NCBI GenBank assembly: GCA_001548435.1
Contig: AP017308.1
Location: forward strand, 3,667,030 to 3,731,029
Source: Leptolyngbya sp. NIES-3755
GTDB lineage: Bacteria > Cyanobacteriota > Cyanobacteriia > Leptolyngbyales > Leptolyngbyaceae
Reading direction: 5' to 3'
Length of the DNA stretch: 64,000 bases
Below the pieces are notes generated by a model. It had not been told where the DNA came from. It did no database searches and saw nothing but the letters and a program-made list of their open reading frames with translations. This document shows, piece after piece, positions 1 to 64,000 of this stretch. Each line of letters begins with the position of its first letter. The first letter of the stretch is position 1. Both the position numbers and the translations under genes were made by a program.

Positions 1-2239
1 GTGTTATTTCTGCGTGGGTTTGCCGCTCTTCGAGCAGGCGCTTTAGCTGTTGATCGAATCGGTTGATGTAGTTCTCTAGCTGCTTCTTGGCATTCAGAAA
101 GTCAGCTTGAACTTGTTGTTTAATCACCCGCTTCAGCGTCTTCTGACTCATCGTGGAGCTTTCATCGATTTGTTGATGAATTTGCTCTAAGACCTGCTTC
201 AAATCGATTTCGTAAGCATTTCGAGTTTCGCGAGTCTCGATCGGTACTTTGTACTTATCCATGTCGCTAAATCCGCGACGACGGCTTCTATATCTAACCC
301 TGGTATAGGTCTCCCGTAGCTTAGAAATTCGAGCGTCGATACCGTCGAAGTTAAAACTCGGAAATTGAATTGGATTCAGATTGAGATCGACTTTCAATTC
401 TTCCCCCAAATAACTAGACAGTTCATCTGAGATCTCTTGAACATCAAGGCGGATCATACTTGCCAGTTCTTCTCGAATTTGTGTGCCTTCTCGAATGAGT
501 CGATCCTGCGAGCCAGTCCACCAATCTTGGAGATGAGGAACACAAAAATCGTTGATTCGTTTGTGAAATTTTTTAGCTTGATCTGCGTCTGAGAATCTGA
601 ATTTGTAGGGATCTTTGGTTTCCGTGAAATTAGTCGCCTGCTGCATTGAGCCATCTACATAATCCACTAGCGATCGACCGCCCCCAACGATTACATCTCC
701 GATCGCATCAACCAGTTTAGGCACAAATTGAGGGACAGGTAAAAAGGTAAGGGTTCTGCTGGCAACTTCTTTTGCAGCGTTTAGGATATCAATAATAAAG
801 TTGCCTGTTCTCTGTCGCTGTTTTCGAGTCTTTTCTCGGTGTTGAAGTTCAGCTTGGCGTACTGCTGCAATACTGTCAATTTCTTGCTTAATTTGACGTT
901 TGGAAATTTCTGCGAAGGTGTCGATTGCAATTCCGAATCCCTGTGCAAGTACTTCCTGGTGCTGGCTAACCTTCGCTTTAACCACCTCCAACTTTTTTCG
1001 GGCAACCTCGGCGCGTTGGCTGTATTCTTTGACTTGGCGCTCCAAAGTTTCAATGCTTTGCTTCCAACCTGCGATCTCTGTATCCAAGGTATCCTCGATC
1101 GCACCAGCAGCTTTATCAAATCCCTTCAGTACATCCTCTAAAAGGTTCCATCCTGCTGACTGAATGATTGTCGAAAATACTTTTGCCTGAATCTCTGGAA
1201 TGTGACTATCTTTCAGTGCTGTTGAAGCAATTCTGTGTGGGGCTGGGATGACCAAATCACCATCTTCATTAGTCTGAGCGAATTTTGCACTGAAAAAGCG
1301 TCTGAAGTCTGTGATTTGACCTTCCGATGCGGCTCCGGTTGTGATTAACTTCGATAGTAATCCTTGGAGAGAACTGGCGGGATAAACCTGTGGATTCTGG
1401 AACTCAAACCTGCTTAATTCCTTCCGCAGTTTGCTGAGTGTTTCCTCGATTGACGGATCTCGTTCAGAGCGCAGGTCAATTTGATTCAAAATGAAATAGA
1501 TTCTGGCTTTGTCAGCTTGCAAAAGCTCTTGACGATTTTGTGTGATGGCTCTGAACAATTCGTCGGATGCGTTGTCTTTCACCGATCGGTAATTCAGCAC
1601 AAAGATGACTACGTTGCACTGTCTCAAAGCTGCAAGTGTGGTTTGTTTAAGCGCAACCATTTCTCTAGAGAGCGTTCCCGCTTCCCATTCATTCGGTCCA
1701 GGCGTGTCGATTAATGTGAATCCTGACAAGGCAGGTAAGTCTTGAACTGCCTCGATTGGATACCATAACTCAAACCGTGTGGGATAGGATGCTTCAGGAT
1801 TATGTTCTCGATTTTCTCGCAATTCACGAGTTCGCTGCAAAAACGTTTTCTGAATTGTCTGAGCATCTCCTTCAACCAAGATTTCGCCCCGGTTCTGATC
1901 GTTCCAGTACTCCATTAGGCGCGGTGTTTGCCCTGATTGGAGATGCCGCACTTCTGTCCGACAAATCGTGCAGGCAGCGGACTCACTCGCCAATAGATCA
2001 GCACCGATCATCGAATTGAGGAAAGTACTTTTCCCAGCCTTCATCGGCGCAACCACAGCCACCTCGTATCGATTTTCTTTGAGAGCGTTCAAAGCCGTCT
2101 GAATGTCCGCTTGAACGCTCTCAAGACTTTTGCCATCGATGCCGTGGCTACTTTCCCTAAACTCAGTCAAATACTGGAGCAGATTCGCTCCTAGTTCTGT
2201 AAGTTGGGCGTGAGTCTCCTGAAACTTTTGATGCAGCAT
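1..2239 (-). CDS. Dynamin-like GTPase, 3' end cut by the window edge
   Basis: I translated this leftward frame from an ATG at 2239; it stays open to base 1, so about 746 residues are visible and the C-terminus is missing. The N-terminal GTPase domain shows a P-loop APMKAGKST (residues 64-72), a G3 motif DTPGP (178-182) and a G4-like NQID (252-255). A long, largely helical, charged region follows, as in bacterial dynamin-like proteins that remodel or tether membranes. A short Gly/Val/Pro-rich stretch in mid-protein (FLPVPQF, DVIVGGG) could be a membrane-insertion paddle, which is inference. The first P-loop residue is Ala rather than Gly, a variation seen in this superfamily. Its nearest neighbour is a CAP-domain gene on the same strand 164 bp upstream. 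Family call confident; cellular role unknown. Confidence 0.85.
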   Translation of the reverse strand, partial: MLHQKFQETHAQLTELGANLLQYLTEFRESSHGIDGKSLESVQADIQTALNALKENRYEVAVVAPMKAGKSTFLNSMIGADLLASESAACTICRTEVRHLQSGQTPRLMEYWNDQNRGEILVEGDAQTIQKTFLQRTRELRENREHNPEASYPTRFELWYPIEAVQDLPALSGFTLIDTPGPNEWEAGTLSREMVALKQTTLAALRQCNVVIFVLNYRSVKDNASDELFRAITQNRQELLQADKARIYFILNQIDLRSERDPSIEETLSKLRKELSRFEFQNPQVYPASSLQGLLSKLITTGAASEGQITDFRRFFSAKFAQTNEDGDLVIPAPHRIASTALKDSHIPEIQAKVFSTIIQSAGWNLLEDVLKGFDKAAGAIEDTLDTEIAGWKQSIETLERQVKEYSQRAEVARKKLEVVKAKVSQHQEVLAQGFGIAIDTFAEISKRQIKQEIDSIAAVRQAELQHREKTRKQRQRTGNFIIDILNAAKEVASRTLTFLPVPQFVPKLVDAIGDVIVGGGRSLVDYVDGSMQQATNFTETKDPYKFRFSDADQAKKFHKRINDFCVPHLQDWWTGSQDRLIREGTQIREELASMIRLDVQEISDELSSYLGEELKVDLNLNPIQFPSFNFDGIDARISKLRETYTRVRYRSRRRGFSDMDKYKVPIETRETRNAYEIDLKQVLEQIHQQIDESSTMSQKTLKRVIKQQVQADFLNAKKQLENYINRFDQQLKRLLEERQTHAEIT

Positions 2240-2403
2240 ACTGATTCTTTCAGAACAACAGCGCAATTTGGTTTAACGCTTTCTCTCAGAATTCCCAAGT
2301 ATCGAATAGACATTCTCATAGCACTCAGGCGTAAAAATCGATGGATTTACTCTGAAGTATGGAGATTCTGCCAATTGAGCTTTCAGGACATCTGCCAGCA
2401 CAC

Positions 2404-3021
2404 CTACTGGAAGTTCTGAACGGCGTAGATTTTTCCACTCATCGGATCTGAAACGATGCCATATCCAACTCGTGTGTACTGTGGTGCAAGCAAGTTCGCA
2501 CGATGACCATCGCTGTACATCCAGCTTTTCTGAAAAGTCTCGACCAAACCCCACGTCAAAGTAGTGCCCATGTTGCCTGACTGCAACATAATATTTTCGC
2601 CCACACCACCTTGCCCGCCAACTGCGATGAAGCGATCGCTTGGAGTTTTGCCTTCAGGAGTGACGTGATCGTAATATTTTCGAGCTTTCATATCTTCAGC
2701 ATGACGCTGCGCCGATTCGGTCAGTAGTGGGTCTTCAACCAGAATGGGTAAGCCATTGATTTGACGATCGCGATTAATCAATTTCAGCGCGAATGACCCC
2801 AACTCCGACTGCGATCGAGCCTGACTCGCATTCCAGAGCGTCACCTGTGGCTTGCCAATTTTCCAATCTGTGCCTCCTGAACCATTGTTGATCCAAGGTG
2901 AATCTTTGTAGGGATAGCTCAGGCACAGCAAGAGCAAAGTATAGCCAAGGATGTGCTTTAACGAAAGAAAAGAATAGCGTTTGCGAAACGGCTTTCCTGG
3001 AAATCGAATTGCTTTTCTCAT
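2404..3021 (-). CDS. CAP-domain (SCP/PR1, YkwD-like) exported protein
   Basis: This 205-residue protein has a basic N-terminus, one hydrophobic segment (about residues 24-38, LKHILGYTLLLLCLSY) and a C-terminal CAP domain. Diagnostic motifs are ESAQRHAEDM, YYDHVTPEGKTPSDR, GENIML, SDGHRANLL and YTRVGYGI. The CAP residues that usually bind metal (two His, two Glu) appear in HAEDM, GENI and GHRANLL. Bacterial CAP proteins of this class are secreted or membrane-anchored and of poorly known function. The ATG at 3021 precedes the hydrophobic segment and is the natural start. The next gene upstream on the same strand ends at 3298, across a repeat-rich spacer. Confidence 0.85.
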   Translation of the reverse strand: MRKAIRFPGKPFRKRYSFLSLKHILGYTLLLLCLSYPYKDSPWINNGSGGTDWKIGKPQVTLWNASQARSQSELGSFALKLINRDRQINGLPILVEDPLLTESAQRHAEDMKARKYYDHVTPEGKTPSDRFIAVGGQGGVGENIMLQSGNMGTTLTWGLVETFQKSWMYSDGHRANLLAPQYTRVGYGIVSDPMSGKIYAVQNFQ

Positions 3022-3187
3022 TGTCTCAATTCAGGTTTCTCGCGGCTGTATAGAAAACTAAAATTTTCAATCACAATACGATTTAGATTACCCAGAGTTG
3101 TGTTTCAATTCTCAAATTTCGCTATATTTTCTAGTACTAAGAGCCAAGTTTATTGATCAATATATGTTTCTACCGAGAACTGAAATC

Positions 3188-3295
3188 TGTCATCGATCGC
3201 GTGTCACCTAATTTTGTCACTTGCTCTGTCATCCCTGTCATTTCAGTAAGTGACAACTTATCTACGCTCGATCGGGGTAGAGATGACAGGTGACA
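3188..3295. repeat. Cluster of eight TGTCA/TGACA pentamers
   Basis: The spacer between the CAP gene and the P-loop ATPase gene holds five TGTCA copies (3188, 3202, 3215, 3227, 3236) and three inverted TGACA copies (3251, 3284, 3291) in 108 bp. Several extend to TGTCAC/GTGACA. The density is far above chance for a 5-mer. It could be an iteron-like replication or transfer site or a regulator-binding array; nothing in the sequence decides between these. Confidence 0.5.
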
Positions 3296-3297
3296 AA

Positions 3298-4923
3298 CTA
3301 CGGCTGATGATCTGGATTGTGATAATAAATATCGCCTTCCTGTCTCAGATAATGCTCTAGCACCATAACTTCTAAGTAAAACTTTAGATCCTCAGATTTA
3401 ATGTTTTTAAGAGGGGCAAAATTCCGGCGTTGAACATCACGCAATTTACAGCCTTTTTCAGCTTCAGAAACAGCACGATAAACTGCTTTCATAATTGCTG
3501 CATCGGTGCTGATTTCGTTCTGTGGCTGAGGCACATCTGTTGATTTTGAGACTGTCATCGTCGCAGTGTCAAACTGTTGGATCATTTCAGTGGAGAAAGA
3601 TGGCAGCCATACATTTGTAAGTTTGACAGGTGCATCGACATCGGTACGCTTGTCGGAGATCGCTTTGTAGTTGGGAACCGGATACCACTGGCGATGCTCA
3701 CGGCTGTATCCGACCACTTGAGCCTGAGTGAAGACTGGGTGTGCTATGTCGATGCGAGGGGCACAAAATGCCCCAGTGCCACCATCGGCAAAAGTCAAAT
3801 TCGTTTTTGATGCCAAGGTGTATACCCTGAACGCGCCGACCACATCATCTTTATTGAACCCTTTGCCACCGATCGTGTTTTTGGGCGTAAGTACCCAAAC
3901 GTAATAACCGACAGACTGAGACATCGAGGCTGAGAACATGACGCGATCGAGAAACCAATCCGAGAACGATCGCTCATCACTTTGAAATAGCTCAGGATCA
4001 ACATCTTTCATTTTGATGTTACGAAGTAGCCCGACCAAACGGGGCAATTCGTCTACCACTAAAAGGGTTGGGTGATTGCGATCGCGCTTCAGAGCAGCGT
4101 ATTCCCTAATAAATTGGTAGATACCGATCGCGGCTCGCAGGGGAGAACCATTTTCAATGTCCGGGTTATAGAACTGCTCCACCGTTTCCCAATACCAGAA
4201 CTCATGCGGGTCTTGCTTCGGGGTCATCGCCCAGACTCGGATTCCACGATAACGATGCTGCACTTCACGAATGGCAGCCGCTACGGTCACGCCTTTCCCA
4301 ACACGAGTGGGAGCGCTGAAGAACGAGGATTTGAGGTCATCGGCAATGACATCAATCAACGTTCTTGATGCACGACTTGATGGATTTGAAGGAATCGCTT
4401 GTGCAGTTGAAGTGGTAGGTGTGGTCATTGGGGTTTGGCGAACATCTGAACCCATGCCACGAGCCGCGTCAACGGGTTCAGGTGGATAGAGTGCCCATCC
4501 TTCACGTTCTGCTTGCGGTAAGGCTTGCTGTTGCTCATACGCTTCGAGAAATTCCCATGCCCGATCGCTGAATTCAACATCTCGCGACTCGGCAAACTTC
4601 AGTTCTTGATAAACTGCATCCTGACCTGCTTGCTCCACAAAATCATGAAAATCATCGCCTTCCAGAAATGGTGCGGATAGTCCATTTAGCACAATTAGGT
4701 CTTTTGCCTTCTGTTTTTGAGTTTCTTTATCGAAGATGCGTTTGATCATCAAAAGTCCGATCGCAATTCCCGCGACCGGAGAGGCAAAGCTAGCAACTCC
4801 TAGACCTGCAAACAGAGCAATGGCTGTATCAACCATGTAATTGTCTTGATCGAGAGTTTCAAACGCACGTTCGCGCCACTCGATCGGTTCCCGATAATTC
4901 GATTTTGCAACGAAGCTAGACAT
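3298..4923 (-). CDS. Membrane-associated P-loop ATPase of a mobile element, function unknown
   Basis: The 541-residue protein has a hydrophobic hairpin near the N-terminus (about residues 33-60, ALFAGLGVASFASPVAGIAI), a Pro/Thr/Ser-rich linker, then an ATPase domain with Walker A APTRVGKG and Walker B TLLVVDELPRL. The layout (two membrane segments followed by a RecA-like ATPase) resembles coupling or pumping ATPases of conjugative and plasmid systems, but I do not recognise a named family, so a DNA-transfer role is inference. The ATG at 4923 has GGAGA nine bases upstream. It is the last gene of a leftward operon that includes several small membrane proteins and is now separated from them by an IS3-family element. 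Confidence 0.6.
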   Translation of the reverse strand: MSSFVAKSNYREPIEWRERAFETLDQDNYMVDTAIALFAGLGVASFASPVAGIAIGLLMIKRIFDKETQKQKAKDLIVLNGLSAPFLEGDDFHDFVEQAGQDAVYQELKFAESRDVEFSDRAWEFLEAYEQQQALPQAEREGWALYPPEPVDAARGMGSDVRQTPMTTPTTSTAQAIPSNPSSRASRTLIDVIADDLKSSFFSAPTRVGKGVTVAAAIREVQHRYRGIRVWAMTPKQDPHEFWYWETVEQFYNPDIENGSPLRAAIGIYQFIREYAALKRDRNHPTLLVVDELPRLVGLLRNIKMKDVDPELFQSDERSFSDWFLDRVMFSASMSQSVGYYVWVLTPKNTIGGKGFNKDDVVGAFRVYTLASKTNLTFADGGTGAFCAPRIDIAHPVFTQAQVVGYSREHRQWYPVPNYKAISDKRTDVDAPVKLTNVWLPSFSTEMIQQFDTATMTVSKSTDVPQPQNEISTDAAIMKAVYRAVSEAEKGCKLRDVQRRNFAPLKNIKSEDLKFYLEVMVLEHYLRQEGDIYYHNPDHQP

Positions 4924-4948
4924 GACAAGATTTCTCCAAATGTGAGAA

Positions 4949-4974
4949 ACCAGGACGATCGCACCCGTCCTGGT
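4949..4974. other. Perfect 9-bp hairpin between operon genes
   Basis: ACCAGGACG (4949-4957) and CGTCCTGGT (4966-4974) form a perfect stem with an 8-base loop just upstream of the P-loop ATPase gene. There is no following T-run, so it is not a clear intrinsic terminator. It may act as a transcript-stability or attenuation element. Confidence 0.4.
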
Positions 4975-4981
4975 CAGGCAA

Positions 4982-5062
4982 TTACGATCGCGATTTGCGA
5001 TAGAAGTAAATCAACGCACCAATGCCAAGCAACACTCGTAAGATCACCTCAATGGCAAACAT
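4982..5062 (-). CDS. Possible 26-residue single-pass membrane peptide
   Basis: A short leftward frame (ATG at 5062, TAA at 4982-4984) would encode a peptide with one hydrophobic segment, VILRVLLGIGALIYFY, followed by a basic tail RKSRS. It lies between the operon's membrane-protein genes and the P-loop ATPase gene, in line with the operon. The IS3 element ends five bases upstream of its ATG, so any original ribosome-binding site has been replaced. Too short for confidence, but hydrophobicity and placement argue it is not random. Confidence 0.35.
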   Translation of the reverse strand: MFAIEVILRVLLGIGALIYFYRKSRS

Positions 5063-5132
5063 TGAAATGACCCCAAAAATCTAGACCACTCCAAAAGCAA
5101 CAAAGAACCGTTTAAGGAGTAGGATCAAGTGC

Positions 5133-5438
5133 ATGTCAAATCAAGCGAAGAAATACAGCCCCCAATTCAAAGCCAAAGTCGTCCTCGAACTGCTGCGTGG
5201 CGAAAAGACGCAAACCGAGATCAGTCGAGCGCATGGCGTGCATCGCAGTGTGTTAACGCGATGGCAAAACGAATTCGTCGAACGAGCGCCCGTGGTGTTT
5301 GGGGAGACTGGACAAGTTTCAGAAACCGAAGCACGCATTGCAGAACTCGAACAAATGGTGGGGAAATTGACGATGCAATTAGAAGTCGCAAAAAAAGCAT
5401 CGAGCATCTCAGCGACGAAGAAAAGCGGTGCATTGTAG
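5133..5438 (+). CDS. IS3-family OrfA (helix-turn-helix)
   Basis: This 101-residue protein has the IS3 OrfA opening KKYSPQFKAKVVLELLRGEK and an HTH (TEISRAHGVHRSVLTRWQNEF), then a short leucine-heptad region (IAELEQMVGKLTMQLEVAKK) that normally mediates oligomerisation. The run of seven A at 5390-5396 falls at the codon pair AAA AAA and is the likely -1 slippage site that joins it to OrfB. A GGAG motif lies upstream of the ATG. Confidence 0.9.
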   Translation: MSNQAKKYSPQFKAKVVLELLRGEKTQTEISRAHGVHRSVLTRWQNEFVERAPVVFGETGQVSETEARIAELEQMVGKLTMQLEVAKKASSISATKKSGAL

Positions 5439-6262
5439 CTGAGCTACAACCGAGCTATTCTGTGCGTTTGGTGTGTGAAGTACTATTGGTGAATCGAAGT
5501 AGCTTGTACTATCAGCCCGTTGAGGAAGATTTTGAAGCAGAGACAGAACTGAAATCAGCGATCGACAAAATTGCAGGCGAGTTTCCGCGCTATGGCTATC
5601 GGCGAATTACTCAGCAATTGAAACGGCAAGGGATTGTCGTCAACCATAAACGGGTTGCTCGATTGATGAAAGAAATGGGGCTTGCCGGAAAAGCTCCAAA
5701 ACGGCGAGTTCGCACGACCAATAGCAATCATAGCTTTGCACGTTATCCGAATCGAGTTGCAGGACTGAGGATTGAACGACCGAACCAAGTCTGGGTTGGA
5801 GATATCACATACATTCGATTAGGAGAAGGCTTTGTTTATCTGGCTGTCTTGATGGATGTATTTACTCGCTGTATTCGGGGGTGGCACTTAGGGCGAGGAC
5901 TGGATCACAGTCTGACCTTAACCGCATTGAACAAGGCTTTAGAACATTACCAGCCAGAGATTCATCATTCTGACCAAGGGGTGCAGTATGCAGCGACAGG
6001 CTATGTTGAGGCACTAAAGCAACGAAACATTGAAATCAGCATGGCAGAGGTGGGAGAGCCAACGCAGAATGGCTATGCGGAACGACTGATGCGAACGATT
6101 AAAGAGGAGGAAGTCGATTTATCCGAGTATCGTAACTTTGCGGAAGCGTACATGCAGATCAAAGTGTTTTTGGAGGATGTGTACATGAGGAAGAGGATAC
6201 ATTCATCAATTGGATATTTAACACCAATTGAATTTGAAAGTGAATGGAGGAACAATCACTAA
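5396..6262 (+). CDS. IS3-family OrfB, DDE transposase (made as an OrfAB frameshift fusion)
   Basis: Start given at the first codon after the predicted -1 slip on the A7 run. The protein continues with an HTH_21-like segment (GYRRITQQLKRQG) and an rve integrase core carrying the DDE triad: D in WVGDITYI, D in HHSDQGVQYA and E in NGYAERLMRTIKEEEV. Frame arithmetic (orfA in frame 0, orfB in frame -1 relative to it) agrees with standard IS3 OrfAB expression. It appears intact, so the element could still be active. Confidence 0.88.
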   Translation, partial: SIEHLSDEEKRCIVAELQPSYSVRLVCEVLLVNRSSLYYQPVEEDFEAETELKSAIDKIAGEFPRYGYRRITQQLKRQGIVVNHKRVARLMKEMGLAGKAPKRRVRTTNSNHSFARYPNRVAGLRIERPNQVWVGDITYIRLGEGFVYLAVLMDVFTRCIRGWHLGRGLDHSLTLTALNKALEHYQPEIHHSDQGVQYAATGYVEALKQRNIEISMAEVGEPTQNGYAERLMRTIKEEEVDLSEYRNFAEAYMQIKVFLEDVYMRKRIHSSIGYLTPIEFESEWRNNH

Positions 6263-6353
6263 AACAAACATGAAAAAGAATGAGAGATAGCAGTATACTA
6301 GCTATGAGCTAATGTTGCTTTTCTCTCGAAGGAAGTGGTCTAGTTTCGAGGGG

Positions 6354-6842
6354 TCATTTCAGTAGCTTGTTGTAAGCTGATTTCATCCCAACAGCAACCG
6401 GATCATCTTTCTCGGTAATTGGAACGCGATGGGCGCGATCGTGTTCATCCAGCATCACTCGCAGCAGGGCTTTGTCTCGAAATAGGACGATCGGAGCGCA
6501 TTGAGCGAATTGAATAAAGCCCCACAGCACGATGCCAAAAATCCATTGTGAGGAAGTTCCCAGTGCCCGCGCCACGCCGCCGATCAGGGGGATCTTGCCA
6601 ATAAAGCGACCAAAGCCAGTGACATCAGTTTGACTCAGGAGTTTACCGACTACCGCAACATAGGGATTGATGTTGAGATAAGCGAAATAGAGCGCTGCAA
6701 GACATCCCAGCACATACAGGATTTTGAGAAACGTGCGGATGAACGCCTTGCCACTACTATCCTCGTAGTACTGGCTGGTGCGGCTCGTGGTCTGCGAGCC
6801 AGTTTGATAAGTGGATTGTCCTTTTGGATTCATAGCATTCAC
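6354..6842 (-). CDS. Membrane protein of the element operon, C-terminus altered by the IS
   Basis: The 162-residue product has a polar N-terminus and at least two hydrophobic segments (FLKILYVLGCLAALYFAYL and WIFGIVLWGFIQFAQCAPIV). No family recognised. The start is GTG at 6842, overlapping the TGA of the upstream gene as GTGA; ATG at 6833 is the alternative. Its stop codon TGA (6356-6354) is formed by the terminal bases of the IS3 element, so the native 3' end has been replaced. Reading past the IS without target duplication would add only a few residues (FQCLPLR), so the protein is probably only slightly changed. Confidence 0.6.
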   Translation of the reverse strand: MNAMNPKGQSTYQTGSQTTSRTSQYYEDSSGKAFIRTFLKILYVLGCLAALYFAYLNINPYVAVVGKLLSQTDVTGFGRFIGKIPLIGGVARALGTSSQWIFGIVLWGFIQFAQCAPIVLFRDKALLRVMLDEHDRAHRVPITEKDDPVAVGMKSAYNKLLK

Positions 6843-7348
6843 CGTTGATTAGGTTTCGTTCGTTTGACCCGACTAGCTCCGGCACGTTTGATTGCGGCTT
6901 CGATTACTTCTCGGTTTCCGGTAAAAGCAAGATTTTTGACCACAGGGATTCTGGTTGCCGCATCTCGGATAATTTCTCCAGTGTTGCCACCTTCATCGCA
7001 GACGGTTGTACCCGCAGGTAATGGAAAGCCAGTGGTGTGGTCTCGTACAGGTTGGTTTTCTTGCAATGCTGCAAACTTTGAGGGGTCTTTGACGGCAACA
7101 ACAAAGAGACAGCCGCGCTGATAACGAGCGATCGCAATCTTCTCTTTTTCGGCTTTGTCGTCTTCGGAGGCGAGCAGGTCCATTTGCTGTGCGGTGTTGG
7201 TTTGCATCTTTTCGCGCAGTTGTCCCATTTGCTGAGCGTTTGATGCAATATTGTCTTTTGAGGCGAGAGTTGCGATCGCAGCAACGATTAACAAGCCGAT
7301 GTTGAACTTGTTGCGAAGGAGTTGGCGTTTAAGTCGTCGGTTGTTCAA
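6839..7348 (-). CDS. Small membrane-anchored protein, unknown
   Basis: This 169-residue protein starts with a basic stretch (RRLKRQLLRNK) followed by one hydrophobic segment (FNIGLLIVAAIATLAS), so it is probably anchored with the bulk on one side of the membrane. The soluble part contains CLFVVAVKDPSKFAAL and ends in a basic tail. Not a family I recognise. It overlaps the GIY-YIG gene upstream by 20 bp and the next gene by 4 bp, indicating one translationally coupled operon. Confidence 0.6.
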   Translation of the reverse strand: MNNRRLKRQLLRNKFNIGLLIVAAIATLASKDNIASNAQQMGQLREKMQTNTAQQMDLLASEDDKAEKEKIAIARYQRGCLFVVAVKDPSKFAALQENQPVRDHTTGFPLPAGTTVCDEGGNTGEIIRDAATRIPVVKNLAFTGNREVIEAAIKRAGASRVKRTKPNQR

Positions 7349-7646
7349 GATACTGCCTCCAATCTTTGGTAATGAGAGAGCGATGTCGTTTGAAGCGTTT
7401 CAATCGTTGCTCTAGTGCCCGTGCTTGCGACTCAGATTCACAGATCAAAAACTTGTGGACGGAATAAGCAATGCCTTTCTCATTCGCAGCTTTCAACATT
7501 CGGCTTCCAGTGCCGTTGCGATGTTGTTTCATGCGCTGCTTGAGATTCCTGCAACTGCCTAAATAGAAGCGTGCGCGATGCTTGGGTGATCCGAGTGGAG
7601 CGACAAGAGCAATGAGGTAGACAAACCCAATGCTCTGCGACTTCAT
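7329..7646 (-). CDS. GIY-YIG nuclease-like domain protein
   Basis: The 105-residue protein fits a single compact GIY-YIG fold. It has FVYLIALV near the N-terminus in place of GIY, then RFYLGSCRNLKQRMKQHRNG, where YLG stands for YIG and R/H follow as in UvrC-like and SLX1-like domains. The basic C-terminus may help bind DNA. It may be a genuine endonuclease or a degenerate relative: the usual catalytic Glu is at best represented by ALEQRLKR. Its ATG overlaps the upstream TGA (ATGA). Confidence 0.65.
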   Translation of the reverse strand: MKSQSIGFVYLIALVAPLGSPKHRARFYLGSCRNLKQRMKQHRNGTGSRMLKAANEKGIAYSVHKFLICESESQARALEQRLKRFKRHRSLITKDWRQYLEQPTT

Positions 7647-7996
7647 GTTTGATAAACACCCTCGCTAATTTGACAAATTAGTGCAGTAATTAAGGGAATT
7701 GCCTCATGCTCATTGGCATTGTGCTGCACAAGGATATCGAGAAATCGTTGAGCGTCTGAGGTAGTTTCTTGGTAGAAATGTGCGGCTATGCTTTGTAGAG
7801 CTTGCTGCAACGTGATCTCAACTTTTCCGGCTGCTTGAGCTTCTGTATCAACCGCCTGCCAAAGCGAGATCAGGCTGATCAGCATAAACTTCTCCCAAGC
7901 AGTCAAGTTCTCAAAGCGGTCTCCGAATAGAGACATCAACGATAAAATCGCTGGAGTCTCGTTGTAATAAGTTGCAAGGGAATGTTGTGTTGCCAT
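7643..7996 (-). CDS. Hypothetical 117-residue helical protein
   Basis: Predominantly helical and acidic-neutral, without Cys-rich, nuclease or membrane signatures that I can name (motifs such as LTAWEKFMLISLISLWQAV and FYQETTSDAQRFLDILV). It heads the block of overlapping genes running to 6354 and couples to the next gene by an ATGA overlap. A 79-bp gap separates it from the partition partner gene upstream on the same strand. Confidence 0.5.
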   Translation of the reverse strand: MATQHSLATYYNETPAILSLMSLFGDRFENLTAWEKFMLISLISLWQAVDTEAQAAGKVEITLQQALQSIAAHFYQETTSDAQRFLDILVQHNANEHEAIPLITALICQISEGVYQT

Positions 7997-8075
7997 ATTT
8001 CAAGCGCGTACATATTACGATAGAAGGATTTAGTGACTGATAAACTCCAGTTGTGGAGAGAAAACAGTTGAAGAG

Positions 8076-8321
8076 CTAAAGCTCGATCGCTTCAAGCCCA
8101 ACGCCTGGATCTTGCCAATGCTCTACTTTCTCCGAACCGTCAGAGTCTGCGGCATACCGACATTGATGTACATCTGACTTCCACCACGTCACGAGCGCTT
8201 CTCCATAGCGCGAAAGTAAAATTGAAATAGCATCTGATGCACTATCAACCCCGGTGATGTTCATGATTTGTTCCACCATTGCAATATCTTTTGAACGGAT
8301 TACAACTCTGCATTGGCTCAC
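8076..8321 (-). CDS. Ribbon-helix-helix-like partner of the actin-like segregation protein (ParR-type candidate)
   Basis: I place the start at GTG 8321, which overlaps the TGA of the actin-like gene as GTGA and has a GAGG eight bases upstream; an ATG 48 bp further upstream gives a longer form. The 81-residue product begins CRVVIRSKDIAMVEQIM, a strand followed by two helices (SASDAISILLSRYGEAL), as in ribbon-helix-helix DNA-binding proteins. In ParM systems the second gene encodes ParR, an RHH adaptor linking filament and centromere. Assignment as ParR rests on fold-like pattern and position, not on sequence similarity. Confidence 0.55.
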   Translation of the reverse strand: MSQCRVVIRSKDIAMVEQIMNITGVDSASDAISILLSRYGEALVTWWKSDVHQCRYAADSDGSEKVEHWQDPGVGLEAIEL

Positions 8322-9334
8322 TTTGATGTCCTCATTCCAATTACGTTTGCGAATTGAGATCGATCGCATACCTTGAAGCGCTTTTTCGTTGCCTCTACTA
8401 GCAATTGCGCTAATGGTGCTGACCCACCCACAATCACTACCTCACCCAAATCAGAGAGCCATTTCGCCCAGCCAATCTTGAGTTTGTTCCGAATGTCCGC
8501 AATCCAGCTATCTCGGTATTCAGGAAAGCGATTGGCAAAACTCACACCTGTAGTTCCATACACATATGAGCCATCAGCGATCGCATCCATAATCAACGTC
8601 AAATTCGGGCTGAAATCCAACTTCTGCAAATCTGGGTGCTTAGAGCAACGCAATGCAAGATCAAAACTTCCCGGCACAATGACGCGACCATCTGCTGGTG
8701 TTGATCCGTTGGCAGTATAAATTTGTCCAATCCCAGTTTTTCCGCCTAAATCAAGAATTCCATTTGGACGAGCGTATTGAAAGAGCTGCTGAGACATACA
8801 GTAACGGTAAGCGCCAAGCGTTTCAGGTTCAACAACAACCGCTTTCACTTGTACAGTCATTAATTCATGATTGCGGTGATATTGATGAATTCCGGTGAGC
8901 GATTTCTGAATTACTTCTGCTTTTTCTTGCTGTCGATGGTTTGGAAGGCAGCACACAAGCCTTTCGATTACGATTTGTCGCTGTTCTTCGACAGGTTGAA
9001 TCATCGGTAAAACCAGATACGGCGATAATTCAGCCTTCTCACGTTCAAAGGTAGGTTCTCCAGCTAAATCTTGAGCCGCTTTTCCAACGACCCAACGCTT
9101 GTTCAGCAAGTCAGGATTACCGTCTAAATAATCACAAATGATGCTTTGTCTATCTGGGTGAACTTCGTCAAATTCGCTCAAGAATTTCACGATCGATGAA
9201 GTGTGATAGAGACGATTCATTTCATCAAACGATTTGATAGTACGATTCCCCGCATCACACGCGAATGTAGTCCAACGAAGAACAGATGTAGCCACAACCT
9301 GACGTGAGATAGGAACCTCTATTGCTCTATTCAT
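8318..9334 (-). CDS. Actin-like plasmid segregation ATPase (ParM/StbA type)
   Basis: The 338-residue protein has the actin-fold signatures in order: phosphate-1 loop CDAGNRTIKSF (from about residue 26), phosphate-2 loop ILDLGGKTGIGQI and adenosine loop VIVGGSAPLAQLL. Such proteins polymerise with ATP and push sister plasmids or integrative elements apart. It overlaps its probable DNA-binding partner and lies divergent from another RHH gene, with a phased repeat site in the spacer, the usual layout of a type II partition locus. Its presence supports plasmid ancestry of this region. Confidence 0.8.
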   Translation of the reverse strand: MNRAIEVPISRQVVATSVLRWTTFACDAGNRTIKSFDEMNRLYHTSSIVKFLSEFDEVHPDRQSIICDYLDGNPDLLNKRWVVGKAAQDLAGEPTFEREKAELSPYLVLPMIQPVEEQRQIVIERLVCCLPNHRQQEKAEVIQKSLTGIHQYHRNHELMTVQVKAVVVEPETLGAYRYCMSQQLFQYARPNGILDLGGKTGIGQIYTANGSTPADGRVIVPGSFDLALRCSKHPDLQKLDFSPNLTLIMDAIADGSYVYGTTGVSFANRFPEYRDSWIADIRNKLKIGWAKWLSDLGEVVIVGGSAPLAQLLVEATKKRFKVCDRSQFANVIGMRTSK

Positions 9335-9488
9335 TTAGCAAAAACCTCTGATATGTAATTTCAGCAGGGCTTTGAGAACTTTTCTGTACTCTGACTCTGA
9401 GTCGCTAACCGGATCTCATCTCTGTTCGGTGTGCGTTTAGAAATGGATCGATTGCGTCTATGTCTGGTTTGATGTTAGCATCTAATTC

Positions 9489-9535
9489 GTAGCTGTCAAG
9501 TAGCCGAAAACTAGCTTAAAGCTACATTAAGCTAC
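9489..9535. promoter_or_regulatory. Phased TAGC/GCTA half-sites, operator or centromere candidate
   Basis: Three rightward half-sites (GTAGC 9489, GTAGC 9500, CTAGC 9511) and two leftward ones (GCTAC 9521, GCTAC 9531) recur every 10-11 bp, one helical turn. They include the near-perfect palindrome TAGCTTAAAGCTA (9512-9524). Helically phased short sites are typical for RHH regulators and partition centromeres. The site sits between the divergent actin-like and RHH genes. Confidence 0.6.
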
Positions 9536-9574
9536 GAACGCCCAGTAAATCAGTAAAATTTTGAGCGTACTGAT

Positions 9575-9775
9575 ATGGAACTAGGACTTGTGAGTAAGCG
9601 TGTGTTTTTAACGCTGCCTGATACCGTGTACGCCGACCTAGAAAGGTGGGCTGATTTGCAAGGACGACCCATTGCGAATCTTGCGAACTATCTTGTAGAA
9701 AGAGCGATCGAGCAGGCAAAAGCGTCCGGAGAGCTACCAACAGGGAAAAAACAAGATCCGCCTGGAACAAATTGA
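9575..9775 (+). CDS. Ribbon-helix-helix (CopG-like) DNA-binding protein
   Basis: A 66-residue protein with the RHH pattern: strand KRVFLTLPDTVYADL, helix WADLQGRPIANLANYL, helix VERAIEQAK, and a Lys/Gly tail. It probably binds the phased half-sites immediately upstream and may control the divergent partition operon. GTG at 9590 is a possible alternative start that would keep the whole RHH core. It is followed 30 bp later by a hypothetical gene on the same strand. Confidence 0.75.
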   Translation: MELGLVSKRVFLTLPDTVYADLERWADLQGRPIANLANYLVERAIEQAKASGELPTGKKQDPPGTN

Positions 9776-9804
9776 AACAACCAATTCACCAAAAGGTATA
9801 AATT

Positions 9805-10638
9805 ATGGCAAAAACAATTTTTGGTAGTCCGCTTCACCCTCATCACCCTTCCAATGCTGCTGAGGCATTACGCTACTTGCGTAATGCTGAGTTCCAGTTA
9901 GAGTTACCAGAGACCATGAGCGCAGTACAGAGAGAGGCGCTGGAAAACTGCATTAGACAGCACGTAGCGCTTGGATACATTCTTGAGGCTGAGTACCCAG
10001 AACTTACGACCTCTGAGCATGAGAGAGTTCTGACCCTGCCTAATCTTAGAGACAACTTTTATCGGATGGCAATGGTGGCAAAAGCACTTTTGAAACTCTG
10101 CGAATCTTGTACGCTTCAAAATATAAGAAGGTACAATCCCGGCTATCACATCGATTACGAAAACATCTATCACTTTTGGGTCTGGCTCATCAGAGCTGAT
10201 ATTCAAAGCGAGTTTCTGCGTTTGGTGTACACCCTAGAAGATGCGAAATCAAAAGCAAGCCAAGCTGATGGCGCTTCAAATCTTATTGATGAGTGGAGGC
10301 AAGGTAAGCTGCCCATAGTACCGGAAATTGGCATTGTAGAAGGATCTCAAATGATGGCTTTAATGCGAACCGCACAGACCTTGAAAGCCATTAATCCTGC
10401 TTCTCCAGTGCAGACTTCTTTTGAAATTTACCTCAAAAGCTTGAGCAAACAGAATACGCAGCAACGCTCTGATCGCGGAAGAATTCCTGTCGCTACCAGA
10501 ACAAAATTAAAGGTTGTGGAACGTGGCAATCATCTGAGCGAAATAAAAAAGAAAGCTTGCCTGCCCCAACTGCCGGATAACTTCTGGAACAGGCATCCAG
10601 TAGCGTTCACAGCGTTCCAAGAAAAACTTTTTGACTAA
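9805..10638 (+). CDS. Hypothetical 277-residue protein of the element
   Basis: Mostly helical with mixed charge and no membrane segment or catalytic motif that I recognise. It lies between two RHH genes, so it may belong to a replication-control or maintenance cassette, but this is position only. The C-terminus is basic (LKVVERGNHLSEIKKKA). No function is proposed. Confidence 0.5.
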   Translation: MAKTIFGSPLHPHHPSNAAEALRYLRNAEFQLELPETMSAVQREALENCIRQHVALGYILEAEYPELTTSEHERVLTLPNLRDNFYRMAMVAKALLKLCESCTLQNIRRYNPGYHIDYENIYHFWVWLIRADIQSEFLRLVYTLEDAKSKASQADGASNLIDEWRQGKLPIVPEIGIVEGSQMMALMRTAQTLKAINPASPVQTSFEIYLKSLSKQNTQQRSDRGRIPVATRTKLKVVERGNHLSEIKKKACLPQLPDNFWNRHPVAFTAFQEKLFD

Positions 10639-10702
10639 CACGATCACTGCATACGAAGCTAGAGACAAGTTGATAGTTAACCAATCAAGAGGACAAAAGC
10701 CC

Positions 10703-10894
10703 ATGTCATCCCTACGCCTGGAGAAAGAACCTCTCAATTGCTTTGTGGCGACAAAGATTAATCAGTCAGATTATCAAGCCCTGCAAGCGCGGGTGAAGCA
10801 GGAAGGGTGTAACCAAACTGCGTTAATCCGATTAGCAGTGCGTCAGTTTCTCTACACTGGCTTAACTCAGACTTCTTCGATTCCTCTGGCTTAG
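10703..10894 (+). CDS. Small ribbon-helix-helix-like protein
   Basis: Start chosen at ATG 10703, which has AGAGGA ten bases upstream; a TTG at 10631 overlapping the previous gene gives a longer frame but has no clear ribosome-binding site. The 63-residue product contains NCFVATKINQSDYQALQARV followed by a second helix (CNQTALIRLAVRQFL), the strand-helix-helix arrangement of CopG/MetJ-like repressors. It is the third such candidate in this element and the nearest to the replication gene downstream, so it could be its repressor (inference). Confidence 0.6.
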   Translation: MSSLRLEKEPLNCFVATKINQSDYQALQARVKQEGCNQTALIRLAVRQFLYTGLTQTSSIPLA

Positions 10895-11176
10895 ATTCGT
10901 GAATCGCGAATCTGAACGCTCCCATCGCTTTAAAGCCAAAATCCCAACTGCGGCAACAGAAGGGAAATTAGGAAATTGTATGGAAGTGTTTGAGCAGGAG
11001 CAGTGGCGCTAACTACAGGCTTATCAACTGAGTGTTAGATTGCCTAGCTTTGCTATGTAAATTTTAGAAGCAATTTGTCGGTTACGCAAGAAGCTCGATG
11101 AATTGCTCTAGCTGCTGCATGGTAATGTGCTGTCTTCCTGCAAATTTTCCTAGCTCACTGAGAAAGAAAAAACAGG

Positions 11177-13969
11177 ATGACAATGTTATTCAATTCGTTA
11201 GAGATTAACCGAGATGCTGCGATCGTTCTTCTTTCAGCACTACGTCGTGAACCAGGAGAAAAAGTCTGTCTTAGATTTTTTTACCCAGATGGCGATTCTC
11301 GAAAAGCCCGCGACAAGGGCATGAAAGGCGAGTGTAGATTTCCTAATTTACCTTGGAAGTTGATGGAACGGCTACAGGCTGAGGGGCGCGGTTGCTATTT
11401 TGTAGTAAACAGTGGCGGACACAAAGACGCGGACATTATTCGCTGTCATGCTATCTTTTACGAACATGACCATTTGGACAAGGAAACCTCTCGTGAACTC
11501 TGGCAGCACCTTGGTCTACCTGAGCCTACAATCCAAATTGATACAGGCGGCAAATCAATTCACAGCTATTGGGCACTAACATCCTCCTGTACGATTGAGC
11601 AGTGGCAAGAGTTGCAGTCCAACCTATTAGAATTTGCTGATGGCGATCGCAAAATCAAAAATCCCAGTCGCGTGATGCGTCTTGCAGGTGCTTACCACAT
11701 CAAACCTGGACGAGAGCCGATTCAGACAACAATCATCAACAATTCTGGTAACGTCTATACCTATGAAGAGTTGAGGTCGATTGTTCCAAAACAACAGCCA
11801 TCAACAGCATCTCAATCCTGGAAGGAATTTGAAAATAGCATTCAATTACCAGTTTCTGAGCGCGTTCCCTTGATTGAGTGTCTAAGTAAAGCAAATCGAT
11901 TGCTGATTGAGCAAGGCACTGGAGAAGGACAGCGTAACGATCGGGGTTATGCCTTGGCTTGCGATTTAATTGGTGCATCTAATTATCTCAACAGCATCGG
12001 TCAGCTCTTCGATGGTCTGCCAAAACTGCTGTTCGAGCAGTACTGTGCGAACTGTTCACCTCCCTTGGATAATGCTGAAATCGGGTCGATTTGGCAAAGT
12101 GCCGAGAAACGCGCTACAGGAAGCTCCCTTCCATCTAGATTGATCGAGGGGTGTATCAAGGGCTGGCTCTGGCGTGAACAAAGATTTTCGAGCAATGTTT
12201 CGATCAGATCAGAACAAGCTAAGATTGAGAGCCATTCTTTCAGTCAGCCTGCTCTAGCTGATTCTGAAAATCGCAGACTTTCGCAAACTTCTGCGACTCT
12301 CTCCATTCAGGATGTGCAGGTTGAAGTTAGTCAATTAGTCGAGCAGGATTTGACAGCAGCAGAATTAACAACTAGGATTTACGACCTTGCGAAACGCTCA
12401 GGTAGTCAAACACGGGACGTTTGGGGTCTTTACAGAACATATCAGCAAGAGCAAGAGCAACTCAATGAACGGGATGATCGCTCAACTGAAATCAACAAGC
12501 TGCTAAAACTAGGACGACATCAATTGCGGCTTCAGAGATATCTAGTAGCATCACTAGCAGAGCCTCTACAAAATGTTGCTCAATATCTTGGCAGCACAAC
12601 CAGTGCGATGCTATTCACTCTCTTACCTACCGTTGCAAGTTTATGCAGAGTAGGCACTAGACTCGAACTAATTGCTGCGACGGGATTTTACGCGCTTCCA
12701 ATTCTCTACACTGGGCTAGTTTCTGAATCTGGTGGTGGTAAGTCGCCAACTCAGAAAATCATCCTGACTCCACTGTTCCGTCTTCAGGAAAGTACCGATC
12801 GAGAATACGAAATCCAAGTAGAGCAGTACGATCGCGAGTTAGAAGATTGGCAGAGAAGCGATCGAGAAAATCGAGGCAGCAAACCGTGTAGACCCAATCC
12901 ACGCGAATACTACACCGTAGACTGTACTCGTGAAGGAATTGCACAGATTCAAGCACAACAGCCAGATCGAGGATTTCTAGGCTGGGTGGACGAGCTTTCT
13001 GCGATTGTCACTGGGAGGAATCAATATCGCGGTGGCAAGGGTTCGGATAAGGAAGCTTTACTTTCTGGTCGTGACGGCTCACCAATCAAGGTGAACCGCG
13101 CTTCCGGTAAGCGCATCAGCGTCACTCAAAGTTCTTATTCAATCACAGGAGCAACCCAGCCGGATACGCTTCGTAGCTTGATGGGGGACTTCAGCGACGG
13201 CTCTGGGGAATGGGCGAGATTTCTGTGGTGCATTCTACCGATTCAACCTGCGCCCTTTCCAGACGACGCTGTGAAATACGACGTTAGCGAACTGTTGCTC
13301 GCACTGTATCTTCGTGTTGAAGCACTTCAACCAGAAACTTACAAACTTTCGCCTGAAGCCTTACAACGCTATCGAAATTGGTATAACGACCTTGACCAAT
13401 TTCGACTTAACGAGCCTAAGCAAGCTTTGCGGAGTGTCTTTCAGAAGCAAAAAGGAGATGTGGGTGTATTGATGATGTTGCTGCACATTATCAATGCTTG
13501 TGCTGTTGGCAAAGTTCCCGCTCCACAGGTTTCTGAACGAACAGCCAAAGCCGCTATCAGCTTGTCTAAATTTTGCATTGGGCAGGTCAAACTAATCCAC
13601 ACTATGGGCGACGAAGCACGAGGAGAACTTTCTCCGGTTTTAGTAAAGTTGATTGAATTCTCTGATCGCAGAGGCTGGATTACTGCTCGCGATGCAAAGC
13701 AAGGTATCAACGCATTGCGAATCAGCAAGCAGCACACTAGCGAGGTGATTCGCCGTCTGTTTCATGACCTCTGCGAAATGGGTTATGGGACGACCGAGGG
13801 TTCAGGCTCAAAAATGCGTTGGAAGTCTCGATCTCCAGACAAAGAATCTGTTGATGGATCTAAGGGTGTTGTTACATCTTCAACAACAGGTGAAAGCCTT
13901 GAGAATACTGAAATTTTATCCGTTGTTGATGCTGATGATGCACATTCCAAACTCGCTGAGAAGTCTTAA
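11177..13969 (+). CDS. Primase/helicase-type replication protein with DUF3987 domain
   Basis: A 930-residue two-part protein. The N-terminal third resembles primase-polymerase (RepB-like) domains, with HAIFYEHDHL and a conserved IDTGGKSIHSYW segment. The C-terminal half is a DUF3987-type ATPase with a P-loop-like SESGGGKSPTQK (near residue 518), GWVDELSAIV as Walker B region and SITGATQPDTL. Such fusions replicate plasmids and integrative elements. ATG 11183, two codons on, has a better-placed AGGA than ATG 11177. It stands alone, with about 280 bp of non-coding sequence upstream. Confidence 0.8.
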   Translation: MTMLFNSLEINRDAAIVLLSALRREPGEKVCLRFFYPDGDSRKARDKGMKGECRFPNLPWKLMERLQAEGRGCYFVVNSGGHKDADIIRCHAIFYEHDHLDKETSRELWQHLGLPEPTIQIDTGGKSIHSYWALTSSCTIEQWQELQSNLLEFADGDRKIKNPSRVMRLAGAYHIKPGREPIQTTIINNSGNVYTYEELRSIVPKQQPSTASQSWKEFENSIQLPVSERVPLIECLSKANRLLIEQGTGEGQRNDRGYALACDLIGASNYLNSIGQLFDGLPKLLFEQYCANCSPPLDNAEIGSIWQSAEKRATGSSLPSRLIEGCIKGWLWREQRFSSNVSIRSEQAKIESHSFSQPALADSENRRLSQTSATLSIQDVQVEVSQLVEQDLTAAELTTRIYDLAKRSGSQTRDVWGLYRTYQQEQEQLNERDDRSTEINKLLKLGRHQLRLQRYLVASLAEPLQNVAQYLGSTTSAMLFTLLPTVASLCRVGTRLELIAATGFYALPILYTGLVSESGGGKSPTQKIILTPLFRLQESTDREYEIQVEQYDRELEDWQRSDRENRGSKPCRPNPREYYTVDCTREGIAQIQAQQPDRGFLGWVDELSAIVTGRNQYRGGKGSDKEALLSGRDGSPIKVNRASGKRISVTQSSYSITGATQPDTLRSLMGDFSDGSGEWARFLWCILPIQPAPFPDDAVKYDVSELLLALYLRVEALQPETYKLSPEALQRYRNWYNDLDQFRLNEPKQALRSVFQKQKGDVGVLMMLLHIINACAVGKVPAPQVSERTAKAAISLSKFCIGQVKLIHTMGDEARGELSPVLVKLIEFSDRRGWITARDAKQGINALRISKQHTSEVIRRLFHDLCEMGYGTTEGSGSKMRWKSRSPDKESVDGSKGVVTSSTTGESLENTEILSVVDADDAHSKLAEKS

Positions 13970-14064
13970 TTTCTAGTGAATAGGAATCGCGATTTTAAGC
14001 CATAGCTACTTTCTTCTTGTTGTTAAACAGCTTCCCCCTAACTCTTTACATCATTCCTCCTACC

Positions 14065-14349
14065 ATGCGTCTCTCAATCACCAATCTCGTCGAAGTGATC
14101 AGTCTGGATGAAGTCAAGAACTTGCTCAAAGTTGGCGAAACCACGATCGACAAATATCGAAAAGAGTACTGGATTCAAGGCATTCACTACTTCCAGCCTG
14201 AACCTGGTGCAAAAATTACTTACAACAAGCAAATGATCGTAGTTTGGTTAATCTCTTACAGCGCGAACGATACTGCACTGCACGATCGCGCTGTGGAAGT
14301 GTTCAATTCCTCAATTCCTGGTAATCAACCAAAACGTGCAAGAAACTAA
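14065..14349 (+). CDS. Excisionase-like small DNA-binding protein
   Basis: Start set at ATG 14065; an upstream TTG at 14017 would add 16 residues. The 94-residue product has a winged-helix/MerR-like pattern: LDEVKNLLKVGETTIDKYR, then a wing-like GIHYFQPEPGAKITYNKQMI. This W-x-x-GIHY layout is seen in recombination directionality factors (Xis). It converges on and overlaps the integrase gene by 4 bp, which fits an excisionase partner. Sequence similarity to a named family not verified. Confidence 0.55.
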   Translation: MRLSITNLVEVISLDEVKNLLKVGETTIDKYRKEYWIQGIHYFQPEPGAKITYNKQMIVVWLISYSANDTALHDRAVEVFNSSIPGNQPKRARN

Positions 14350-15491
14350 GCGACTTCACCCGAATCTAGAATGTCAGGTAGGCGAACTTTCGTCTTGATC
14401 CAGCCCGCGTAGTGTTCGTAGATTGTTTTCACACTGGTTCGTGTCATTTTGGCGACAACGACTGGATCTTCGCCTTGAGACAGCCAAAAACTAATCAACG
14501 TTGATCGCGTTGTATAAGGCTTTCGATAAGGAATATCAAGCTTCTCCAAAACAGTCTTCCAAGCTCGATTTCTAAAATCTTGATCATGAATGTGACCACC
14601 TTTTGGGGCAGGGAACACAAGCGCTTCCGGATCGAGATTAGTGGGTCGGCGCTTCAGAAGTAGTCTCCTTAGAGCATCAGTCATTGGAACTGTACCAGAT
14701 TTTTCATTCTTGGTTTCTTTCTCCATTCCACGGTAATAGGCTTCTCCAATCCAGACAGAGGAACAGTCATCGGCAATATGTTTCCATTTGAGTCCGATCG
14801 CTTCTCCTGGTCTACATCCCGTACCAAGCAAAAACTCAACGTAGTCAGAATAGTAAGCGTAGTAACGATCAGTGCGGAATCCCATAATGATTCTGGGAAT
14901 TTCATCGATCTTGAAAGGATTCGGTTTTGTCTTGTTTTTCTTAGTGTTCTTAGCGAGCGTTCGCCACGGATTAGCCTCTAAGCGTTTCTCCTCGACTGCC
15001 CAATCCCAACAAGCAGCTAAAAGAGTCAATCGTTCTTTCACTGTGCCAGATGAATTTGGCTTCCGAGTTGATGGGTTGATTCGATTTTCGTACCACTTCT
15101 TAAACGCTTCCGCACGTTCCTTCGTCACTGAAGATGCAGATTCTTTCTGAAAGAACTCTTGTAAGCGCACAAGGGTCGCTTTGTATTTCTCTAACGTTTG
15201 TGGATAAATTCCTTCACTTGCCTTGTGATCAATATATTGCTCGAAGAGAGTAACGATCGACAAACCAGCAGGCTTCGGTTGGGTGGTGACTAATCGATAC
15301 TTGTTGAGCGTTGGATCAAAATTCTCAGTCGCGATATCAATTTTGATGTCGCTGGCTTTGCCTTCAGCCACCTGGCGATTTATCGATCCATCTTCCAGAC
15401 CCAAGGCAAATTCATATCGTTTGCCGCAATACGACCAGCGGAGTTTGAGCCAGCCGTTTCTCGCTTCAATGTGGACTTTTGGCTTTTTCAT
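14346..15491 (-). CDS. Tyrosine recombinase integrase
   Basis: Start set at ATG 15491 (MKKPKVHIEARNGW); a TTG at 15530 adds 13 residues. The protein has an N-terminal arm-binding-like domain, a SAM-like core-binding domain (around SIVTLFEQYIDH), and a C-terminal catalytic domain with the first Arg in GTGCRPGEAIGLKW, second Arg in YTTRSTLISFWLSQG and the nucleophile Tyr in TIYEHYAGW. The usual His before the second Arg is replaced (TTR instead of HxxR), a variation seen in some cyanobacterial integrases. The gene points away from the tRNA-Pro gene it sits beside, the standard layout for tRNA-integrating elements. Confidence 0.9.
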   Translation of the reverse strand: MKKPKVHIEARNGWLKLRWSYCGKRYEFALGLEDGSINRQVAEGKASDIKIDIATENFDPTLNKYRLVTTQPKPAGLSIVTLFEQYIDHKASEGIYPQTLEKYKATLVRLQEFFQKESASSVTKERAEAFKKWYENRINPSTRKPNSSGTVKERLTLLAACWDWAVEEKRLEANPWRTLAKNTKKNKTKPNPFKIDEIPRIIMGFRTDRYYAYYSDYVEFLLGTGCRPGEAIGLKWKHIADDCSSVWIGEAYYRGMEKETKNEKSGTVPMTDALRRLLLKRRPTNLDPEALVFPAPKGGHIHDQDFRNRAWKTVLEKLDIPYRKPYTTRSTLISFWLSQGEDPVVVAKMTRTSVKTIYEHYAGWIKTKVRLPDILDSGEVA

Positions 15492-15672
15492 GAAAAGTGG
15501 TGCATGAAGTTTTAGCCAGTCTAGCGCCAAAATTCACGCACCAGATTTGCACCATTTTTCTGGGTTATTTCAAATTTTTCCGAGTTATTTCACGCTCTTA
15601 TTGAGAATGGCTCGATCTTGCAAGCGTAAGCCAGAAACGGCAAAAGCCAGTCAATGACTGGCTTTCATCTAA

Positions 15673-15746
15673 TCGGAGCGGCGGGATTTGAACCCACGAC
15701 CCCTACTACCCCAAAGTAGTGCGCTACCAAGCTGCGCTACGCCCCG
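15673..15746 (-). tRNA. tRNA-Pro (anticodon UGG)
   Basis: Read on the minus strand, 5' CGGGGCG pairs with 3' CGCTCCG (one G-U) to form the acceptor stem, followed by discriminator A. The anticodon stem-loop reads CTAC-TTTGGGG-TAGT with TGG in the middle of a 7-base loop, and the T arm is GTGGGTTCAAATCCC-type. CCA is not encoded. Its 3' end faces the integrase gene, so it is the probable integration site. Confidence 0.95.
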
Positions 15747-16012
15747 ATATGCTTTCCGATTAGCTCCTGTGAGGAATTCAGTTAGCAAATACCACTAATT
15801 TCAAGGTCTAGAATTGGCTCTACCGCTTTTTGCGACCAGTTTTTTCGCTTTGCTTTGGTGGTGAATCAAATCCTATCACAAATTGTCGGAAGAAATCACG
15901 CAATTGATTTGAAATTAATTTTGCCAGTAATTGCCTGCGGTTCTCGTCCGACAAACTCGAAGCTGTTCATCGGAGCGAGAATTAAAACCACGATCGAGCC
16001 TCTAAAGAGCCA

Positions 16013-16466
16013 CTAGGCAATTCCAGTTCCACCCGTTACGCCATACACTTCTCCGGTAATATAACTCCCTTCTTGAGAAGCCAACAGGACAGACACAGGC
16101 GCGATCTCTACAGGCTGTCCAGGTCGTCCCAGCGGTACTTCTGAACCAAATTTCTCAATTTTGTCCTGGGTCTGTCCACCCGTCGGTTGAAGCGGTGTCC
16201 AAAATGGTCCGGGGGCAACCGCATTCACACGCACTCCCTGTTCGATCATTTGTTTTGACAAGGCTTTGGTGAAATCTGCGATCGCGGCTTTTGTCATCGC
16301 GTAGTCGAGCAATGTGGCAGAAGGTTGATAGCCTTGAATCGAAGTTGTGTTGATAATTGCAGCACCTGGCTTTAAATGCGGGACTGCTGCTTGCGTGATC
16401 CAGAACATTGCATAGAGATTTGTCTTCATCACTTTGACAAAGTGCTCGGTCGGAATATCGCTGATC
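16013..16466 (-). pseudogene. 5'-truncated short-chain dehydrogenase/reductase
   Basis: The frame holds the C-terminal half of an SDR: KTNLYAMFWITQAA, the catalytic Ser region INTTSIQGYQ, YxxxK as YAMTKAAIADF, VNAVAPGPFWTPL and the usual C-terminal end YGVTGGTGIA. SDR coding continues upstream through SISDIPTEHFVKV to about 16466 and then hits a stop. The nucleotide-binding N-terminus (TGxxxGIG) is absent. The remaining frame starts at GTG 16432, but a protein lacking the cofactor site is unlikely to work. Confidence 0.8.
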
Positions 16467-16574
16467 GAAGGTTTCGCGGACTATGTGGCGATGGTTAACT
16501 CCGAAAAGGGGAAGAAGTTTCTCGATCAGATTCAGCGGATTAAGCGAAAGTATGGACCGAGAAAACGACGCTAG
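16467..16574 (+). pseudogene. Orphan C-terminal gene fragment
   Basis: On the plus strand a frame ending at TAG 16572-16574 reads EGFADYVAMVNSEKGKKF and on to a very basic end (RIKRKYGPRKRR). It looks like the tail of a real, probably nucleic-acid-binding protein whose body has been lost. It abuts the broken SDR gene, so the two fragments mark a deletion or rearrangement junction. The parent family was not identified. Confidence 0.45.
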
Positions 16575-17674
16575 AAAGTCACGTTTTAGGGTGTTGGTGA
16601 GGTGCAAAAGGATTCACCACTTCTAAAAAGTCTTTTGGAGGTGAAAGAATCGCTTGAGTTGAAGGTGCGGGTTGAGTCGGACGAGCTTCACCTAATCCTA
16701 ATTGACCTTTCTCTAAAGTGCCTACAACGAGAGAACCAATGTAATCAGCACTGGTGTAGGCAGTATCAATACAGTGACAAATATTCTGTAAGTCTTGATC
16801 ATCCACGATTCCGTTGCTAGTCGCCTTGTAAAATTGGACTGTGACGCGGATCGGAGAGCGATCGTCTCGCTCTAATTTATGTCCGCCCAGTTCTAGATGT
16901 TCGCCTTGGTCTTCCCCATGCCCGATGACAGCATCTTCCATGTCACTGCGTCTTCGTCGGTTGTAGTTGCTATAGTCTGAGTCGTAGTCGCAATCCTCAA
17001 TATACGCATCAAAACATGCACTCACCGATGCAGCAAACGCGACATGATGATAGTTCAGTTCTTTATACTTGAGCGGTACTTGCACAATCATCACCATGTT
17101 CACGTCTTGAGCGACAGAAACTTGCGATCGTGCTTCTTCAAGGGAGATGTTTTGCTGTTGTGCGATCGTTTGAGCTTGATTTTCTTTGTAGTCGCTCAAC
17201 CGTTCTCCGGTCAGGCTGGTTTTTTGACCGTTGTTATTAAAATAGAGCGTCTGTCCCCAAGAAGTGCGATCGTGAGCATTATCAATCACAGTCGCACTAC
17301 TGCCTTCGGTGGAAATTAGAATTGCGAGAACGGCAGGGCTATCTTTGCGCGATTGATAATTAAATAGCACTGGATTGAAATCGCATTTTCCTTGCTGTGG
17401 GATGGGCAGAAAACAGGCTTGAGCACTAACCAGGATGTGAGTGTCTTTCTCAGTAACCAAGGGGGTGTTTTCTGGATTGAACTTCGCAGGATAGCTAATG
17501 TACTGATCTAAGTTTGTTAGATATTCCCGCAGTGTAATGGTTTGCGGTTCAGCGCCCTTTTCGTTACCAACTTTGAGATTGATCAACTCTAGAGGAACAT
17601 CTCCAGGGGAGCGTGTCACCTTCTGAGGAGAAAAATGAGAATAAAGGAAACCGATTCCTGAAGAGGTTCCCGCG

Positions 17675-17884
17675 ATGACTCCTGAAGACCAACAAGCGCT
17701 GAATGCCCATGTTCAAGCGATTGCAAAAATCTTGTACAACGATGCTGACAAAAGCCAGATAACGAATTTGGCAGAAATCGAAGCGATGGTGCGAACTCAA
17801 GTGCAACAGCACGTCACACCAGGATTAGGGAGTTTTTTATCACAGCAGTTACCGCCACAACTGAAGGCTACCCGCGACGGTTGA
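17675..17884 (+). CDS. ISKra4-like transposase, N-terminal frame
   Basis: This 69-residue helical frame (TPEDQQALNAHVQAIAKILY...LPPQLKATRDG) matches the N-terminal part expected ahead of the catalytic frame. Its TGA overlaps a TTG of the next frame (TTGA, 17881-17884) and the second frame lies at -1 relative to it. It is either a translationally coupled two-protein transposase, a programmed frameshift, or a degraded single gene. Confidence 0.6.
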   Translation: MTPEDQQALNAHVQAIAKILYNDADKSQITNLAEIEAMVRTQVQQHVTPGLGSFLSQQLPPQLKATRDG

Positions 17885-18774
17885 AAAGTATCTTAGGAGA
17901 ACTGCAATTGACGAGTGAACAAGCGACACGATTAGGGGTATCTGCGAGAAGCCAAATGAGTCCTTACTTGGAAGCGTGCTGTTTGAGAGCGAGTGCAACG
18001 GTTTCCTATGCCCGCGCAGAACGAGACATCGCGGTGTATACAGGAATGCGCGTCAGCGCCAAAACGCAACAACGATTAGTCCAGCGACAACCGTGGGAAG
18101 AACTTGAACCCGAAGCGCCAGAGCCGATTCTGGAAATCAGTATTGATGGCGGCAATGTGAAGTTAACCAGTGGCACTCAAGACGAACCGGACTGGCGACA
18201 GTACAAAGCCGTTCGCATCAATGGCAAGGGAGAAAGTCGAGCTTGGTTTCAGGACAATGAGGCATTGGTCGCAACAGTGAGCGCGCGTCCGATGGCAGAG
18301 GTCGTTGTCTGTCTGGGCGATGGACACGACGGCATCTGGAACTTGCATCAGCAGATCGTCGCGTTGAGCGAGCAACGGATTGAGATTCTCGATTGGTATC
18401 ATCTCAAGGAGAACTTGTTCAAGTTATCGAGCGACGAAATCGACCGAGAACAGATAGAAGCTCAGTTATGGAAAGGAGATGTGAGCGCTGCTCTAGCCCA
18501 ATTAGCGGCGTGTCCCTCCGATGAGGCAGAGCGGTTTTGCAACTATCTGCTGAAGCATCAACATCGGATTGTGAACTACGACTACTACGCGGCTGAGGAG
18601 CTATGTTCGATTGGGTCAGGAGCCGTGGAATCGTTGGTCAAACAAATTGATCAACGGTTGCAGATTGTTGGAGGTCGGTGGAAAGCGGAGCATATTCCGA
18701 AAGTGCTGGCACAACGCTGTGCTTATCTCAATGAGCAACTGAATCCCACGACATCTATTCTCTCAAGAAGGTGA
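17881..18774 (+). CDS. ISKra4-like transposase, catalytic frame
   Basis: The 297-residue frame carries a plausible DDE triad: D in EISIDGGNVKL, D in VCLGDGHDGIWNL and E in IGSGAVESLVKQ. It also contains ILDWYHLKENL and RWKAEHIPKVLAQRCAYLN, typical of this transposase group. Compared with longer relatives the Cys-rich zinc-binding segment normally found between N-terminal and catalytic parts seems missing or very short (only Cys pair CCLRAS), so activity is uncertain. Begins at TTG inside the preceding stop. Confidence 0.7.
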   Translation: MKSILGELQLTSEQATRLGVSARSQMSPYLEACCLRASATVSYARAERDIAVYTGMRVSAKTQQRLVQRQPWEELEPEAPEPILEISIDGGNVKLTSGTQDEPDWRQYKAVRINGKGESRAWFQDNEALVATVSARPMAEVVVCLGDGHDGIWNLHQQIVALSEQRIEILDWYHLKENLFKLSSDEIDREQIEAQLWKGDVSAALAQLAACPSDEAERFCNYLLKHQHRIVNYDYYAAEELCSIGSGAVESLVKQIDQRLQIVGGRWKAEHIPKVLAQRCAYLNEQLNPTTSILSRR

Positions 18775-19045
18775 CACGCTCCCCATCTCCAGTGGTATCG
18801 GTAAAGTTGGGATAGCGAATGACGGGAAGAAGCTCTTTTTGATCAGGTCGATCGGGATGATGAACTTGAAGCGTCATATCACTGATATTGGCTCCCCACA
18901 CCGATCCTGGAGTTCGTGCCGTGTCTTCCCACATGACATTCACGACATTCAATCCTTGGTGGTTTACACGATCGCATAATGCTCGATCGTGCGTCATATT
19001 CACAACCCTTTTCATCACAGTTTGGAATGATTCGTGAGCTTGCAT

Positions 19046-19888
19046 CGCAAAATCTCTCAGTAGTGTTGAAGCGTAATGAATCCTACGATCAATTCATCAT
19101 TCCAAGTTACTGTTTGATTCGCGAATCTGCTACATTTCTTCAAAAATTTTTCAACTCCCGCCCACGAATCAGTACTAGGCGGGAGGTAAATTAGTCCATC
19201 AAACGAACTCACGAACTTCGCCACACATTCGGTGATATGTTTAATCTAATTAAGATAAGAGCGCGAAATAGTTGTTTTACTTTTCTTTAAGAATGCAAAA
19301 ACAATAAGACTCGAAGAATGAATCGGTCTATAATAAGGAGCGTTTCGTTGCTATCCCACATCTATTGCTCTGAAGTTTATTCGATCGTGGCGGTAAAGGT
19401 CTACCCGCTTTAGCCCGCTGCTCCGAGGCTTGTTTGCAGAGAGCGATCCTGAGCTTCACGTGTACCCAAACGAATCAGATTGAAGTCATTGTTAAGCTGC
19501 ATCAGCGAAGACCCCCCGGAATGTCCTCGCAAAATGCCCACACGGGTCTGCTTTGGTATCGCTATTGGTTGACGTATCTAGGTGACAAGACTCATTTATC
19601 GAGAGGGACAGTCATGATCAGACCTTATTTTATCCAGCATTGTTCGCTGACTTCTAACCAGACTTATACTCGCTTAGCAATTTGTACAGTGTCGCGATCG
19701 CTCTCATGCTGCCAAGAACGCGATCGTTAAGCACGATCGAAGCTTTGAGAGACCACGAGAACAAAAATCACACTGTGCTGTTGTAGACAGTAGCACAGAT
19801 ACTTTCGTCTGGCTGAATCGCCCCCACAAGCTGGAGGTTCAACTCGCGATCGCACAAATCATGATGTACAAAAAAGCGATGTGGAACA
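19046..19888. other. Gene-poor spacer upstream of the peptide-export operon
   Basis: No convincing gene in 843 bp; a plus-strand frame at 19434-19730 has no recognisable features. A hairpin with arms CTGTGCT (19773-19779) and AGCACAG (19792-19798) lies about 90 bp upstream of the HTH gene. Promoters for the HTH/exporter operon should lie here, but none is certain by eye. Confidence 0.4.
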
Positions 19889-20494
19889 ATGTCTTATCAA
19901 TACAGAGAGCAACAGTTTTACAATGTACAAACCGACGATCACGGTAAATTTCTAACTCCGTTTCAACGAAGACTACTGTTAAAAAACTTACAGCTAGAAC
20001 TTCGAGCAGAGTATCGTCGTCGAATTGAAATCATTTTGCTATCCGACATGGGACAATCTCAAGCACAGATCTGTGCCTTGCTTGGATGCTCCCAAGAAAC
20101 TGCCCGCTACTGGATCGCAATGACACAAGCAGGTCAAGCGCATCTTTGGGATCAAACTCCAGTCGGTCGTCCTAAAACGGTGAATAATCAGTATCTCGAT
20201 CGACTAAAAGATTTGGTCAATCATAGTCCGCGTGATTATGGATACCCATTTCAGACTTGGACCGCAGGATGGTTGAGTAAGCACTTGGCGAAAGAACTGG
20301 GAATCGAAATTAGCGATCGACATGTGAATCGATTGCTAAAAAGTATGGGACTGTCTAGCCAACAGCGTCGAACCGCTTGCCAACCGTCAGAAGAAGATTC
20401 AAAAAACTCGAACATTGTGATTGGAACTCTACAAGCGTCTTCGCTGCCTGAAGGTTCTAGTTTGTGGATGTTTCAGTCGAAGCCGCGCTCTTGA
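19889..20494 (+). CDS. Helix-turn-helix protein heading the exporter operon
   Basis: The 201-residue protein contains an HTH (DMGQSQAQICALLGCSQETA) followed by a winged-helix-like region (WTAGWLSKHLAKELGIEISD, HVNRLLKSMG) similar to the N-terminal DNA-binding part of IS630-type transposases, but without their DDE catalytic domain. It ends 12 bp before the exporter gene and is therefore likely co-transcribed with it. It may be a domesticated transposase fragment acting as regulator of the peptide locus; the regulatory role is inference from position. Confidence 0.6.
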   Translation: MSYQYREQQFYNVQTDDHGKFLTPFQRRLLLKNLQLELRAEYRRRIEIILLSDMGQSQAQICALLGCSQETARYWIAMTQAGQAHLWDQTPVGRPKTVNNQYLDRLKDLVNHSPRDYGYPFQTWTAGWLSKHLAKELGIEISDRHVNRLLKSMGLSSQQRRTACQPSEEDSKNSNIVIGTLQASSLPEGSSLWMFQSKPRS

Positions 20495-20506
20495 AGAGAA
20501 TAAATC

Positions 20507-23209
20507 ATGACACATCCTTCCTTTGCTGAAGACTTGTCTCCTCAGCTTTTGTCCGATGCGCTGGGATGCGAACTTTCAGGATCAGAATTTGCGGACTGTT
20601 GCGCTGATATTCAATGGTTACAACCTGCTGCTGGAAAACGGTTCTGGGAAGCAACTCAGGGTGAGGTCGGTCTCTTCCTTGTGCTGAGTGGTAAAGTTCG
20701 ATTGCTCGATCGCCAAGATGAATTGTTAACGACACTGGGTCGGGGTGCGACTTTTGGTGAGCTTTGTTTGTTTCAAGACACAGCTTTACAACCCTACTTG
20801 GCGAGAGCTTCAGTCAATTTAAGACTAGCTTACTTACCAGAGCGGTGCTTAAAGACACTGATGCGAAGACACCCCAGTATTCGATCGCATCTCTACGAGC
20901 AAGCAATCCAACGAAATCAGCAATTGTTTCAAGCTGAGGTAGCGCCCACTGTATCAGAAGTCATCCCGATCGCTGCTAAAGCGCGAAAATCACGCAAATC
21001 CCGACGCTATTTTCCGAGTCCAACCGTTCAAATCGGACATTTATGGCAGGGATTGAGTCAGCGTTATCCGTTCTTTGCTCAACAAAGTGCTTCAGACTGT
21101 GGAGCGGCTTGTGTGGTGATGATTGCGCGGTATTGGGGCAAACAAGTCAGCGTGAATCGGTTGCGGGATATTGCGAATGTCGATCGTAATGGTGCATCAT
21201 TGCGCGGATTGACCACGGCTGCGGAAGCGATCGGGTTTTCGACGCGACCTGTGAAAGCGAGTCTCGATCAGTTAGCACAGCAGCGATTACCGGCGATCGC
21301 ACATTGGCAAGGAAATCATTTTGTCGTGGTGTATCGAGTTCATCGGAATCGGGTGGTTGTGGCTGATCCCTCGATCGGACAACGATCGATGAGTTATGCC
21401 GCATTCAAGGAAGGATGGACGGGATATGCACTATTGCTTGAACCGACTGCACTGTTTAAGCGCACTCCTGAGACTGAACAACTTTTCTGGCAGTTTTTGG
21501 AGTTGATTCGACCGCATTGGCTCGTTCTCACCGAGGTGTTTGCCGCTTCAATCCTGATTCAGGTGTTCGCGCTAGTCACTCCGATTTTGACGCAATTATT
21601 GCTCGATCGAGTTGTGGTTCAACGCAGTGAACTCACGCTCATGGTCGTGGGATGGGGATTACTGATTTTTGGATTGTTCCGGGTTGCGGTGACTGGACTG
21701 CGTCAGTATCTGCTCGATCACACTGCTAACCGAGTTGATCTAGCGATGATTGTTGGTTTTATTCAACATACCTTCCGTTTACCGCTGCAATTTTTTGAGT
21801 CTCGATTTGTCGGTGACATTATTGCTCGTGTTCAGGAAAATCATAAAATTCAGCGCTTTTTAACCGGGGAAGCTTTGTCGATTTTTCTGGATTTGCTAAC
21901 GGTGTTTGTCTATGTTGCACTAATGAGTTGGTATAGCTGGAAACTCACAATTTTAGTTTTGTTGATCATTCCACCGTTTGTTGTACTCGCTCTGGTTGCA
22001 ACTCCATTTTTGCAAAAAGTTTCACGGGAAATTTTTAATGCGATGGCAAACGAGAATAGTTACCTGATTCAATCACTGAGTGGTATTCGCACGATCAAAT
22101 CGATGGCAGTGGAGCAAAGTGTTCGTTGGCACTGGGAAGAATTGCTCAATCGCTATATTAAAACGAACTTTGCGGGACAGATGATCAGCAATCGTTTGGA
22201 GATCTTTAGTGCCACGATCGAGACCATGACGACGGGCGGATTACTGTGGTACGGAGGCTGGCTTGTCATTCAAAACGAACTCACGATCGGGCAATTGGTT
22301 GCTTTTAGCATGTTGCTCGGAAACATCATTCGCCCGTTTCAGCGCTTAACTGGATTGTGGCATCAACTCCAAGAAGTTGTGATTGCAGTGGAGCGAATTA
22401 ATGATGTTCTAGAAGCAGAACCCGAAGAAGAGTTAGATCGGCAGCCACGACAATCTTTGCCTGGACTACGGGGACAGATTCGATTTGAGCAAGTTACCTT
22501 CCGCTACCATCCAGAGAGTGATACGAATGTGCTTGAGAATCTTAGCTTTGAGATTCAACCGCATCAAACTGTCGCGATCGTGGGTCGAAGCGGTTCCGGT
22601 AAAACCACGATCGCGAAGTTAATTCTCGGTCTGTATCTCCCCACCAACGGCAAGATTTTGATCGATGGTCACGATATTACAAGCCTTTCATTACGGTCTT
22701 TACGCGAACAAGTTGGAGTGGTCGATCAAGATACCTTTTTGTTTGGGGGAACCATTCGGGAAAACATTGCGATCGCACATCCTTCCGCCACGCTCGAAGA
22801 AATTATTACGGCTTCTGAACAAGCGGGAGCCGATTCGTTTATCAAACAAATGCCGCTGGGCTATGAAACTCAGATCGGTGAAGGAGGCGGGCTTTTATCC
22901 GGTGGACAACGACAACGACTGGCGATCGCACGCGCCCTTCTCGGTCATCCTCGCCTCCTGATTCTCGATGAAGCGACTAGCCATCTCGATGCGGAATCAG
23001 AGCGGATTATTCAGACTAACTTAGGCACGATCTCCCGAAATAGAACCACGATTATTATTGCTCATCGACTATCCACCATTCGACAAGCCGATTTGATTCT
23101 AGTTCTCGATCGAGGAGTCCTAGTCGAGAGCGGAACACACGAAGCCTTAATGACAAAACGCGGACATTACTTCTATCTCAATCAACAGCAATTTGCTCAA
23201 GCTTTTTAG
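20507..23209 (+). CDS. C39-peptidase ABC exporter (PCAT) with N-terminal cNMP-binding-like domain
   Basis: The 900-residue protein has four parts. Residues about 30-130 resemble a cyclic-nucleotide-binding domain (GEVGLFLVLSGKVRLLD, GATFGELCLFQD). Residues about 190-320 are a C39 peptidase with catalytic Cys198 in SASDCGAACV, His in WQGNHFVVVY and Asp in VVADPSIG. A six-helix membrane domain follows, then an ATPase with GRSGSGKTT, LSGGQRQRLAIARAL and LLILDEATSHLD. Such exporters cut leader peptides after Gly-Gly and secrete the core. The double-glycine precursors 7 kb downstream are the obvious substrates. All catalytic motifs look intact. Confidence 0.93.
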   Translation: MTHPSFAEDLSPQLLSDALGCELSGSEFADCCADIQWLQPAAGKRFWEATQGEVGLFLVLSGKVRLLDRQDELLTTLGRGATFGELCLFQDTALQPYLARASVNLRLAYLPERCLKTLMRRHPSIRSHLYEQAIQRNQQLFQAEVAPTVSEVIPIAAKARKSRKSRRYFPSPTVQIGHLWQGLSQRYPFFAQQSASDCGAACVVMIARYWGKQVSVNRLRDIANVDRNGASLRGLTTAAEAIGFSTRPVKASLDQLAQQRLPAIAHWQGNHFVVVYRVHRNRVVVADPSIGQRSMSYAAFKEGWTGYALLLEPTALFKRTPETEQLFWQFLELIRPHWLVLTEVFAASILIQVFALVTPILTQLLLDRVVVQRSELTLMVVGWGLLIFGLFRVAVTGLRQYLLDHTANRVDLAMIVGFIQHTFRLPLQFFESRFVGDIIARVQENHKIQRFLTGEALSIFLDLLTVFVYVALMSWYSWKLTILVLLIIPPFVVLALVATPFLQKVSREIFNAMANENSYLIQSLSGIRTIKSMAVEQSVRWHWEELLNRYIKTNFAGQMISNRLEIFSATIETMTTGGLLWYGGWLVIQNELTIGQLVAFSMLLGNIIRPFQRLTGLWHQLQEVVIAVERINDVLEAEPEEELDRQPRQSLPGLRGQIRFEQVTFRYHPESDTNVLENLSFEIQPHQTVAIVGRSGSGKTTIAKLILGLYLPTNGKILIDGHDITSLSLRSLREQVGVVDQDTFLFGGTIRENIAIAHPSATLEEIITASEQAGADSFIKQMPLGYETQIGEGGGLLSGGQRQRLAIARALLGHPRLLILDEATSHLDAESERIIQTNLGTISRNRTTIIIAHRLSTIRQADLILVLDRGVLVESGTHEALMTKRGHYFYLNQQQFAQAF

Positions 23210-23219
23210 GGTTTTTCTC

Positions 23220-24626
23220 ATGCCATATTCGCCGAATTCTCACATCTCTCCGCACAATGGCGCAAATCATCATTCAAAGCCCGATCGTTCTCCAAGTCCT
23301 GTGTTAGAGCCTCAAGACACTGCTCAACCTAAACGTTCACCAACCTCTGAGGAAACTTGGTCGTATGGCACTCGTGATTTGCTCGATGCTTTGCCACAGG
23401 TTTGGACAAGAGGATTGCTGTACTTTCTGATTGTTTCTGCTGGAATTTTACTCCCTTGGTCGATGTTTGCGAAGGTTGATGAAACAGGGACAGCACGGGG
23501 ACGATTAGAACCGAGAGGAAAAACGATTCGGCTTGATGCTCCGGTTTCTGGTACGGTTGCTGCGATCAAAGTGAAAGAAGGGCAAACCGTTGCCGCCGGG
23601 GCAGTCTTAGTTGAACTTGAAACCGAAATGGCTCGATCGGAACTCGAACAAGCCCAAGCCCGCCTCGAAGGATTACGCAGTCGCTATACTCAGCTTCAAT
23701 TGATGCAAAATCAATCCTCAGTCAGCCTCAATACTCAACGACTTCAGAATCAAGCTCAAACCGCCGCACAGTCCGCCCAAGTCAATCAAACAAAGCAGCA
23801 ATTAAAACTCAGTGAGGCAACGACTGTACTGGTTCAAGAACTGATGACCAAAGATCGACAGAGAGTCGATCGCTTTACTCAATTACGCGATCAAGGCATC
23901 ATTCCTGGCATTCAAGTAGAGGATGCAGAACGAAATCTGATTGAAAGTCAGCAACGGTTAGCGAAAGCACAATCTGAGATTGAACAAGGACAATCTGAGC
24001 TATCCAAACAACAGAGCGGTCAGCAAAAACTTCAACGCGAAGGAGAGTTAATGCTGATCGAAAGTGAACGACGGCAGCGAGAGTTAGATGCTCAGATGCT
24101 AGAGACTCAGACGAACATTGATCAAACACTCAAGCAGATTGAATTACTTCAGTTTCAATTGCAACAACGAGTGATTCGCGCCCCGATCGCAGGAACAATC
24201 TTTCAACTCCCAGTGAAGAGTGCAGGTGCAGTTTTGCCCACAGGCGGAATGGTAGCTCAGATTGCACCTCAAAATACGAATGTGGTGTTAAAAGCTCAAA
24301 TTCCTAGCGAAAATAGTGGCTTTTTGCGGGTGGGCTTGCCTGTGAAAGTGAAATTTGATGCTTATCCGTTTCAGGATTATGGTGTAGTGTCAGGTCATGT
24401 TCGCTGGATTTCTCCAGATTCTAAGGTCAAAGAAACACCACAAGGTTCGTATGAAGTGTTTGATTTAGACATTGTGCTCGATCAACCTTACATTGAAAGC
24501 GGCAAGAAGCGAATTTCGCTAGCCCCTGGACAAACCGCGATCGCAGAAGTGATCGTGCGGCAACGTCGCGTGATTGACTTTGTACTTGATCCCTTTAAGA
24601 AGCTACAGTCTGGCTTAAAATTGTAA
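23220..24626 (+). CDS. HlyD-family membrane fusion protein
   Basis: Start chosen at ATG 23220, ten bases after the exporter stop; an upstream in-frame start would overlap the exporter. The 468-residue protein has a short cytoplasmic N-terminus, one membrane segment (GLLYFLIVSAGILLPWSMF), a lipoyl half-motif (LDAPVSGTVAAIKVKEGQTV), a long coiled-coil hairpin rich in Gln, a second lipoyl half (VIRAPIAGTIFQLPV) and a beta-barrel C-terminus. It bridges the ABC exporter to an outer-membrane channel such as TolC, which is not in this window. Part of a type I secretion operon with the preceding gene. Confidence 0.9.
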   Translation: MPYSPNSHISPHNGANHHSKPDRSPSPVLEPQDTAQPKRSPTSEETWSYGTRDLLDALPQVWTRGLLYFLIVSAGILLPWSMFAKVDETGTARGRLEPRGKTIRLDAPVSGTVAAIKVKEGQTVAAGAVLVELETEMARSELEQAQARLEGLRSRYTQLQLMQNQSSVSLNTQRLQNQAQTAAQSAQVNQTKQQLKLSEATTVLVQELMTKDRQRVDRFTQLRDQGIIPGIQVEDAERNLIESQQRLAKAQSEIEQGQSELSKQQSGQQKLQREGELMLIESERRQRELDAQMLETQTNIDQTLKQIELLQFQLQQRVIRAPIAGTIFQLPVKSAGAVLPTGGMVAQIAPQNTNVVLKAQIPSENSGFLRVGLPVKVKFDAYPFQDYGVVSGHVRWISPDSKVKETPQGSYEVFDLDIVLDQPYIESGKKRISLAPGQTAIAEVIVRQRRVIDFVLDPFKKLQSGLKL

Positions 24627-24629
24627 GCT

Positions 24630-24683
24630 AAAAAAAGCGATTCCTGTGTCAACGTGCTGTACTACGAGGCAACAGGAATCGCT
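24630..24683 (-). terminator. Intrinsic terminator of the peptide-biosynthesis operon
   Basis: A perfect 12-bp stem, AGCGATTCCTGT (24636-24647) with ACAGGAATCGCT (24672-24683), is followed on the minus strand by a run of seven T. It lies just beyond the last leftward gene and between convergent operons, so it may also slow rightward transcription. Confidence 0.75.
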
Positions 24684-24712
24684 CAAAGAATCGCTTGAGA
24701 ACTAGGGAAGAC

Positions 24713-25504
24713 TCAAGAAAGCTGAGATTGTACGACTTCCCTAGAGGAAGTAAAAACCGTTTGATCTGGATCAAGCTGAACTGCAAGCCGAGCTTGTTCT
24801 AGTTGTTGCTTCAACCAGTCTGCAAATAGATCAGCCAAGATCTGCATTCGGAGTGTTTCATCTAACTCTGGCTGCACAATTTCCTCAACCTTGATTAAAT
24901 GCGCTCCTCGCGGTGTGATGATCGGTCTCAATAGTTGTGGAGGCGTGGAGGCAAACACCGCAGCAGAAATTTCTGGTCTCAACTCCGATCGAGAAATTTT
25001 TCCACGATAGCCCCCCATCCGACGCTGTTCGATGTCTTCACTATACTGTTGTGCGACTTCATGAAACTGCATTTCACCTTCTTGCAGCGCGTAGTAAACC
25101 TCGATCGCTAAATCCTCGTCCTCGAATACGACTTCATACAACACCGCAGCCGTATAATCTAGCTGATGCGCCACGAAAAAAGATTCAACGCGATCGCTCA
25201 ATAAATGTTCCGCTAACTTCGCGGATAGTACATTGTTGTGAGCGATCGCCTCGAATTCATCCACCGACAAACAATGCTTTGCTAACCAACTCCAGGTGGA
25301 TTCGGGTGTCAGGAGATTGTTTGCAATCCGAACGGTGTCCGCTGCTTGTTGTAGCTCTGTCACTTCGACGTTAATTCCATCTGCTGCTGCCACTTCTGTG
25401 ATAATTTTTCGAGTTGCGATCGCTTCTGCGATCGTGGGAACTTGGCAGGATATTTTGATGTATTGAATGATTTCTGGAAGAGAAATCGCAATTACTCTGG
25501 TCAT
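24713..25504 (-). CDS. Parvulin-type (PpiC/SurA-like) protein of the peptide locus, copy 1
   Basis: The 263-residue protein has an N-terminal helical SurA-like region (LTPESTWSWLAKHCLSVDEF) and a C-terminal parvulin domain, recognised by FHEVAQQYSEDIEQRRMGGY, ELRPEISAAVF and RPIITPRGAHLIKVEEI. Parvulins isomerise peptidyl-proline bonds or act as chaperones. There is no evident signal peptide, so it probably works in the cytoplasm. It is the last gene of the operon headed by the precursor genes and is paralogous to the gene upstream. A chaperone or modification-accessory role for precursor peptides is inference. Confidence 0.75.
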   Translation of the reverse strand: MTRVIAISLPEIIQYIKISCQVPTIAEAIATRKIITEVAAADGINVEVTELQQAADTVRIANNLLTPESTWSWLAKHCLSVDEFEAIAHNNVLSAKLAEHLLSDRVESFFVAHQLDYTAAVLYEVVFEDEDLAIEVYYALQEGEMQFHEVAQQYSEDIEQRRMGGYRGKISRSELRPEISAAVFASTPPQLLRPIITPRGAHLIKVEEIVQPELDETLRMQILADLFADWLKQQLEQARLAVQLDPDQTVFTSSREVVQSQLS

Positions 25505-25598
25505 GATTTTCCTGGGAACATCCTAGAGTCTTCAACAACGATGAACGAAGAGAGCGAATATTGTCTCCCTTCGTTTTCTCTTTCTTCAATTGGATCAC

Positions 25599-26387
25599 CT
25601 ATTGATGGCTTTGTTTCTGATGTAATTCCTGCATCCAAGCTTGGAATAGCACATCTAGTAGCTGTGTCCGCATCGATTCATTTAGCTCGACTGGATACCA
25701 TTTTTCAATTTTGAGAATGTGATAGCCCAATTTAGAATGAACTGGACCCACAATCTCGCCTTCGTGAGCAGAGCGAATTGCCTCTACAATCTCTGGTGTC
25801 AGTTCAGCAAACAATCGCACTCCGACAAATCCGCCGTTCATCTGCGACTGTTTTCCTTTTGAGTACTCTAGTGCCAGCGCACAGAACGAAGCTTTTTCAT
25901 CGCGCAACTGACGAACGAGTGTTAATGCAGTCGCAAGATCGACGACTAGAATTTGAGACAAAGCAACACGACGATGACGTTCTCGATCGCCAAAATAGTT
26001 ACTATCAATCATTGCCCCAAATAAATGCTCTTTGAGCTTGTCGGTCAACAACTGAACTTTGATACCTTCAGACCAAGCTTCTACAGTGATTCGTTGTTGA
26101 TCGAGCCAATCGATCGTTGCAGTCGGACTGAGTAACTGATGCTTCGTCCGAAAATCATCTCCCGCTGCTTGCCACTCGTCATCAGAAACCGTGATCCCTA
26201 ACTGTTTGCAAATCGATAGCACGGTTGCATCTTGTTCTGATGCGATCGCAATTTCAGCAAAGCGACACGATCGACGAAGATATGCCAAAATCTGCTCGTC
26301 AGTGGCAAATTCGATTTCAGGAAGCGTAAATCCTAGTGAAGTCTCTTCTACTGGAGCTTCTACAGTTGTTTTCAAATTTTCTTTCAT
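25599..26387 (-). CDS. Parvulin-type (PpiC/SurA-like) protein of the peptide locus, copy 2
   Basis: This 262-residue paralogue shares the layout of its downstream neighbour: a helical N-terminal region with LLSPTATIDWLDQQRITVEAW and a parvulin domain with CALALEYSKGKQSQMNGGFV, LTPEIVEAIRSAHEGEIVGP and SKLGYHILKIEKW. It lies 31 bp after the aldo/keto reductase gene in the same operon and 94 bp before copy 1. No signal peptide. Two divergent copies suggest they may form a heterodimer or serve different precursors (inference). Confidence 0.75.
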   Translation of the reverse strand: MKENLKTTVEAPVEETSLGFTLPEIEFATDEQILAYLRRSCRFAEIAIASEQDATVLSICKQLGITVSDDEWQAAGDDFRTKHQLLSPTATIDWLDQQRITVEAWSEGIKVQLLTDKLKEHLFGAMIDSNYFGDRERHRRVALSQILVVDLATALTLVRQLRDEKASFCALALEYSKGKQSQMNGGFVGVRLFAELTPEIVEAIRSAHEGEIVGPVHSKLGYHILKIEKWYPVELNESMRTQLLDVLFQAWMQELHQKQSHQ

Positions 26388-26418
26388 AGCTACCAGATTG
26401 ATGATGAACAGGTTTGTT

Positions 26419-27444
26419 TTACCGGGTGATCAGTTGGTCTAGTGGAATATCTTGAATGTTGATGCGACTTCGATGGAGATCGCCGTACAGATTGAGATAG
26501 TTCAGTTCTTCTGGGGTGAGCTTACCTTTTGACATTGCCTCGATCGCGCTATCAACATGCTCACGAGTTTGCCATCCAGCAAGTGCCACATCGACTGCAT
26601 TCTGACTCAAAGCATAGCGGTACAAATCGGGAACTGAAGGAGTCCAACAGTGTTTTGGTAAGCCTGGAGGGGGCTGATCTAACGCATTGAACATTCCCGC
26701 TGATTTAAACGTCACCACACCCGGTCGAGTTGGATCGTCTGCTTTTAAGTGCGGGAACACTTTCTTTTGAGCGGTTCGATGAGCAACATTGTGCCGCACC
26801 ATCACCACGTCGAGCAAAGAACTATCGAGGTACTGCTGTGCTAAATCGTGATCGTGAAATGATGCACCAATGTATCGGACTGCGCCCATCTTTTTCAGGC
26901 GTTCTGAAACTCCGAACATTCGCTCGATCGTCCGTTGACAGACCGTATTTGGACCTCGGATATCCGGAGACGCATTGATGCACTTTTCAAACGCGGGTGC
27001 ATTGTGTTGATCAATCCAACCCCAAAACAAGACATCAATGTAATCAATTCCCAGATCGACAAATTGATCAAATAAGTTCGAGAAGACAGCATCTGGGGTC
27101 CGAATAATGTAGGTCACAGTGGCTAAAACAACCTTGTCTCGGACGGATGAACGCCGCCCACAAAGTTGTCTGAGTGCAGGAGCCATCGAACTATACAAAT
27201 ACTGGTGAAGATCACTGGAATAGAAAAAATAGTTGATTCCGCGATCGAAGGCATAGAGTGTATCTTCGCTCGAAATATGACCCCCGCCGCCTAACCCCAA
27301 ACAACTCACTGTTAGATCTGTTCGTCCTAACTTTCGATAAAAAGACAGATCAGAGTTCGGAAAGCGAGAGTTCATCACAGCCAGTTCATCATATTGCTCC
27401 AGAGATGGCTCTGAACGTGGAGCGGTTAGATTCGTAAGTTTCAT
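26419..27444 (-). CDS. Aldo/keto reductase-family protein of the peptide locus
   Basis: The 341-residue protein has the AKR opening FYRKLGRTDLTVSCLGLGGG, the strand-loop DRGINYFFYSSD where the catalytic Asp/Tyr region lies, FVDLGIDYIDVLFWGW, and MGAVRYIGASFHDHDLAQQY. Canonical residues around the active-site Asp are altered (FFYSSD for FDTA), so substrate and even catalysis are uncertain. Its ATG overlaps the stop of the HopA1-family gene (ATGA), so both proteins are made together. It could reduce dehydroamino acids or the peptide backbone of the precursor products (inference). Confidence 0.75.
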   Translation of the reverse strand: MKLTNLTAPRSEPSLEQYDELAVMNSRFPNSDLSFYRKLGRTDLTVSCLGLGGGGHISSEDTLYAFDRGINYFFYSSDLHQYLYSSMAPALRQLCGRRSSVRDKVVLATVTYIIRTPDAVFSNLFDQFVDLGIDYIDVLFWGWIDQHNAPAFEKCINASPDIRGPNTVCQRTIERMFGVSERLKKMGAVRYIGASFHDHDLAQQYLDSSLLDVVMVRHNVAHRTAQKKVFPHLKADDPTRPGVVTFKSAGMFNALDQPPPGLPKHCWTPSVPDLYRYALSQNAVDVALAGWQTREHVDSAIEAMSKGKLTPEELNYLNLYGDLHRSRINIQDIPLDQLITR

Positions 27445-28535
27445 AGCGCTAACGGGGTGTAAATGTCTGCTGAATCACGATTGAGGTAAGGGTGCTGCAA
27501 ATCGACCTGAAGCAGCGAAAAATGACGCACGATCGCATCGAGTCGTCCTTCTGGAGACGCATCTCCCCGATGCCAAGCTTCGAGCAGTCCATTTGCCACA
27601 ATCTGACATCGATTCATTCCAAAACTTTCTTGCTCGGCAAATTTGCAGTCTGGTTCTTCTGCAAGTCCCAATCCAGGTGCAAGCTGCTTAGTAAACAAGG
27701 GAATTGCTTCTCCAAAGTGCGCTTGGTGTTCAAGATAGATATCACGCAGAATCGGTTGAATTTCACTGTATCTCGCTTGATCAAAGTACAATACCGCTGC
27801 ATCGTAGCGATGATAATCAGACGGATTGTAGAGTGCTTTGAATGCAAAAGGCAAAGTAGCAGCATTCAAGCGTTCTGTGAGTGTTTTCATCACACAAACT
27901 GCTCCTTCAGCCGTGAGATTAAAATACACTCGCACGATCGATTCATCGCGATGTTGTCCTGCATTCCCGATCGCCATGTAAAAGCCATTTTGCACAAGGT
28001 TTCGAGGTAAGCGAATTGCGATCGCATCTCCAACGCAAATCAATTGTTGTGGATTTTCTAAATGTCGATCGCGTTGAATATGCAGCGTTAATCCACCCTG
28101 ACTCACCGCAATGCTACCGTCACTCTCTTCACGCAATACACACCAGTTTGGGCTGAAATATCCGGTTCCTTGATTGTTGGCGTGTAAGCGATCGTAAAAG
28201 GCATAGTCCACACCTAAATAATTGTTGTTGTCTAAATTCTGGTGCAATGCCAAATTTGTTGCTTCTGAACTAGGTGCAAGCGAAAGCTTTAACGAACCGT
28301 TGTAGTAGATGCCATACAGAAAGTTGCATAGTATCAGCGTCAAATACTTATTCTGTATATCTTTTGGCAAGTTCCGAAATCGTTCGATCGACTCTGGTGG
28401 TAGTTCAAGTGGCTTATAGTTTGGATGGCGAATACACCAATTTGGCTCGATTTGAAGATTGTGGATCATATCTTGCAATTCTGACTGTAAAGAATCAGAG
28501 ATTGCAGCCGTTTGAGAGAAATCTAAGAGTTGCAT
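27441..28535 (-). CDS. HopA1-family protein, candidate lyase half of a split Ser/Thr dehydratase
   Basis: Start set at ATG 28535, overlapping the kinase stop by 13 bp; an upstream start at 28610 is possible. The 364-residue protein shows the C-terminal HopA1-family pattern: GDAIAIRLPRNLVQNGFYM, RVYFNLTAEGAVCVMKTL, LPFAFKALYNPSDYHRYDAA and AVLYF. HopA1-like proteins (for example LxmY and TvaD) act with an APH-like kinase in class V lanthipeptide and thioamitide biosynthesis, where phospho-Ser/Thr is eliminated to dehydroamino acids. The kinase is the adjacent upstream gene here. Family assignment is confident; activity on the local precursors is inferred. Confidence 0.82.
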   Translation of the reverse strand: MQLLDFSQTAAISDSLQSELQDMIHNLQIEPNWCIRHPNYKPLELPPESIERFRNLPKDIQNKYLTLILCNFLYGIYYNGSLKLSLAPSSEATNLALHQNLDNNNYLGVDYAFYDRLHANNQGTGYFSPNWCVLREESDGSIAVSQGGLTLHIQRDRHLENPQQLICVGDAIAIRLPRNLVQNGFYMAIGNAGQHRDESIVRVYFNLTAEGAVCVMKTLTERLNAATLPFAFKALYNPSDYHRYDAAVLYFDQARYSEIQPILRDIYLEHQAHFGEAIPLFTKQLAPGLGLAEEPDCKFAEQESFGMNRCQIVANGLLEAWHRGDASPEGRLDAIVRHFSLLQVDLQHPYLNRDSADIYTPLAL

Positions 28536-29698
28536 AATGTTGAATTCGTGGGGAGTAGATCGGACTGTTCCATGCCAAAAACTGTCGAAATCGAAGCTTC
28601 TGGACGGCATAAAAGCGACTTTGCAACTTGCAACATACAGATGCCATTGTTGCCAAAAGATTTTTGATATTGCAGCGTAGATTGAATCACCGTGATCAAG
28701 TTCAAGCCTGCAAATTGAACCACTCGTTTAAGGAAGTCTGGACGCTGCTCTAAGATTTGTGGGAAAGTCTCTAGATATGCGATCGTCACAGCCGCGATCG
28801 AGGATTGTAGACCTTCAAGCGGTGTCGTCGCCATTCGCAATGATTCATCAATACTAATCGTTTTGCTAGTAATTAAACTGCCTAACCAAATCGTCAGATA
28901 GCTTCCCACAAGCGACCCTAAATCAAAGGCAGGATCGCCCCAGTCGGCTCTTTCCCAATCAATCAATCGAATCACACCTGGATCTGCTGTTTCAGCTTGA
29001 CAATCGGTTTTAATCCAATCGGTTGAGATCAGAAAATTATTGAGTTTGACATCGTGATGGCTGAGACAAATCGGTTGGATAGAATCAGATAATTCCGCGA
29101 TCGCTTGTCCAAGACTGTCATATCGCTGATAAAGGGCAAAAAACTTCAATCCATCCGATGGAACCAACCCAAAAATCTCAGGTTCAATTCGTCCAATTCC
29201 CTCGGCTAAATGACTTGCAACTCCAGCAAGTTTATGCTCAGTAAAATAATTTCGGTAGTTCTGTTGATTAAACGTAAGCTGATGGAGTGTTGCTAAAATT
29301 TTTCCGATTTTCTGAGCAACCTCGATCGGAAAGCGATTCTCTCGATAGTAAAAATCAGCTAAATCTCGATAATGCTCTAAGTATCGAAAGACAATAATTG
29401 AATTTTCAATATCAAAATATACTCCCTCAGAGATGCAGCCTTTCAGCGGATCTAGCTGAAGAAATTGACGCACCAACTCCTGAATTGCCCACTCTCGCTG
29501 AAACTCCCCGATCGTCTCACCATCACGATCGTGCGGTTCTTGTTTTACCAAAAGTTTTCTATCTGACAACTGCACCAAGAGATTGAAGTTTTTCGCCTGT
29601 TTAAGTTCTACTTTTGCTTGATCTTTTTCGTCTTCGCGGCAAAGATCGCGTTGAGTCAAATACTCTAAAACATTCTGGAAACTTAGCAGAAATGCCAT
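28523..29698 (-). CDS. APH-like phosphotransferase, candidate kinase half of a split Ser/Thr dehydratase
   Basis: The 391-residue protein has the aminoglycoside-phosphotransferase/choline-kinase fold: Lys in RKLLVKQEPHDRDG, catalytic loop LSHHDVKLNNFLIS and metal-binding IRLIDWERADWGDPAFDLG. Kinases of this kind (LxmK, TvaC) phosphorylate Ser/Thr of RiPP precursors before a HopA1-type protein eliminates phosphate. It lies 246 bp after the last precursor gene and overlaps the HopA1 gene. An antibiotic-resistance role is unlikely in this context. Confidence 0.82.
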   Translation of the reverse strand: MAFLLSFQNVLEYLTQRDLCREDEKDQAKVELKQAKNFNLLVQLSDRKLLVKQEPHDRDGETIGEFQREWAIQELVRQFLQLDPLKGCISEGVYFDIENSIIVFRYLEHYRDLADFYYRENRFPIEVAQKIGKILATLHQLTFNQQNYRNYFTEHKLAGVASHLAEGIGRIEPEIFGLVPSDGLKFFALYQRYDSLGQAIAELSDSIQPICLSHHDVKLNNFLISTDWIKTDCQAETADPGVIRLIDWERADWGDPAFDLGSLVGSYLTIWLGSLITSKTISIDESLRMATTPLEGLQSSIAAVTIAYLETFPQILEQRPDFLKRVVQFAGLNLITVIQSTLQYQKSFGNNGICMLQVAKSLLCRPEASISTVFGMEQSDLLPTNSTLCNS

Positions 29699-29799
29699 GA
29701 TAAAAACTCCTTTAACTGAAGCGATCGAACAATTCTTGCTTGGAGTTAAACGCGGTTTGATTAGAACTTTTTGTCTTCTAAAACCTTCAGCGAATCAAA

Positions 29800-30012
29800 T
29801 CAGAAAGTCAAGGCTTCTGCTTTAGCTTTTCGGTCACAACTCAGATAAATATGTCCTAAAAATTTCTGACAGCAAAAAGGAAGTGGGTCACTCGACCCAC
29901 ATAACCGGTAGATGAACCCTGCTGCTCCGAGCAAAGCCAAAACGCTAATGCAATTTCCACCAAACAGATAATTGAGCAGCATGATTGTCGAACAGATTAA
30001 ACCACTCACCAA
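29800..30012 (-). CDS. Possible small membrane peptide overlapping the last precursor gene
   Basis: A 70-residue frame (TTG at 30012 or GTG at 30009) overlaps the 3' end of the sixth precursor gene in another frame. It encodes two hydrophobic stretches (LICSTIMLLNYLF and CISVLALLGAAGFIYRLCG) and five Cys. It might be an immunity or accessory peptide, or the real end of a frameshifted precursor, or chance. The start lacks a good ribosome-binding site, so support is weak. Confidence 0.25.
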   Translation of the reverse strand: MVSGLICSTIMLLNYLFGGNCISVLALLGAAGFIYRLCGSSDPLPFCCQKFLGHIYLSCDRKAKAEALTF

Positions 30013-30238
30013 ACAAGCCCCTCAAAGCCTGTAACGCCTGAGTGTCTTCGGCTCGATAAGCGACCGCAATCTGTTCAGGAGGATTGATATAACCAAGGCT
30101 CACCGTCACTTGACTAATCACTAATCCACCATTGATCATTTTGAAATCATCGTCTCGGAGTTCATGTAAAAAGCTTTCGGAATCTTCAAATAAGTCTGAC
30201 CCGATCGCAGAAAGTTGAGCAATTTGGATACTAGGCAT
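29945..30238 (-). CDS. Double-glycine RiPP precursor 6 (divergent)
   Basis: Start at ATG 30238 with AGGAG eight bases upstream. The leader matches its siblings (SAIGSDLFEDSESFLHEL) and ends ...KMINGG. The core begins LVISQVTVSLGY, which aligns with the shared core motif, but then departs (INPPEQIAVAYRAED and an aromatic tail LSVWWKLH). No Cys in the core. It is longer than the others and may be decaying or specialised. Confidence 0.75.
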   Translation of the reverse strand: MPSIQIAQLSAIGSDLFEDSESFLHELRDDDFKMINGGLVISQVTVSLGYINPPEQIAVAYRAEDTQALQALRGLFGEWFNLFDNHAAQLSVWWKLH

Positions 30239-30324
30239 GAGCACTTCTCCTGATCTATTGGATTTTTACACTGGGAACACGCCTCCATTGGTCATCAAAA
30301 GAGAGTTGAATCATTCACAGCGAA

Positions 30325-30579
30325 TTAATGAGCGATCGACAAAATTGAAGCTGTTTGAAAACCGATCGCAACAGAGACCGTTACGTTAGTTTGAACAACC
30401 CCGGAGTAGTATTGAAGACTGAGAACCGGATGAACCACGATCGACAAACCGACAACATCAGCAAGACCACCCGCCACATCTTGTAAGTCTGATGGGGCTA
30501 GATCCTGTAGAAAACTCTCAGCATCCTGAAAGAGTTCAGAGCCTGCCGGAGATAAAGCAGAAATTTTAATCTGAGACAT
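30325..30579 (-). CDS. Double-glycine RiPP precursor 5
   Basis: Start set at the internal ATG 30579, which aligns with sibling starts; an upstream in-frame start at 30624 adds 15 unconserved residues. The leader contains SPAGSELFQDAESFLQDL and ends DVAGG. The core (about 46 residues) has VQTNVTVSVAIGFQTASI, matching the common core motif, plus a His-Pro and a Tyr-Tyr pair; it has no Cys. Expected to be cut after Gly-Gly by the C39 exporter. Confidence 0.85.
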   Translation of the reverse strand: MSQIKISALSPAGSELFQDAESFLQDLAPSDLQDVAGGLADVVGLSIVVHPVLSLQYYSGVVQTNVTVSVAIGFQTASILSIAH

Positions 30580-30668
30580 AGCCGTGCGACCAGAAATTTT
30601 GCAGAAAGGAAAGTTCCAGCACAAACATGCCGAAACAATCAGTCAGTATTAGAGTCCAACAGCAAATC

Positions 30669-30911
30669 CTAAAATCTAGGCAGAGACCTCACGACACTCA
30701 CGACCGAGAGACTCTGAAGACTAATTCCCATTGAAACCGTCACTTGACTATTCACCCCGATCGTTTGCGTCACCACACTGATAAAGACAACCTGAGCATC
30801 GCCACCCACAACTCTCGTATCTTCACTACTCAGTTCATTGAGGTAGCTTTCTGAGTCCTGGAACAACTCAGCACCCGCGGGCTGTAGATGATCAATTTTG
30901 ATAGTAGGCAC
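30669..30911 (-). CDS. Double-glycine RiPP precursor 4
   Basis: An 80-residue peptide with leader motif LQPAGAELFQDSESYLNEL ending VVGG and a Cys-free core containing NSQVTVSMGISLQSLSVV, where Ser/Thr alternate with aliphatic residues. Same strand and layout as precursors 1-3, from which it is separated by a 223-bp spacer with a strong hairpin. The basic end is RSLPRF. Confidence 0.87.
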   Translation of the reverse strand: MPTIKIDHLQPAGAELFQDSESYLNELSSEDTRVVGGDAQVVFISVVTQTIGVNSQVTVSMGISLQSLSVVSVVRSLPRF

Positions 30912-30944
30912 AGTTCAGACTCCTGATAACTTTTAGTTGAACTG

Positions 30945-30980
30945 GTCCTCGATCGACGTTAGAATACATCTATCGAGGAC
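30945..30980. other. Hairpin between precursor genes 3 and 4
   Basis: Arms GTCCTCGAT (30945-30953) and ATCGAGGAC (30972-30980) are perfect complements. No T-run follows on the minus strand, so it is more likely an mRNA stabiliser or attenuator that sets levels of precursors 1-3 above the rest than a full terminator. Confidence 0.4.
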
Positions 30981-31134
30981 GCATGAACGTTGCTTCCCAC
31001 GAACGAGAGGCGGTAGAAGTTAACAGCGAATGAAATCAGATTGATCTTGAATCATGGCACGTTGCTTTCCCGGTAATCATTGCCGTAATTCAGATCACCC
31101 ATTTCAAACTGCTTGATTTATTTCTGCCGTCTTT

Positions 31135-31362
31135 TTAGAAGAAGACCGAATAAGGACTGTTATAGGTTTTCACCGTTACAACAGAGGCGGTCTTGATCGA
31201 GATACCGATACTCGCTGTAAATTGGCTCAGAACACTAATGTTCACATCGCCACCACCGCGAATGTCGAGATCTCGATCGTTCAACTCGTTCAGAAAGCTC
31301 TCAGAATCTTGAAACAGTTCAGATCCAACTGGGCGCAATTCAGAGATTTTGATACTAGCCAT
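31135..31362 (-). CDS. Double-glycine RiPP precursor 3
   Basis: A 75-residue peptide whose first 46 residues, through the IRGGG processing site to VLSQ, are identical to those of precursors 1 and 2. The variable part reads FTASIGISIKTASV, then the shared VTVKTYNSP and an end YSVFF. No Cys. The ribosome-binding site is AGGAG just upstream of ATG 31362. Probably a tandem duplicate diversified in the core only. Confidence 0.9.
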   Translation of the reverse strand: MASIKISELRPVGSELFQDSESFLNELNDRDLDIRGGGDVNISVLSQFTASIGISIKTASVVTVKTYNSPYSVFF

Positions 31363-31398
31363 TTGATTCTCCTAGTAAGGTTAAAAGGCTGCTAGAGC

Positions 31399-31626
31399 TT
31401 AAAAGAAGAAGGTTTTGGGACTGTTGTAGGTCTTCACCGTGACCACACTCTGCGTGTAAATCGAAATACCGACACTCGCTGTATATTGGCTTAGAACACT
31501 AATGTTCACATCGCCACCACCGCGAATGTCGAGATCTCGATCGTTCAACTCGTTCAGAAAGCTTTCAGAGTCTTGGAACAATTCAGATCCAACTGGGCGC
31601 AATTCAGAAATTTTGATGCTAGCCAT
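31399..31626 (-). CDS. Double-glycine RiPP precursor 2
   Basis: A 75-residue peptide, leader identical to precursors 1 and 3 (RPVGSELFQDSESFLNEL, ending IRGGG). The core has YTASVGISIYTQSVVTVK and the end SPKTFFF. No Cys. It lies 36 bp upstream of precursor 3, with AGGAG before ATG 31626. Ser/Thr occur roughly every two to four residues, the probable modification sites. Confidence 0.9.
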   Translation of the reverse strand: MASIKISELRPVGSELFQDSESFLNELNDRDLDIRGGGDVNISVLSQYTASVGISIYTQSVVTVKTYNSPKTFFF

Positions 31627-31672
31627 TTTGATTCTCCTGGTAAATTTACAAACTGTGGCACATTACTAGAAT

Positions 31673-31900
31673 TTAGAAAAAGAAGGATTTGGGACTGTTG
31701 TAGGTCTTCACCGTGACTACGCTCTGAGTCAGGATCGAGATACCGTAACTGTAGCTGTACTGGCTCAGAACACTAATGTTCACATCGCCACCACCGCGAA
31801 TGTCGAGATCTCGATCGTTCAACTCGTTCAGAAAGCTTTCAGAGTCTTGGAACAGTTCAGATCCGACCGGGCGCAATTCAGAGATTTTAATACTAGCCAT
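31673..31900 (-). CDS. Double-glycine RiPP precursor 1 (first gene of the operon)
   Basis: A 75-residue peptide with the common leader and a Tyr-rich variable segment YSYSYGISILTQSVV before VTVKTYNSP and SFFF. No Cys. AGGAGAG lies six bases before ATG 31900. It is promoter-proximal, so the operon promoter should lie in the 356-bp spacer to its right. Confidence 0.9.
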   Translation of the reverse strand: MASIKISELRPVGSELFQDSESFLNELNDRDLDIRGGGDVNISVLSQYSYSYGISILTQSVVTVKTYNSPKSFFF

Positions 31901-32256
31901 CTTGACTCTCCTAAATAATGAGATTCAGTTCAGAGACAGAGTTTCGACTGGTTGTTTACTCCGTTTCTCTAATTCCTATTTTCAGTCAAATCCCTAGGAA
32001 ATCAAGGACTTTCAGCAAGCTAGATTGCCGCAACTCAAGGAATTATGTCTTGCAATCCCGTAGCTCGATCGAGTGATTGTTAGGCAATCTCTTTCCAATT
32101 TTGTGTTTAACTCAGCTTACTGAATGAAGTTGGTAGTCCCGGACAAGTCTCTCAATCTGCTTTAGCTCAAGATTTGCTCTATTACTTCAGCAGAAGGGAC
32201 ATAAGTGTAGATTTTTTGTCCGTCCGTTTCAGCGATGTTGCAATTTACGAAAAGTC
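31901..32256. other. Spacer upstream of the precursor operon
   Basis: No gene is evident. The region should hold the promoter of the leftward precursor operon. I see no clear sigma-70 -35/-10 pair of good spacing and no riboswitch-like structure. A minus-strand gene ends at its right border, so the precursor operon could also receive read-through from it. Confidence 0.4.
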
Positions 32257-33087
32257 TCATTCAAATTCAGCTTGCTCGATCGATGTCCGAAAAAATTCAA
32301 AGTAGCGCTCTGTTCCAATCCACCAACCTGCCCCCATTTGTGAGGGAATCGTATATCCACCAAAGCTGCGTTCGGCTGTGTACTCTCCACCAAATGGAAT
32401 CTCGGTGTATTGTTGATCCTCAGTTTGATTACCCCAGCGCAGAAAAGAACTCTGAAGCAATCGACCTTGATCATCAATCACAAAGGTTAAAGCGATCGAT
32501 TGATTGTCTGCCTTAATCATGGCTTGAATCGTGTGGTCATCGATCGCGCTCCAACTCACACCCCGCGAAGGCAGCAATGCAGACGGAAGCCAAAAAGACT
32601 CCCCGATCCATCTTCCGATCGCAGAACGCATCACATCAGAATTTTGAGCATTCACCACTGGAATCAAGCCCCAAAGCGAGAACCGCATCCGTCCCGCTCC
32701 ATGCGTATAGTAATCGGCTCCTTGCATTTGCATCATTCCCTGACCTGCTTTAGCTTTCCAAATGAATCCTTGCATCGAAAGTAATTCTTCTGCTTGCATC
32801 GGCATCCAGTCTTGATTTGGTGCGAGTCGAATCGTTCCACTCATCGTGAGATGAACTGAAGAGGAGAGAGCCGTTCCTGGTGCGATCGCATGAAGAAAAT
32901 ATCGCTGCACAGGTTCAGGTTGATCAGCAATCATCGTCTTGCTAAAGAACTCGATCGAGTCTGATTTGGAGTGAAGCGTTTTCCAAGTCTGTTCGAGGTC
33001 AGCATTACTTTGTGCTTGTGTAATCAAGAGAGCGATGATCACTAGCAACATCATTCCAGCGATCGCAAATAAGACTTTGATCAACAT
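32257..33087 (-). CDS. DUF6544-type membrane-anchored protein
   Basis: The 276-residue protein has one N-terminal membrane segment (VLFAIAGMMLLVIIALLI) and a soluble domain with the conserved pattern QPEPVQRYFLHAI, RLAPNQDWMPMQAEELL, GFIWKAKAG, ESFWLPSALLPSRGVSW and GYTIPSQMGAGWWIG. This matches a widespread family of unknown function (DUF6544/DUF6920-like). Oriented in line with the precursor operon but 356 bp before it; a link is not shown. Confidence 0.7.
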   Translation of the reverse strand: MLIKVLFAIAGMMLLVIIALLITQAQSNADLEQTWKTLHSKSDSIEFFSKTMIADQPEPVQRYFLHAIAPGTALSSSVHLTMSGTIRLAPNQDWMPMQAEELLSMQGFIWKAKAGQGMMQMQGADYYTHGAGRMRFSLWGLIPVVNAQNSDVMRSAIGRWIGESFWLPSALLPSRGVSWSAIDDHTIQAMIKADNQSIALTFVIDDQGRLLQSSFLRWGNQTEDQQYTEIPFGGEYTAERSFGGYTIPSQMGAGWWIGTERYFEFFRTSIEQAEFE

Positions 33088-33246
33088 AGTTTCGACTCAT
33101 TGCTTGCAAAAGTTTCGCGTCAAGCTTGTGAAATCACATTCATCATACTTGCACAACGACTGGGCACACTAAGTGAATGCAGCAAGCTCATCTCGAATTC
33201 TCTCCTTCTAAGCAAAGTATCCAAGGTCATTGCTTTTTTGCTCACC

Positions 33247-33990
33247 ATGTTCTATCTAGTCTACTTACTTGCTCTTCTCATTGTTGTGTGGTCACTTCCT
33301 ACAGTGATTCCCATCTATTTAGCATTCATTTATCTTGTACTAAGAACGATTGTTAGACTAGCGCTATGGATCGTTGATTTATTTCGTTTCCGGTTTCTCA
33401 GGTCCGATCGCTGGTGTTACATTCATTTTGATCCGGTCATTTCTCAAGCAAAAACAACCTTTAGTATCAATATTTTTACTTATCAAGCTATTGTTCTCAT
33501 CACCCTTTTGATTTTATTGTTATACATTCTTATAGCTCGGCTTTGGTCAACACTTCACGATATTTACGCTGCGAAAGATCCTGGAACAGAGCCAGAACAA
33601 CTTAGACAAATTGCAGAGATTGGAGCAAAACGATGCTGTCGAGCGATCGCACTCAATCCAAACACACCATCCGATCTCTTACTTCAATTGGGAAGAAGGT
33701 TTCCCAGAGAAGTCTTGAACAATCCAATCTTTAATTTGATGCTACTGGAAGACCCGAATTTAATTGAAACCATCCCAAAACCAACGTTAGCTCGTCTGCT
33801 TTTACAATCAAAGATTTCTGTGGGTTTCATCGAACGTTCTGCCGCACTTTCAGATTCAACTCCAGAGATAGCAACCGCGATCGCATTACATCCTAAAACT
33901 CCAGATGAGATTCTGCATCAGTTGTCAAATCACTCTGATCCACAAGTTCGCAAACGGGCTATCCGACATCTACGCGATCGATTGCGATAA
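33247..33990 (+). CDS. Membrane protein with a leucine-rich-repeat-variant (LRV) domain
   Basis: Start set at ATG 33247; a TTG at 33100 would add 49 residues. About 247 residues: two or three membrane helices (FYLVYLLALLIVVW, VIPIYLAFIYLVL, AIVLITLLILLLYILI) and a cytosolic helical-repeat tail with IALNPNTPSDLLLQL, FPREVLNNPIFNLMLLEDP and IALHPKTPDEIL. The ALNPxTPxxLLxxLG unit is the LRV repeat. The minus-strand gene at 35935 has the same FP.E...NPIF.L.LLEDP segment, so the two are paralogous. They flank a MoxR ATPase gene. Confidence 0.7.
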   Translation: MFYLVYLLALLIVVWSLPTVIPIYLAFIYLVLRTIVRLALWIVDLFRFRFLRSDRWCYIHFDPVISQAKTTFSINIFTYQAIVLITLLILLLYILIARLWSTLHDIYAAKDPGTEPEQLRQIAEIGAKRCCRAIALNPNTPSDLLLQLGRRFPREVLNNPIFNLMLLEDPNLIETIPKPTLARLLLQSKISVGFIERSAALSDSTPEIATAIALHPKTPDEILHQLSNHSDPQVRKRAIRHLRDRLR

Positions 33991-34041
33991 GATTGCATTA
34001 CCTTCCATCTCAGAGATTTTGCTGATTCAGGCAAGCTAACT

Positions 34042-35043
34042 ATGACTCCTGCGGAACTCAAAACCTACCTCGATCGCTTAGTGCGTCAACATCTACAAAT
34101 CAGCACCATGATCTGGGGAGCACCTGGAATCGGTAAATCGAGCATTGTGAGTCAAGTCACCAAAGAGCATCAAATCGAGTTCGTAGATGTCCGCCTGAGT
34201 CAACTTGCACCCACTGATTTACGTGGCTTACCTGTGGCAGAGGATGGAATCTCTAAATGGTATCCGCCTGAATTCTTGCCGCATACAGGGAAAGGCATTT
34301 TGTTCCTTGATGAGATCAACATGGCTCCCCCTGCAATGCAAGGAATGGCACAGCAATTGATTCTCGATCGACGAGTCGGTTCTTACATTGTTCCTGATGG
34401 CTGGTTTGTCTGGGCAGCAGGCAACCGCAAAGAAGATCGTGCAGCCGTGTTTGATATGCCTGCTCCACTCGCGAATCGATTCTTGCATCTACAAGTTGAA
34501 CCTGATTTCGATAGCTTCAAAGCCTATGCTCTAGAAACTGGAGTGCATGAACAAATCATTGCTTTCTTGTCTTACCGTCCAGCACTATTGCATAAGATTG
34601 ACCCACAACAACCTGCTTGGTGTTCTCCTCGATCATGGGTGATGGCGAGTGCATTACACCAAGCAAAACTGAGTATTGCACCTGCCATTGGAGTTGGAGC
34701 AGAAGCGGAATTTCTAGCATTTTTAGCGCTGTATCAGAACTTGCCAGACTTAGTTTTGATTTTGGCAGGAAATGGCGATCGTGTAAGTTTTCCAATAGAG
34801 CCATCTGCGAGATTTGCAACAGCGATCGGGCTTACGGTTCGAGCGATCGATGCCACTCAAGCTTACAATGCGTTCACTTGGATCAGTCGAGTTGCCACTG
34901 CGGAATGGGTACAGCTCTTCGCTGTAGATTTATTCCGAGTGATGCGAAGCCGGGGACAGATGGGAGCATTAGCAAAGTTAGTTCAGCGAGATCCACAGCT
35001 ACAAAAATTCTTAAAAGACTTCCAACAATTGATCGGGCTATGA
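34042..35043 (+). CDS. MoxR-type AAA+ ATPase
   Basis: The 333-residue protein has Walker A GAPGIGKSS (about residue 29), sensor/Walker B region GKGILFLDEINMAPPAMQ, WAAGNRKED and the arginine-finger-like PLANRF. MoxR ATPases act as chaperones with vWA-domain partners to assemble or activate enzyme complexes. The vWA-like partner gene is 2 kb downstream on the same strand. It follows the LRV membrane protein by 51 bp and may be co-transcribed with it. Confidence 0.85.
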   Translation: MTPAELKTYLDRLVRQHLQISTMIWGAPGIGKSSIVSQVTKEHQIEFVDVRLSQLAPTDLRGLPVAEDGISKWYPPEFLPHTGKGILFLDEINMAPPAMQGMAQQLILDRRVGSYIVPDGWFVWAAGNRKEDRAAVFDMPAPLANRFLHLQVEPDFDSFKAYALETGVHEQIIAFLSYRPALLHKIDPQQPAWCSPRSWVMASALHQAKLSIAPAIGVGAEAEFLAFLALYQNLPDLVLILAGNGDRVSFPIEPSARFATAIGLTVRAIDATQAYNAFTWISRVATAEWVQLFAVDLFRVMRSRGQMGALAKLVQRDPQLQKFLKDFQQLIGL

Positions 35044-35084
35044 ACCCTTTAGAATAAGAGTAAATCAGTTCTGGTGATGCTGCT

Positions 35085-35927
35085 ATGGTTCAAGCTGATC
35101 CCAATCGCGCAACTTTACCATCAAGTGCCGAACTTCCCTGTTCAGATGATATTCCTGTGGATAACGAGAATCAGAATTTTATTCCTAATGTATTGCGGTT
35201 TCTACTGGAATTCATTTGGCGAGACCGAATGGACTGGTTTTATGCAGTCAACATGGGCGTTTATCATACGACAGGCGTGAACCCTAGAGTGCCGATCGTA
35301 CCCGATGCGTTTCTTTGTCTTGGGGTGGAACGGCGCAAACAAAGTCTTCAGGGAAGAGGTCGATCGAGCTATGTGACCTGGGAAGAGAATTATATTCCGC
35401 CGATTCTGACACTCGAAGTGGTTTCTCAAACCTACGGGGGCGAGTACGATGACAAAATGCAGATTTATGCAGGGCTGGGGGTCTTGTACTATGTGATTTA
35501 CAATCCTGAGTTTTGGCGGCGTGACCAGCATCAACCGTTTGAAGTCTATAAATTGATCAATGGCTCTTATCAGCTACAGATCGGTGAACCGTTGTGGATG
35601 CCAGAAGTCGGATTAGGACTTGGACGATTTCGATGTGAAACTGCACCTGTGAATCAAGAAGCATTGTCTTGGTTTGATGGCGCGAACACTCGTTATTTGT
35701 TAGCGGAGGAGCGTCTTACACAAGAACGACAACGAGCAGAACAAGAACGACAACGAGCAGAACAAGAACAAGAACGAGCAGAACAAGAACGACAACGAGC
35801 AGAACAAGAACGACAGACTAGACTAAATGCCGCATCGAGTCTCTTAAGTATGGGTCTCAGTGTTGAACAGGTGGCTGAAGCCTTGAGTTTATCGATCGAC
35901 GAAGTGCAAAGTCGATCTCAGAGCTAA
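35085..35927 (+). CDS. Uma2-family (DUF820) nuclease-like protein with Gln/Arg coiled-coil tail
   Basis: The 280-residue protein has the Uma2/DUF820 PD-(D/E)XK pattern: VYHTTGVNPRVPIVPDAFLC, IPPILTLEVVSQTYG as the E-x-[VIL] strand, and YDDKMQIYAGLGVLYYVIYNP. Uma2 proteins are very abundant in cyanobacteria and of unclear function. The C-terminal tail contains RAEQERQ-type heptads encoded by a perfect 21-bp tandem repeat (35721-35815), then a short helical motif GLSVEQVAEALSLSIDEVQS. Located 41 bp after the MoxR gene. Confidence 0.85.
   Translation: MVQADPNRATLPSSAELPCSDDIPVDNENQNFIPNVLRFLLEFIWRDRMDWFYAVNMGVYHTTGVNPRVPIVPDAFLCLGVERRKQSLQGRGRSSYVTWEENYIPPILTLEVVSQTYGGEYDDKMQIYAGLGVLYYVIYNPEFWRRDQHQPFEVYKLINGSYQLQIGEPLWMPEVGLGLGRFRCETAPVNQEALSWFDGANTRYLLAEERLTQERQRAEQERQRAEQEQERAEQERQRAEQERQTRLNAASSLLSMGLSVEQVAEALSLSIDEVQSRSQS
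35721..35815 (+). repeat. 21-bp in-frame tandem repeat in the Uma2 gene
   Basis: Units beginning CAAGAACGACAACGAGCAG start at 35721, 35742, 35763 (two changes), 35784 and a partial at 35805. Each encodes QERQRAE. Such arrays expand and contract by slippage, so the coiled-coil length probably varies between strains. Confidence 0.85.
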
Positions 35928-35934
35928 ATCTCCG

Positions 35935-37017
35935 TTACGACTCACTCAATTTTCTCGATCGCAGAGCCGTTTTCGCTGTATCACGAACTTCTGCTTTGAG
36001 GTCACGACTCAATTTTCTGAGAACGAAAGTAGGAGTACTTGAATTTCGAGCAACTGCCGCACGAAAGTTCTGAAACTGTTGTTCACCCCAGTGTTGATAA
36101 AGATAATCGGGCTGATTTGAAGCGAATGCTTGCAATAGTGCGATCGAGGTATTACGATGTCGAGCAATCCAGAGCACAATCATCTCTGCTGCATGGAGCG
36201 CGGGAGCAGGCGACATTAATATCTGAAAGGTTTTCTCAGCAATTCGATCAATCACCAGTGTCGGTAATGTTTCTCGACGATCGAGCAAATCCCAATAGAG
36301 TTCTGTATCTTCTGCAAGCTTTAATAGGTGCTCTGGAGCTAAATCAGGATGAGCAAGGATGACGTATCGCACATAGTGATGTTGATGATTGACTAACTGA
36401 TCGAGGATTGCACTTGGAATTCCGCGCTGTCCTCGCATCGCCTGAATAATTGCGATCGCAGTCTCCGAGACATTGGGGTGCTGTAAGACCGCTTGCGTTA
36501 ACTCTGGATCACTCAAATAGGCAAGTTCTTCAAGAATAGATGCCACAGTGTCAGGATTTTGTACAAATCCACGCAGGATTCGATTGACCTTTTCAGTCGT
36601 TCCTGAGCCATCGTCGTACCGTTGATAAGATTCCTGAACAAATCTGACTAAGAGAGAGAGCGGCGCATTGGGATTTTGTGCGATCGCACAGCGAATGTCT
36701 GGGTCGTTTTCCTCGAATAATTGAATCAGTTTTGCTTCATCTGTCGTAGTACTCCGAGCTAAAGAGAGTCGTACAAACTGGCTTTCTGGATCTTCGAGCA
36801 ACAGCAAAAAAAAGATTGGATTTTCAATGATTTCATTCGGAAATTCTTTGCCTAATCTCAGCAAGCTCTTGATCGGAGTACTTGGATTGAGGGCAACAGC
36901 TCTGCGGATTTTAGCGTGGGTATCGATCGCTAATTTTGCGAGAACTTCGGGCGGTGTGGTTTCTGCCTGTGCCAGTGTAAAACGCGCTTCAAACCCTGGA
37001 TTTGTGAATTCAGACAT
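35935..37017 (-). CDS. Leucine-rich-repeat-variant (LRV) helical repeat protein
   Basis: The 360-residue protein consists of repeated LRV/HEAT-like units: AVALNPSTPIKSLLRLG, EFPNEIIENPIFFLLLLEDP, AIAQNPNAPLSLLVRFV, FVQNPDTVASILEELA, AVLQHPNVSETAIAIIQ and AVARNSSTPTFVLRKLS. No Cys cluster for an Fe-S centre, unlike the first described LRV protein. It is soluble, divergent from the vWA-like gene, and paralogous to the membrane LRV protein at 33247. Probably a protein-binding scaffold for the MoxR/vWA pair (inference). Confidence 0.8.
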   Translation of the reverse strand: MSEFTNPGFEARFTLAQAETTPPEVLAKLAIDTHAKIRRAVALNPSTPIKSLLRLGKEFPNEIIENPIFFLLLLEDPESQFVRLSLARSTTTDEAKLIQLFEENDPDIRCAIAQNPNAPLSLLVRFVQESYQRYDDGSGTTEKVNRILRGFVQNPDTVASILEELAYLSDPELTQAVLQHPNVSETAIAIIQAMRGQRGIPSAILDQLVNHQHHYVRYVILAHPDLAPEHLLKLAEDTELYWDLLDRRETLPTLVIDRIAEKTFQILMSPAPALHAAEMIVLWIARHRNTSIALLQAFASNQPDYLYQHWGEQQFQNFRAAVARNSSTPTFVLRKLSRDLKAEVRDTAKTALRSRKLSES

Positions 37018-37083
37018 GATCGCTGAAGAATGAGTAACAATAGCGTTAGATGCCCGTGTTTTTGACTATAGCCGATTCTGCTT

Positions 37084-38202
37084 GTGAATGATATTCAAAG
37101 TGTCATTAGTGCTTCGTTGTTGCGGTTGCGAATGAAGTCGCCGTTTTTCGCAACCTTGGCATTGTTCGCTCGATTTATTCCCGATCCGAACTGTCCCACT
37201 GCGGCAACTGATGGTAAAGATGTGTTTTTTAATGAAACATTTTTACGATCGCTTCCCACCGCTCAACAAGATGGCGTTTTCCTTCATGAAGTGCTCCATG
37301 CTGCATTGATGCACGTCTTACGTCGAGGAGTGCGTGATCCAGAACTATGGAACGTTGCAGCAGATATTGTTGTGAATGGCATGATCGCAGCACAGGGAGT
37401 GTTTGAATTGCCATCAGGAACTCTCCGAGATGCAAAGCTAGAAATGTTAAACGTGGAAGAGATTTATGAACTCTTGCTCAAAGAAGTAGAACGTCGTCGC
37501 TGTTCGATGCCAGATTTGCGTGAGGGGAGCGGGAACTGTGATAGTTTGTCGCAAGCTCAGAAAGCAGCATTGGAAAATCATTGGCGGAATGCACTTCAGC
37601 AGGCAACCGTGATGGCTCGATCGACAAAACAAGGAACGCTGCCAGCAGGAATCGATCGAGAACTTGGACTGCTAACTTCACCCCAGTTAGATTGGCGATC
37701 GTATCTCTGGCGTTATTTAGTACAAACTCCAACCGATTTTTCAGGCTTCGATCGACGGTTCATCGGACGAGGATTGTATCTCGAAACCTTGCAGGGGGAA
37801 TCCGTTCAAGTGTATGTGGCAGTGGATACGAGTGGGTCGATCGATGAACTACAGCTAAGCTTATTTCTCAATGAAGTGTACGGAATTTTGAACTCGTATC
37901 CTCATTTGCTCTGTGAGCTTTACTATGTGGATGCAGATGCGTATGGACCCTACGAACTAAAGTTAGATGATTCTTTGCCGAGACCCCAAGGCGGCGGAGG
38001 AACTGATTTTGTACCGTTTTTTGAGAAAGTGAATGCTCGGTGGGATGGGCAATCTCAAGCCGTCTGTGTCTACCTCACGGATGGATATGGCAACTTTCCG
38101 CCCGAAGCTCCAGAACTTTCTGTGTTGTGGGTGGTGACTGCTGGAGGATTGGCATTAGAGCAGTTTCCCTTTGGTGAAGCGGTGCGCTTATTTTCGGCTT
38201 GA
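37084..38202 (+). CDS. vWA-like metallopeptidase-domain protein (DUF2201 type), MoxR partner
   Basis: GTG start at 37084. The 372-residue protein has an N-terminal metallopeptidase-like domain with FLHEVLHAALMH (HExxH-type zinc motif) and ELWNVAADIVVNGMI, and a C-terminal vWA-like domain with the MIDAS-type VAVDTSGSIDE and RPQGGGGTDF. Such proteins pair with MoxR ATPases; the MoxR gene lies upstream at 34042. Whether the HExxH centre is proteolytic is unknown. Confidence 0.85.
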   Translation: MNDIQSVISASLLRLRMKSPFFATLALFARFIPDPNCPTAATDGKDVFFNETFLRSLPTAQQDGVFLHEVLHAALMHVLRRGVRDPELWNVAADIVVNGMIAAQGVFELPSGTLRDAKLEMLNVEEIYELLLKEVERRRCSMPDLREGSGNCDSLSQAQKAALENHWRNALQQATVMARSTKQGTLPAGIDRELGLLTSPQLDWRSYLWRYLVQTPTDFSGFDRRFIGRGLYLETLQGESVQVYVAVDTSGSIDELQLSLFLNEVYGILNSYPHLLCELYYVDADAYGPYELKLDDSLPRPQGGGGTDFVPFFEKVNARWDGQSQAVCVYLTDGYGNFPPEAPELSVLWVVTAGGLALEQFPFGEAVRLFSA

Positions 38203-38533
38203 TCAATCCTGCGATCGAATTCCAGAGTTGCAAGACAGCCAGCGGATTCAGGAGGTGCGGGACCAAATCGCTGAGCGATCGAGGGAACACCCACCGTTCA
38301 GTAGAAACTCTATCTCTGATCCACTTTCGGCTGACTAGATCTACTATCACAGTCCAGCAATGGATCAGAGTAGGCTGTTTGAACTAGATTTAATCTGATT
38401 AGGCTGGTTTTAATTTTTCATAAGCATTTGTAATGAGATTGAAAAGCGACGATCAACGATCGACAAGTCGTTAAACCATAGACAAACTGTAATAATCTAG
38501 ATACTACGCGCAAATGGAAGGGAGTTCACGGAT
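38203..38533. other. Spacer upstream of ccmK
   Basis: 331 bp without a supported gene; short frames here lack any family feature. It should contain the ccmK promoter. A GGGAG lies nine bases before the ccmK ATG. No riboswitch or strong hairpin noticed. Confidence 0.4.
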
Positions 38534-38860
38534 ATGGCGAAAGCGGTTGGAATGGTCGAGGTGCGTGGATTGCCGCCCGCGTTGGCTGTTGCGGATGTGA
38601 TGGTCAAAGCCGCACGAGTTACACTGGTCGAAATGGAAAAGGTGAGTGGCGCTTACGTCACGATCGTGGTTCGAGGCGATGTGTCCGAAGTAAAAATTTC
38701 CGTGGAAGCGGGATTGGAAGCCGCGAAGAAAATGCAGGCTTACAAAGAAGGCGATAAGCTCTTCCTGTCGTCTCACTACATTCCGCGCCCGAACGAAAAT
38801 TTGATGGTGGTGTTACCGATCGAATACAGCGAACGCACGGAAGAATTTAACCAGGTCTGA
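38534..38860 (+). CDS. ccmK: Carboxysome shell hexamer protein, CcmK family
   Basis: The 108-residue protein is a single bacterial-microcompartment domain: AVGMVEVRGLPPALAVADVM, VKAARVTLVEMEKVSGAYV, VRGDVSEVKISVEAGLEAA and SHYIPRPNENLMVVLPIEY. Six copies form a hexameric tile of the beta-carboxysome shell. The pore-region residues read VSGA rather than the IGSG-type of CcmK2, so this is a minor paralogue likely modifying shell permeability. It stands alone, away from any ccmKLMNO cluster, as satellite ccmK genes do. Which subtype number applies cannot be decided by eye. Confidence 0.88.
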   Translation: MAKAVGMVEVRGLPPALAVADVMVKAARVTLVEMEKVSGAYVTIVVRGDVSEVKISVEAGLEAAKKMQAYKEGDKLFLSSHYIPRPNENLMVVLPIEYSERTEEFNQV

Positions 38861-38904
38861 GAAAGGATATACTCCAGTTTGGTTTTTCTTTCTGCGGTTC
38901 TGCA

Positions 38905-39810
38905 ATGGCACTGGCACATCTAACACAGGCTGATCTCGATTCGTGGGTGGCTCAAGCCCGCCGATTCACGCTTCAAGGACGATTGCCAGACTATATTCCG
39001 CAATTAGCACAGGTTGATCCGCGATTGTTAGCAGTTCATGTGAGCGCGGATCAAAGCTTTGTGTCGGGTGATTTTGCTCAGCCGTTTGTCTTAATGAGCG
39101 TGATTAAGCCGTTCTTGCTGTTGTTCCTTTTAGAGCAGGTCGGGAGCGATCGCGTTTTTCAATACGTGAGAACGGAACCATCGGATCAGCCCTTTCATTC
39201 GATCGCACAATTGAAGAGCGATGACGGACATCCACGCAATCCAATGATTAACAGTGGTGCGATCGCGCTGACGGGATTAATGCCGAAAACATCAGGTTCT
39301 GAGCGATGTGAAGCATTTCGGAGATGGTTGAACGATCGCGCTCAAACTCGATTTGTTTTAGATGAGAAAGCTTTGAACTCGGTGCGATCGCTGCCGAATC
39401 AAACGAATCGTGCGATCGCGGATATTTTAGTGCAGCGAGAATTGCTCGATCGAGTGGATCTCGCGCTCGATACGTACAATCAGCTTTGTTGTCTATCGGG
39501 GACGATCGCGGATTTAGCTCAGTTGGGTTTGTTGCTGGCGAAACCGCAGGGAAAAATTTCTCCAGTTCATCAGCAAATGGTGTCGGCATTAATGCTGACT
39601 TGTGGACTGTATGAGGTTTCAGGACGATTCGCGGTGAGAGTGGGATTACCGATGAAATCTGGGGTAAGTGGGGCACTGTTGGCGATCGTTCCAAAGCAAG
39701 GCGCGATCGCCTGTTACAGTCCTGCGATCGATAAAGTAGGCAATTCGGTTGCTGGATTGTTTTTGGTGGAGAAACTGGCTCAAGAATTAGGATTAAGCGT
39801 GTTTCGCTAA
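38905..39810 (+). CDS. glsA: Glutaminase
   Basis: The 301-residue protein matches the serine-dependent beta-lactamase-like glutaminase family that converts glutamine to glutamate and ammonia. Motifs: GDFAQPFVLMSVIKPF with the catalytic Ser-x-x-Lys (SVIK), GHPRNPMINSGAIAL, YNQLCCLSGTIADLAQLGLLL, LMLTCGLYEVSGRFAVRVG and GLPMKSGVSGALLAIVP. Length is typical. It follows ccmK by 44 bp and overlaps the convergent DUF58 gene by 4 bp. Confidence 0.92.
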   Translation: MALAHLTQADLDSWVAQARRFTLQGRLPDYIPQLAQVDPRLLAVHVSADQSFVSGDFAQPFVLMSVIKPFLLLFLLEQVGSDRVFQYVRTEPSDQPFHSIAQLKSDDGHPRNPMINSGAIALTGLMPKTSGSERCEAFRRWLNDRAQTRFVLDEKALNSVRSLPNQTNRAIADILVQRELLDRVDLALDTYNQLCCLSGTIADLAQLGLLLAKPQGKISPVHQQMVSALMLTCGLYEVSGRFAVRVGLPMKSGVSGALLAIVPKQGAIACYSPAIDKVGNSVAGLFLVEKLAQELGLSVFR

Positions 39811-40934
39811 AGGTTGTCTTGGAGTTGAGATTGCAACGATCGAGTTTTTTCCACCACAATTCCTGAATGTGCTGAACCGGATGTTTTATTGCTCCACAAC
39901 AGCCATCGACTGCCATTCGGTAATGTGTTTAAGCTGTTCGGATTTTGAGTGAGCCAAACGATCGTTGCTTCGGGTAAAGGTTGCACTTTCGATTCTTCAT
40001 TGGCTTGAATCTCCGCCAATGTTTCTAAAACGGGTTGTTGTCCTTGAATCAATCCGGTTCCTGCTGTCCAGAGTCGCATTGTTAATCTTTGTCGATCGCC
40101 ATAAAAATATAAAGATGCCGCTGCACTAATCGCTTCTTCAAACGCTTCAGGTTCCCAATTTGCGGCACTGTCGATCGCAATGACAATTTCTTGCCCCGTT
40201 GTGAATGTTTCTAATTCTCGTACCCGTAATTCTCCGTAACGAGCACTACTGCGCCAATGAATCATCCGCATTGGATCACCCCAACGATACGGTCTCAGGG
40301 ATCGAGTCATCCCTTCAGTTGCCGCTTTTGCGCGTTGAGATTGAAGCTGCATACTATTTTGCTGTCCGAGTTGATCAATCAAAGGGCAGCGTTGCAGCGG
40401 GAAAACCTTTGGATAAATCAGCGCGATCGCATTCACTGAAATGGTTTTACGACACCAAAATAATCCGAGTGGAGCCGCCGATCTCAGTTGAACTTCATGC
40501 CAGCGAAAAATGCCGCGTCGAGTGGCGGAATGCTGATAAACCCAGTAATAGGAATGAGTTGGATTAATCATCTCAATCACTCTCTGAGCGGGCGATCCGA
40601 GGACTGAAGAAATCCGATCTTCAGCTTGAATTAGGCTCTTTCGTTGACGAGTTGAATTCTGGATCAAAAGCTCGATCGTTAACGGTTCTCCAGCGCTAAT
40701 CGGTTGGATGGGACGACGAGTGATCGTGAGTCCTTTCAAGGATTGGCGCGATAGAAAAGCAGCGATCGTCATCAGCGCAAAAACGATTCCACTCATGACG
40801 TACAGCCAGCCCGACATTGAATTGGTGGCGGCGAGGAAAAAGAAAATTCCCATTGCGCCAAGCAACCAACCGCTATAGGCAGGATTAATCCAATGAGATT
40901 CAAGCCAGTCAGTAATCCGGGTGACGGTACGCAT
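39807..40934 (-). CDS. DUF58-domain membrane protein
   Basis: The 375-residue protein has two adjacent N-terminal membrane helices (SGWLLGAMGIFFFLAATNSM, GWLYVMSGIVFALMTIAAFL), a beta-rich middle and the DUF58 signature RSLRPYRWGDPMRMIHWRSS followed by ELRVRELE. DUF58 proteins usually accompany MoxR ATPases and vWA proteins; here a MoxR/vWA pair lies 2-5 kb upstream but on the other strand. Function unknown. Confidence 0.88.
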   Translation of the reverse strand: MRTVTRITDWLESHWINPAYSGWLLGAMGIFFFLAATNSMSGWLYVMSGIVFALMTIAAFLSRQSLKGLTITRRPIQPISAGEPLTIELLIQNSTRQRKSLIQAEDRISSVLGSPAQRVIEMINPTHSYYWVYQHSATRRGIFRWHEVQLRSAAPLGLFWCRKTISVNAIALIYPKVFPLQRCPLIDQLGQQNSMQLQSQRAKAATEGMTRSLRPYRWGDPMRMIHWRSSARYGELRVRELETFTTGQEIVIAIDSAANWEPEAFEEAISAAASLYFYGDRQRLTMRLWTAGTGLIQGQQPVLETLAEIQANEESKVQPLPEATIVWLTQNPNSLNTLPNGSRWLLWSNKTSGSAHSGIVVEKTRSLQSQLQDNL

Positions 40935-41208
40935 GATCTGTAAAAGCTTTACAAAGACAAGTAATTTCAGAATGCACCAGACAGTACCAAGAGAGAACCA
41001 CTGATATCAAGCACTTCAGTAATTTTTAGCAGAAGCGATCACAGGTTGCGTAGATTACTGATCGACAAACTTTTTGCAAATCTTGGATGTCAGCATTTAT
41101 ACGAATCAGATTTTCCACTACAGTCGTAAAAATCAGAGTATTTCTCGCAGTGCCCCCCCATCGATTTGCCTATTCTTCACGATTTTGGCGCTTATGGAAG
41201 CCTGAGTT

Positions 41209-42435
41209 ATGACACAAGTAGATTTTTCTGAGTCGGTTCAACCCCCTGTGAGGGTGACTCCGCCTGCTCCTCCACCTATTTCAAAACGACCTCCGGTTCG
41301 ATCGACTCCTTCAATCACGATTCGACAATTGGTGAAGGATGCGTATGCAAAACAGGCATCAGATATTCACCTGCGAGTGGGAGAACCTGCCCGTTACCGA
41401 GTTCGCGGACAGATGATTCGTCAGTCTCAACCTGCGATTTCTCCAGAGATGTTTGAGCAGTTTTTGGTCGAAATTCTCACTCCCGAACAGCGCGATCGCT
41501 TTTATCAAGAAAAAGAATTAGATACCGCCATTTATTATCCAGGTTTTCTCCGCTGTCGGGTGAATTGCTTTGAGAGTTTGACCGGAGGTGCGATCGTCCT
41601 GCGTCTGATTTCGCTGGAAGTTCCAACCATCGATCGGTTGGGATTGCCTTCGGTGCTGAAACATTTAGTCAGTCATCAGCAAGGATTAATTCTCGTGACG
41701 GGTCCAACCGGGTCAGGAAAATCGACCTCGATCGCGGCAATGCTGCGTCATTTGAATGAGACCGATCAGCGGCATATTGTGACGATCGAAGATCCGATTG
41801 AATATGTTCACACCTCTCAGAATTGTTTGATCAGTCAGCGAGAAGTCGGATTACACACGCATGAATTTCATCAGGCTTTGAGAGCAGTCTTGCGGGAAGA
41901 CCCGGACGTGATTTTGATTGGGGAGATGCGCGATCGAACAACGATCGATACTGCTTTGAAAGCTGCACAAACAGGACATTTAGTATTAGGAACGCTACAC
42001 ACAAAAGGCGCGATTTCTACAATCAATCGTTTGTTGAATATCTACACTCCTGATGAACAACCGGCAATGAAAATTCAGATTTTGGAATCTCTGATTTCGG
42101 TTGTTTCTCAGCAGCTATTACCGACAACAGACGGTCGTAGAACCGCAGTTCATGAGATTTTGGTGAATACACCTGCCATGCAAGATTACTTGCTAAAAGG
42201 CAATGAAACGGATGCGTTCCAACTAATGGAAACGGATACGAATGAAGGAATGCAGGTGATGAACCAAGCGCTCTGTGAATTGATTCTTCTCGGTCGAATT
42301 ACACCAGAGGATGCGGTGAAAGTCTCGCCGGATATGGGTGATTTGCGCCGTCGTGTGCGGAATGAAGGCTACGATCCAGGACGTTCTTCAAATCGAGAAT
42401 TCGATCCAGCAGCGCGGAACTATCGACCAAGTTAG
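41209..42435 (+). CDS. pilT: Type IV pilus retraction ATPase, PilT-like
   Basis: The 408-residue protein has a Pro-rich N-terminal extension (about 40 residues), then the PilT core: KQASDIHLRVGEPARYRVRG, Walker A GPTGSGKST, Asp box VTIEDPIEYVH, Walker B LREDPDVILIGEMRD and the His box TGHLVLGTLHTKGA. The AIRNLIRE-like C-terminal signature of canonical PilT is not obvious, and cyanobacteria carry PilT1 and PilT2 paralogues, so the subtype is open. It powers pilus retraction and phototactic motility. Confidence 0.9.
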   Translation: MTQVDFSESVQPPVRVTPPAPPPISKRPPVRSTPSITIRQLVKDAYAKQASDIHLRVGEPARYRVRGQMIRQSQPAISPEMFEQFLVEILTPEQRDRFYQEKELDTAIYYPGFLRCRVNCFESLTGGAIVLRLISLEVPTIDRLGLPSVLKHLVSHQQGLILVTGPTGSGKSTSIAAMLRHLNETDQRHIVTIEDPIEYVHTSQNCLISQREVGLHTHEFHQALRAVLREDPDVILIGEMRDRTTIDTALKAAQTGHLVLGTLHTKGAISTINRLLNIYTPDEQPAMKIQILESLISVVSQQLLPTTDGRRTAVHEILVNTPAMQDYLLKGNETDAFQLMETDTNEGMQVMNQALCELILLGRITPEDAVKVSPDMGDLRRRVRNEGYDPGRSSNREFDPAARNYRPS

Positions 42436-42444
42436 CAAAGTTTG

Positions 42445-42481
42445 GATAAGCTGCATTTGTTAGGAGTGAATGCGGCTTATC
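42445..42481. terminator. Hairpin between convergent pilT and PLP-enzyme genes
   Basis: GATAAGCTGCATT (42445-42457) pairs with AATGCGGCTTATC (42469-42481) over 13 bp with one G-T. It covers the stop codon of the leftward gene and follows pilT by 10 bp. Without a strong T-run it is a probable but weak bidirectional terminator. Confidence 0.5.
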
Positions 42482-43619
42482 TGCTAAATCTCTCGATCGC
42501 ATTCACCAAAAAATCAATTTCACTCTCGGTCGTGAAGTAATGCACACAAGCCCGAACACAATTCGGATTCAAAATGACTCGCAAAAAGATACTTTGTTCT
42601 TCCAAAAATTGCACTAACTGAGTATGCTTTCCATTCTCTAGCTGAAACGAAACTAATCCAGCCTCCGGAGCCGTTTGTTTCAAACACTTCAAATCGGATA
42701 ATTCGTTTAATCGTTGCCACAAATAAGCACTCCGATCGCAGATCATCTGATACCGATCTGAATAAGGCACATGAAACTCGATCGCGCTTCTCAAGGCTGG
42801 ATACAACGGAATGGCAGAGGTCGCAATCTCATACCGCCGACCATCAGGCTGAAAGCGATCGGGGTTTCCAGTTGCATCTGTGATCACACTCCGCCAACCA
42901 ATGAAGGTCGGATATAACCTTTCTCGCGCTTCAGGACGAACATACAATCCACCCACACCCGCAGCACCGCACCACCATTTATGTCCAGTAAAGGCATAGA
43001 AATCCGCTTGTAACTCTGTCAAATTCAGCGGTAAAACGCCCACAGATTGAGCCGCATCGACCAGAACTTGAACCGATTGAGCATGGCAAATTTCAACCAT
43101 TTCTTTTAGTGGTAGAACTTGCCCTGTGTTCCAAAGAATGTGGCTCACTACAAACAAGCGAGTATTGGGTCTGAGAAATTGTTGAACGATCGCACTTGGA
43201 TCACCCGAATTCAGCGTGTCCAACAAGGGACAGATCGACACTTCCAAATCAAATCGCCGTTGAAGTTCACGAACTGCTGCAACAATTCCCTGATGTTCAC
43301 AATCGCTGATCAGAATATGATCGCCATCTTTCCAATCCATTCCCCAGAGTGCAATATTGCAACCGACAGAAACATCTTCGGTGAGCGTGATTGTATCGGC
43401 AGTGGTTCCGAGATCTTTTGCGATCGCACTTCTCGTTAGAGTTCCTTCTTCCACAATCCAAGCATTTGCCGCACTGGAAAATGGACCCAACTCTTGAAAG
43501 CGATCGTGTGCCTCGTGCAGGGCTGCGATCGCCGATCGTGGCATTGGTCCTTGTCCGCCATAGTTGAAATACGTTTTGCCTTTCAGAAATGGGAATTCGC
43601 TGCGGTGCTGTTCGAGCAT
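42477..43619 (-). CDS. Class V aminotransferase / cysteine desulfurase-like PLP enzyme
   Basis: Start set at ATG 43619 (MLEQHRSEFPFLKGKTYFNY); a longer frame starts at 43655. The 380-residue enzyme has TYFNYGGQGPMPRS, the Asp of the PLP pocket in QVLVDAAQSVGVLPL and the Schiff-base Lys in AFTGHKWWCGAAGVGGLYV. A C-terminal Cys (NCVRACVHYF) is not in the usual desulfurase active-site loop, so the true reaction may be a desulfurase, kynureninase-like or epimerase-like one. Cytoplasmic. Confidence 0.82.
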   Translation of the reverse strand: MLEQHRSEFPFLKGKTYFNYGGQGPMPRSAIAALHEAHDRFQELGPFSSAANAWIVEEGTLTRSAIAKDLGTTADTITLTEDVSVGCNIALWGMDWKDGDHILISDCEHQGIVAAVRELQRRFDLEVSICPLLDTLNSGDPSAIVQQFLRPNTRLFVVSHILWNTGQVLPLKEMVEICHAQSVQVLVDAAQSVGVLPLNLTELQADFYAFTGHKWWCGAAGVGGLYVRPEARERLYPTFIGWRSVITDATGNPDRFQPDGRRYEIATSAIPLYPALRSAIEFHVPYSDRYQMICDRSAYLWQRLNELSDLKCLKQTAPEAGLVSFQLENGKHTQLVQFLEEQSIFLRVILNPNCVRACVHYFTTESEIDFLVNAIERFSR

Positions 43620-44575
43620 AAAGAAACGCGATCGGGGGCTTCCCCAAAATAACAAAAGGGGACGACATTCGCGCCCCCTGCCGATTCGGTTTCGCTCACA
43701 CTCTAGACGGGATCTACAATCTCTTCTTCGACAGGTAGCTCACTCGGAGTCGTTGGCGGCGTGTGAGGTAGCAACCAACTTAATAAGATTGCAGTTAATC
43801 CACCCGTCGAAGTTGCAGAAGCAAAGATATTTTTAATTACGTCTGGCTTACCTGCGAATAGTTCTGGAACAAAAGCTGCTCCCAGACCCATTGCGAGAGA
43901 AACTGCGATGATGATGGTCGATCGTCGATCAAGCGGTTCTTCAGAAACAATCTTGATGCCTGCAACTGCGATCGATCCAAACATAATGGTGGTCGCTCCA
44001 CCTAAAACAGGTTGAGGAATCGCCTGGAAAATTCCACCAATAATTGGTAATAGTCCTAACAATGCCAAAATGCCTGAGATAAAGAACCCAACATAGCGGC
44101 TTCCCACTCCGGTCATCTGAATCACGCCTGTGTTTTGACTAAAGGTCGTGATCGGAAAAGTATTTAGCATTGCGGCTAGCGAAGAGTTCAAACCATCCGC
44201 CAACACACCTGCTTTAATTCGACGGAAATAAGTTGCCCCTCGAATCGGTTCTCCAGACACTGAAGAGGTCGCGGTTAAATCGCCCACGGATTCGATCGCG
44301 GTTAACGGAAACAAAATCAAGAACGGAATCAAAGCTGCGAAATCAAAGCTCATTCCATATCTGAACGGTTGCGGCAACGTCACAAGTGGTAACTGGCTCA
44401 ACGTGCTGAAATTCACCATGCCCATCAATGCCGCTGCGGTATAGCCGACCAATAATCCGACTGCGATCGCGCTCATCCGAATCATTTGATTTTTTGAGAG
44501 CGTTAGCAAGATCTTCAGGGGGTGACAACGGGCTTGAAAGGTAGCAGCGATGCCGGATAGCAGCGATAAGCTCAG

Positions 44576-44607
44576 AAAAAAAGGAGTGAAACCAATCGAT
44601 TCACTCC
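44576..44607 (-). terminator. Intrinsic terminator inside the IS4 element
   Basis: On the minus strand GGAGTGAA and TTCACTCC (44583-44607) form an 8-bp stem with a 9-base loop, followed by seven T (44582-44576). It would stop leftward transcription coming from the interrupted permease and protect the transposase gene from antisense read-through. Confidence 0.7.
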
Positions 44608-44620
44608 TACATTGTTAAAA

Positions 44621-45766
44621 ATGTTGCCTATATTCTATCAATCCTGTTTGAAATCGCAACTCTCGGCTGCTCAATTCATCACGCTCGAAATCCTTGTCGA
44701 ACTGTTGCAGCAAGAACGCAGAATTACGATTGAACGACTTGCAACGCTATTTCCCCAACCGATTCTATTTGAGAGTAGACGGCGCAATCTGCAACGATTC
44801 CTGAGTTTGCCCCAGATGACACCGGAAGCGTTATGGTTTCCCATCGCTAAGCAGTGGATTAAGCAACACATTCCGCGTGGACAAACCTTACAGATTGCAC
44901 TTGACCGAACGCAATGGGATAAACATAACCTGATGATGGTCAGTTTTATTTATCAGAACCGAGCCATCCCGTTGTATTGGATATGGCTCGATAAACAAGG
45001 ACAGAGTTCTCTCAAGGATCAACAAAAAGTGTTGCGCCCTGTATTTCAATTGTTGAAAAAACGTCGCTTTGTCTTATTAGGAGACCGAGAATTCCACAGT
45101 ATCGAACTCGCTGCTTGGTGTGTGCAGAACCGAGTCTCGTTCGTGTTTCGTTTACCGAAGAGTACGACTGTTCAACCAGAGACAGGTGCAAGCTTTTCGC
45201 GCCTTGATCACCTGCCGCAAGTTCCCGGTGCTGCCGAACAATATCTGCAAATCCAAGTGACACAAAAACGCGGGTTCGGCAGACATAATCTGGTGATTTA
45301 TCAGAAACGCGCTTATGCTCGATCCACAACGCCTGAGGTGTGGTACTTGCTCACCAATCTCACTGATGTCAATCAAGTGCTGTTTCACTACGATTTCAGG
45401 TTCTGCATCGAGCCAGGATTTAAGGACTTGAAATCCGGTGGCTACCACCTCGAAGATTGCCATGCTGATCCACGTCGATTTACCGCTCTACTCGTACTCA
45501 TGACCCTCGCCTATTCACTCGCTTCAATCCAGGGACATCGCATTCGCAAAAAACAAGTGCAGCGCTATGTCGGTCGAGTCAAAGAACCCAAACGCACTCA
45601 AAATCGCCACAGCCAATTTTGGATCGGCTTGTATGGAAGTTTATGGATTGGCAGTCTCAATTTGTGGTCAACCTTGGCGCATCAACTCATGGCACTCAAA
45701 CCCCAAAAACGCACCTTTTTCCAGCGAGGTCTGAACGCCATTTCCTTGATCCAGTCTGCTTTGTAG
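44621..45766 (+). CDS. IS4-family DDE transposase
   Basis: Start at ATG 44621; a TTG at 44612 is alternative. About 381 residues with the DDE triad: D in LQIALDRTQWDKHNLMMV, D in VLLGDREFHSIELA and E in the IS4 signature YDFRFCIEPGFKDLKSGG, which fits Y-(2)-R-(3)-E-(6)-K. No frameshift, so likely active. Confidence 0.92.
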   Translation: MLPIFYQSCLKSQLSAAQFITLEILVELLQQERRITIERLATLFPQPILFESRRRNLQRFLSLPQMTPEALWFPIAKQWIKQHIPRGQTLQIALDRTQWDKHNLMMVSFIYQNRAIPLYWIWLDKQGQSSLKDQQKVLRPVFQLLKKRRFVLLGDREFHSIELAAWCVQNRVSFVFRLPKSTTVQPETGASFSRLDHLPQVPGAAEQYLQIQVTQKRGFGRHNLVIYQKRAYARSTTPEVWYLLTNLTDVNQVLFHYDFRFCIEPGFKDLKSGGYHLEDCHADPRRFTALLVLMTLAYSLASIQGHRIRKKQVQRYVGRVKEPKRTQNRHSQFWIGLYGSLWIGSLNLWSTLAHQLMALKPQKRTFFQRGLNAISLIQSAL

Positions 45767-46430
45767 CTTCGTTGTCACCCCCTGAAAGCAAGATCACAAT
45801 CAGGAACACGCCGCCACCAAGCGCTAAGTTCTGGGTATTGGCAAACGTTTTATTTGCGATCGCGGCTCGTCCCCCTGCCATACTGATAATTCCGGTCTGG
45901 ATCAAGCTTAATCCGATCAACATCACCAATGTGCCAGACACGACCGGAGTGACTACTTTACTGAGCAAATGTAGAAAACGGCTCAAAAGCACATTCACGA
46001 ATGCCCCGAAAAAGCAGACTCCAAAAATTAGCGCCAATGCTTGCTGTGGAGTGCGTCCGCCTTGAATTGCCGTCAGTCCGACTCCCAAAATCGATCCCAA
46101 AAAAGCAAAACTCGTTCCTTGCAAACTGAGCAATCCTGACCCGATCGGACCAAACGTTTTGCACTGAATGAAAGTACAAACACCCGATGCAAACAGCGAC
46201 ATACTAATGAGATAGCTTGTGTCTGCGGGCGGAAGTCCCAAATTCGTGCAAATGATTAGCGGTGGAGTGACAATTCCGACAAACGAAGCTAAAACGTGCT
46301 GAATTGCGACGAAAATCGTTTCGGTTAGGGGCGGGCGATCGTGCAGTCCATAAATCAGTTCGGATGGACGCGGCACATGATCTTCGTCCATGAGTCTTTC
46401 GAGTTCGGAGGCTTGGTTTTGCTGAACCAT

Positions 46431-46761
46431 CTTCGTTACAACCTTGTATCTTTACAGTTAGCGGGTCGGACCAGAGAAGGCATCATCGTCAAGGTTTGAG
46501 CAACAATTCGCAGACAGGCTCAGTAGTTCTTCATCATAAAGAGATAAAATGAGACAATCGTATGCTGTATACATTTAATTGCGAGATAACAATTAAAACT
46601 GTGACTTAATTTACATTTAGGCTTCTATTTATTTCGGCTTGTTACAATGACAAAAATCCAGTTCAAGCTCTTTAAAGAAGCGTAATTTTCGATTTAGAAT
46701 TGGACAGCATCGATACTCGAATGAACGTCGCAGTCCGCCTAATTTTTGTTAAGTTGTAGGC
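46431..46761. other. AT-rich divergent promoter region
   Basis: 331 bp between the divergent permease and nuclease genes. No gene, repeat or strong hairpin was found. It presumably holds both promoters; none could be fixed with confidence. Confidence 0.4.
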
Positions 46762-48252
46762 ATGATAATTACTGCTGATCTGCTGCTGAACTATCAACGC
46801 TGTAGCCGTCGAGCTTTTCTCGATCGATACGGGGATGCCCAACAAAAAGATCCCCCAAACGATTACCTGTTAAAGCTGATACAAGATAGCGCAGAAAATC
46901 GGCGGCAAGTCCTAGCAGATCAAGAACACAGAGCACCCTCGTATCGATCAGGCGATTGGCAGAAAGGCGCAGATGAAACTTTGGACTTAATGCGATCAGG
47001 AATCGATCGCATCTATCAGCCTGTTTTAATCACTGAAGAAAATGGTGTCAAGCTCGTTGCGAATCCGGATTTATTAGTAAAACAGCCAGGTCAATCGCTG
47101 TTTGGTGATTGGATCTATGTTCCTTACGACATCAAACTGAGTAAGCGCCCAAAACAGGAATATCAAATCATCGTGGCTTACTTTGCCAAAGTGTTAGCAG
47201 CAGTACAAGGAGCTTGGGCAGAAGAAGCCTGGTTAATTTTGAAAGAACGAGGTGAATTTGCTGTGGATTTATGGGAAACCATTCCACGCATGGAAACAAT
47301 TCTTTCGACTTGCATTGACACGCTCAAACATCAACAAGAACCAGAGGTATTTATCTCTCGGAGTCGCTGTAGTCTGTGTCATTGGTTCAGTCATTGTTAT
47401 GCGATCGCGAAATCCGAAAATCATCTTTCTCTACTTCCCGGTGTGACGCAATCTCGCTACGTTCAACTGCAAGCACTGGATCTTACAACCTTAGAAGCTT
47501 TAGCCGAAACGCCTCCCACTCGACTCGAACCGCTTCCCGGATTTGGTAGTGAAACCGCTCACAAGATTGTTAGACAAGCACGATCGACATTGCAAAACGC
47601 GGCGCTTTTGGGGGAAAGTCTCGCAGCGCATACGATGGGGAAACGACCGTTCCGAATGCCTGAAATTCCGACTGCCGCGATCGAGCTTTATTTCGACATC
47701 GAAGCGGAACCGAGTTTGAATCTGGTTTATCTCCATGGAATATTGGTGGTCGATCGAATAAATCAAACCGAAACGTTTCATCCCTTACTGGCAGAAACAC
47801 CTGAAGAAGAATCGATAGTATGGCAAAAATTGATTGACTTATTGTGGGCGTATCCGACTGCGCCCATTTTTCATTTTTGCCCGTATGAATTGCAGACGGT
47901 TGAACGTCTTGGAAAGTTATTTGAAACGCCTGATGAATTAGTCAAACCGTTGTTATCGCGATTCATCGATTTGCATGATTGTGTGACTCAAACTGTTACG
48001 TTGCCTGTTGAAAGTTACGCACTGAAACATATTGCTCGTTGGGTTGGTTTTGATTGGCGAGATTCGAGTGCCAATGGAGCGCAATCGATTTATTGGTACG
48101 CGCAATGGTTAGCAACAGGCGATCGCAGTTATTTAGACTCGATCGTGACCTACAACGAGGATGATTGTCGGGCGACCTATCAAGTGAAAGAATGGCTGGT
48201 AAACTTCTTAGATCAAGCAATCGTACAAAATGAGTTAGGGTACGCGGTGTAA
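46762..48252 (+). CDS. TM0106-family RecB-like nuclease
   Basis: The 496-residue protein opens ITADLLLNYQRCSRRAFLDR, has a PD-(D/E)XK core (VKLVANPDLLVKQ ... YVPYDIKLSKRPKQEYQI) and a Cys cluster CSLCHWFSHC that, with the N-terminal Cys, could hold an Fe-S centre as in Cas4/AddB relatives. The C-terminal part (IELYFDIEAEPSLNLVYLHG, TYNEDDCRATYQVKEWL) is an RNase H-like 3'-5' exonuclease fold. Role probably in DNA repair or RNA processing. Its stop overlaps the start of the MOSC gene (TAATG). Confidence 0.82.
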   Translation: MIITADLLLNYQRCSRRAFLDRYGDAQQKDPPNDYLLKLIQDSAENRRQVLADQEHRAPSYRSGDWQKGADETLDLMRSGIDRIYQPVLITEENGVKLVANPDLLVKQPGQSLFGDWIYVPYDIKLSKRPKQEYQIIVAYFAKVLAAVQGAWAEEAWLILKERGEFAVDLWETIPRMETILSTCIDTLKHQQEPEVFISRSRCSLCHWFSHCYAIAKSENHLSLLPGVTQSRYVQLQALDLTTLEALAETPPTRLEPLPGFGSETAHKIVRQARSTLQNAALLGESLAAHTMGKRPFRMPEIPTAAIELYFDIEAEPSLNLVYLHGILVVDRINQTETFHPLLAETPEEESIVWQKLIDLLWAYPTAPIFHFCPYELQTVERLGKLFETPDELVKPLLSRFIDLHDCVTQTVTLPVESYALKHIARWVGFDWRDSSANGAQSIYWYAQWLATGDRSYLDSIVTYNEDDCRATYQVKEWLVNFLDQAIVQNELGYAV

Positions 48253-49037
48253 TGGCAAAACTCGATCGCATTCTGATTTACCCGATCAAATCCCTGGATG
48301 GCATCTCGGTGAGTCAAGCAAAAATTCTTCCGGGTGGAGCGCTGGAACACGATCGAGAATTTTGCATGGTTGATGAAAACGGAACTTGGGTGAATGGCAA
48401 GCGATCGGCAAGAGTTCATCAAATTCGATCGCAGTTTGATCTAAAGACGCGAATTGTAACGCTCTCGGTTCAGAACGATCGTCCTGTAAGGTTTCATCTC
48501 GATCATGGTCGTAGCGGAATCGAAGGCTGGCTAAGTAATTTCTTTGGATTTCGAGTGTTTTTGAAGCAAGATCTGATGACTGGATTTCCAGACGATCCGG
48601 TTTCTCCAGGACCTACATTAGTGAGTGTTGCAACGTTAGAAAAAGCAGCTTCTTGGTTTGAGGAAATGACTGCGGAAAGTCTGCGATCGCGTCTTCGCAC
48701 GAATCTAGAACTCTCAGAAGTTCCTGCCTATTGGGAAGAGCAACTTTATTCAGCAGATGGAAGTGCGATCGAGTTTCAAATCGGGGACGTTCAGATTCAA
48801 GGGATTAATCCTTGTGCCCGATGTGTCGTTCCAACTCGTGACGCGGTTTCGGGCGATCGATATCCTCAGTTTCAAAAAGTTTTCACGACTCAGCGCAAAC
48901 AAGAATTACCGGATTGGGCAGCAAAAGAGCGATTCGATCACTACTACCGCATGGCAGTCAACACTCGAATCGCTCCTTCTGAAACTGGAAAAGTTTTAAA
49001 GGTTGGGGATGTTCTAACGCGGAGCGGGACGAGTTGA
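48252..49037 (+). CDS. MOSC-domain protein (YcbX-like)
   Basis: The 261-residue protein has a MOSC N-terminal beta-barrel (LDRILIYPIKSLDGISV, LEHDREFCMVDENGTWVNGK) and a MOSC domain with INPCARCVVPTRDAVSGD, where Cys may ligate the molybdenum cofactor. Related proteins reduce N-hydroxylated bases using Moco. Translationally coupled to the upstream nuclease gene; its 3' end overlaps the convergent gene by 24 bp. Confidence 0.85.
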   Translation: MAKLDRILIYPIKSLDGISVSQAKILPGGALEHDREFCMVDENGTWVNGKRSARVHQIRSQFDLKTRIVTLSVQNDRPVRFHLDHGRSGIEGWLSNFFGFRVFLKQDLMTGFPDDPVSPGPTLVSVATLEKAASWFEEMTAESLRSRLRTNLELSEVPAYWEEQLYSADGSAIEFQIGDVQIQGINPCARCVVPTRDAVSGDRYPQFQKVFTTQRKQELPDWAAKERFDHYYRMAVNTRIAPSETGKVLKVGDVLTRSGTS

Positions 49038-49832
49038 ACCGCCACCCACGACATTCAATCGCTGAGTCACCATCGTCATTCCACCATGTCGAACCAGAAC
49101 CGCAGACACCCACTGAGATCCAGCAGTACTCGGAGCTTTGCCCACTTTGAACAATCCACCAGAGTTCAACACATCTAAATCAGCAGTCGCAGGCTTGAGA
49201 TACCCAGTAGAATTCACAGGCTCTTGAACCACTGCACCGAGTAAAAGATCATTCTCAAGCGGTTCCTGCACGATCGCATCAAAACTAAATTCCTGTCCAG
49301 GTCTCACTTGTTCCGGTAGATTCACTTTCACCGAAGGCGGCTTTTCTCCGGTTGTAATCAGGTTTCTCTCAGACAGAATCTCTTGCCGCACGATCGCTCG
49401 ATTTTGGAACTGTTGACGCGATCGCAAAGTGGCATCTAATCTCACTTGCTGTCCATCTCTTGTCTGAGTTCCGGTAATCCGCGTGACCGTCACTGCTTGG
49501 AATCCATTCTGGCTCGGCTCCCAAGATTGCAATTCCGTCTTATAAGTGAGCGTTGGATACTGTTTCCAAAGTTGCGACAAAGATTGCTCTAAAGTCTGCC
49601 GATTCAGCCCATCCGAGTGCGTGAAATTCGGACTATAGAACTTAAGCACTTCTTGAATATTTCTGCGGTTCGCGGCGGCATCGATTTGAGCGATCGCATT
49701 CTTCAATTCTGCCGGAGCGGTTTCTGGAGTGGCGGCAGTAACGCGATGAACTGAACCGGATACGATCGCCAAACTCAAACCAATCAGAAACAAAATTTGC
49801 AGCGGGGCAGTCAATTTCAAGCGCATAAACAC
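49014..49832 (-). CDS. Exported NTF2-like protein, unknown function
   Basis: The 272-residue protein begins with a signal peptide (LQILFLIGLSLAIVSGSVHRVTAA). An NTF2/SnoaL-like domain follows (IAQIDAAANRRNIQEVLKFY, LEQSLSQLWKQYPTLTYKTE, AVTVTRITGTQTRDG), then a beta-rich C-terminal domain (VNLPEQVRPGQEFSFDAIVQ). NTF2-like domains bind small ligands; nothing more specific is visible. ATG 49826 (MRLKLT) is a possible alternative start. Confidence 0.7.
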   Translation of the reverse strand: MFMRLKLTAPLQILFLIGLSLAIVSGSVHRVTAATPETAPAELKNAIAQIDAAANRRNIQEVLKFYSPNFTHSDGLNRQTLEQSLSQLWKQYPTLTYKTELQSWEPSQNGFQAVTVTRITGTQTRDGQQVRLDATLRSRQQFQNRAIVRQEILSERNLITTGEKPPSVKVNLPEQVRPGQEFSFDAIVQEPLENDLLLGAVVQEPVNSTGYLKPATADLDVLNSGGLFKVGKAPSTAGSQWVSAVLVRHGGMTMVTQRLNVVGGGSTRPAPR

Positions 49833-49963
49833 TCACCGAACAACAAGCTTCTAATCACTATACACGCGAATTTCAAGCAAGCCGAACAATCATCTGCATT
49901 AAGGCGCTATTTTTGTACGATCGCACGTTCTATACTTAAGCGTTATTCTCTCTAGGTCACGCT

Positions 49964-50254
49964 ATGCTTACTCCTGCTCAATCCTCGCAACTTCAACAGT
50001 GTCTAGAACTGGCACGTGAGATCAATCAGCATCAAGAAGCGATCGCACAATTCACTCAATTAAGAGACTCGATCGTTCAAGATGAATCGGCAAAATCATT
50101 GATTGATGGGATTTGGGCGGAAGTTTTAGCGGCTCGTCGATCGTCTGCGTTTTGGCAACAAATGAGCGATGTTGAAAAAGATGTCTCAGAACGCCTCGCG
50201 CAAAATCACGTTCAACTTCAGCAAAACTATCTCCGTCTGATGCAAGAAATGTGA
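49964..50254 (+). CDS. Small conserved helical protein
   Basis: A 96-residue, all-helical, Gln-rich protein (SSQLQQCLELAREINQHQEA, SLIDGIWAEVLAARRSSAFW, VSERLAQNHVQLQQNYLRLM). It resembles small cyanobacterial proteins of unknown function, but I cannot name a family. Stands alone upstream of psbA. Confidence 0.6.
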   Translation: MLTPAQSSQLQQCLELAREINQHQEAIAQFTQLRDSIVQDESAKSLIDGIWAEVLAARRSSAFWQQMSDVEKDVSERLAQNHVQLQQNYLRLMQEM

Positions 50255-50800
50255 AAGTAAATCGACCTCACTCTATTGGCAGATCGAAATGCACTAAATT
50301 TGGCTAAATCTGCTGCAACAACTGAACGCAATTCCAGCTTAATCGGCTGAACAATTCACTTCTGGGGGTCAGGTAACTTGCTTGACCTTTTTTATGTTGC
50401 CTAGTTCTACGAACTTTTCTAACCATCTATCTCGCTTAAGAAATCTCTTTGAAAGAACTTAATAATTCGTTCAAGTTTATGTGACTGATATTTCATGAAG
50501 TAATGTAAGTCTAGTTTGTGAAGAAACTTATCGAAACCTTTGAACGAATTCTAAAACGCCGGAGTTCTCGTTGATTAAACCGTTAGATTTACATTACTTA
50601 ATTAGTTGAGAATGCGATCGTATTTCAACTACAAATTTCTACAAAGAAATGTTGTGAATTTGTGAAGTATACAAACACAAAATTTCATAATTAGACCCTA
50701 GAAAAATAAAGATAGATGTCCATAAGATGAGGGCAGGTAAATAACGGATTCCGAAGTTTACCCACTCTTATTCCTTGTACATTCAGTAATCATCAAAACC
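50255..50800. other. Long AT-rich psbA upstream region
   Basis: 546 bp with no gene. psbA genes usually have light-responsive promoters and a short untranslated leader; the leader here (ATTCAGTAATCATCAAAACC before ATG) lacks a strong Shine-Dalgarno sequence, as is usual for psbA. A TTGTGA...TATACA pair near 50650-50675 is seen, but its spacing is not ideal. Confidence 0.45.
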
Positions 50801-51883
50801 ATGACCACAACCTTACAACGCCGCGAAAGTGGCAATGTGTGGGAGCGTTTCTGTAACTGGGTCACTTCAACCGATAACCGGGTCTATGTAGGCTGGTTTG
50901 GCGTGTTGATGATCCCCACGTTGCTCTCCGCAACCATCTGCTACATTATCGCTTTCATCGCTGCTCCTCCTGTAGACATCGATGGCATTCGTGAACCTGT
51001 TGCAGGTTCCTTGCTGTTCGGCAACAACATCATCTCCGGTGCAGTTGTGCCTTCTTCTAATGCGATCGGCTTACACTTCTACCCGATCTGGGAAGCTGCT
51101 TCCTTAGATGAGTGGTTGTACAACGGCGGTCCGTACCAACTCGTCGTCTTCCACTTCTTGATCGGCGTATTCGCTTACCTCGGTCGTCAGTGGGAACTTT
51201 CCTACCGCTTGGGAATGCGTCCTTGGATCTGCGTTGCTTACAGCGCTCCGGTGTCTGCTGCAACTGCTGTGTTCTTGATCTACCCGATCGGACAAGGATC
51301 GTTCTCGGATGGGATGCCTTTGGGAATCTCTGGAACCTTCAACTTCATGATCGTGTTCCAAGCCGAGCACAACATCTTGATGCACCCGTTCCACATGCTT
51401 GGTGTAGCCGGTGTATTCGGTGGATCGCTCTTTAGTGCAATGCACGGTTCATTGGTCACTTCCTCGTTGGTCCGTGAGACTACCGAATCTGAGTCGCAGA
51501 ACTACGGCTACAAATTCGGACAAGAAGAAGAGACCTACAACATCGTTGCAGCACACGGCTATTTCGGTCGGTTGATCTTCCAATACGCATCGTTCAACAA
51601 CTCTCGCGCCCTGCACTTCTTCTTGGGAGCATGGCCCGTCGTTTGTATCTGGTTCACCGCATTGGGTGTGTCCACGATGGCGTTCAACTTGAACGGATTC
51701 AACTTCAACCAGTCGATCCTGGATTCTCAAGGTCGCGTGGTGAATACCTGGTCTGACATGATCAACCGTGCGAACCTGGGGATGGAAGTGATGCACGAGC
51801 GCAACGCTCACAACTTCCCGCTCGACTTGGCGGTAGGTGATCAAACACCTGTTGCAGTTCAAGCTCCTAGCATCAACGGCTAG
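50801..51883 (+). CDS. psbA: Photosystem II D1 reaction-centre protein
   Basis: The 360-residue sequence is a complete D1. It has the five membrane helices, His-ligand regions ([40 protein letters not shown]), the QB pocket ([20 protein letters not shown]) and C-terminal manganese-cluster ligands ending at Ala344 (NFPLDLA), after which CtpA removes 16 residues. Residue 130 is Gln (GRQWELS), the low-light D1:1 type rather than the high-light Glu130 form. The only psbA copy in the window; cyanobacteria usually carry several. Confidence 0.98.
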
Positions 51884-51946
51884 TTAAAAAAGTGCGGGGG
51901 TTACTCCTGAAGCAACGCCCCACACTATAACCCTTGATTGAAAGAG

Positions 51947-51980
51947 ATCCCTCGGCTTTGGTCGGGGGATTTCTGCTTTT
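51947..51980 (+). terminator. Intrinsic terminator of psbA
   Basis: ATCCCTCGGC (51947-51956) and GTCGGGGGAT (51961-51970) form a 10-bp stem with two G-U pairs and a TTTG loop, followed by TTCTGCTTTT. It lies 63 bases after the psbA stop. Confidence 0.8.
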
Positions 51981-52182
51981 ATCTAGAGTACACTTAACAA
52001 AACTTATTATCCAGTTAGCTTTGAACAAATTGGGTGTAAAAGATCGGGTAACTCTACCCTTTGATTCGGATAACTTTTCCCGATCGAACACTTCACAATC
52101 AGCAATAATAGATTCATAATCATTAAATTTCGCTCCCGTTCCTTTTTAAAAATCGCCACGATCGCGCTATTAGGAGTTCATT

Positions 52183-53349
52183 GTGAAGTTCAAACCGCTG
52201 ATGAAGCCTGCTGGAGCGCGGACTGTCTTGATTGGGTCTGCGATCGCTCTTGCATTCACTGGATTTGGCATCTTCTCGTATTCGATTTTTCGTCCCAATT
52301 CACAGCCTTCTTCTGCTCAAATTTCAGCACCACCGTCGAATGAAACTGATGCGGTGAGTGCGTTAGGACGATTGGAGCCAGAAGGCGGCGTGATTAAAGT
52401 TTCGGCTCCAACTGCTTCTACTGCTGGATTCGGCGGATCGCGGGTGGAACGAGTCTTGGTGAAAGAAGGCGCAAAGGTAAAAGCGAATCAGCCGTTAGCC
52501 GTTCTAGATACTTATCAGACGTTACTGGCATCCGCGATGCAGGCAGAAGCTCAGGTGAAAGAAGCCGAATCGCGGTTGGCTCAGGTACAAGTGGGCGCGA
52601 AACAAGGCGATATCAATGCTCAGAGAGCGACCGTTTTGAGAGCACAAGCAGAATTGCCGAAAGCGGAAGCTGAATATTTTAAGGTGGATGCAGAGTATCA
52701 AAAAGCGAAGCGGGACTACGATCGCTTTACCACACTCTTCAAAGAAGGAGCAGTGAACGAATTAGAAGTGAGTAATCGTAAGCTCACGTTAGATACGACT
52801 GAGAAGCAACGTCAGCAAGCTGCTCAAGCGGTTCAACAAGCGCAACTCGAACTCGAAGGGGCAAGACAAACTTTGAGCAGTGTTGCCGAAGTTCGCCCAA
52901 CGGATGTGCAACAAGCGCAGGCGAGTGTTCAAGTTGCGATGGCGAATTTTCAGCGATCGAAAGCAGATTTAGATAAAGCGATCGTGCGTGCGCCTGTAGA
53001 CGGTCAAGTGCTGAAGATTCATTCTGATCCGGGTGAAGTGGTTGGCAATGATGGCGTACTCGATCTCGGTCGCACGAATCAAATGTATGTCGTGGCTGAA
53101 GTGGATGAGAATTCGATCAACAAAGTGAGAGCGGGACAACGAGCGAAAATTACCGGATTTGCGTTTCCAGGGGAAATGATGGGAACCGTCGATCGAGTTG
53201 GATTACAGATTCGGAAAAACGAAGTCTTGAACACTGATCCAGTCGATCGAACCGATACGAGAGTGGTGGAAGTGAAAATTCGATTGGACAATAGCGGACC
53301 CGTTGCAGGATTGACGAACTTGCAAGTTAAAGTCGCGATCGAGCCTTAG
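52183..53349 (+). CDS. devB: DevB-type ABC exporter membrane fusion protein
   Basis: GTG start at 52183 with AGGAG seven bases upstream. The 388-residue protein has one N-terminal membrane segment (TVLIGSAIALAFTGFGIFSY), the DevB hallmark AVSALGRLEPEGGVIKVSAP, a long coiled coil and the second lipoyl half IVRAPVDGQVLKIHSDPGE. With DevC and DevA it forms a MacAB-like exporter; in heterocystous species one such system exports envelope glycolipids. Here substrate unknown, and non-heterocystous cyanobacteria carry many paralogues. Confidence 0.88.
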   Translation: MKFKPLMKPAGARTVLIGSAIALAFTGFGIFSYSIFRPNSQPSSAQISAPPSNETDAVSALGRLEPEGGVIKVSAPTASTAGFGGSRVERVLVKEGAKVKANQPLAVLDTYQTLLASAMQAEAQVKEAESRLAQVQVGAKQGDINAQRATVLRAQAELPKAEAEYFKVDAEYQKAKRDYDRFTTLFKEGAVNELEVSNRKLTLDTTEKQRQQAAQAVQQAQLELEGARQTLSSVAEVRPTDVQQAQASVQVAMANFQRSKADLDKAIVRAPVDGQVLKIHSDPGEVVGNDGVLDLGRTNQMYVVAEVDENSINKVRAGQRAKITGFAFPGEMMGTVDRVGLQIRKNEVLNTDPVDRTDTRVVEVKIRLDNSGPVAGLTNLQVKVAIEP

Positions 53350-53397
53350 AATTTCCCAACCGTGTAAATCTTTCTCGCTTCGTTTTTGTCGGCTTCA

Positions 53398-53502
53398 GCC
53401 CCCTAAATCCCCCAAAATTGGGGGACTTTGAATCTAAAGAATTACTGGAATTGGAGAACTTTTTCTGGCTCAAAGTCCCCCAGAATAGGGGATTTAGGGG
53501 GC
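53398..53502. repeat. Long inverted repeat (MITE-like) between devB and devC
   Basis: GCCCCCTAAATCCCCCAAAA... (53398-53430) and its near reverse complement (53471-53502, ending GGATTTAGGGGGC) form a stem of about 32 bp with a 40-base loop. Each arm also contains the nested inverted pair CCCCCAAAATTGGGGG. Such sequences are dispersed in many cyanobacterial genomes. Its place inside a devBCA operon could affect transcript balance. Confidence 0.8.
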
Positions 53503-53595
53503 GAAAAGATTAGGCAATAAACGATCCAAAGACTTGATGTACACGGTGAATTTCTTCTCCCAATAAATGCAACTGTCCTACCCGTTGATGAGTCT

Positions 53596-54831
53596 ATGTT
53601 TGCGATTCCCTTAGCTTGGTTGCAACTGAAACGTGAAAAAGTTCGGCTCTTAGTCGCGCTGGCTGGAATTGGATTTGCAGTGATTTTGATGTTTCTGCAA
53701 TTGGGATTCCAGGATGCACTGTTTGAAAGTGCAATTACGCTGCACCGTAATATTGAAGGCGATATCTTTCTGATTAGTCCTCAATCGACTTCGCTGATTT
53801 CGATGAAGAGTTTTCCTGAACGGCGATTGTTTCAGTCGTTGGGATTTTCAGGTGTGAAGTCGATTAGCCCGATTTATATTGGGTTTGGGATTTGGAAGAA
53901 TCCGTTTTGGCAAGGTCCACCCGCACCGCAAACCCGTAGTATTTTGGTGATTGGAACGAATCCGGGCGATGACATTTTCGCGGTTCCGGGCGTTTCGGAG
54001 AATCGATCGAAGATTCGTTTAACCGATGTTGTGTTGTTCGATAGTGCGTCTCGCCCTGAATTTGGTCCAGTTTCAGACCGATTTAAGGCATTGGGTTCTT
54101 CTGATCCTGCGATTCGGACGGAAGTTGAATCTCGTCGCGTTGAAATTGGTGGATTATTTCGGCTGGGGGCTTCTTTTGGAGCCGATGGTAACTTGATTAC
54201 GAGCGATCTGAATTTTCAGCGCATCTTTCCGAGCCGCGATCCATCGTTAATTGATATCGGCGTGATCAAACTTGAATCGGGTGCAAATTTGGAGGCAACT
54301 TTAGAACGCTTCAAGAACTTGCCTGGTGAGCGGCGAGTTGATCCGAATAAAAAATCTGAAGAAACGAAGGAAGATTTTGTGGTCGGTGATGTGCGCGTGA
54401 TGTCGAAAGCGGCATTTGTGGCATTTGAGCAAAACTATTGGAAAGACAGCACTGCGATCGGGTTTATTTTCACATTAGGAGCCGCGATCGGGTTCGTCGT
54501 TGGAACAGTGATCGTTTATCAGATTCTTTATACGGATGTTGCTGATCACTTAGCTGAATATGCAACTCTGAAAGCGATGGGCTACAAGAATCGCTATCTG
54601 TTATCAGTTGTATTCCAAGAAGCACTGATTTTATCAGTAATGGGATATATTCCTGGTTATCTACTTTGCATTGGACTTTACAATCTCACTCGTAATGCGA
54701 CTTCTTTACCGTTGGCGATGACCTTATCGAGAGGCATAATTGTTTTATGTCTGACCGTTCTCATGTGCACGATTTCTGGTGCGATCGCAGTTCGTAAAGT
54801 TCAACAAGCTGATCCGGCTGATATTTTCTAA
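53596..54831 (+). CDS. devC: DevC-type ABC exporter permease
   Basis: The 411-residue protein has an N-terminal membrane helix (VRLLVALAGIGFAVILMFLQ), a large periplasmic MacB-like domain and three C-terminal helices (FIFTLGAAIGFVVGTVIVYQ, ALILSVMGYIPGYLLCIGLY, GIIVLCLTVLMCTISGAIAV). This is the MacB/FtsX-type permease layout of DevC. Ends 2 bp before devA. A 246-bp gap with a MITE-like repeat separates it from devB. Confidence 0.88.
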   Translation: MFAIPLAWLQLKREKVRLLVALAGIGFAVILMFLQLGFQDALFESAITLHRNIEGDIFLISPQSTSLISMKSFPERRLFQSLGFSGVKSISPIYIGFGIWKNPFWQGPPAPQTRSILVIGTNPGDDIFAVPGVSENRSKIRLTDVVLFDSASRPEFGPVSDRFKALGSSDPAIRTEVESRRVEIGGLFRLGASFGADGNLITSDLNFQRIFPSRDPSLIDIGVIKLESGANLEATLERFKNLPGERRVDPNKKSEETKEDFVVGDVRVMSKAAFVAFEQNYWKDSTAIGFIFTLGAAIGFVVGTVIVYQILYTDVADHLAEYATLKAMGYKNRYLLSVVFQEALILSVMGYIPGYLLCIGLYNLTRNATSLPLAMTLSRGIIVLCLTVLMCTISGAIAVRKVQQADPADIF

Positions 54832-54833
54832 CT

Positions 54834-55532
54834 ATGGCAAACGATTCCATCATTGATATTCAGAGCGTCAATCACTACTACGGCACAGGGCGATTGCGGA
54901 AACAGATTCTCTTTGAAGTCACAACCGCGATCGAGCCTGGAGAAGTCGTGATTATGACGGGTCCTTCTGGTTCTGGAAAAACAACTTTGCTGACCTTGAT
55001 CGGGGCACTCCGATCGACTCAGGAAGGCAGTATGCGAGTCCTTGGACAAGAACTGTTTAATGCTTCAGAACGGGAACTCGTTGAACTGCGGCGAAATATT
55101 GGGTACATTTTCCAGGCTCATAACTTGCTGAATTCGCTGACGGCTCGACAAAATGTGCAAATGTCGATCGAGCTTCATACTGATATTCCTCAAGCTCGAT
55201 CGCGTGAAATGGCAGAATCGATGTTGTCAGCGGTCGGACTCGGTGAATGGGTGAATCAGTATCCGAGTGAGCTATCTGGCGGACAAAAACAGAGAGTTGC
55301 GATCGCTCGTGCGCTCGTTTGTAATCCGAAAATTGTTTTGGCAGACGAACCCACCGCTGCGCTGGATAAAAAATCAGGTCGAGACGTGGTGGAAATTATG
55401 CAGAATTTGGCGAAGAAACAGGGAGCCGCAATTTTGCTAGTGACGCACGATAATCGAATTTTGGATATTGCCGATCGCATTATCAATATGGAAGACGGGC
55501 GACTCACTTCTCTTGAAGTCTCACCTGCGTAA
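54834..55532 (+). CDS. devA: DevA-type ABC exporter ATPase
   Basis: The 232-residue ATPase has Walker A GPSGSGKTT, Q-loop IFQAHNLLNSL, signature LSGGQKQRVAIARAL, Walker B VLADEPTAALD and H-loop VTHDNRI, all intact. The VNHYYGTGRLRKQILFEVTT opening is typical of DevA. It is the last gene of devBCA and ends one base before the convergent CDF gene. Confidence 0.9.
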   Translation: MANDSIIDIQSVNHYYGTGRLRKQILFEVTTAIEPGEVVIMTGPSGSGKTTLLTLIGALRSTQEGSMRVLGQELFNASERELVELRRNIGYIFQAHNLLNSLTARQNVQMSIELHTDIPQARSREMAESMLSAVGLGEWVNQYPSELSGGQKQRVAIARALVCNPKIVLADEPTAALDKKSGRDVVEIMQNLAKKQGAAILLVTHDNRILDIADRIINMEDGRLTSLEVSPA

Positions 55533-56480
55533 TTAGCTCCAATCAATTTCGCGATTCGATTGATCCGATCGCAGTTGTTCAAACGGATGTTGTAATTCGT
55601 CCTGCGCTTCTTCGATAAAAATCATCACTTGTACCGGACCATATCGATCGCGAATCGCTCCTTCAATTTGCTCAACGATCCAATCACTTGCACCCAAAAA
55701 TTCTGGATGCACCATGACGCGCATTTCGACAAAGACTTGCCGCCCTACAATTCCACGCGATCGCACTTCATAACACTGTGTAACTCCTTGAACTTGCCTC
55801 ACAATTTGCCCGATCGATTCAGGCGCGATCGCAACTTGTCTCACCATTAACGGCAACTGCCAATTCAACACCCGCCAGCAGCTTAATCCAGCCGTTAGCA
55901 CCATTACGATCGTCAAAAACGGATCGAACCACGCATAACCCGCCCAAATTCCAAACAATCCAAGCAATAAAAATCCGGTGAGCCAAGCATCTTGGAGAAT
56001 GTGACGGGCGTTTAATTTCAAGACTGAACTATCGAGCGATCGCGAAACTTTTCGCTCATATAAAGCCAGTCCCAAACTAGCAGCAAATACGATTCCTAAT
56101 AATCCAATGACAGACAATCGCATCCGAACTGGGGGAAGCGTCTGGAGGGTTGGATCGATCGCGAGTTGTCCGGCTGCAACACTGAATAAGCTCAATCCTG
56201 CAAATCCCAAGAGTGCCACCAGTAAGAGCGCAAGTCCCGTTTCTAATCGTCCGTGTCCCCAAACTTCCCGTCCGGATTGGCGATTGGGAGCCGAGATTGC
56301 GATCAAGCTTAGAACGGTACTGAACCCATCGATTACAGTATGCAGCGATTCTGCCACGATCGATAAAGATCTCGTTGCCCAGGCTGCACCCACTTTCACC
56401 ACCAACATCAGCAGCGTTAGCCAAAGTGTCATCAGCAAAATCTGACGACTGACACCTTTTTGATTTCTGACTTCAGCCAT
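55533..56480 (-). CDS. Cation diffusion facilitator (CDF) family transporter
   Basis: The 315-residue protein has about five to six membrane helices and CDF metal-site motifs SLHTVIDGFSTVLSLIAI and WGHGRLETGLALL. The cytoplasmic C-terminal domain (VRQVQGVTQCYEVRSRGIVG, VHPEFLGASDWIVEQIEGAI) matches the CDF dimerisation domain. In membrane helix 2 the first position of the usual HxxxD/DxxxD site is His (HTVID), suggesting Zn or Mn/Co selectivity; the metal is not decided. Confidence 0.88.
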   Translation of the reverse strand: MAEVRNQKGVSRQILLMTLWLTLLMLVVKVGAAWATRSLSIVAESLHTVIDGFSTVLSLIAISAPNRQSGREVWGHGRLETGLALLLVALLGFAGLSLFSVAAGQLAIDPTLQTLPPVRMRLSVIGLLGIVFAASLGLALYERKVSRSLDSSVLKLNARHILQDAWLTGFLLLGLFGIWAGYAWFDPFLTIVMVLTAGLSCWRVLNWQLPLMVRQVAIAPESIGQIVRQVQGVTQCYEVRSRGIVGRQVFVEMRVMVHPEFLGASDWIVEQIEGAIRDRYGPVQVMIFIEEAQDELQHPFEQLRSDQSNREIDWS

Positions 56481-56502
56481 GACGCGCTCTTGAGGTAGAA
56501 CG

Positions 56503-57354
56503 ATGAAGAGGAATCATCGTGAAAAATTTATGCAACACTCTGACATTCGATTATTGGTTCTAGATATTGACGGAACGATCGCGGGCAAATCTAATCATAT
56601 CCGTGAACCTGTCTTATCAGCGATCGCCAAAGCACAGAACCAAGGGATTCAAATCGCGATCGCGACCGGGCGCATGTATCGGTCTGCACTCCGATTTCAT
56701 GAAAAAGTACGATCAACTTTGCCGCTGATTGCCTATCAAGGTGCATGGATTCAAGATCCGACGACTGGAGAAGTTCTACGTCGCTGGTCAGTTCCAAAAG
56801 CTCAAGTATCAGAACTGCTCGATTATTTTGAGCAACCGAAACTCCGTGAATTATTGTCAATTCATTTCTATATCAATGATGAGTTGTATGTTCGATCGAT
56901 GACTCCAGAAACGACGGCATACGCGCAACGAACTGGAATTGTCCCGATCGAGGTCGGTGATCTGCGATCGACTTTTCACATGGAAACAACGAAAGTTCTG
57001 GCGCTCAGCGACGATACAGAGTTGATCAATTCGATGCTGGGCACATTGCAGAAACAGTACACCCCTGCCGAGTTGTATTTAACCAAATCAGTCGCGACCT
57101 TTTTTGAAGCAACGAATCCTGCCGCGAATAAAGGAGCTGCTGTGAAATATTTGGCAGAAGAGTTCCTGAATCTCAAACCGGAGAACGTGATGGCGATCGG
57201 GGATAACTTCAACGATTTGGAAATGATTCAATATGCAGGAATTGGAATTGCGATGGGGAATGCACCCCCAAGAGTTCAGGAAGTGGCTCAATGGGTGGCT
57301 CCGTCGGTTGAAGTGGACGGAGCGGCAACCGCGATCGAAAAGTTCCTATTTTGA
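56503..57354 (+). CDS. Cof-type HAD phosphatase
   Basis: The 283-residue protein (ATG 56530 gives 274) has the HAD nucleophile motif LVLDIDGTIAGKS, motif II IAIATGRM, the C2B cap and motif III/IV AIGDNFNDLEMIQYAGIGIA followed by MGNA. Cof-type enzymes dephosphorylate sugar phosphates or cofactors such as FMN/PLP; substrate not predictable. Confidence 0.88.
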   Translation: MKRNHREKFMQHSDIRLLVLDIDGTIAGKSNHIREPVLSAIAKAQNQGIQIAIATGRMYRSALRFHEKVRSTLPLIAYQGAWIQDPTTGEVLRRWSVPKAQVSELLDYFEQPKLRELLSIHFYINDELYVRSMTPETTAYAQRTGIVPIEVGDLRSTFHMETTKVLALSDDTELINSMLGTLQKQYTPAELYLTKSVATFFEATNPAANKGAAVKYLAEEFLNLKPENVMAIGDNFNDLEMIQYAGIGIAMGNAPPRVQEVAQWVAPSVEVDGAATAIEKFLF

Positions 57355-57419
57355 TCTCCCGCGAATTCTCGGAGGAATCGAACCGAATTTAGGTGTAAAA
57401 GAAGAGGGTTGATTTCCCC

Positions 57420-58163
57420 GTGTCGATCGATATGGCTCAGGTTCTGAATCGTCCGTCTTCTGTCCCTACCCGTGATGACGCTCAATCTCAGTCTGCGGGG
57501 GCGCTGATTCAACTCCGTCAGGTAAGTAAAACTTATCCGAATGGGAGTTCCGCCCTCACAGGTGTTTCGCTCGATATCAATGGCGGCGATTTTTTGTTTC
57601 TTACAGGACCTTCTGGCTCTGGGAAATCAACCCTTCTTAAATTGCTATATGGCGCAGAACTGCCATCAGAAGGAGAAATTTTAGTCGATCGACAAAATCC
57701 CGCTCGGCTCAAAGGAAACCAGCTTGCATTTTTGCGTCGTCGAATCGGTGTGGTTTTCCAAGATTACAAATTGATTCCGCGTCGAACCGTGGCAGAGAAT
57801 GTCTCGTTTGTGTTGTGGGCGCAAGGGTATTCTCGTCCTGAAATTCAACGACGATTACAGCCAGCACTCAAGATGGTGGGATTGGTTCATAAAGCGGAAT
57901 CCTTCCCCGAAGAGCTTTCTGGCGGAGAACAGCAGCGAGTGAGTATTGCAAGAGCGATCGTCGCAACTCCTCCCATTCTTCTGGCAGATGAGCCGACTGG
58001 GAATCTCGATCCTGATAACTCCTGGCAGGTGATTAAAATTCTGAAAAAGCTGAACCAGATTGGAATTACGGTTCTGGTGACGACACATGATGAGAATCTG
58101 ATTCGGTTAGCCAATCATCCGGTTGTGCAGATTCGGAATGGTCGGCTCTATCAAAGTCAATGA
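57420..58163 (+). CDS. ftsE: FtsE-like cell-division ABC ATPase
   Basis: GTG start at 57420 (ATG 57432 alternative). The 247-residue ATPase has Walker A GPSGSGKSTLLKLLYGAE, the FtsE-like Q-loop region RRRIGVVFQDYKLIPRRTVAEN, signature LSGGEQQRVSIARAI and LLADEPTGNLDPDNSW. FtsE with FtsX controls septal peptidoglycan hydrolases. No ftsX follows directly, which is common in cyanobacteria. A short N-terminal extension precedes the ATPase domain. Confidence 0.82.
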   Translation: MSIDMAQVLNRPSSVPTRDDAQSQSAGALIQLRQVSKTYPNGSSALTGVSLDINGGDFLFLTGPSGSGKSTLLKLLYGAELPSEGEILVDRQNPARLKGNQLAFLRRRIGVVFQDYKLIPRRTVAENVSFVLWAQGYSRPEIQRRLQPALKMVGLVHKAESFPEELSGGEQQRVSIARAIVATPPILLADEPTGNLDPDNSWQVIKILKKLNQIGITVLVTTHDENLIRLANHPVVQIRNGRLYQSQ

Positions 58164-58197
58164 CTGGGCGGTTAAGAAGTCTGTCCCACAGATGAAT

Positions 58198-58389
58198 CTA
58201 GGCTTTTTCTAACCAATCGAAGATTTGATCCAGTTGGTTCAGCGTGACCAAGCCATACTGCCAGAGCACCATTGGAAGGGGAGCCAATTCGGGCTGACTG
58301 CGCTTCACAGCGAGATCGATCGCAGAATTCGGAAGGGCCAATTCTTCTCGGAGAAATTGAATAAATTTCGATCGCCGTTTCGCTTCCAT
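58198..58389 (-). CDS. DUF2949-family small protein
   Basis: A 63-residue protein with the cyanobacterial DUF2949 pattern FIQFLREELALPNSAIDLAV and LPMVLWQYGLVTLNQLDQIF ending DWLEKA. Function unknown. It is convergent to ftsE. Confidence 0.8.
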   Translation of the reverse strand: MEAKRRSKFIQFLREELALPNSAIDLAVKRSQPELAPLPMVLWQYGLVTLNQLDQIFDWLEKA

Positions 58390-58660
58390 GTTATTGCCTT
58401 ATTTTATGAGAATCAATTTAACTTATGTAAACGAATTCCAGCAATCTTGTAATCATCCAAAAGTTTATGATTTTTCTCTAGGACATGCGGTTCCTCTCTA
58501 TCCTGAAAAATACGGATGCGCTTTTTGGAAGCTTTATGAGTTGCCCCAGAATTACGCAACCGTTTGATCTTAGACACTGGCTAACCTGAATGAATAAAAG
58601 TTTCTGCACGAAGATTAAAACTGCTTGAAACTTACCGTTCATTGTTTTGGAGACCGCAAG

Positions 58661-59560
58661 ATGACTTCACAGCCGCAACTAAGAATTTGGCGAAAGCAAG
58701 CTGCCGATCGCATTCAACAAATCATTCTGAGCGCGACAACGAATGAGTTCCAGCCGAATGATGCTCACGCGGATACCTTATTGCGGCAGTTAAGTAATCT
58801 TCCTGCTCGTCCCAGCGATCGCGCTCCCTATCAAGGCAGTTTTCCAAATGAACCTGTAAGCGTGGCAAGAATCAAAACGGCAAATCGGCTCAGACAGTTG
58901 ATTTTGAATATTCGAGCAGCAGAATATCAACCTCAGGATTACGCGATCGATACAGCAATTCGATCGCTGTCCGCCTTGCCTGAGAGAACGACTCAGAAGC
59001 CTTACGCTTCACTCTTTCGCCCAACCACGCTTCCAAATATTAGTGTCGATCGACTGTTAGAAATTGCGCCTCATGCCAGTCGTGCTCAAGTCACGTCTCT
59101 TTTACCGCATCTCTTACTGACAATGGGACTCTATGAGATCACGACTCCGATCCGTCAGGCTCATTTTTTGTCTCAACTGATTCACGAATCGGGTTCATTC
59201 AACTATCTCGAAGAAATTGATCCGGGTGACTATCTTGAAGGCAGAACTGATTTGGGCAATACCGAACCGGGTGACGGTCGCCGCTTCAAAGGTCGGGGAT
59301 TGATTCAAATTACAGGCCGATCGAACTATCAAGCCTGTGGAGAAGCACTCGGAATCAATTTGATTGAAGCTCCGACGCGATTAGCAGAACATGATTTGGC
59401 GTGTTTTAGTGCGGGCTGGTTCTGGTCGAAAAATCAGATCAATCCCCATGCCGATCGAGACGATGTTGAGCGTGTGACTCGAATCATTAATGGCGGTTTG
59501 AACGGGTTTGACGATCGAAAGTACTATCTTGCTGCTGCTAGAGATGTATTAAATGTCTAG
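58661..59560 (+). CDS. GH19 (chitinase/endolysin-like) hydrolase with a duplicated N-terminal motif
   Basis: Start set at ATG 58661, which has GGAG eight bases upstream. The 299-residue protein has two tandem repeats of about 50 residues (ADRIQQIILSATTNEFQPND and ANRLRQLILNIRAAEYQPQD), then a GH19 domain: FLSQLIHESGSFNYLEE with the catalytic Glu, RRFKGRGLIQITGRSNYQAC, and RVTRIINGGLNGF. GH19 enzymes cleave chitin or peptidoglycan. No signal peptide, so it may act as an intracellular lysozyme or be released by lysis. Confidence 0.85.
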   Translation: MTSQPQLRIWRKQAADRIQQIILSATTNEFQPNDAHADTLLRQLSNLPARPSDRAPYQGSFPNEPVSVARIKTANRLRQLILNIRAAEYQPQDYAIDTAIRSLSALPERTTQKPYASLFRPTTLPNISVDRLLEIAPHASRAQVTSLLPHLLLTMGLYEITTPIRQAHFLSQLIHESGSFNYLEEIDPGDYLEGRTDLGNTEPGDGRRFKGRGLIQITGRSNYQACGEALGINLIEAPTRLAEHDLACFSAGWFWSKNQINPHADRDDVERVTRIINGGLNGFDDRKYYLAAARDVLNV

Positions 59561-59780
59561 TCGTCTACCGCATTAATTCTGCGGAGTGGGGAGGTGAGGA
59601 GCAGTTGTGCAATTCTTCGCCTCATCGCTTTATCTCCTCATCAAATTTATCGTTTTGATTTTTTGAATTGTTTTGATACCAACATAGATTGAAAATATTG
59701 ATGGTAACGGTTGGCTCGATCGACACCCGAATCCCGTTGATCCGGTATGATCTTGACCGCTCCTGATTTTGCGTTTCTCT

Positions 59781-61145
59781 ATGTTGTCGCTTCTTTCCAG
59801 TTTGATTTTGTCACAAGCTACCCCAACGCCTACCCCAACTCCGCAACCTCAAACGATCGTGGAATCTCAAGAAATGCGATCGCTTCCCGGTGAATTAGAT
59901 TCGGTCTTAGTCTTTAACAGCAACAGTCCTGAAGTCGTACAAAAGGAAGGAATCTTACTTTCAACATTTCCATCTGCTGGCAAGCAATTTCCTACGGCTC
60001 ATCTCGATCAAGCCTTCTCAGGACGCTTTGATATCTTCGCGCATCATATTGCGAAAGCATTAACTCCAACCGATTTGAGAACGCTGTATATCGGAGTTAT
60101 TGCCAATAATCCAGGCAAAGAACCGATTACGATCGACATTCTTCAAGGAGCAAGCTATCTCAGCCAACCGGATGCTCCGTTTATTACCTTGCCTTCTTCG
60201 GTGGAGAACGATGATGGAAGCAACTTTTCGGGTCCTGGAAGCCGTGCAGTAGGCGATGTTTTGCGTGGACTGAGACAAGATATTTTCCCGGCTCAGATTG
60301 TGATTCCACCGGGCGAAAGTCGGATGTTGATGAATTTGCCGATTCCAGTGAAGACCTTAACGCCGCCATTGAATGGTCGATCGACGTTAATCAGACTTCG
60401 CAGCACTGGAAAAGTCTATCTTGCAAGCTTGGGAATGTTCGCGAAGCAAAATCCAGATGGAACTGAGCGCGAACCGAATTTGCAAGAATGGGAAACGTTA
60501 CTTCAAACGGCTGATGTTTCGGGACCACGAGACAAAACTCCAACCCCGATCGAGCAAACTCAAGGCGCTCTCATTTACAGTCGTGTGGCTGGAGTTGCAG
60601 TCGGTTCTCAGTGGAATGGTCGCATTGTGGATCAAGGTCGTGATTTTCTTGCAGTTCCTGAAGCTGGAAAAGGCTTCTCGTATGGATTAGCAACTTTGCA
60701 TCGCGGCACATTAGGCACAGATCAAAATCAAAGTGCAAAACTGATTCGTCGCTATCCGGACACGGCTTATCAAGCTCATGGTAACTATGCGATTCAATAC
60801 AGTCTGACGATGCCCTTGGAGAATACTAGCAATCAGGATAAAACTGTCATTGTTACCGTTGAAACACCTTTGAAGCGAGAAGATACGGAGCAAGGATTAC
60901 GCTTTTTGCAGCCACCGGGACCGCAGATGAACTTTCGAGGAACAGTGAGACTGAGATACAACGACGATCGAGGTTTGCCCCAAACTTCTTACTTTCACTT
61001 AGTTCAACGGCGAGGACAACAAGGCGATCCGTTGATTACGTTACAAATGAAACCTCAAGAACGGCGGTTTGTACAGTTTGATTTTCTCTATCCACCTGAT
61101 GCCACTCCGCCGCAAGTTCTGACGGTGAAAACCTTGCAGCCCTAG
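59781..61145 (+). CDS. DUF3370-family exported protein
   Basis: Start set at ATG 59781; a TTG at 59769 adds four residues. The 454-residue protein has a short signal peptide (MLSLLSSLILSQA), a TPTPTPTPQPQ linker and the DUF3370 sequence (EMRSLPGELDSVLVFNSNSP, GRFDIFAHHIAKALTPTDLR, GSRAVGDVLRGLRQDIFPAQ). This family is nearly restricted to cyanobacteria and has been linked to the cell surface; function unknown. Confidence 0.85.
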   Translation: MLSLLSSLILSQATPTPTPTPQPQTIVESQEMRSLPGELDSVLVFNSNSPEVVQKEGILLSTFPSAGKQFPTAHLDQAFSGRFDIFAHHIAKALTPTDLRTLYIGVIANNPGKEPITIDILQGASYLSQPDAPFITLPSSVENDDGSNFSGPGSRAVGDVLRGLRQDIFPAQIVIPPGESRMLMNLPIPVKTLTPPLNGRSTLIRLRSTGKVYLASLGMFAKQNPDGTEREPNLQEWETLLQTADVSGPRDKTPTPIEQTQGALIYSRVAGVAVGSQWNGRIVDQGRDFLAVPEAGKGFSYGLATLHRGTLGTDQNQSAKLIRRYPDTAYQAHGNYAIQYSLTMPLENTSNQDKTVIVTVETPLKREDTEQGLRFLQPPGPQMNFRGTVRLRYNDDRGLPQTSYFHLVQRRGQQGDPLITLQMKPQERRFVQFDFLYPPDATPPQVLTVKTLQP

Positions 61146-61265
61146 ATTTTTGAGATTGGGGGAAAAGCTCGATCGAGGATTTTTACCCTTGAAGAGATGC
61201 TGAAGTTTCCCCAATTTCCATTGACAGGGCGTATTATGAATGAACTGTCAGCCTAGCCTGCGCTT

Positions 61266-62063
61266 ATGCAAGACTTATTCTTATTTGCGTCAATTGGACT
61301 GATGACGGCTCTTGTGTATGTCGTGAGGCAGTTTCGACAAGAGAAGAGCCAGCATGTAATCGTGCAGCAGCGATTGAAAGAGGCGCGGGAGGCTGAACAG
61401 CTATCCGAAGAAATGATTCGGCAATTGGAAAAGGAAGTTCATCAACTGAATCAGGAAAAAGAGCTTCTGAAACAACAGTCTGAAAAACTCTACAAGGAAA
61501 TTGAAGTAGAAATTGAAGTAGAGACTAAAGAATTGCGGGAGCAAGTCAGGCGATTAGAAGAAAGAATTCAGCAATTAGAACAAACGAATCATCAATTAAC
61601 TCAAGAGAATCAAGATTTAGCACTGAGTAAACTTTCAGGAACAAAATCATTAGCAGTTTCGGAACCCGATGGAGCGATCGTTTTAACGACAACTGAACGC
61701 GATTTGTACCCGAATGAGAGGGGTGAAATTTTAGTTGAAGTTCTGAAAGATGCGCTGCGAAATGTACGGGAGAATAGTAGAAGGCAGCATATTATTGCTG
61801 ATATTGTCGCGAACAATTCGTTTGATTCTAATCGCGAAAAAATGAAGGCAGAACTTCAAGAGCTATTTCGAGATTATCGCGATATGAGTCGGGGAACTCG
61901 GAGAGCGCTTGAACGAATGGGATTTGAGATTGTTTCTGAGAGTAATCACTATAAGTTAATTTTTCAGAAAGATAATCGCTATATGGTGGCTTTTGCAAAG
62001 ACAACTAGCGATTGGCGGGCGGGGAGAAATATCGTAGGTCATATTTCTAATTTGTTGCTTTAG
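61266..62063 (+). CDS. Membrane-anchored coiled-coil protein with a conserved C-terminal domain
   Basis: The 265-residue protein has one N-terminal membrane segment (LFLFASIGLMTALVYVVRQF), a coiled coil from about residue 35 to 120 rich in Glu/Gln/Leu, and a globular basic C-terminal domain (LYPNERGEILVEVLKDALRN ... GRNIVGHISNLLL). No family name recognised. It might be a membrane-tethered nucleic-acid-binding scaffold. Confidence 0.7.
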   Translation: MQDLFLFASIGLMTALVYVVRQFRQEKSQHVIVQQRLKEAREAEQLSEEMIRQLEKEVHQLNQEKELLKQQSEKLYKEIEVEIEVETKELREQVRRLEERIQQLEQTNHQLTQENQDLALSKLSGTKSLAVSEPDGAIVLTTTERDLYPNERGEILVEVLKDALRNVRENSRRQHIIADIVANNSFDSNREKMKAELQELFRDYRDMSRGTRRALERMGFEIVSESNHYKLIFQKDNRYMVAFAKTTSDWRAGRNIVGHISNLLL

Positions 62064-62067
62064 CGAA

Positions 62068-62097
62068 TGCCCTCTGAATCTTTCACCAAAGGGCATC
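62068..62097. terminator. Weak hairpin between convergent genes
   Basis: ATGCCCT (62068-62074) and AGGGCAT (62091-62097) form a 7-bp stem with a 16-base loop between the convergent coiled-coil gene and pyrG. No T-run; assignment as terminator rests on position. Confidence 0.35.
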
Positions 62098-62106
62098 CAG
62101 AACTAT

Positions 62107-63828
<1,722 letters not shown>

Positions 63829-63916
63829 TCAAGGAATCACAGGCAACTGTTTGAACATTTCTCGCGTCAATGCAAACGGGATGTGGTACGGTATCTTGTT
63901 ATTTTCAATTGCGACG

Positions 63917-64000
63917 ATGAAGCGATTCCTGAGCGCGTTAATTTTAGCGGTGCTGACGACAGCGTTGATTGTGACAGCAGCATGGTCAAACCCTTCTCTG
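63917..64000 (+). CDS. Start of a secreted or lipoprotein-like gene, cut by the window edge
   Basis: From ATG 63917 the 28 visible codons encode a signal peptide: MKRFLSALILAVLTTALIVT then AAWSNPSL, with an A-x-A/W-S type cleavage region. An in-frame ATG at 63881 would extend it by 12 residues. The mature part lies beyond the window, so the product is unknown. Confidence 0.55.
   Translation, partial: MKRFLSALILAVLTTALIVTAAWSNPSL

Follow-up and report, generated by a model that had tools for sequence, protein, structure and literature searches.

A cyanobacterial HopA1/kinase operon with cysteine-free precursor cores encodes a divergent AKR-like protein, a candidate dehydroamino-acid reductase

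INTRODUCTION

What becomes of a ribosomal peptide whose Ser and Thr residues can be dehydrated when neither the Cys for a thioether ring nor a cyclase is at hand? The question is raised by an operon around positions 24713 to 31900 of the window, the 64,000-nucleotide stretch of Leptolyngbya sp. NIES-3755 DNA analyzed here. Our preferred answer, to which we assign close to an even chance (about 0.48), is a ribosomal pathway in which dehydration without thioether rings is followed by probable reduction to D-Ala and D-Abu by an AKR-like protein.

RESULTS

The operon and its precursors. The operon is real. Six double-glycine precursor genes lie on the minus strand (Table 1); all match a leader profile built from 11 seeds, four of which are leaders from this operon, and none of the six cores has a Cys after Gly-Gly. 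In these respects an earlier note on this DNA, which had described one leftward operon with six Cys-free Gly-Gly precursors, was right, as it was in placing a C39 exporter next to them; the exporter genes are convergent with the operon, and the peptidase is expected to cut after Gly-Gly. The genes that the note listed are all present, but it had passed over the AKR-like gene and the two PpiC-type genes. Its "strong terminator" corresponds to an inverted repeat between the convergent genes (arms 24636-24647 and 24672-24683, 24 nt apart) that is not among the sites listed by a consensus terminator scan and is therefore only plausible. That scan gave 11 hairpin/T-rich sites in the region versus 7.0 (SD, 3.0) in shuffled sequences. 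Proteins of the same kind as the HTH protein beside the exporter (representative, L048 16261-16869, with the same Pfam HTH domains) occur in 75 of 141 clustered loci.

Table 1. Features of the operon and the adjoining exporter genes (window positions)
Feature	Position	Strand	Remarks
HTH protein adjoining exporter, possible regulator	19889..20494	+	IS630 N-terminal-like, below cut-off
Exporter: N-terminal cNMP-binding-like, C39 peptidase and ABC domains	20507..23209	+	PF00027, PF03412, PF00664, PF00005
HlyD-type membrane fusion protein	23193..24626	+	TIGR01843, 222.9 bits (cut-off 208.65)
Possible bidirectional terminator	24636..24683	.	Perfect 12-nt inverted repeat between convergent genes
PpiC-type protein 1 (rotamase)	24713..25504	-	PF00639; TIGR04500 83.1 bits, below cut-off
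PpiC-type protein 2 (rotamase)	25599..26387	-	PF00639; TIGR04500 59.4 bits, below cut-off
Divergent AKR-like protein, candidate dehydroamino-acid reductase	26419..27444	-	4-nt overlap with HopA1 gene
HopA1-family phospho-Ser/Thr lyase (LanY-like)	27441..28535	-	ORF opens at 28610
APH-fold peptide Ser/Thr kinase (LanK/LxmK-like)	28523..29698	-	PF01636, E 4.3e-10
Possible attenuator, hairpin and T-rich tail	29883..29900	-	A6-kinase gap; consensus scan only
Precursor A6	29945..30238	-	97 aa; ATG at 30238; three Trp in long tail
Precursor A5	30325..30579	-	84 aa; ATG at 30579; ribosome-binding site not clear
Precursor A4	30669..30911	-	80 aa; GTG start
Precursor A3	31135..31362	-	75 aa; leader identical to A1
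Precursor A2	31399..31626	-	75 aa; leader identical to A1
Precursor A1	31673..31900	-	75 aa; Cys-free core after GGG; leader-profile match; AGGAG upstream

Kinase and lyase. The HopA1 and APH assignments hold in HMM searches, with catalytic residues intact in both enzymes. The kinase is above the PF01636 cut-off and scores 80.7 bits against NCBIfam LxmK, under its cut-off of 315; its catalytic H, D, K, N, and D are kept in 125 to 131 of 132 aligned sequences, its own included. The lyase reaches 205.6 bits against PF17914 (cut-off, 22.7; E = 6.5e-61) and matches the solved lyase structure 9dk1_B (E = 1.9e-8). Its motif K-x9-R-x6-Y and an upstream Arg (R227, K258, R268, and Y275) fall at matching positions of the class V lyase CaoY, in which R187, K219, and R229 have been mutated and Y236 is the aligned position (PMC9486802). 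Among 134 aligned sequences, again including the one studied here, these residues are kept in 128, 119, 133, and 127, respectively. The ATG at 28535 is the likelier start of the lyase and leaves an overlap of 13 bases with the kinase gene. The earlier note had seen neither a cyclase nor a YcaO gene at the locus, and the whole genome (rated 99.99% complete) likewise yields no LANC-like match and no YcaO match, the latter being the thioamidation gene of thioamitides. Among the nine proteins scanned at the locus there is one APH gene and no second LanX-like kinase.

The AKR-like protein. Canonical AKRs carry the catalytic tetrad Asp-Tyr-Lys-His. The AKR-like protein scores 41.7 bits against PF00248 (cut-off, 24) and matches AKRs at 98.6% in a profile comparison over 169 columns; its tetrad columns hold Tyr75, His80, Val110, and Gly142, so that all four residues are replaced. 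Aligned against five canonical AKRs from the same genome, 11 members likewise have none of the four residues. The replacements are themselves nearly fixed (Tyr75 in 69, His80 in 72, Val110 and Gly142 in 73 of 73 members, a set that was gathered without a pattern containing His80 and includes some fragments), and Trp141 and Trp143, which flank Gly142, are found in all 73. Arg217, Asn219, and Lys247 are likewise invariant in the family. With the tetrad replaced and the replacements nearly fixed, a reaction that uses NAD(P)H cannot be taken for granted. A structure predicted from five sequences (pLDDT, 48) was too poor for judging a cofactor site, and in a search of solved structures only the protein's N-terminal part was matched, weakly, by potassium-channel beta subunits.

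Genomic company of the AKR-like gene. Of 68 loci found by AKR search, 61 have HopA1 and/or the kinase within 6 kb (one of them, L160, also carries a LanM-like gene), 7 have LanM and none lacks a dehydratase, the loci not being independent since most come from one bacterial family. Six of the 68 were fetched through HopA1 and are also AKR-search matches; L032, L041, L045, and L046, from the HopA1 search, are outside this count and complete the full set of 72, and one duplicate (G462:C34) and fragments in G406, G456, and G468 were left out. A PpiC-type protein accompanies the AKR-like gene in 64 of the 72 loci. The AKR-like tree forces two switches between the LanM and HopA1 settings, and the protein stands beside two unrelated dehydratases.

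On the LanM side, the gene goes with a loss of Cys. In the seven LanM loci that have it, 32 of 36 NHLP cores are Cys-free, versus 2 of 24 in LanM loci without it (60 of 72 matches could be cut into leader and core); of the 12 uncut matches judged by eye, the 7 on the AKR side are Cys-free, and the 5 controls comprise three with Cys, one Cys-free, and one coreless. Counted by locus, 5 of 7 are wholly Cys-free versus 0 of 12 (Fisher p = 0.0018). The presumed zinc-ligand Cys triplet is intact in 3 of 10 AKR-side LanMs versus all 22 control LanMs, the presumed zinc-binding Cys being lost in 7 of 10 versus 0 of 22. Two of the seven AKR/LanM loci retain Cys-bearing cores together with intact cyclase ligands.

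On the HopA1 side, Cys occurs in 56 of 227 cores of AKR-bearing loci; it is present in every core found in 9 and in some cores in 17 of 62 loci, 3 of the 65 AKR/HopA1 loci having yielded no precursor. The AKR-like gene is present in 7 of 51 HopA1 loci counted and absent from the other 44, and so is not needed for Cys-free products. In the HopA1 loci, 195 of the 208 cores with a recognizable GG are Cys-free (229 leader matches minus 21 without a recognized GG, with a few duplicated rows from L063 and L092; 60 of the HopA1 matches were fetched as wide regions). Cys-free cores, far from being peculiar to this locus, are the usual state. The nearest named relative is Pseudanabaenaceae cyanobacterium LEGE 13415. 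Comparison of the window with its nearest relative, L032, gave no significant Ser/Thr conservation (35 of 40 versus 110 of 146 other positions; p = 0.13).

DISCUSSION

In the pathway that we propose, the kinase would phosphorylate Ser and Thr of the six cores, none of which contains Cys, and elimination of the phosphate by the HopA1-family lyase would give dehydroalanine (Dha) and dehydrobutyrine (Dhb). Ser/Thr dehydration is well supported and probably takes place in this strain. The next cistron overlaps the lyase gene and encodes the AKR-like protein, which may then act on the dehydro residues, most probably yielding D-Ala and D-Abu; we infer this reduction from genomic company, and the stereochemistry and the biological role are likewise putative. 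The C39/ABC/HlyD exporter would trim the peptides after Gly-Gly and export them, and the PpiC proteins might help in folding or secretion. The earlier note had envisaged a linear, multiply dehydrated or otherwise modified peptide. That picture is incomplete, as the presence of the AKR-like gene suggests that the dehydrated residues undergo further processing instead of remaining unchanged.

Nor is the class as unrecognized as the note supposed. Genome mining has already brought to light a Family 1A of cyanobacterial HopA1/phosphotransferase clusters (Eyles 2021; PMC8153245), which shares with our locus the enzyme pair, the cyanobacterial host, and several nonidentical precursors with a conserved double-glycine leader and no conserved core Cys; the available part of that paper mentions no AKR-like protein, unlike the Leptolyngbya operon. 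A described cluster of the same architecture therefore exists, but no product of the cyanobacterial HopA1 family was found in the main texts of the open-licence PMC literature. The class V lanthipeptides lexapeptide, cacaoidin, and pristinin A3 also use an APH-type kinase and a HopA1-type lyase, whereas the Leptolyngbya operon has no core Cys, cyclase, or decarboxylase. LxmJ-type D-Ala formation in class V is a functional parallel, the reductase there being F420H2 dependent rather than AKR-like.

Bicereucin comes from a LanM pathway in a Bacillus host, and one of its components is not known to contain lanthionine. It contains D-Ala and D-Abu (PMC10373908) and resembles our proposal in dehydration followed by reduction, but its reductase is the flavin-dependent LanJB (PMC11519912). 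As far as the accessible text of these two papers goes, LanJ reductases work with class II and class V dehydratases, convert Dha and/or Dhb to D-Ala/D-Abu and comprise three named types (zinc, LanJA; flavin, LanJB; F420H2, LanJC), none of them an AKR; reduction by the AKR-like protein, at present a candidate only, would be a fourth type of LanJ function.

A linear polydehydrated product that keeps its Dha and Dhb, with the AKR-like protein as a noncatalytic chaperone or scaffold of the dehydratase, is a serious though doubtful alternative. It would account for the loss of the tetrad in all 11 aligned members and for the many HopA1 loci that manage without the gene while their cores are mostly Cys-free. 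There is also a precedent in carnazolamide, whose LanM-type enzyme CcaM installs eight dehydro residues and no lanthionine (PMC10676384). CcaM/LanMbC, like the AKR-side LanMs that have lost a presumed zinc-binding Cys, combines a dehydratase with a non-zinc cyclase domain; in contrast, it needs azoles and has a fused class III cyclase domain, and no AKR appears in the portion of that description available. Against a scaffold, the residues now at the tetrad positions hardly vary among members, as would be expected of an active site maintained by selection, and a dehydratase-specific scaffold would not be expected beside two unrelated dehydratases. Possibly, the dehydro residues instead react with non-Cys nucleophiles (amines, backbone, external thiols) into nonthioether rings or adducts, the AKR-like or PpiC proteins being the catalyst. 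The Lys, Asn, and Gln of the Cys-free cores and a noncanonical AKR with invariant Arg217, Asn219, and Lys247 would fit, but Lys is not conserved in the 18-residue block of window-type cores (best position, 5 of 20), a block found with a pattern already demanding Ser/Thr at several places and hence a description, not a test; we think this unlikely.

We give hardly any credence to a class V lanthipeptide whose Cys is supplied by another peptide or an external thiol: class V lanthipeptides do use the LanK/LanY pair as their dehydratase (PMC9486802), and Cys does occur in a quarter of the cores of AKR-bearing HopA1 loci, but here it is missing from all six cores, the genome has no LANC-like domain, and a second LanX-like kinase was not among the operon genes scanned. 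That kinase and lyase are inactive relics beside unmodified class II bacteriocins is very improbable, given overlapping, widely retained genes and catalytic residues kept in 119 to 133 of 134 (lyase) and 125 to 131 of 132 (kinase) aligned sequences.

Broadening the preferred reading of dehydration and reduction, the AKR-like protein might be a fourth, new-fold type of dehydroamino-acid reductase that works with the HopA1/kinase pair and with LanM alike and defines a group of Cys-free dehydrate-and-reduce peptides, with some LanMs having given up zinc-dependent cyclization in its favor; this is more tentative, somewhat short of even odds. If true, it would explain why certain LanMs have lost Cys from the cyclase domain and from the cores that go with them, and add an enzyme fold to those placing D-amino acids in ribosomal peptides, so that the AKR-like gene may mark an unrecognized route for mirror-image residues. 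In any case, a protein that tracks dehydration whatever the dehydratase offers a direct handle on the products of the cyanobacterial HopA1 family.

Alternation of Ser/Thr, as for a beta-helix, was rejected as a rule of the family: the lag-2 Ser/Thr ratio is 1.06 in 130 AKR-positive cores and 1.61 in 46 AKR-negative cores (both de-duplicated), and the window cores do not alternate (12 lag-2 pairs versus 12.9 expected). Ser/Thr at every second position beside Val, Ile, Leu, or Trp is found mainly at loci L153, L156, and L173, where full conversion could conceivably, if improbably, give ribosomal alternating L/D peptides resembling gramicidin.

A probable dehydratase operon with Cys-free precursor cores

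The leftward operon described in an earlier note was found as stated. Its six precursor genes are followed by the kinase and HopA1-family genes and then by an aldo/keto-reductase (AKR)-like gene and two PpiC-type genes, which the note does not mention. A 246-base gap, which holds a hairpin with a T-rich tail, separates the sixth precursor gene from the kinase gene; the latter overlaps the HopA1 gene by 13 bases, provided HopA1 starts at the ATG at 28535, and HopA1 and the AKR-like gene overlap by 4 bases. The C39-ABC and HlyD exporter genes lie on the opposite strand, convergent to the operon. Pfam upheld the proposed HopA1 (PF17914, E = 6.5e-61) and APH (PF01636, E = 4.3e-10) assignments. Likewise, Cys is missing from all six cores (0/6), and neither LANC-like nor YcaO matches were found across the genome, which is rated 99.99% complete and contains a single HopA1 match.

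Features of the window and of relatives' loci (L numbers)
Locus	Feature	Position	Strand	Remark
Window	Transposase-like ORF	17881-18774	+	Upstream of exporter; by eye
Window	HTH protein	19889-20494	+	Similar to IS630 transposases at the N terminus; possible domesticated regulator; family of this kind in 75/141 clustered loci
Window	AKR-like gene	26419-27444	-	
Window	HopA1	27441-28535	-	
Window	Kinase	28523-29698	-	
L153	Alternating cores (core starts)	11685-13165		
L156	Alternating cores (core starts)	1851-3552		
L173	Alternating cores (core starts)	13023-13272		Longest strict Ser/Thr alternation run, 12
L155	Radical SAM	12970-14229		nif11-class maturase; TIGR04103, 836.6 bits (cut-off, 725)

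The only solved structure matched by the window HopA1 at E <0.001 is the chain "Lyase" of 9dk1 (also 9dk2 and 9dk3; E = 1.9e-8), and the window kinase weakly matches the partner chain (E = 0.09); 9DK3 is named as LxmK, from lexapeptide, in an extract of PMC12291118. R227, K258, R268, and Y275 of HopA1 are the counterparts of CaoY R187, K219, and R229, which were mutated, and of Y236, assigned by alignment (PMC9486802, in part). Both proteins have the spacing K-x9-R-x6-Y, with 31 residues from the first Arg to the Lys in HopA1 versus 32 in CaoY. The four residues are conserved in 128, 119, 133, and 127 of 134 aligned sequences, respectively, and the H, D, K, N, and D motif residues of the kinase in 125 to 131 of 132, which makes dehydration by this pair likely on sequence grounds.

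Relatives of the window HopA1 occur in 56 of the 386 cyanobacterial genomes sampled, the source genome included. A leader profile run on 79 loci (60 from these genomes, 18 named loci, and the window) gave 229 matches across 63 loci, 208 of them with a clear Gly-Gly core. Cys is absent from 195 of the 208 (a few rows are duplicated); by locus, 48 of the 58 with clear cores are wholly Cys-free, 5 are mixed, and 5 are wholly Cys-bearing. The cluster type, whose product the earlier note placed in a class that it did not recognize, is already known, since the portion of PMC8153245 consulted describes it as Family 1A: 570 peptides from 183 clusters, exclusively in Cyanobacteria, with a conserved Gly-Gly leader and no conserved Ser, Thr, or Cys in the cores. 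A described product for such a cluster was not found in the open-licence PMC literature without supplements. Cyanobacterial "type-B" peptides are mentioned in extracts of PMC9486802, a study that admitted only Cys-containing peptides to its collection. HopA1 paralogues at 11 loci (L089, L090, L093, L095, L097, L099, L100, L102, L103, L104, and L106) carry Gln for the lyase Lys. No Family 1A precursors were found near them; their neighbors include UbiA (L102), AMP-binding (L095), and DUF815 (L089) genes, and by eye their surroundings suggest a phylloquinone-type locus.

The AKR-like protein accompanies two kinds of dehydratase

The AKR-like protein scores 41.7 bits with the Pfam AKR model (cut-off, 24) and aligns over residues 36 to 236 with canonical AKRs from the source genome (profile probability, 98.6%). 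When 11 members were compared with five canonical AKRs in one alignment, all four catalytic columns, those of the AKR tetrad of Asp, Tyr, Lys, and His, proved to be changed in the members, to Tyr75, His80, Val110, and Gly142, respectively, the last flanked by invariant Trp141 and Trp143. In a set of 73 members, gathered with no motif requirement, the residue at position 75 is Tyr (69 members), Phe (3), or Leu (1); His80 is present in 72, and Val110, Trp141, Gly142, Trp143, Arg217, Asn219, and Lys247 are present in all 73. Because the tetrad is lost and a structure model failed, room should be left for a non-redox role.

Searched for independently of HopA1, the protein was found in 9 of 386 cyanobacterial genomes and, within a single family, in 60 of 217. 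At the 68 loci inspected from these searches, in regions of 7 to 20 kb and for the most part from one bacterial family with common ancestry, HopA1 and/or the kinase lies within 6 kb of the AKR-like gene in 61, LanM and NHLP-type precursors lie beside it in 7 (LanM identity checked against Pfam on 2 of these, the NHLP leader by NCBIfam on one), and no locus is without a dehydratase. One relative's locus, L160, carries both kinds. Four further loci, found via HopA1, bring the total to 72. Conversely, the AKR-like gene is present in 7 of 51 HopA1 loci (L050 to L099 and the window), so the products of those without it may stay dehydrated. The gene also occurs on plasmids, AP018323.1 (Nostoc sp. 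HK-01) and NZ_CP050443.1 (Tolypothrix sp. PCC 7910), the latter with a HopA1 family protein among the annotated features under the match. Members of a radical SAM gene family recur at 23 loci (L155 and 22 others), no more than 6 kb from HopA1; 19 of these loci are AKR-positive.

LanM enzymes normally both dehydrate and cyclize. As controls, we used 20 same-family LanM loci without the AKR-like gene, 12 of which had cuttable NHLP matches. Cys-free cores make up 32 of 36 in the seven AKR/LanM loci versus 2 of 24 in controls (P = 2e-10, with cores that are not independent), and 5 of 7 versus 0 of 12 loci are wholly Cys-free (P = 0.0018). The Cys triplet that we presume to bind zinc is kept in 22/22 control LanMs versus 3/10 AKR-side LanMs, and two of those three belong to the two loci with Cys cores. 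Apart from this triplet, LanMs on both sides retain the conserved positions of their dehydratase and cyclase domains about equally, so the AKR-side cyclase domain is not simply decaying. In the LanM setting, therefore, the AKR-like protein accompanies dehydration mostly without subsequent thioether formation. LanM-associated members fall in two separate, well-supported places of the AKR tree, with that of locus L190 on a long branch; the tree points to at least two switches between the LanM and HopA1 settings.

Reduction as the possible end of the chain

Once Ser and Thr have been dehydrated, reduction of Dha and Dhb, the LanJ reaction, would be the simplest end of the chain. Our main reading, to which we give a probability of about 0.48, is that dehydration is followed by probable reduction to D-Ala and D-Abu by the AKR-like protein, a step inferred from genomic association. 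More doubtful is the idea that the protein represents a fourth, AKR-fold type of dehydroamino-acid reductase that would serve both dehydratase kinds and yield Cys-free "dehydrate-and-reduce" peptides. Extracts of PMC11519912 and PMC10373908 name three enzyme types for the LanJ reaction, and an AKR is not among them. Within the AKR-bearing HopA1 loci, 171 of 227 cores are Cys-free, and the 62 loci divide into 36 wholly Cys-free, 17 mixed, and 9 wholly Cys-bearing; the link to Cys-free cores is thus weaker here than in HopA1 loci at large. LanJ enzymes described so far act in genuine lanthipeptide pathways too, so these Cys cores are compatible with reduction, but their frequency means that the presence of the AKR-like protein does not mark a product as ring-free.

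Some relatives' cores (L153, L156, and L173) have Ser/Thr at nearly every second position with Val, Ile, Leu, Tyr, or Trp between; conversion of the Ser/Thr residues to D-Ala/D-Abu would make such cores resemble gramicidin. Such alternation, striking in these three loci and missing in the window cores, was rejected as a general rule. Another AKR-linked core type, with repeated Asn-Ala-Asn-Thr-type units, occurs in L041, L061, L135, L136, L139, L144, L149, and L150.
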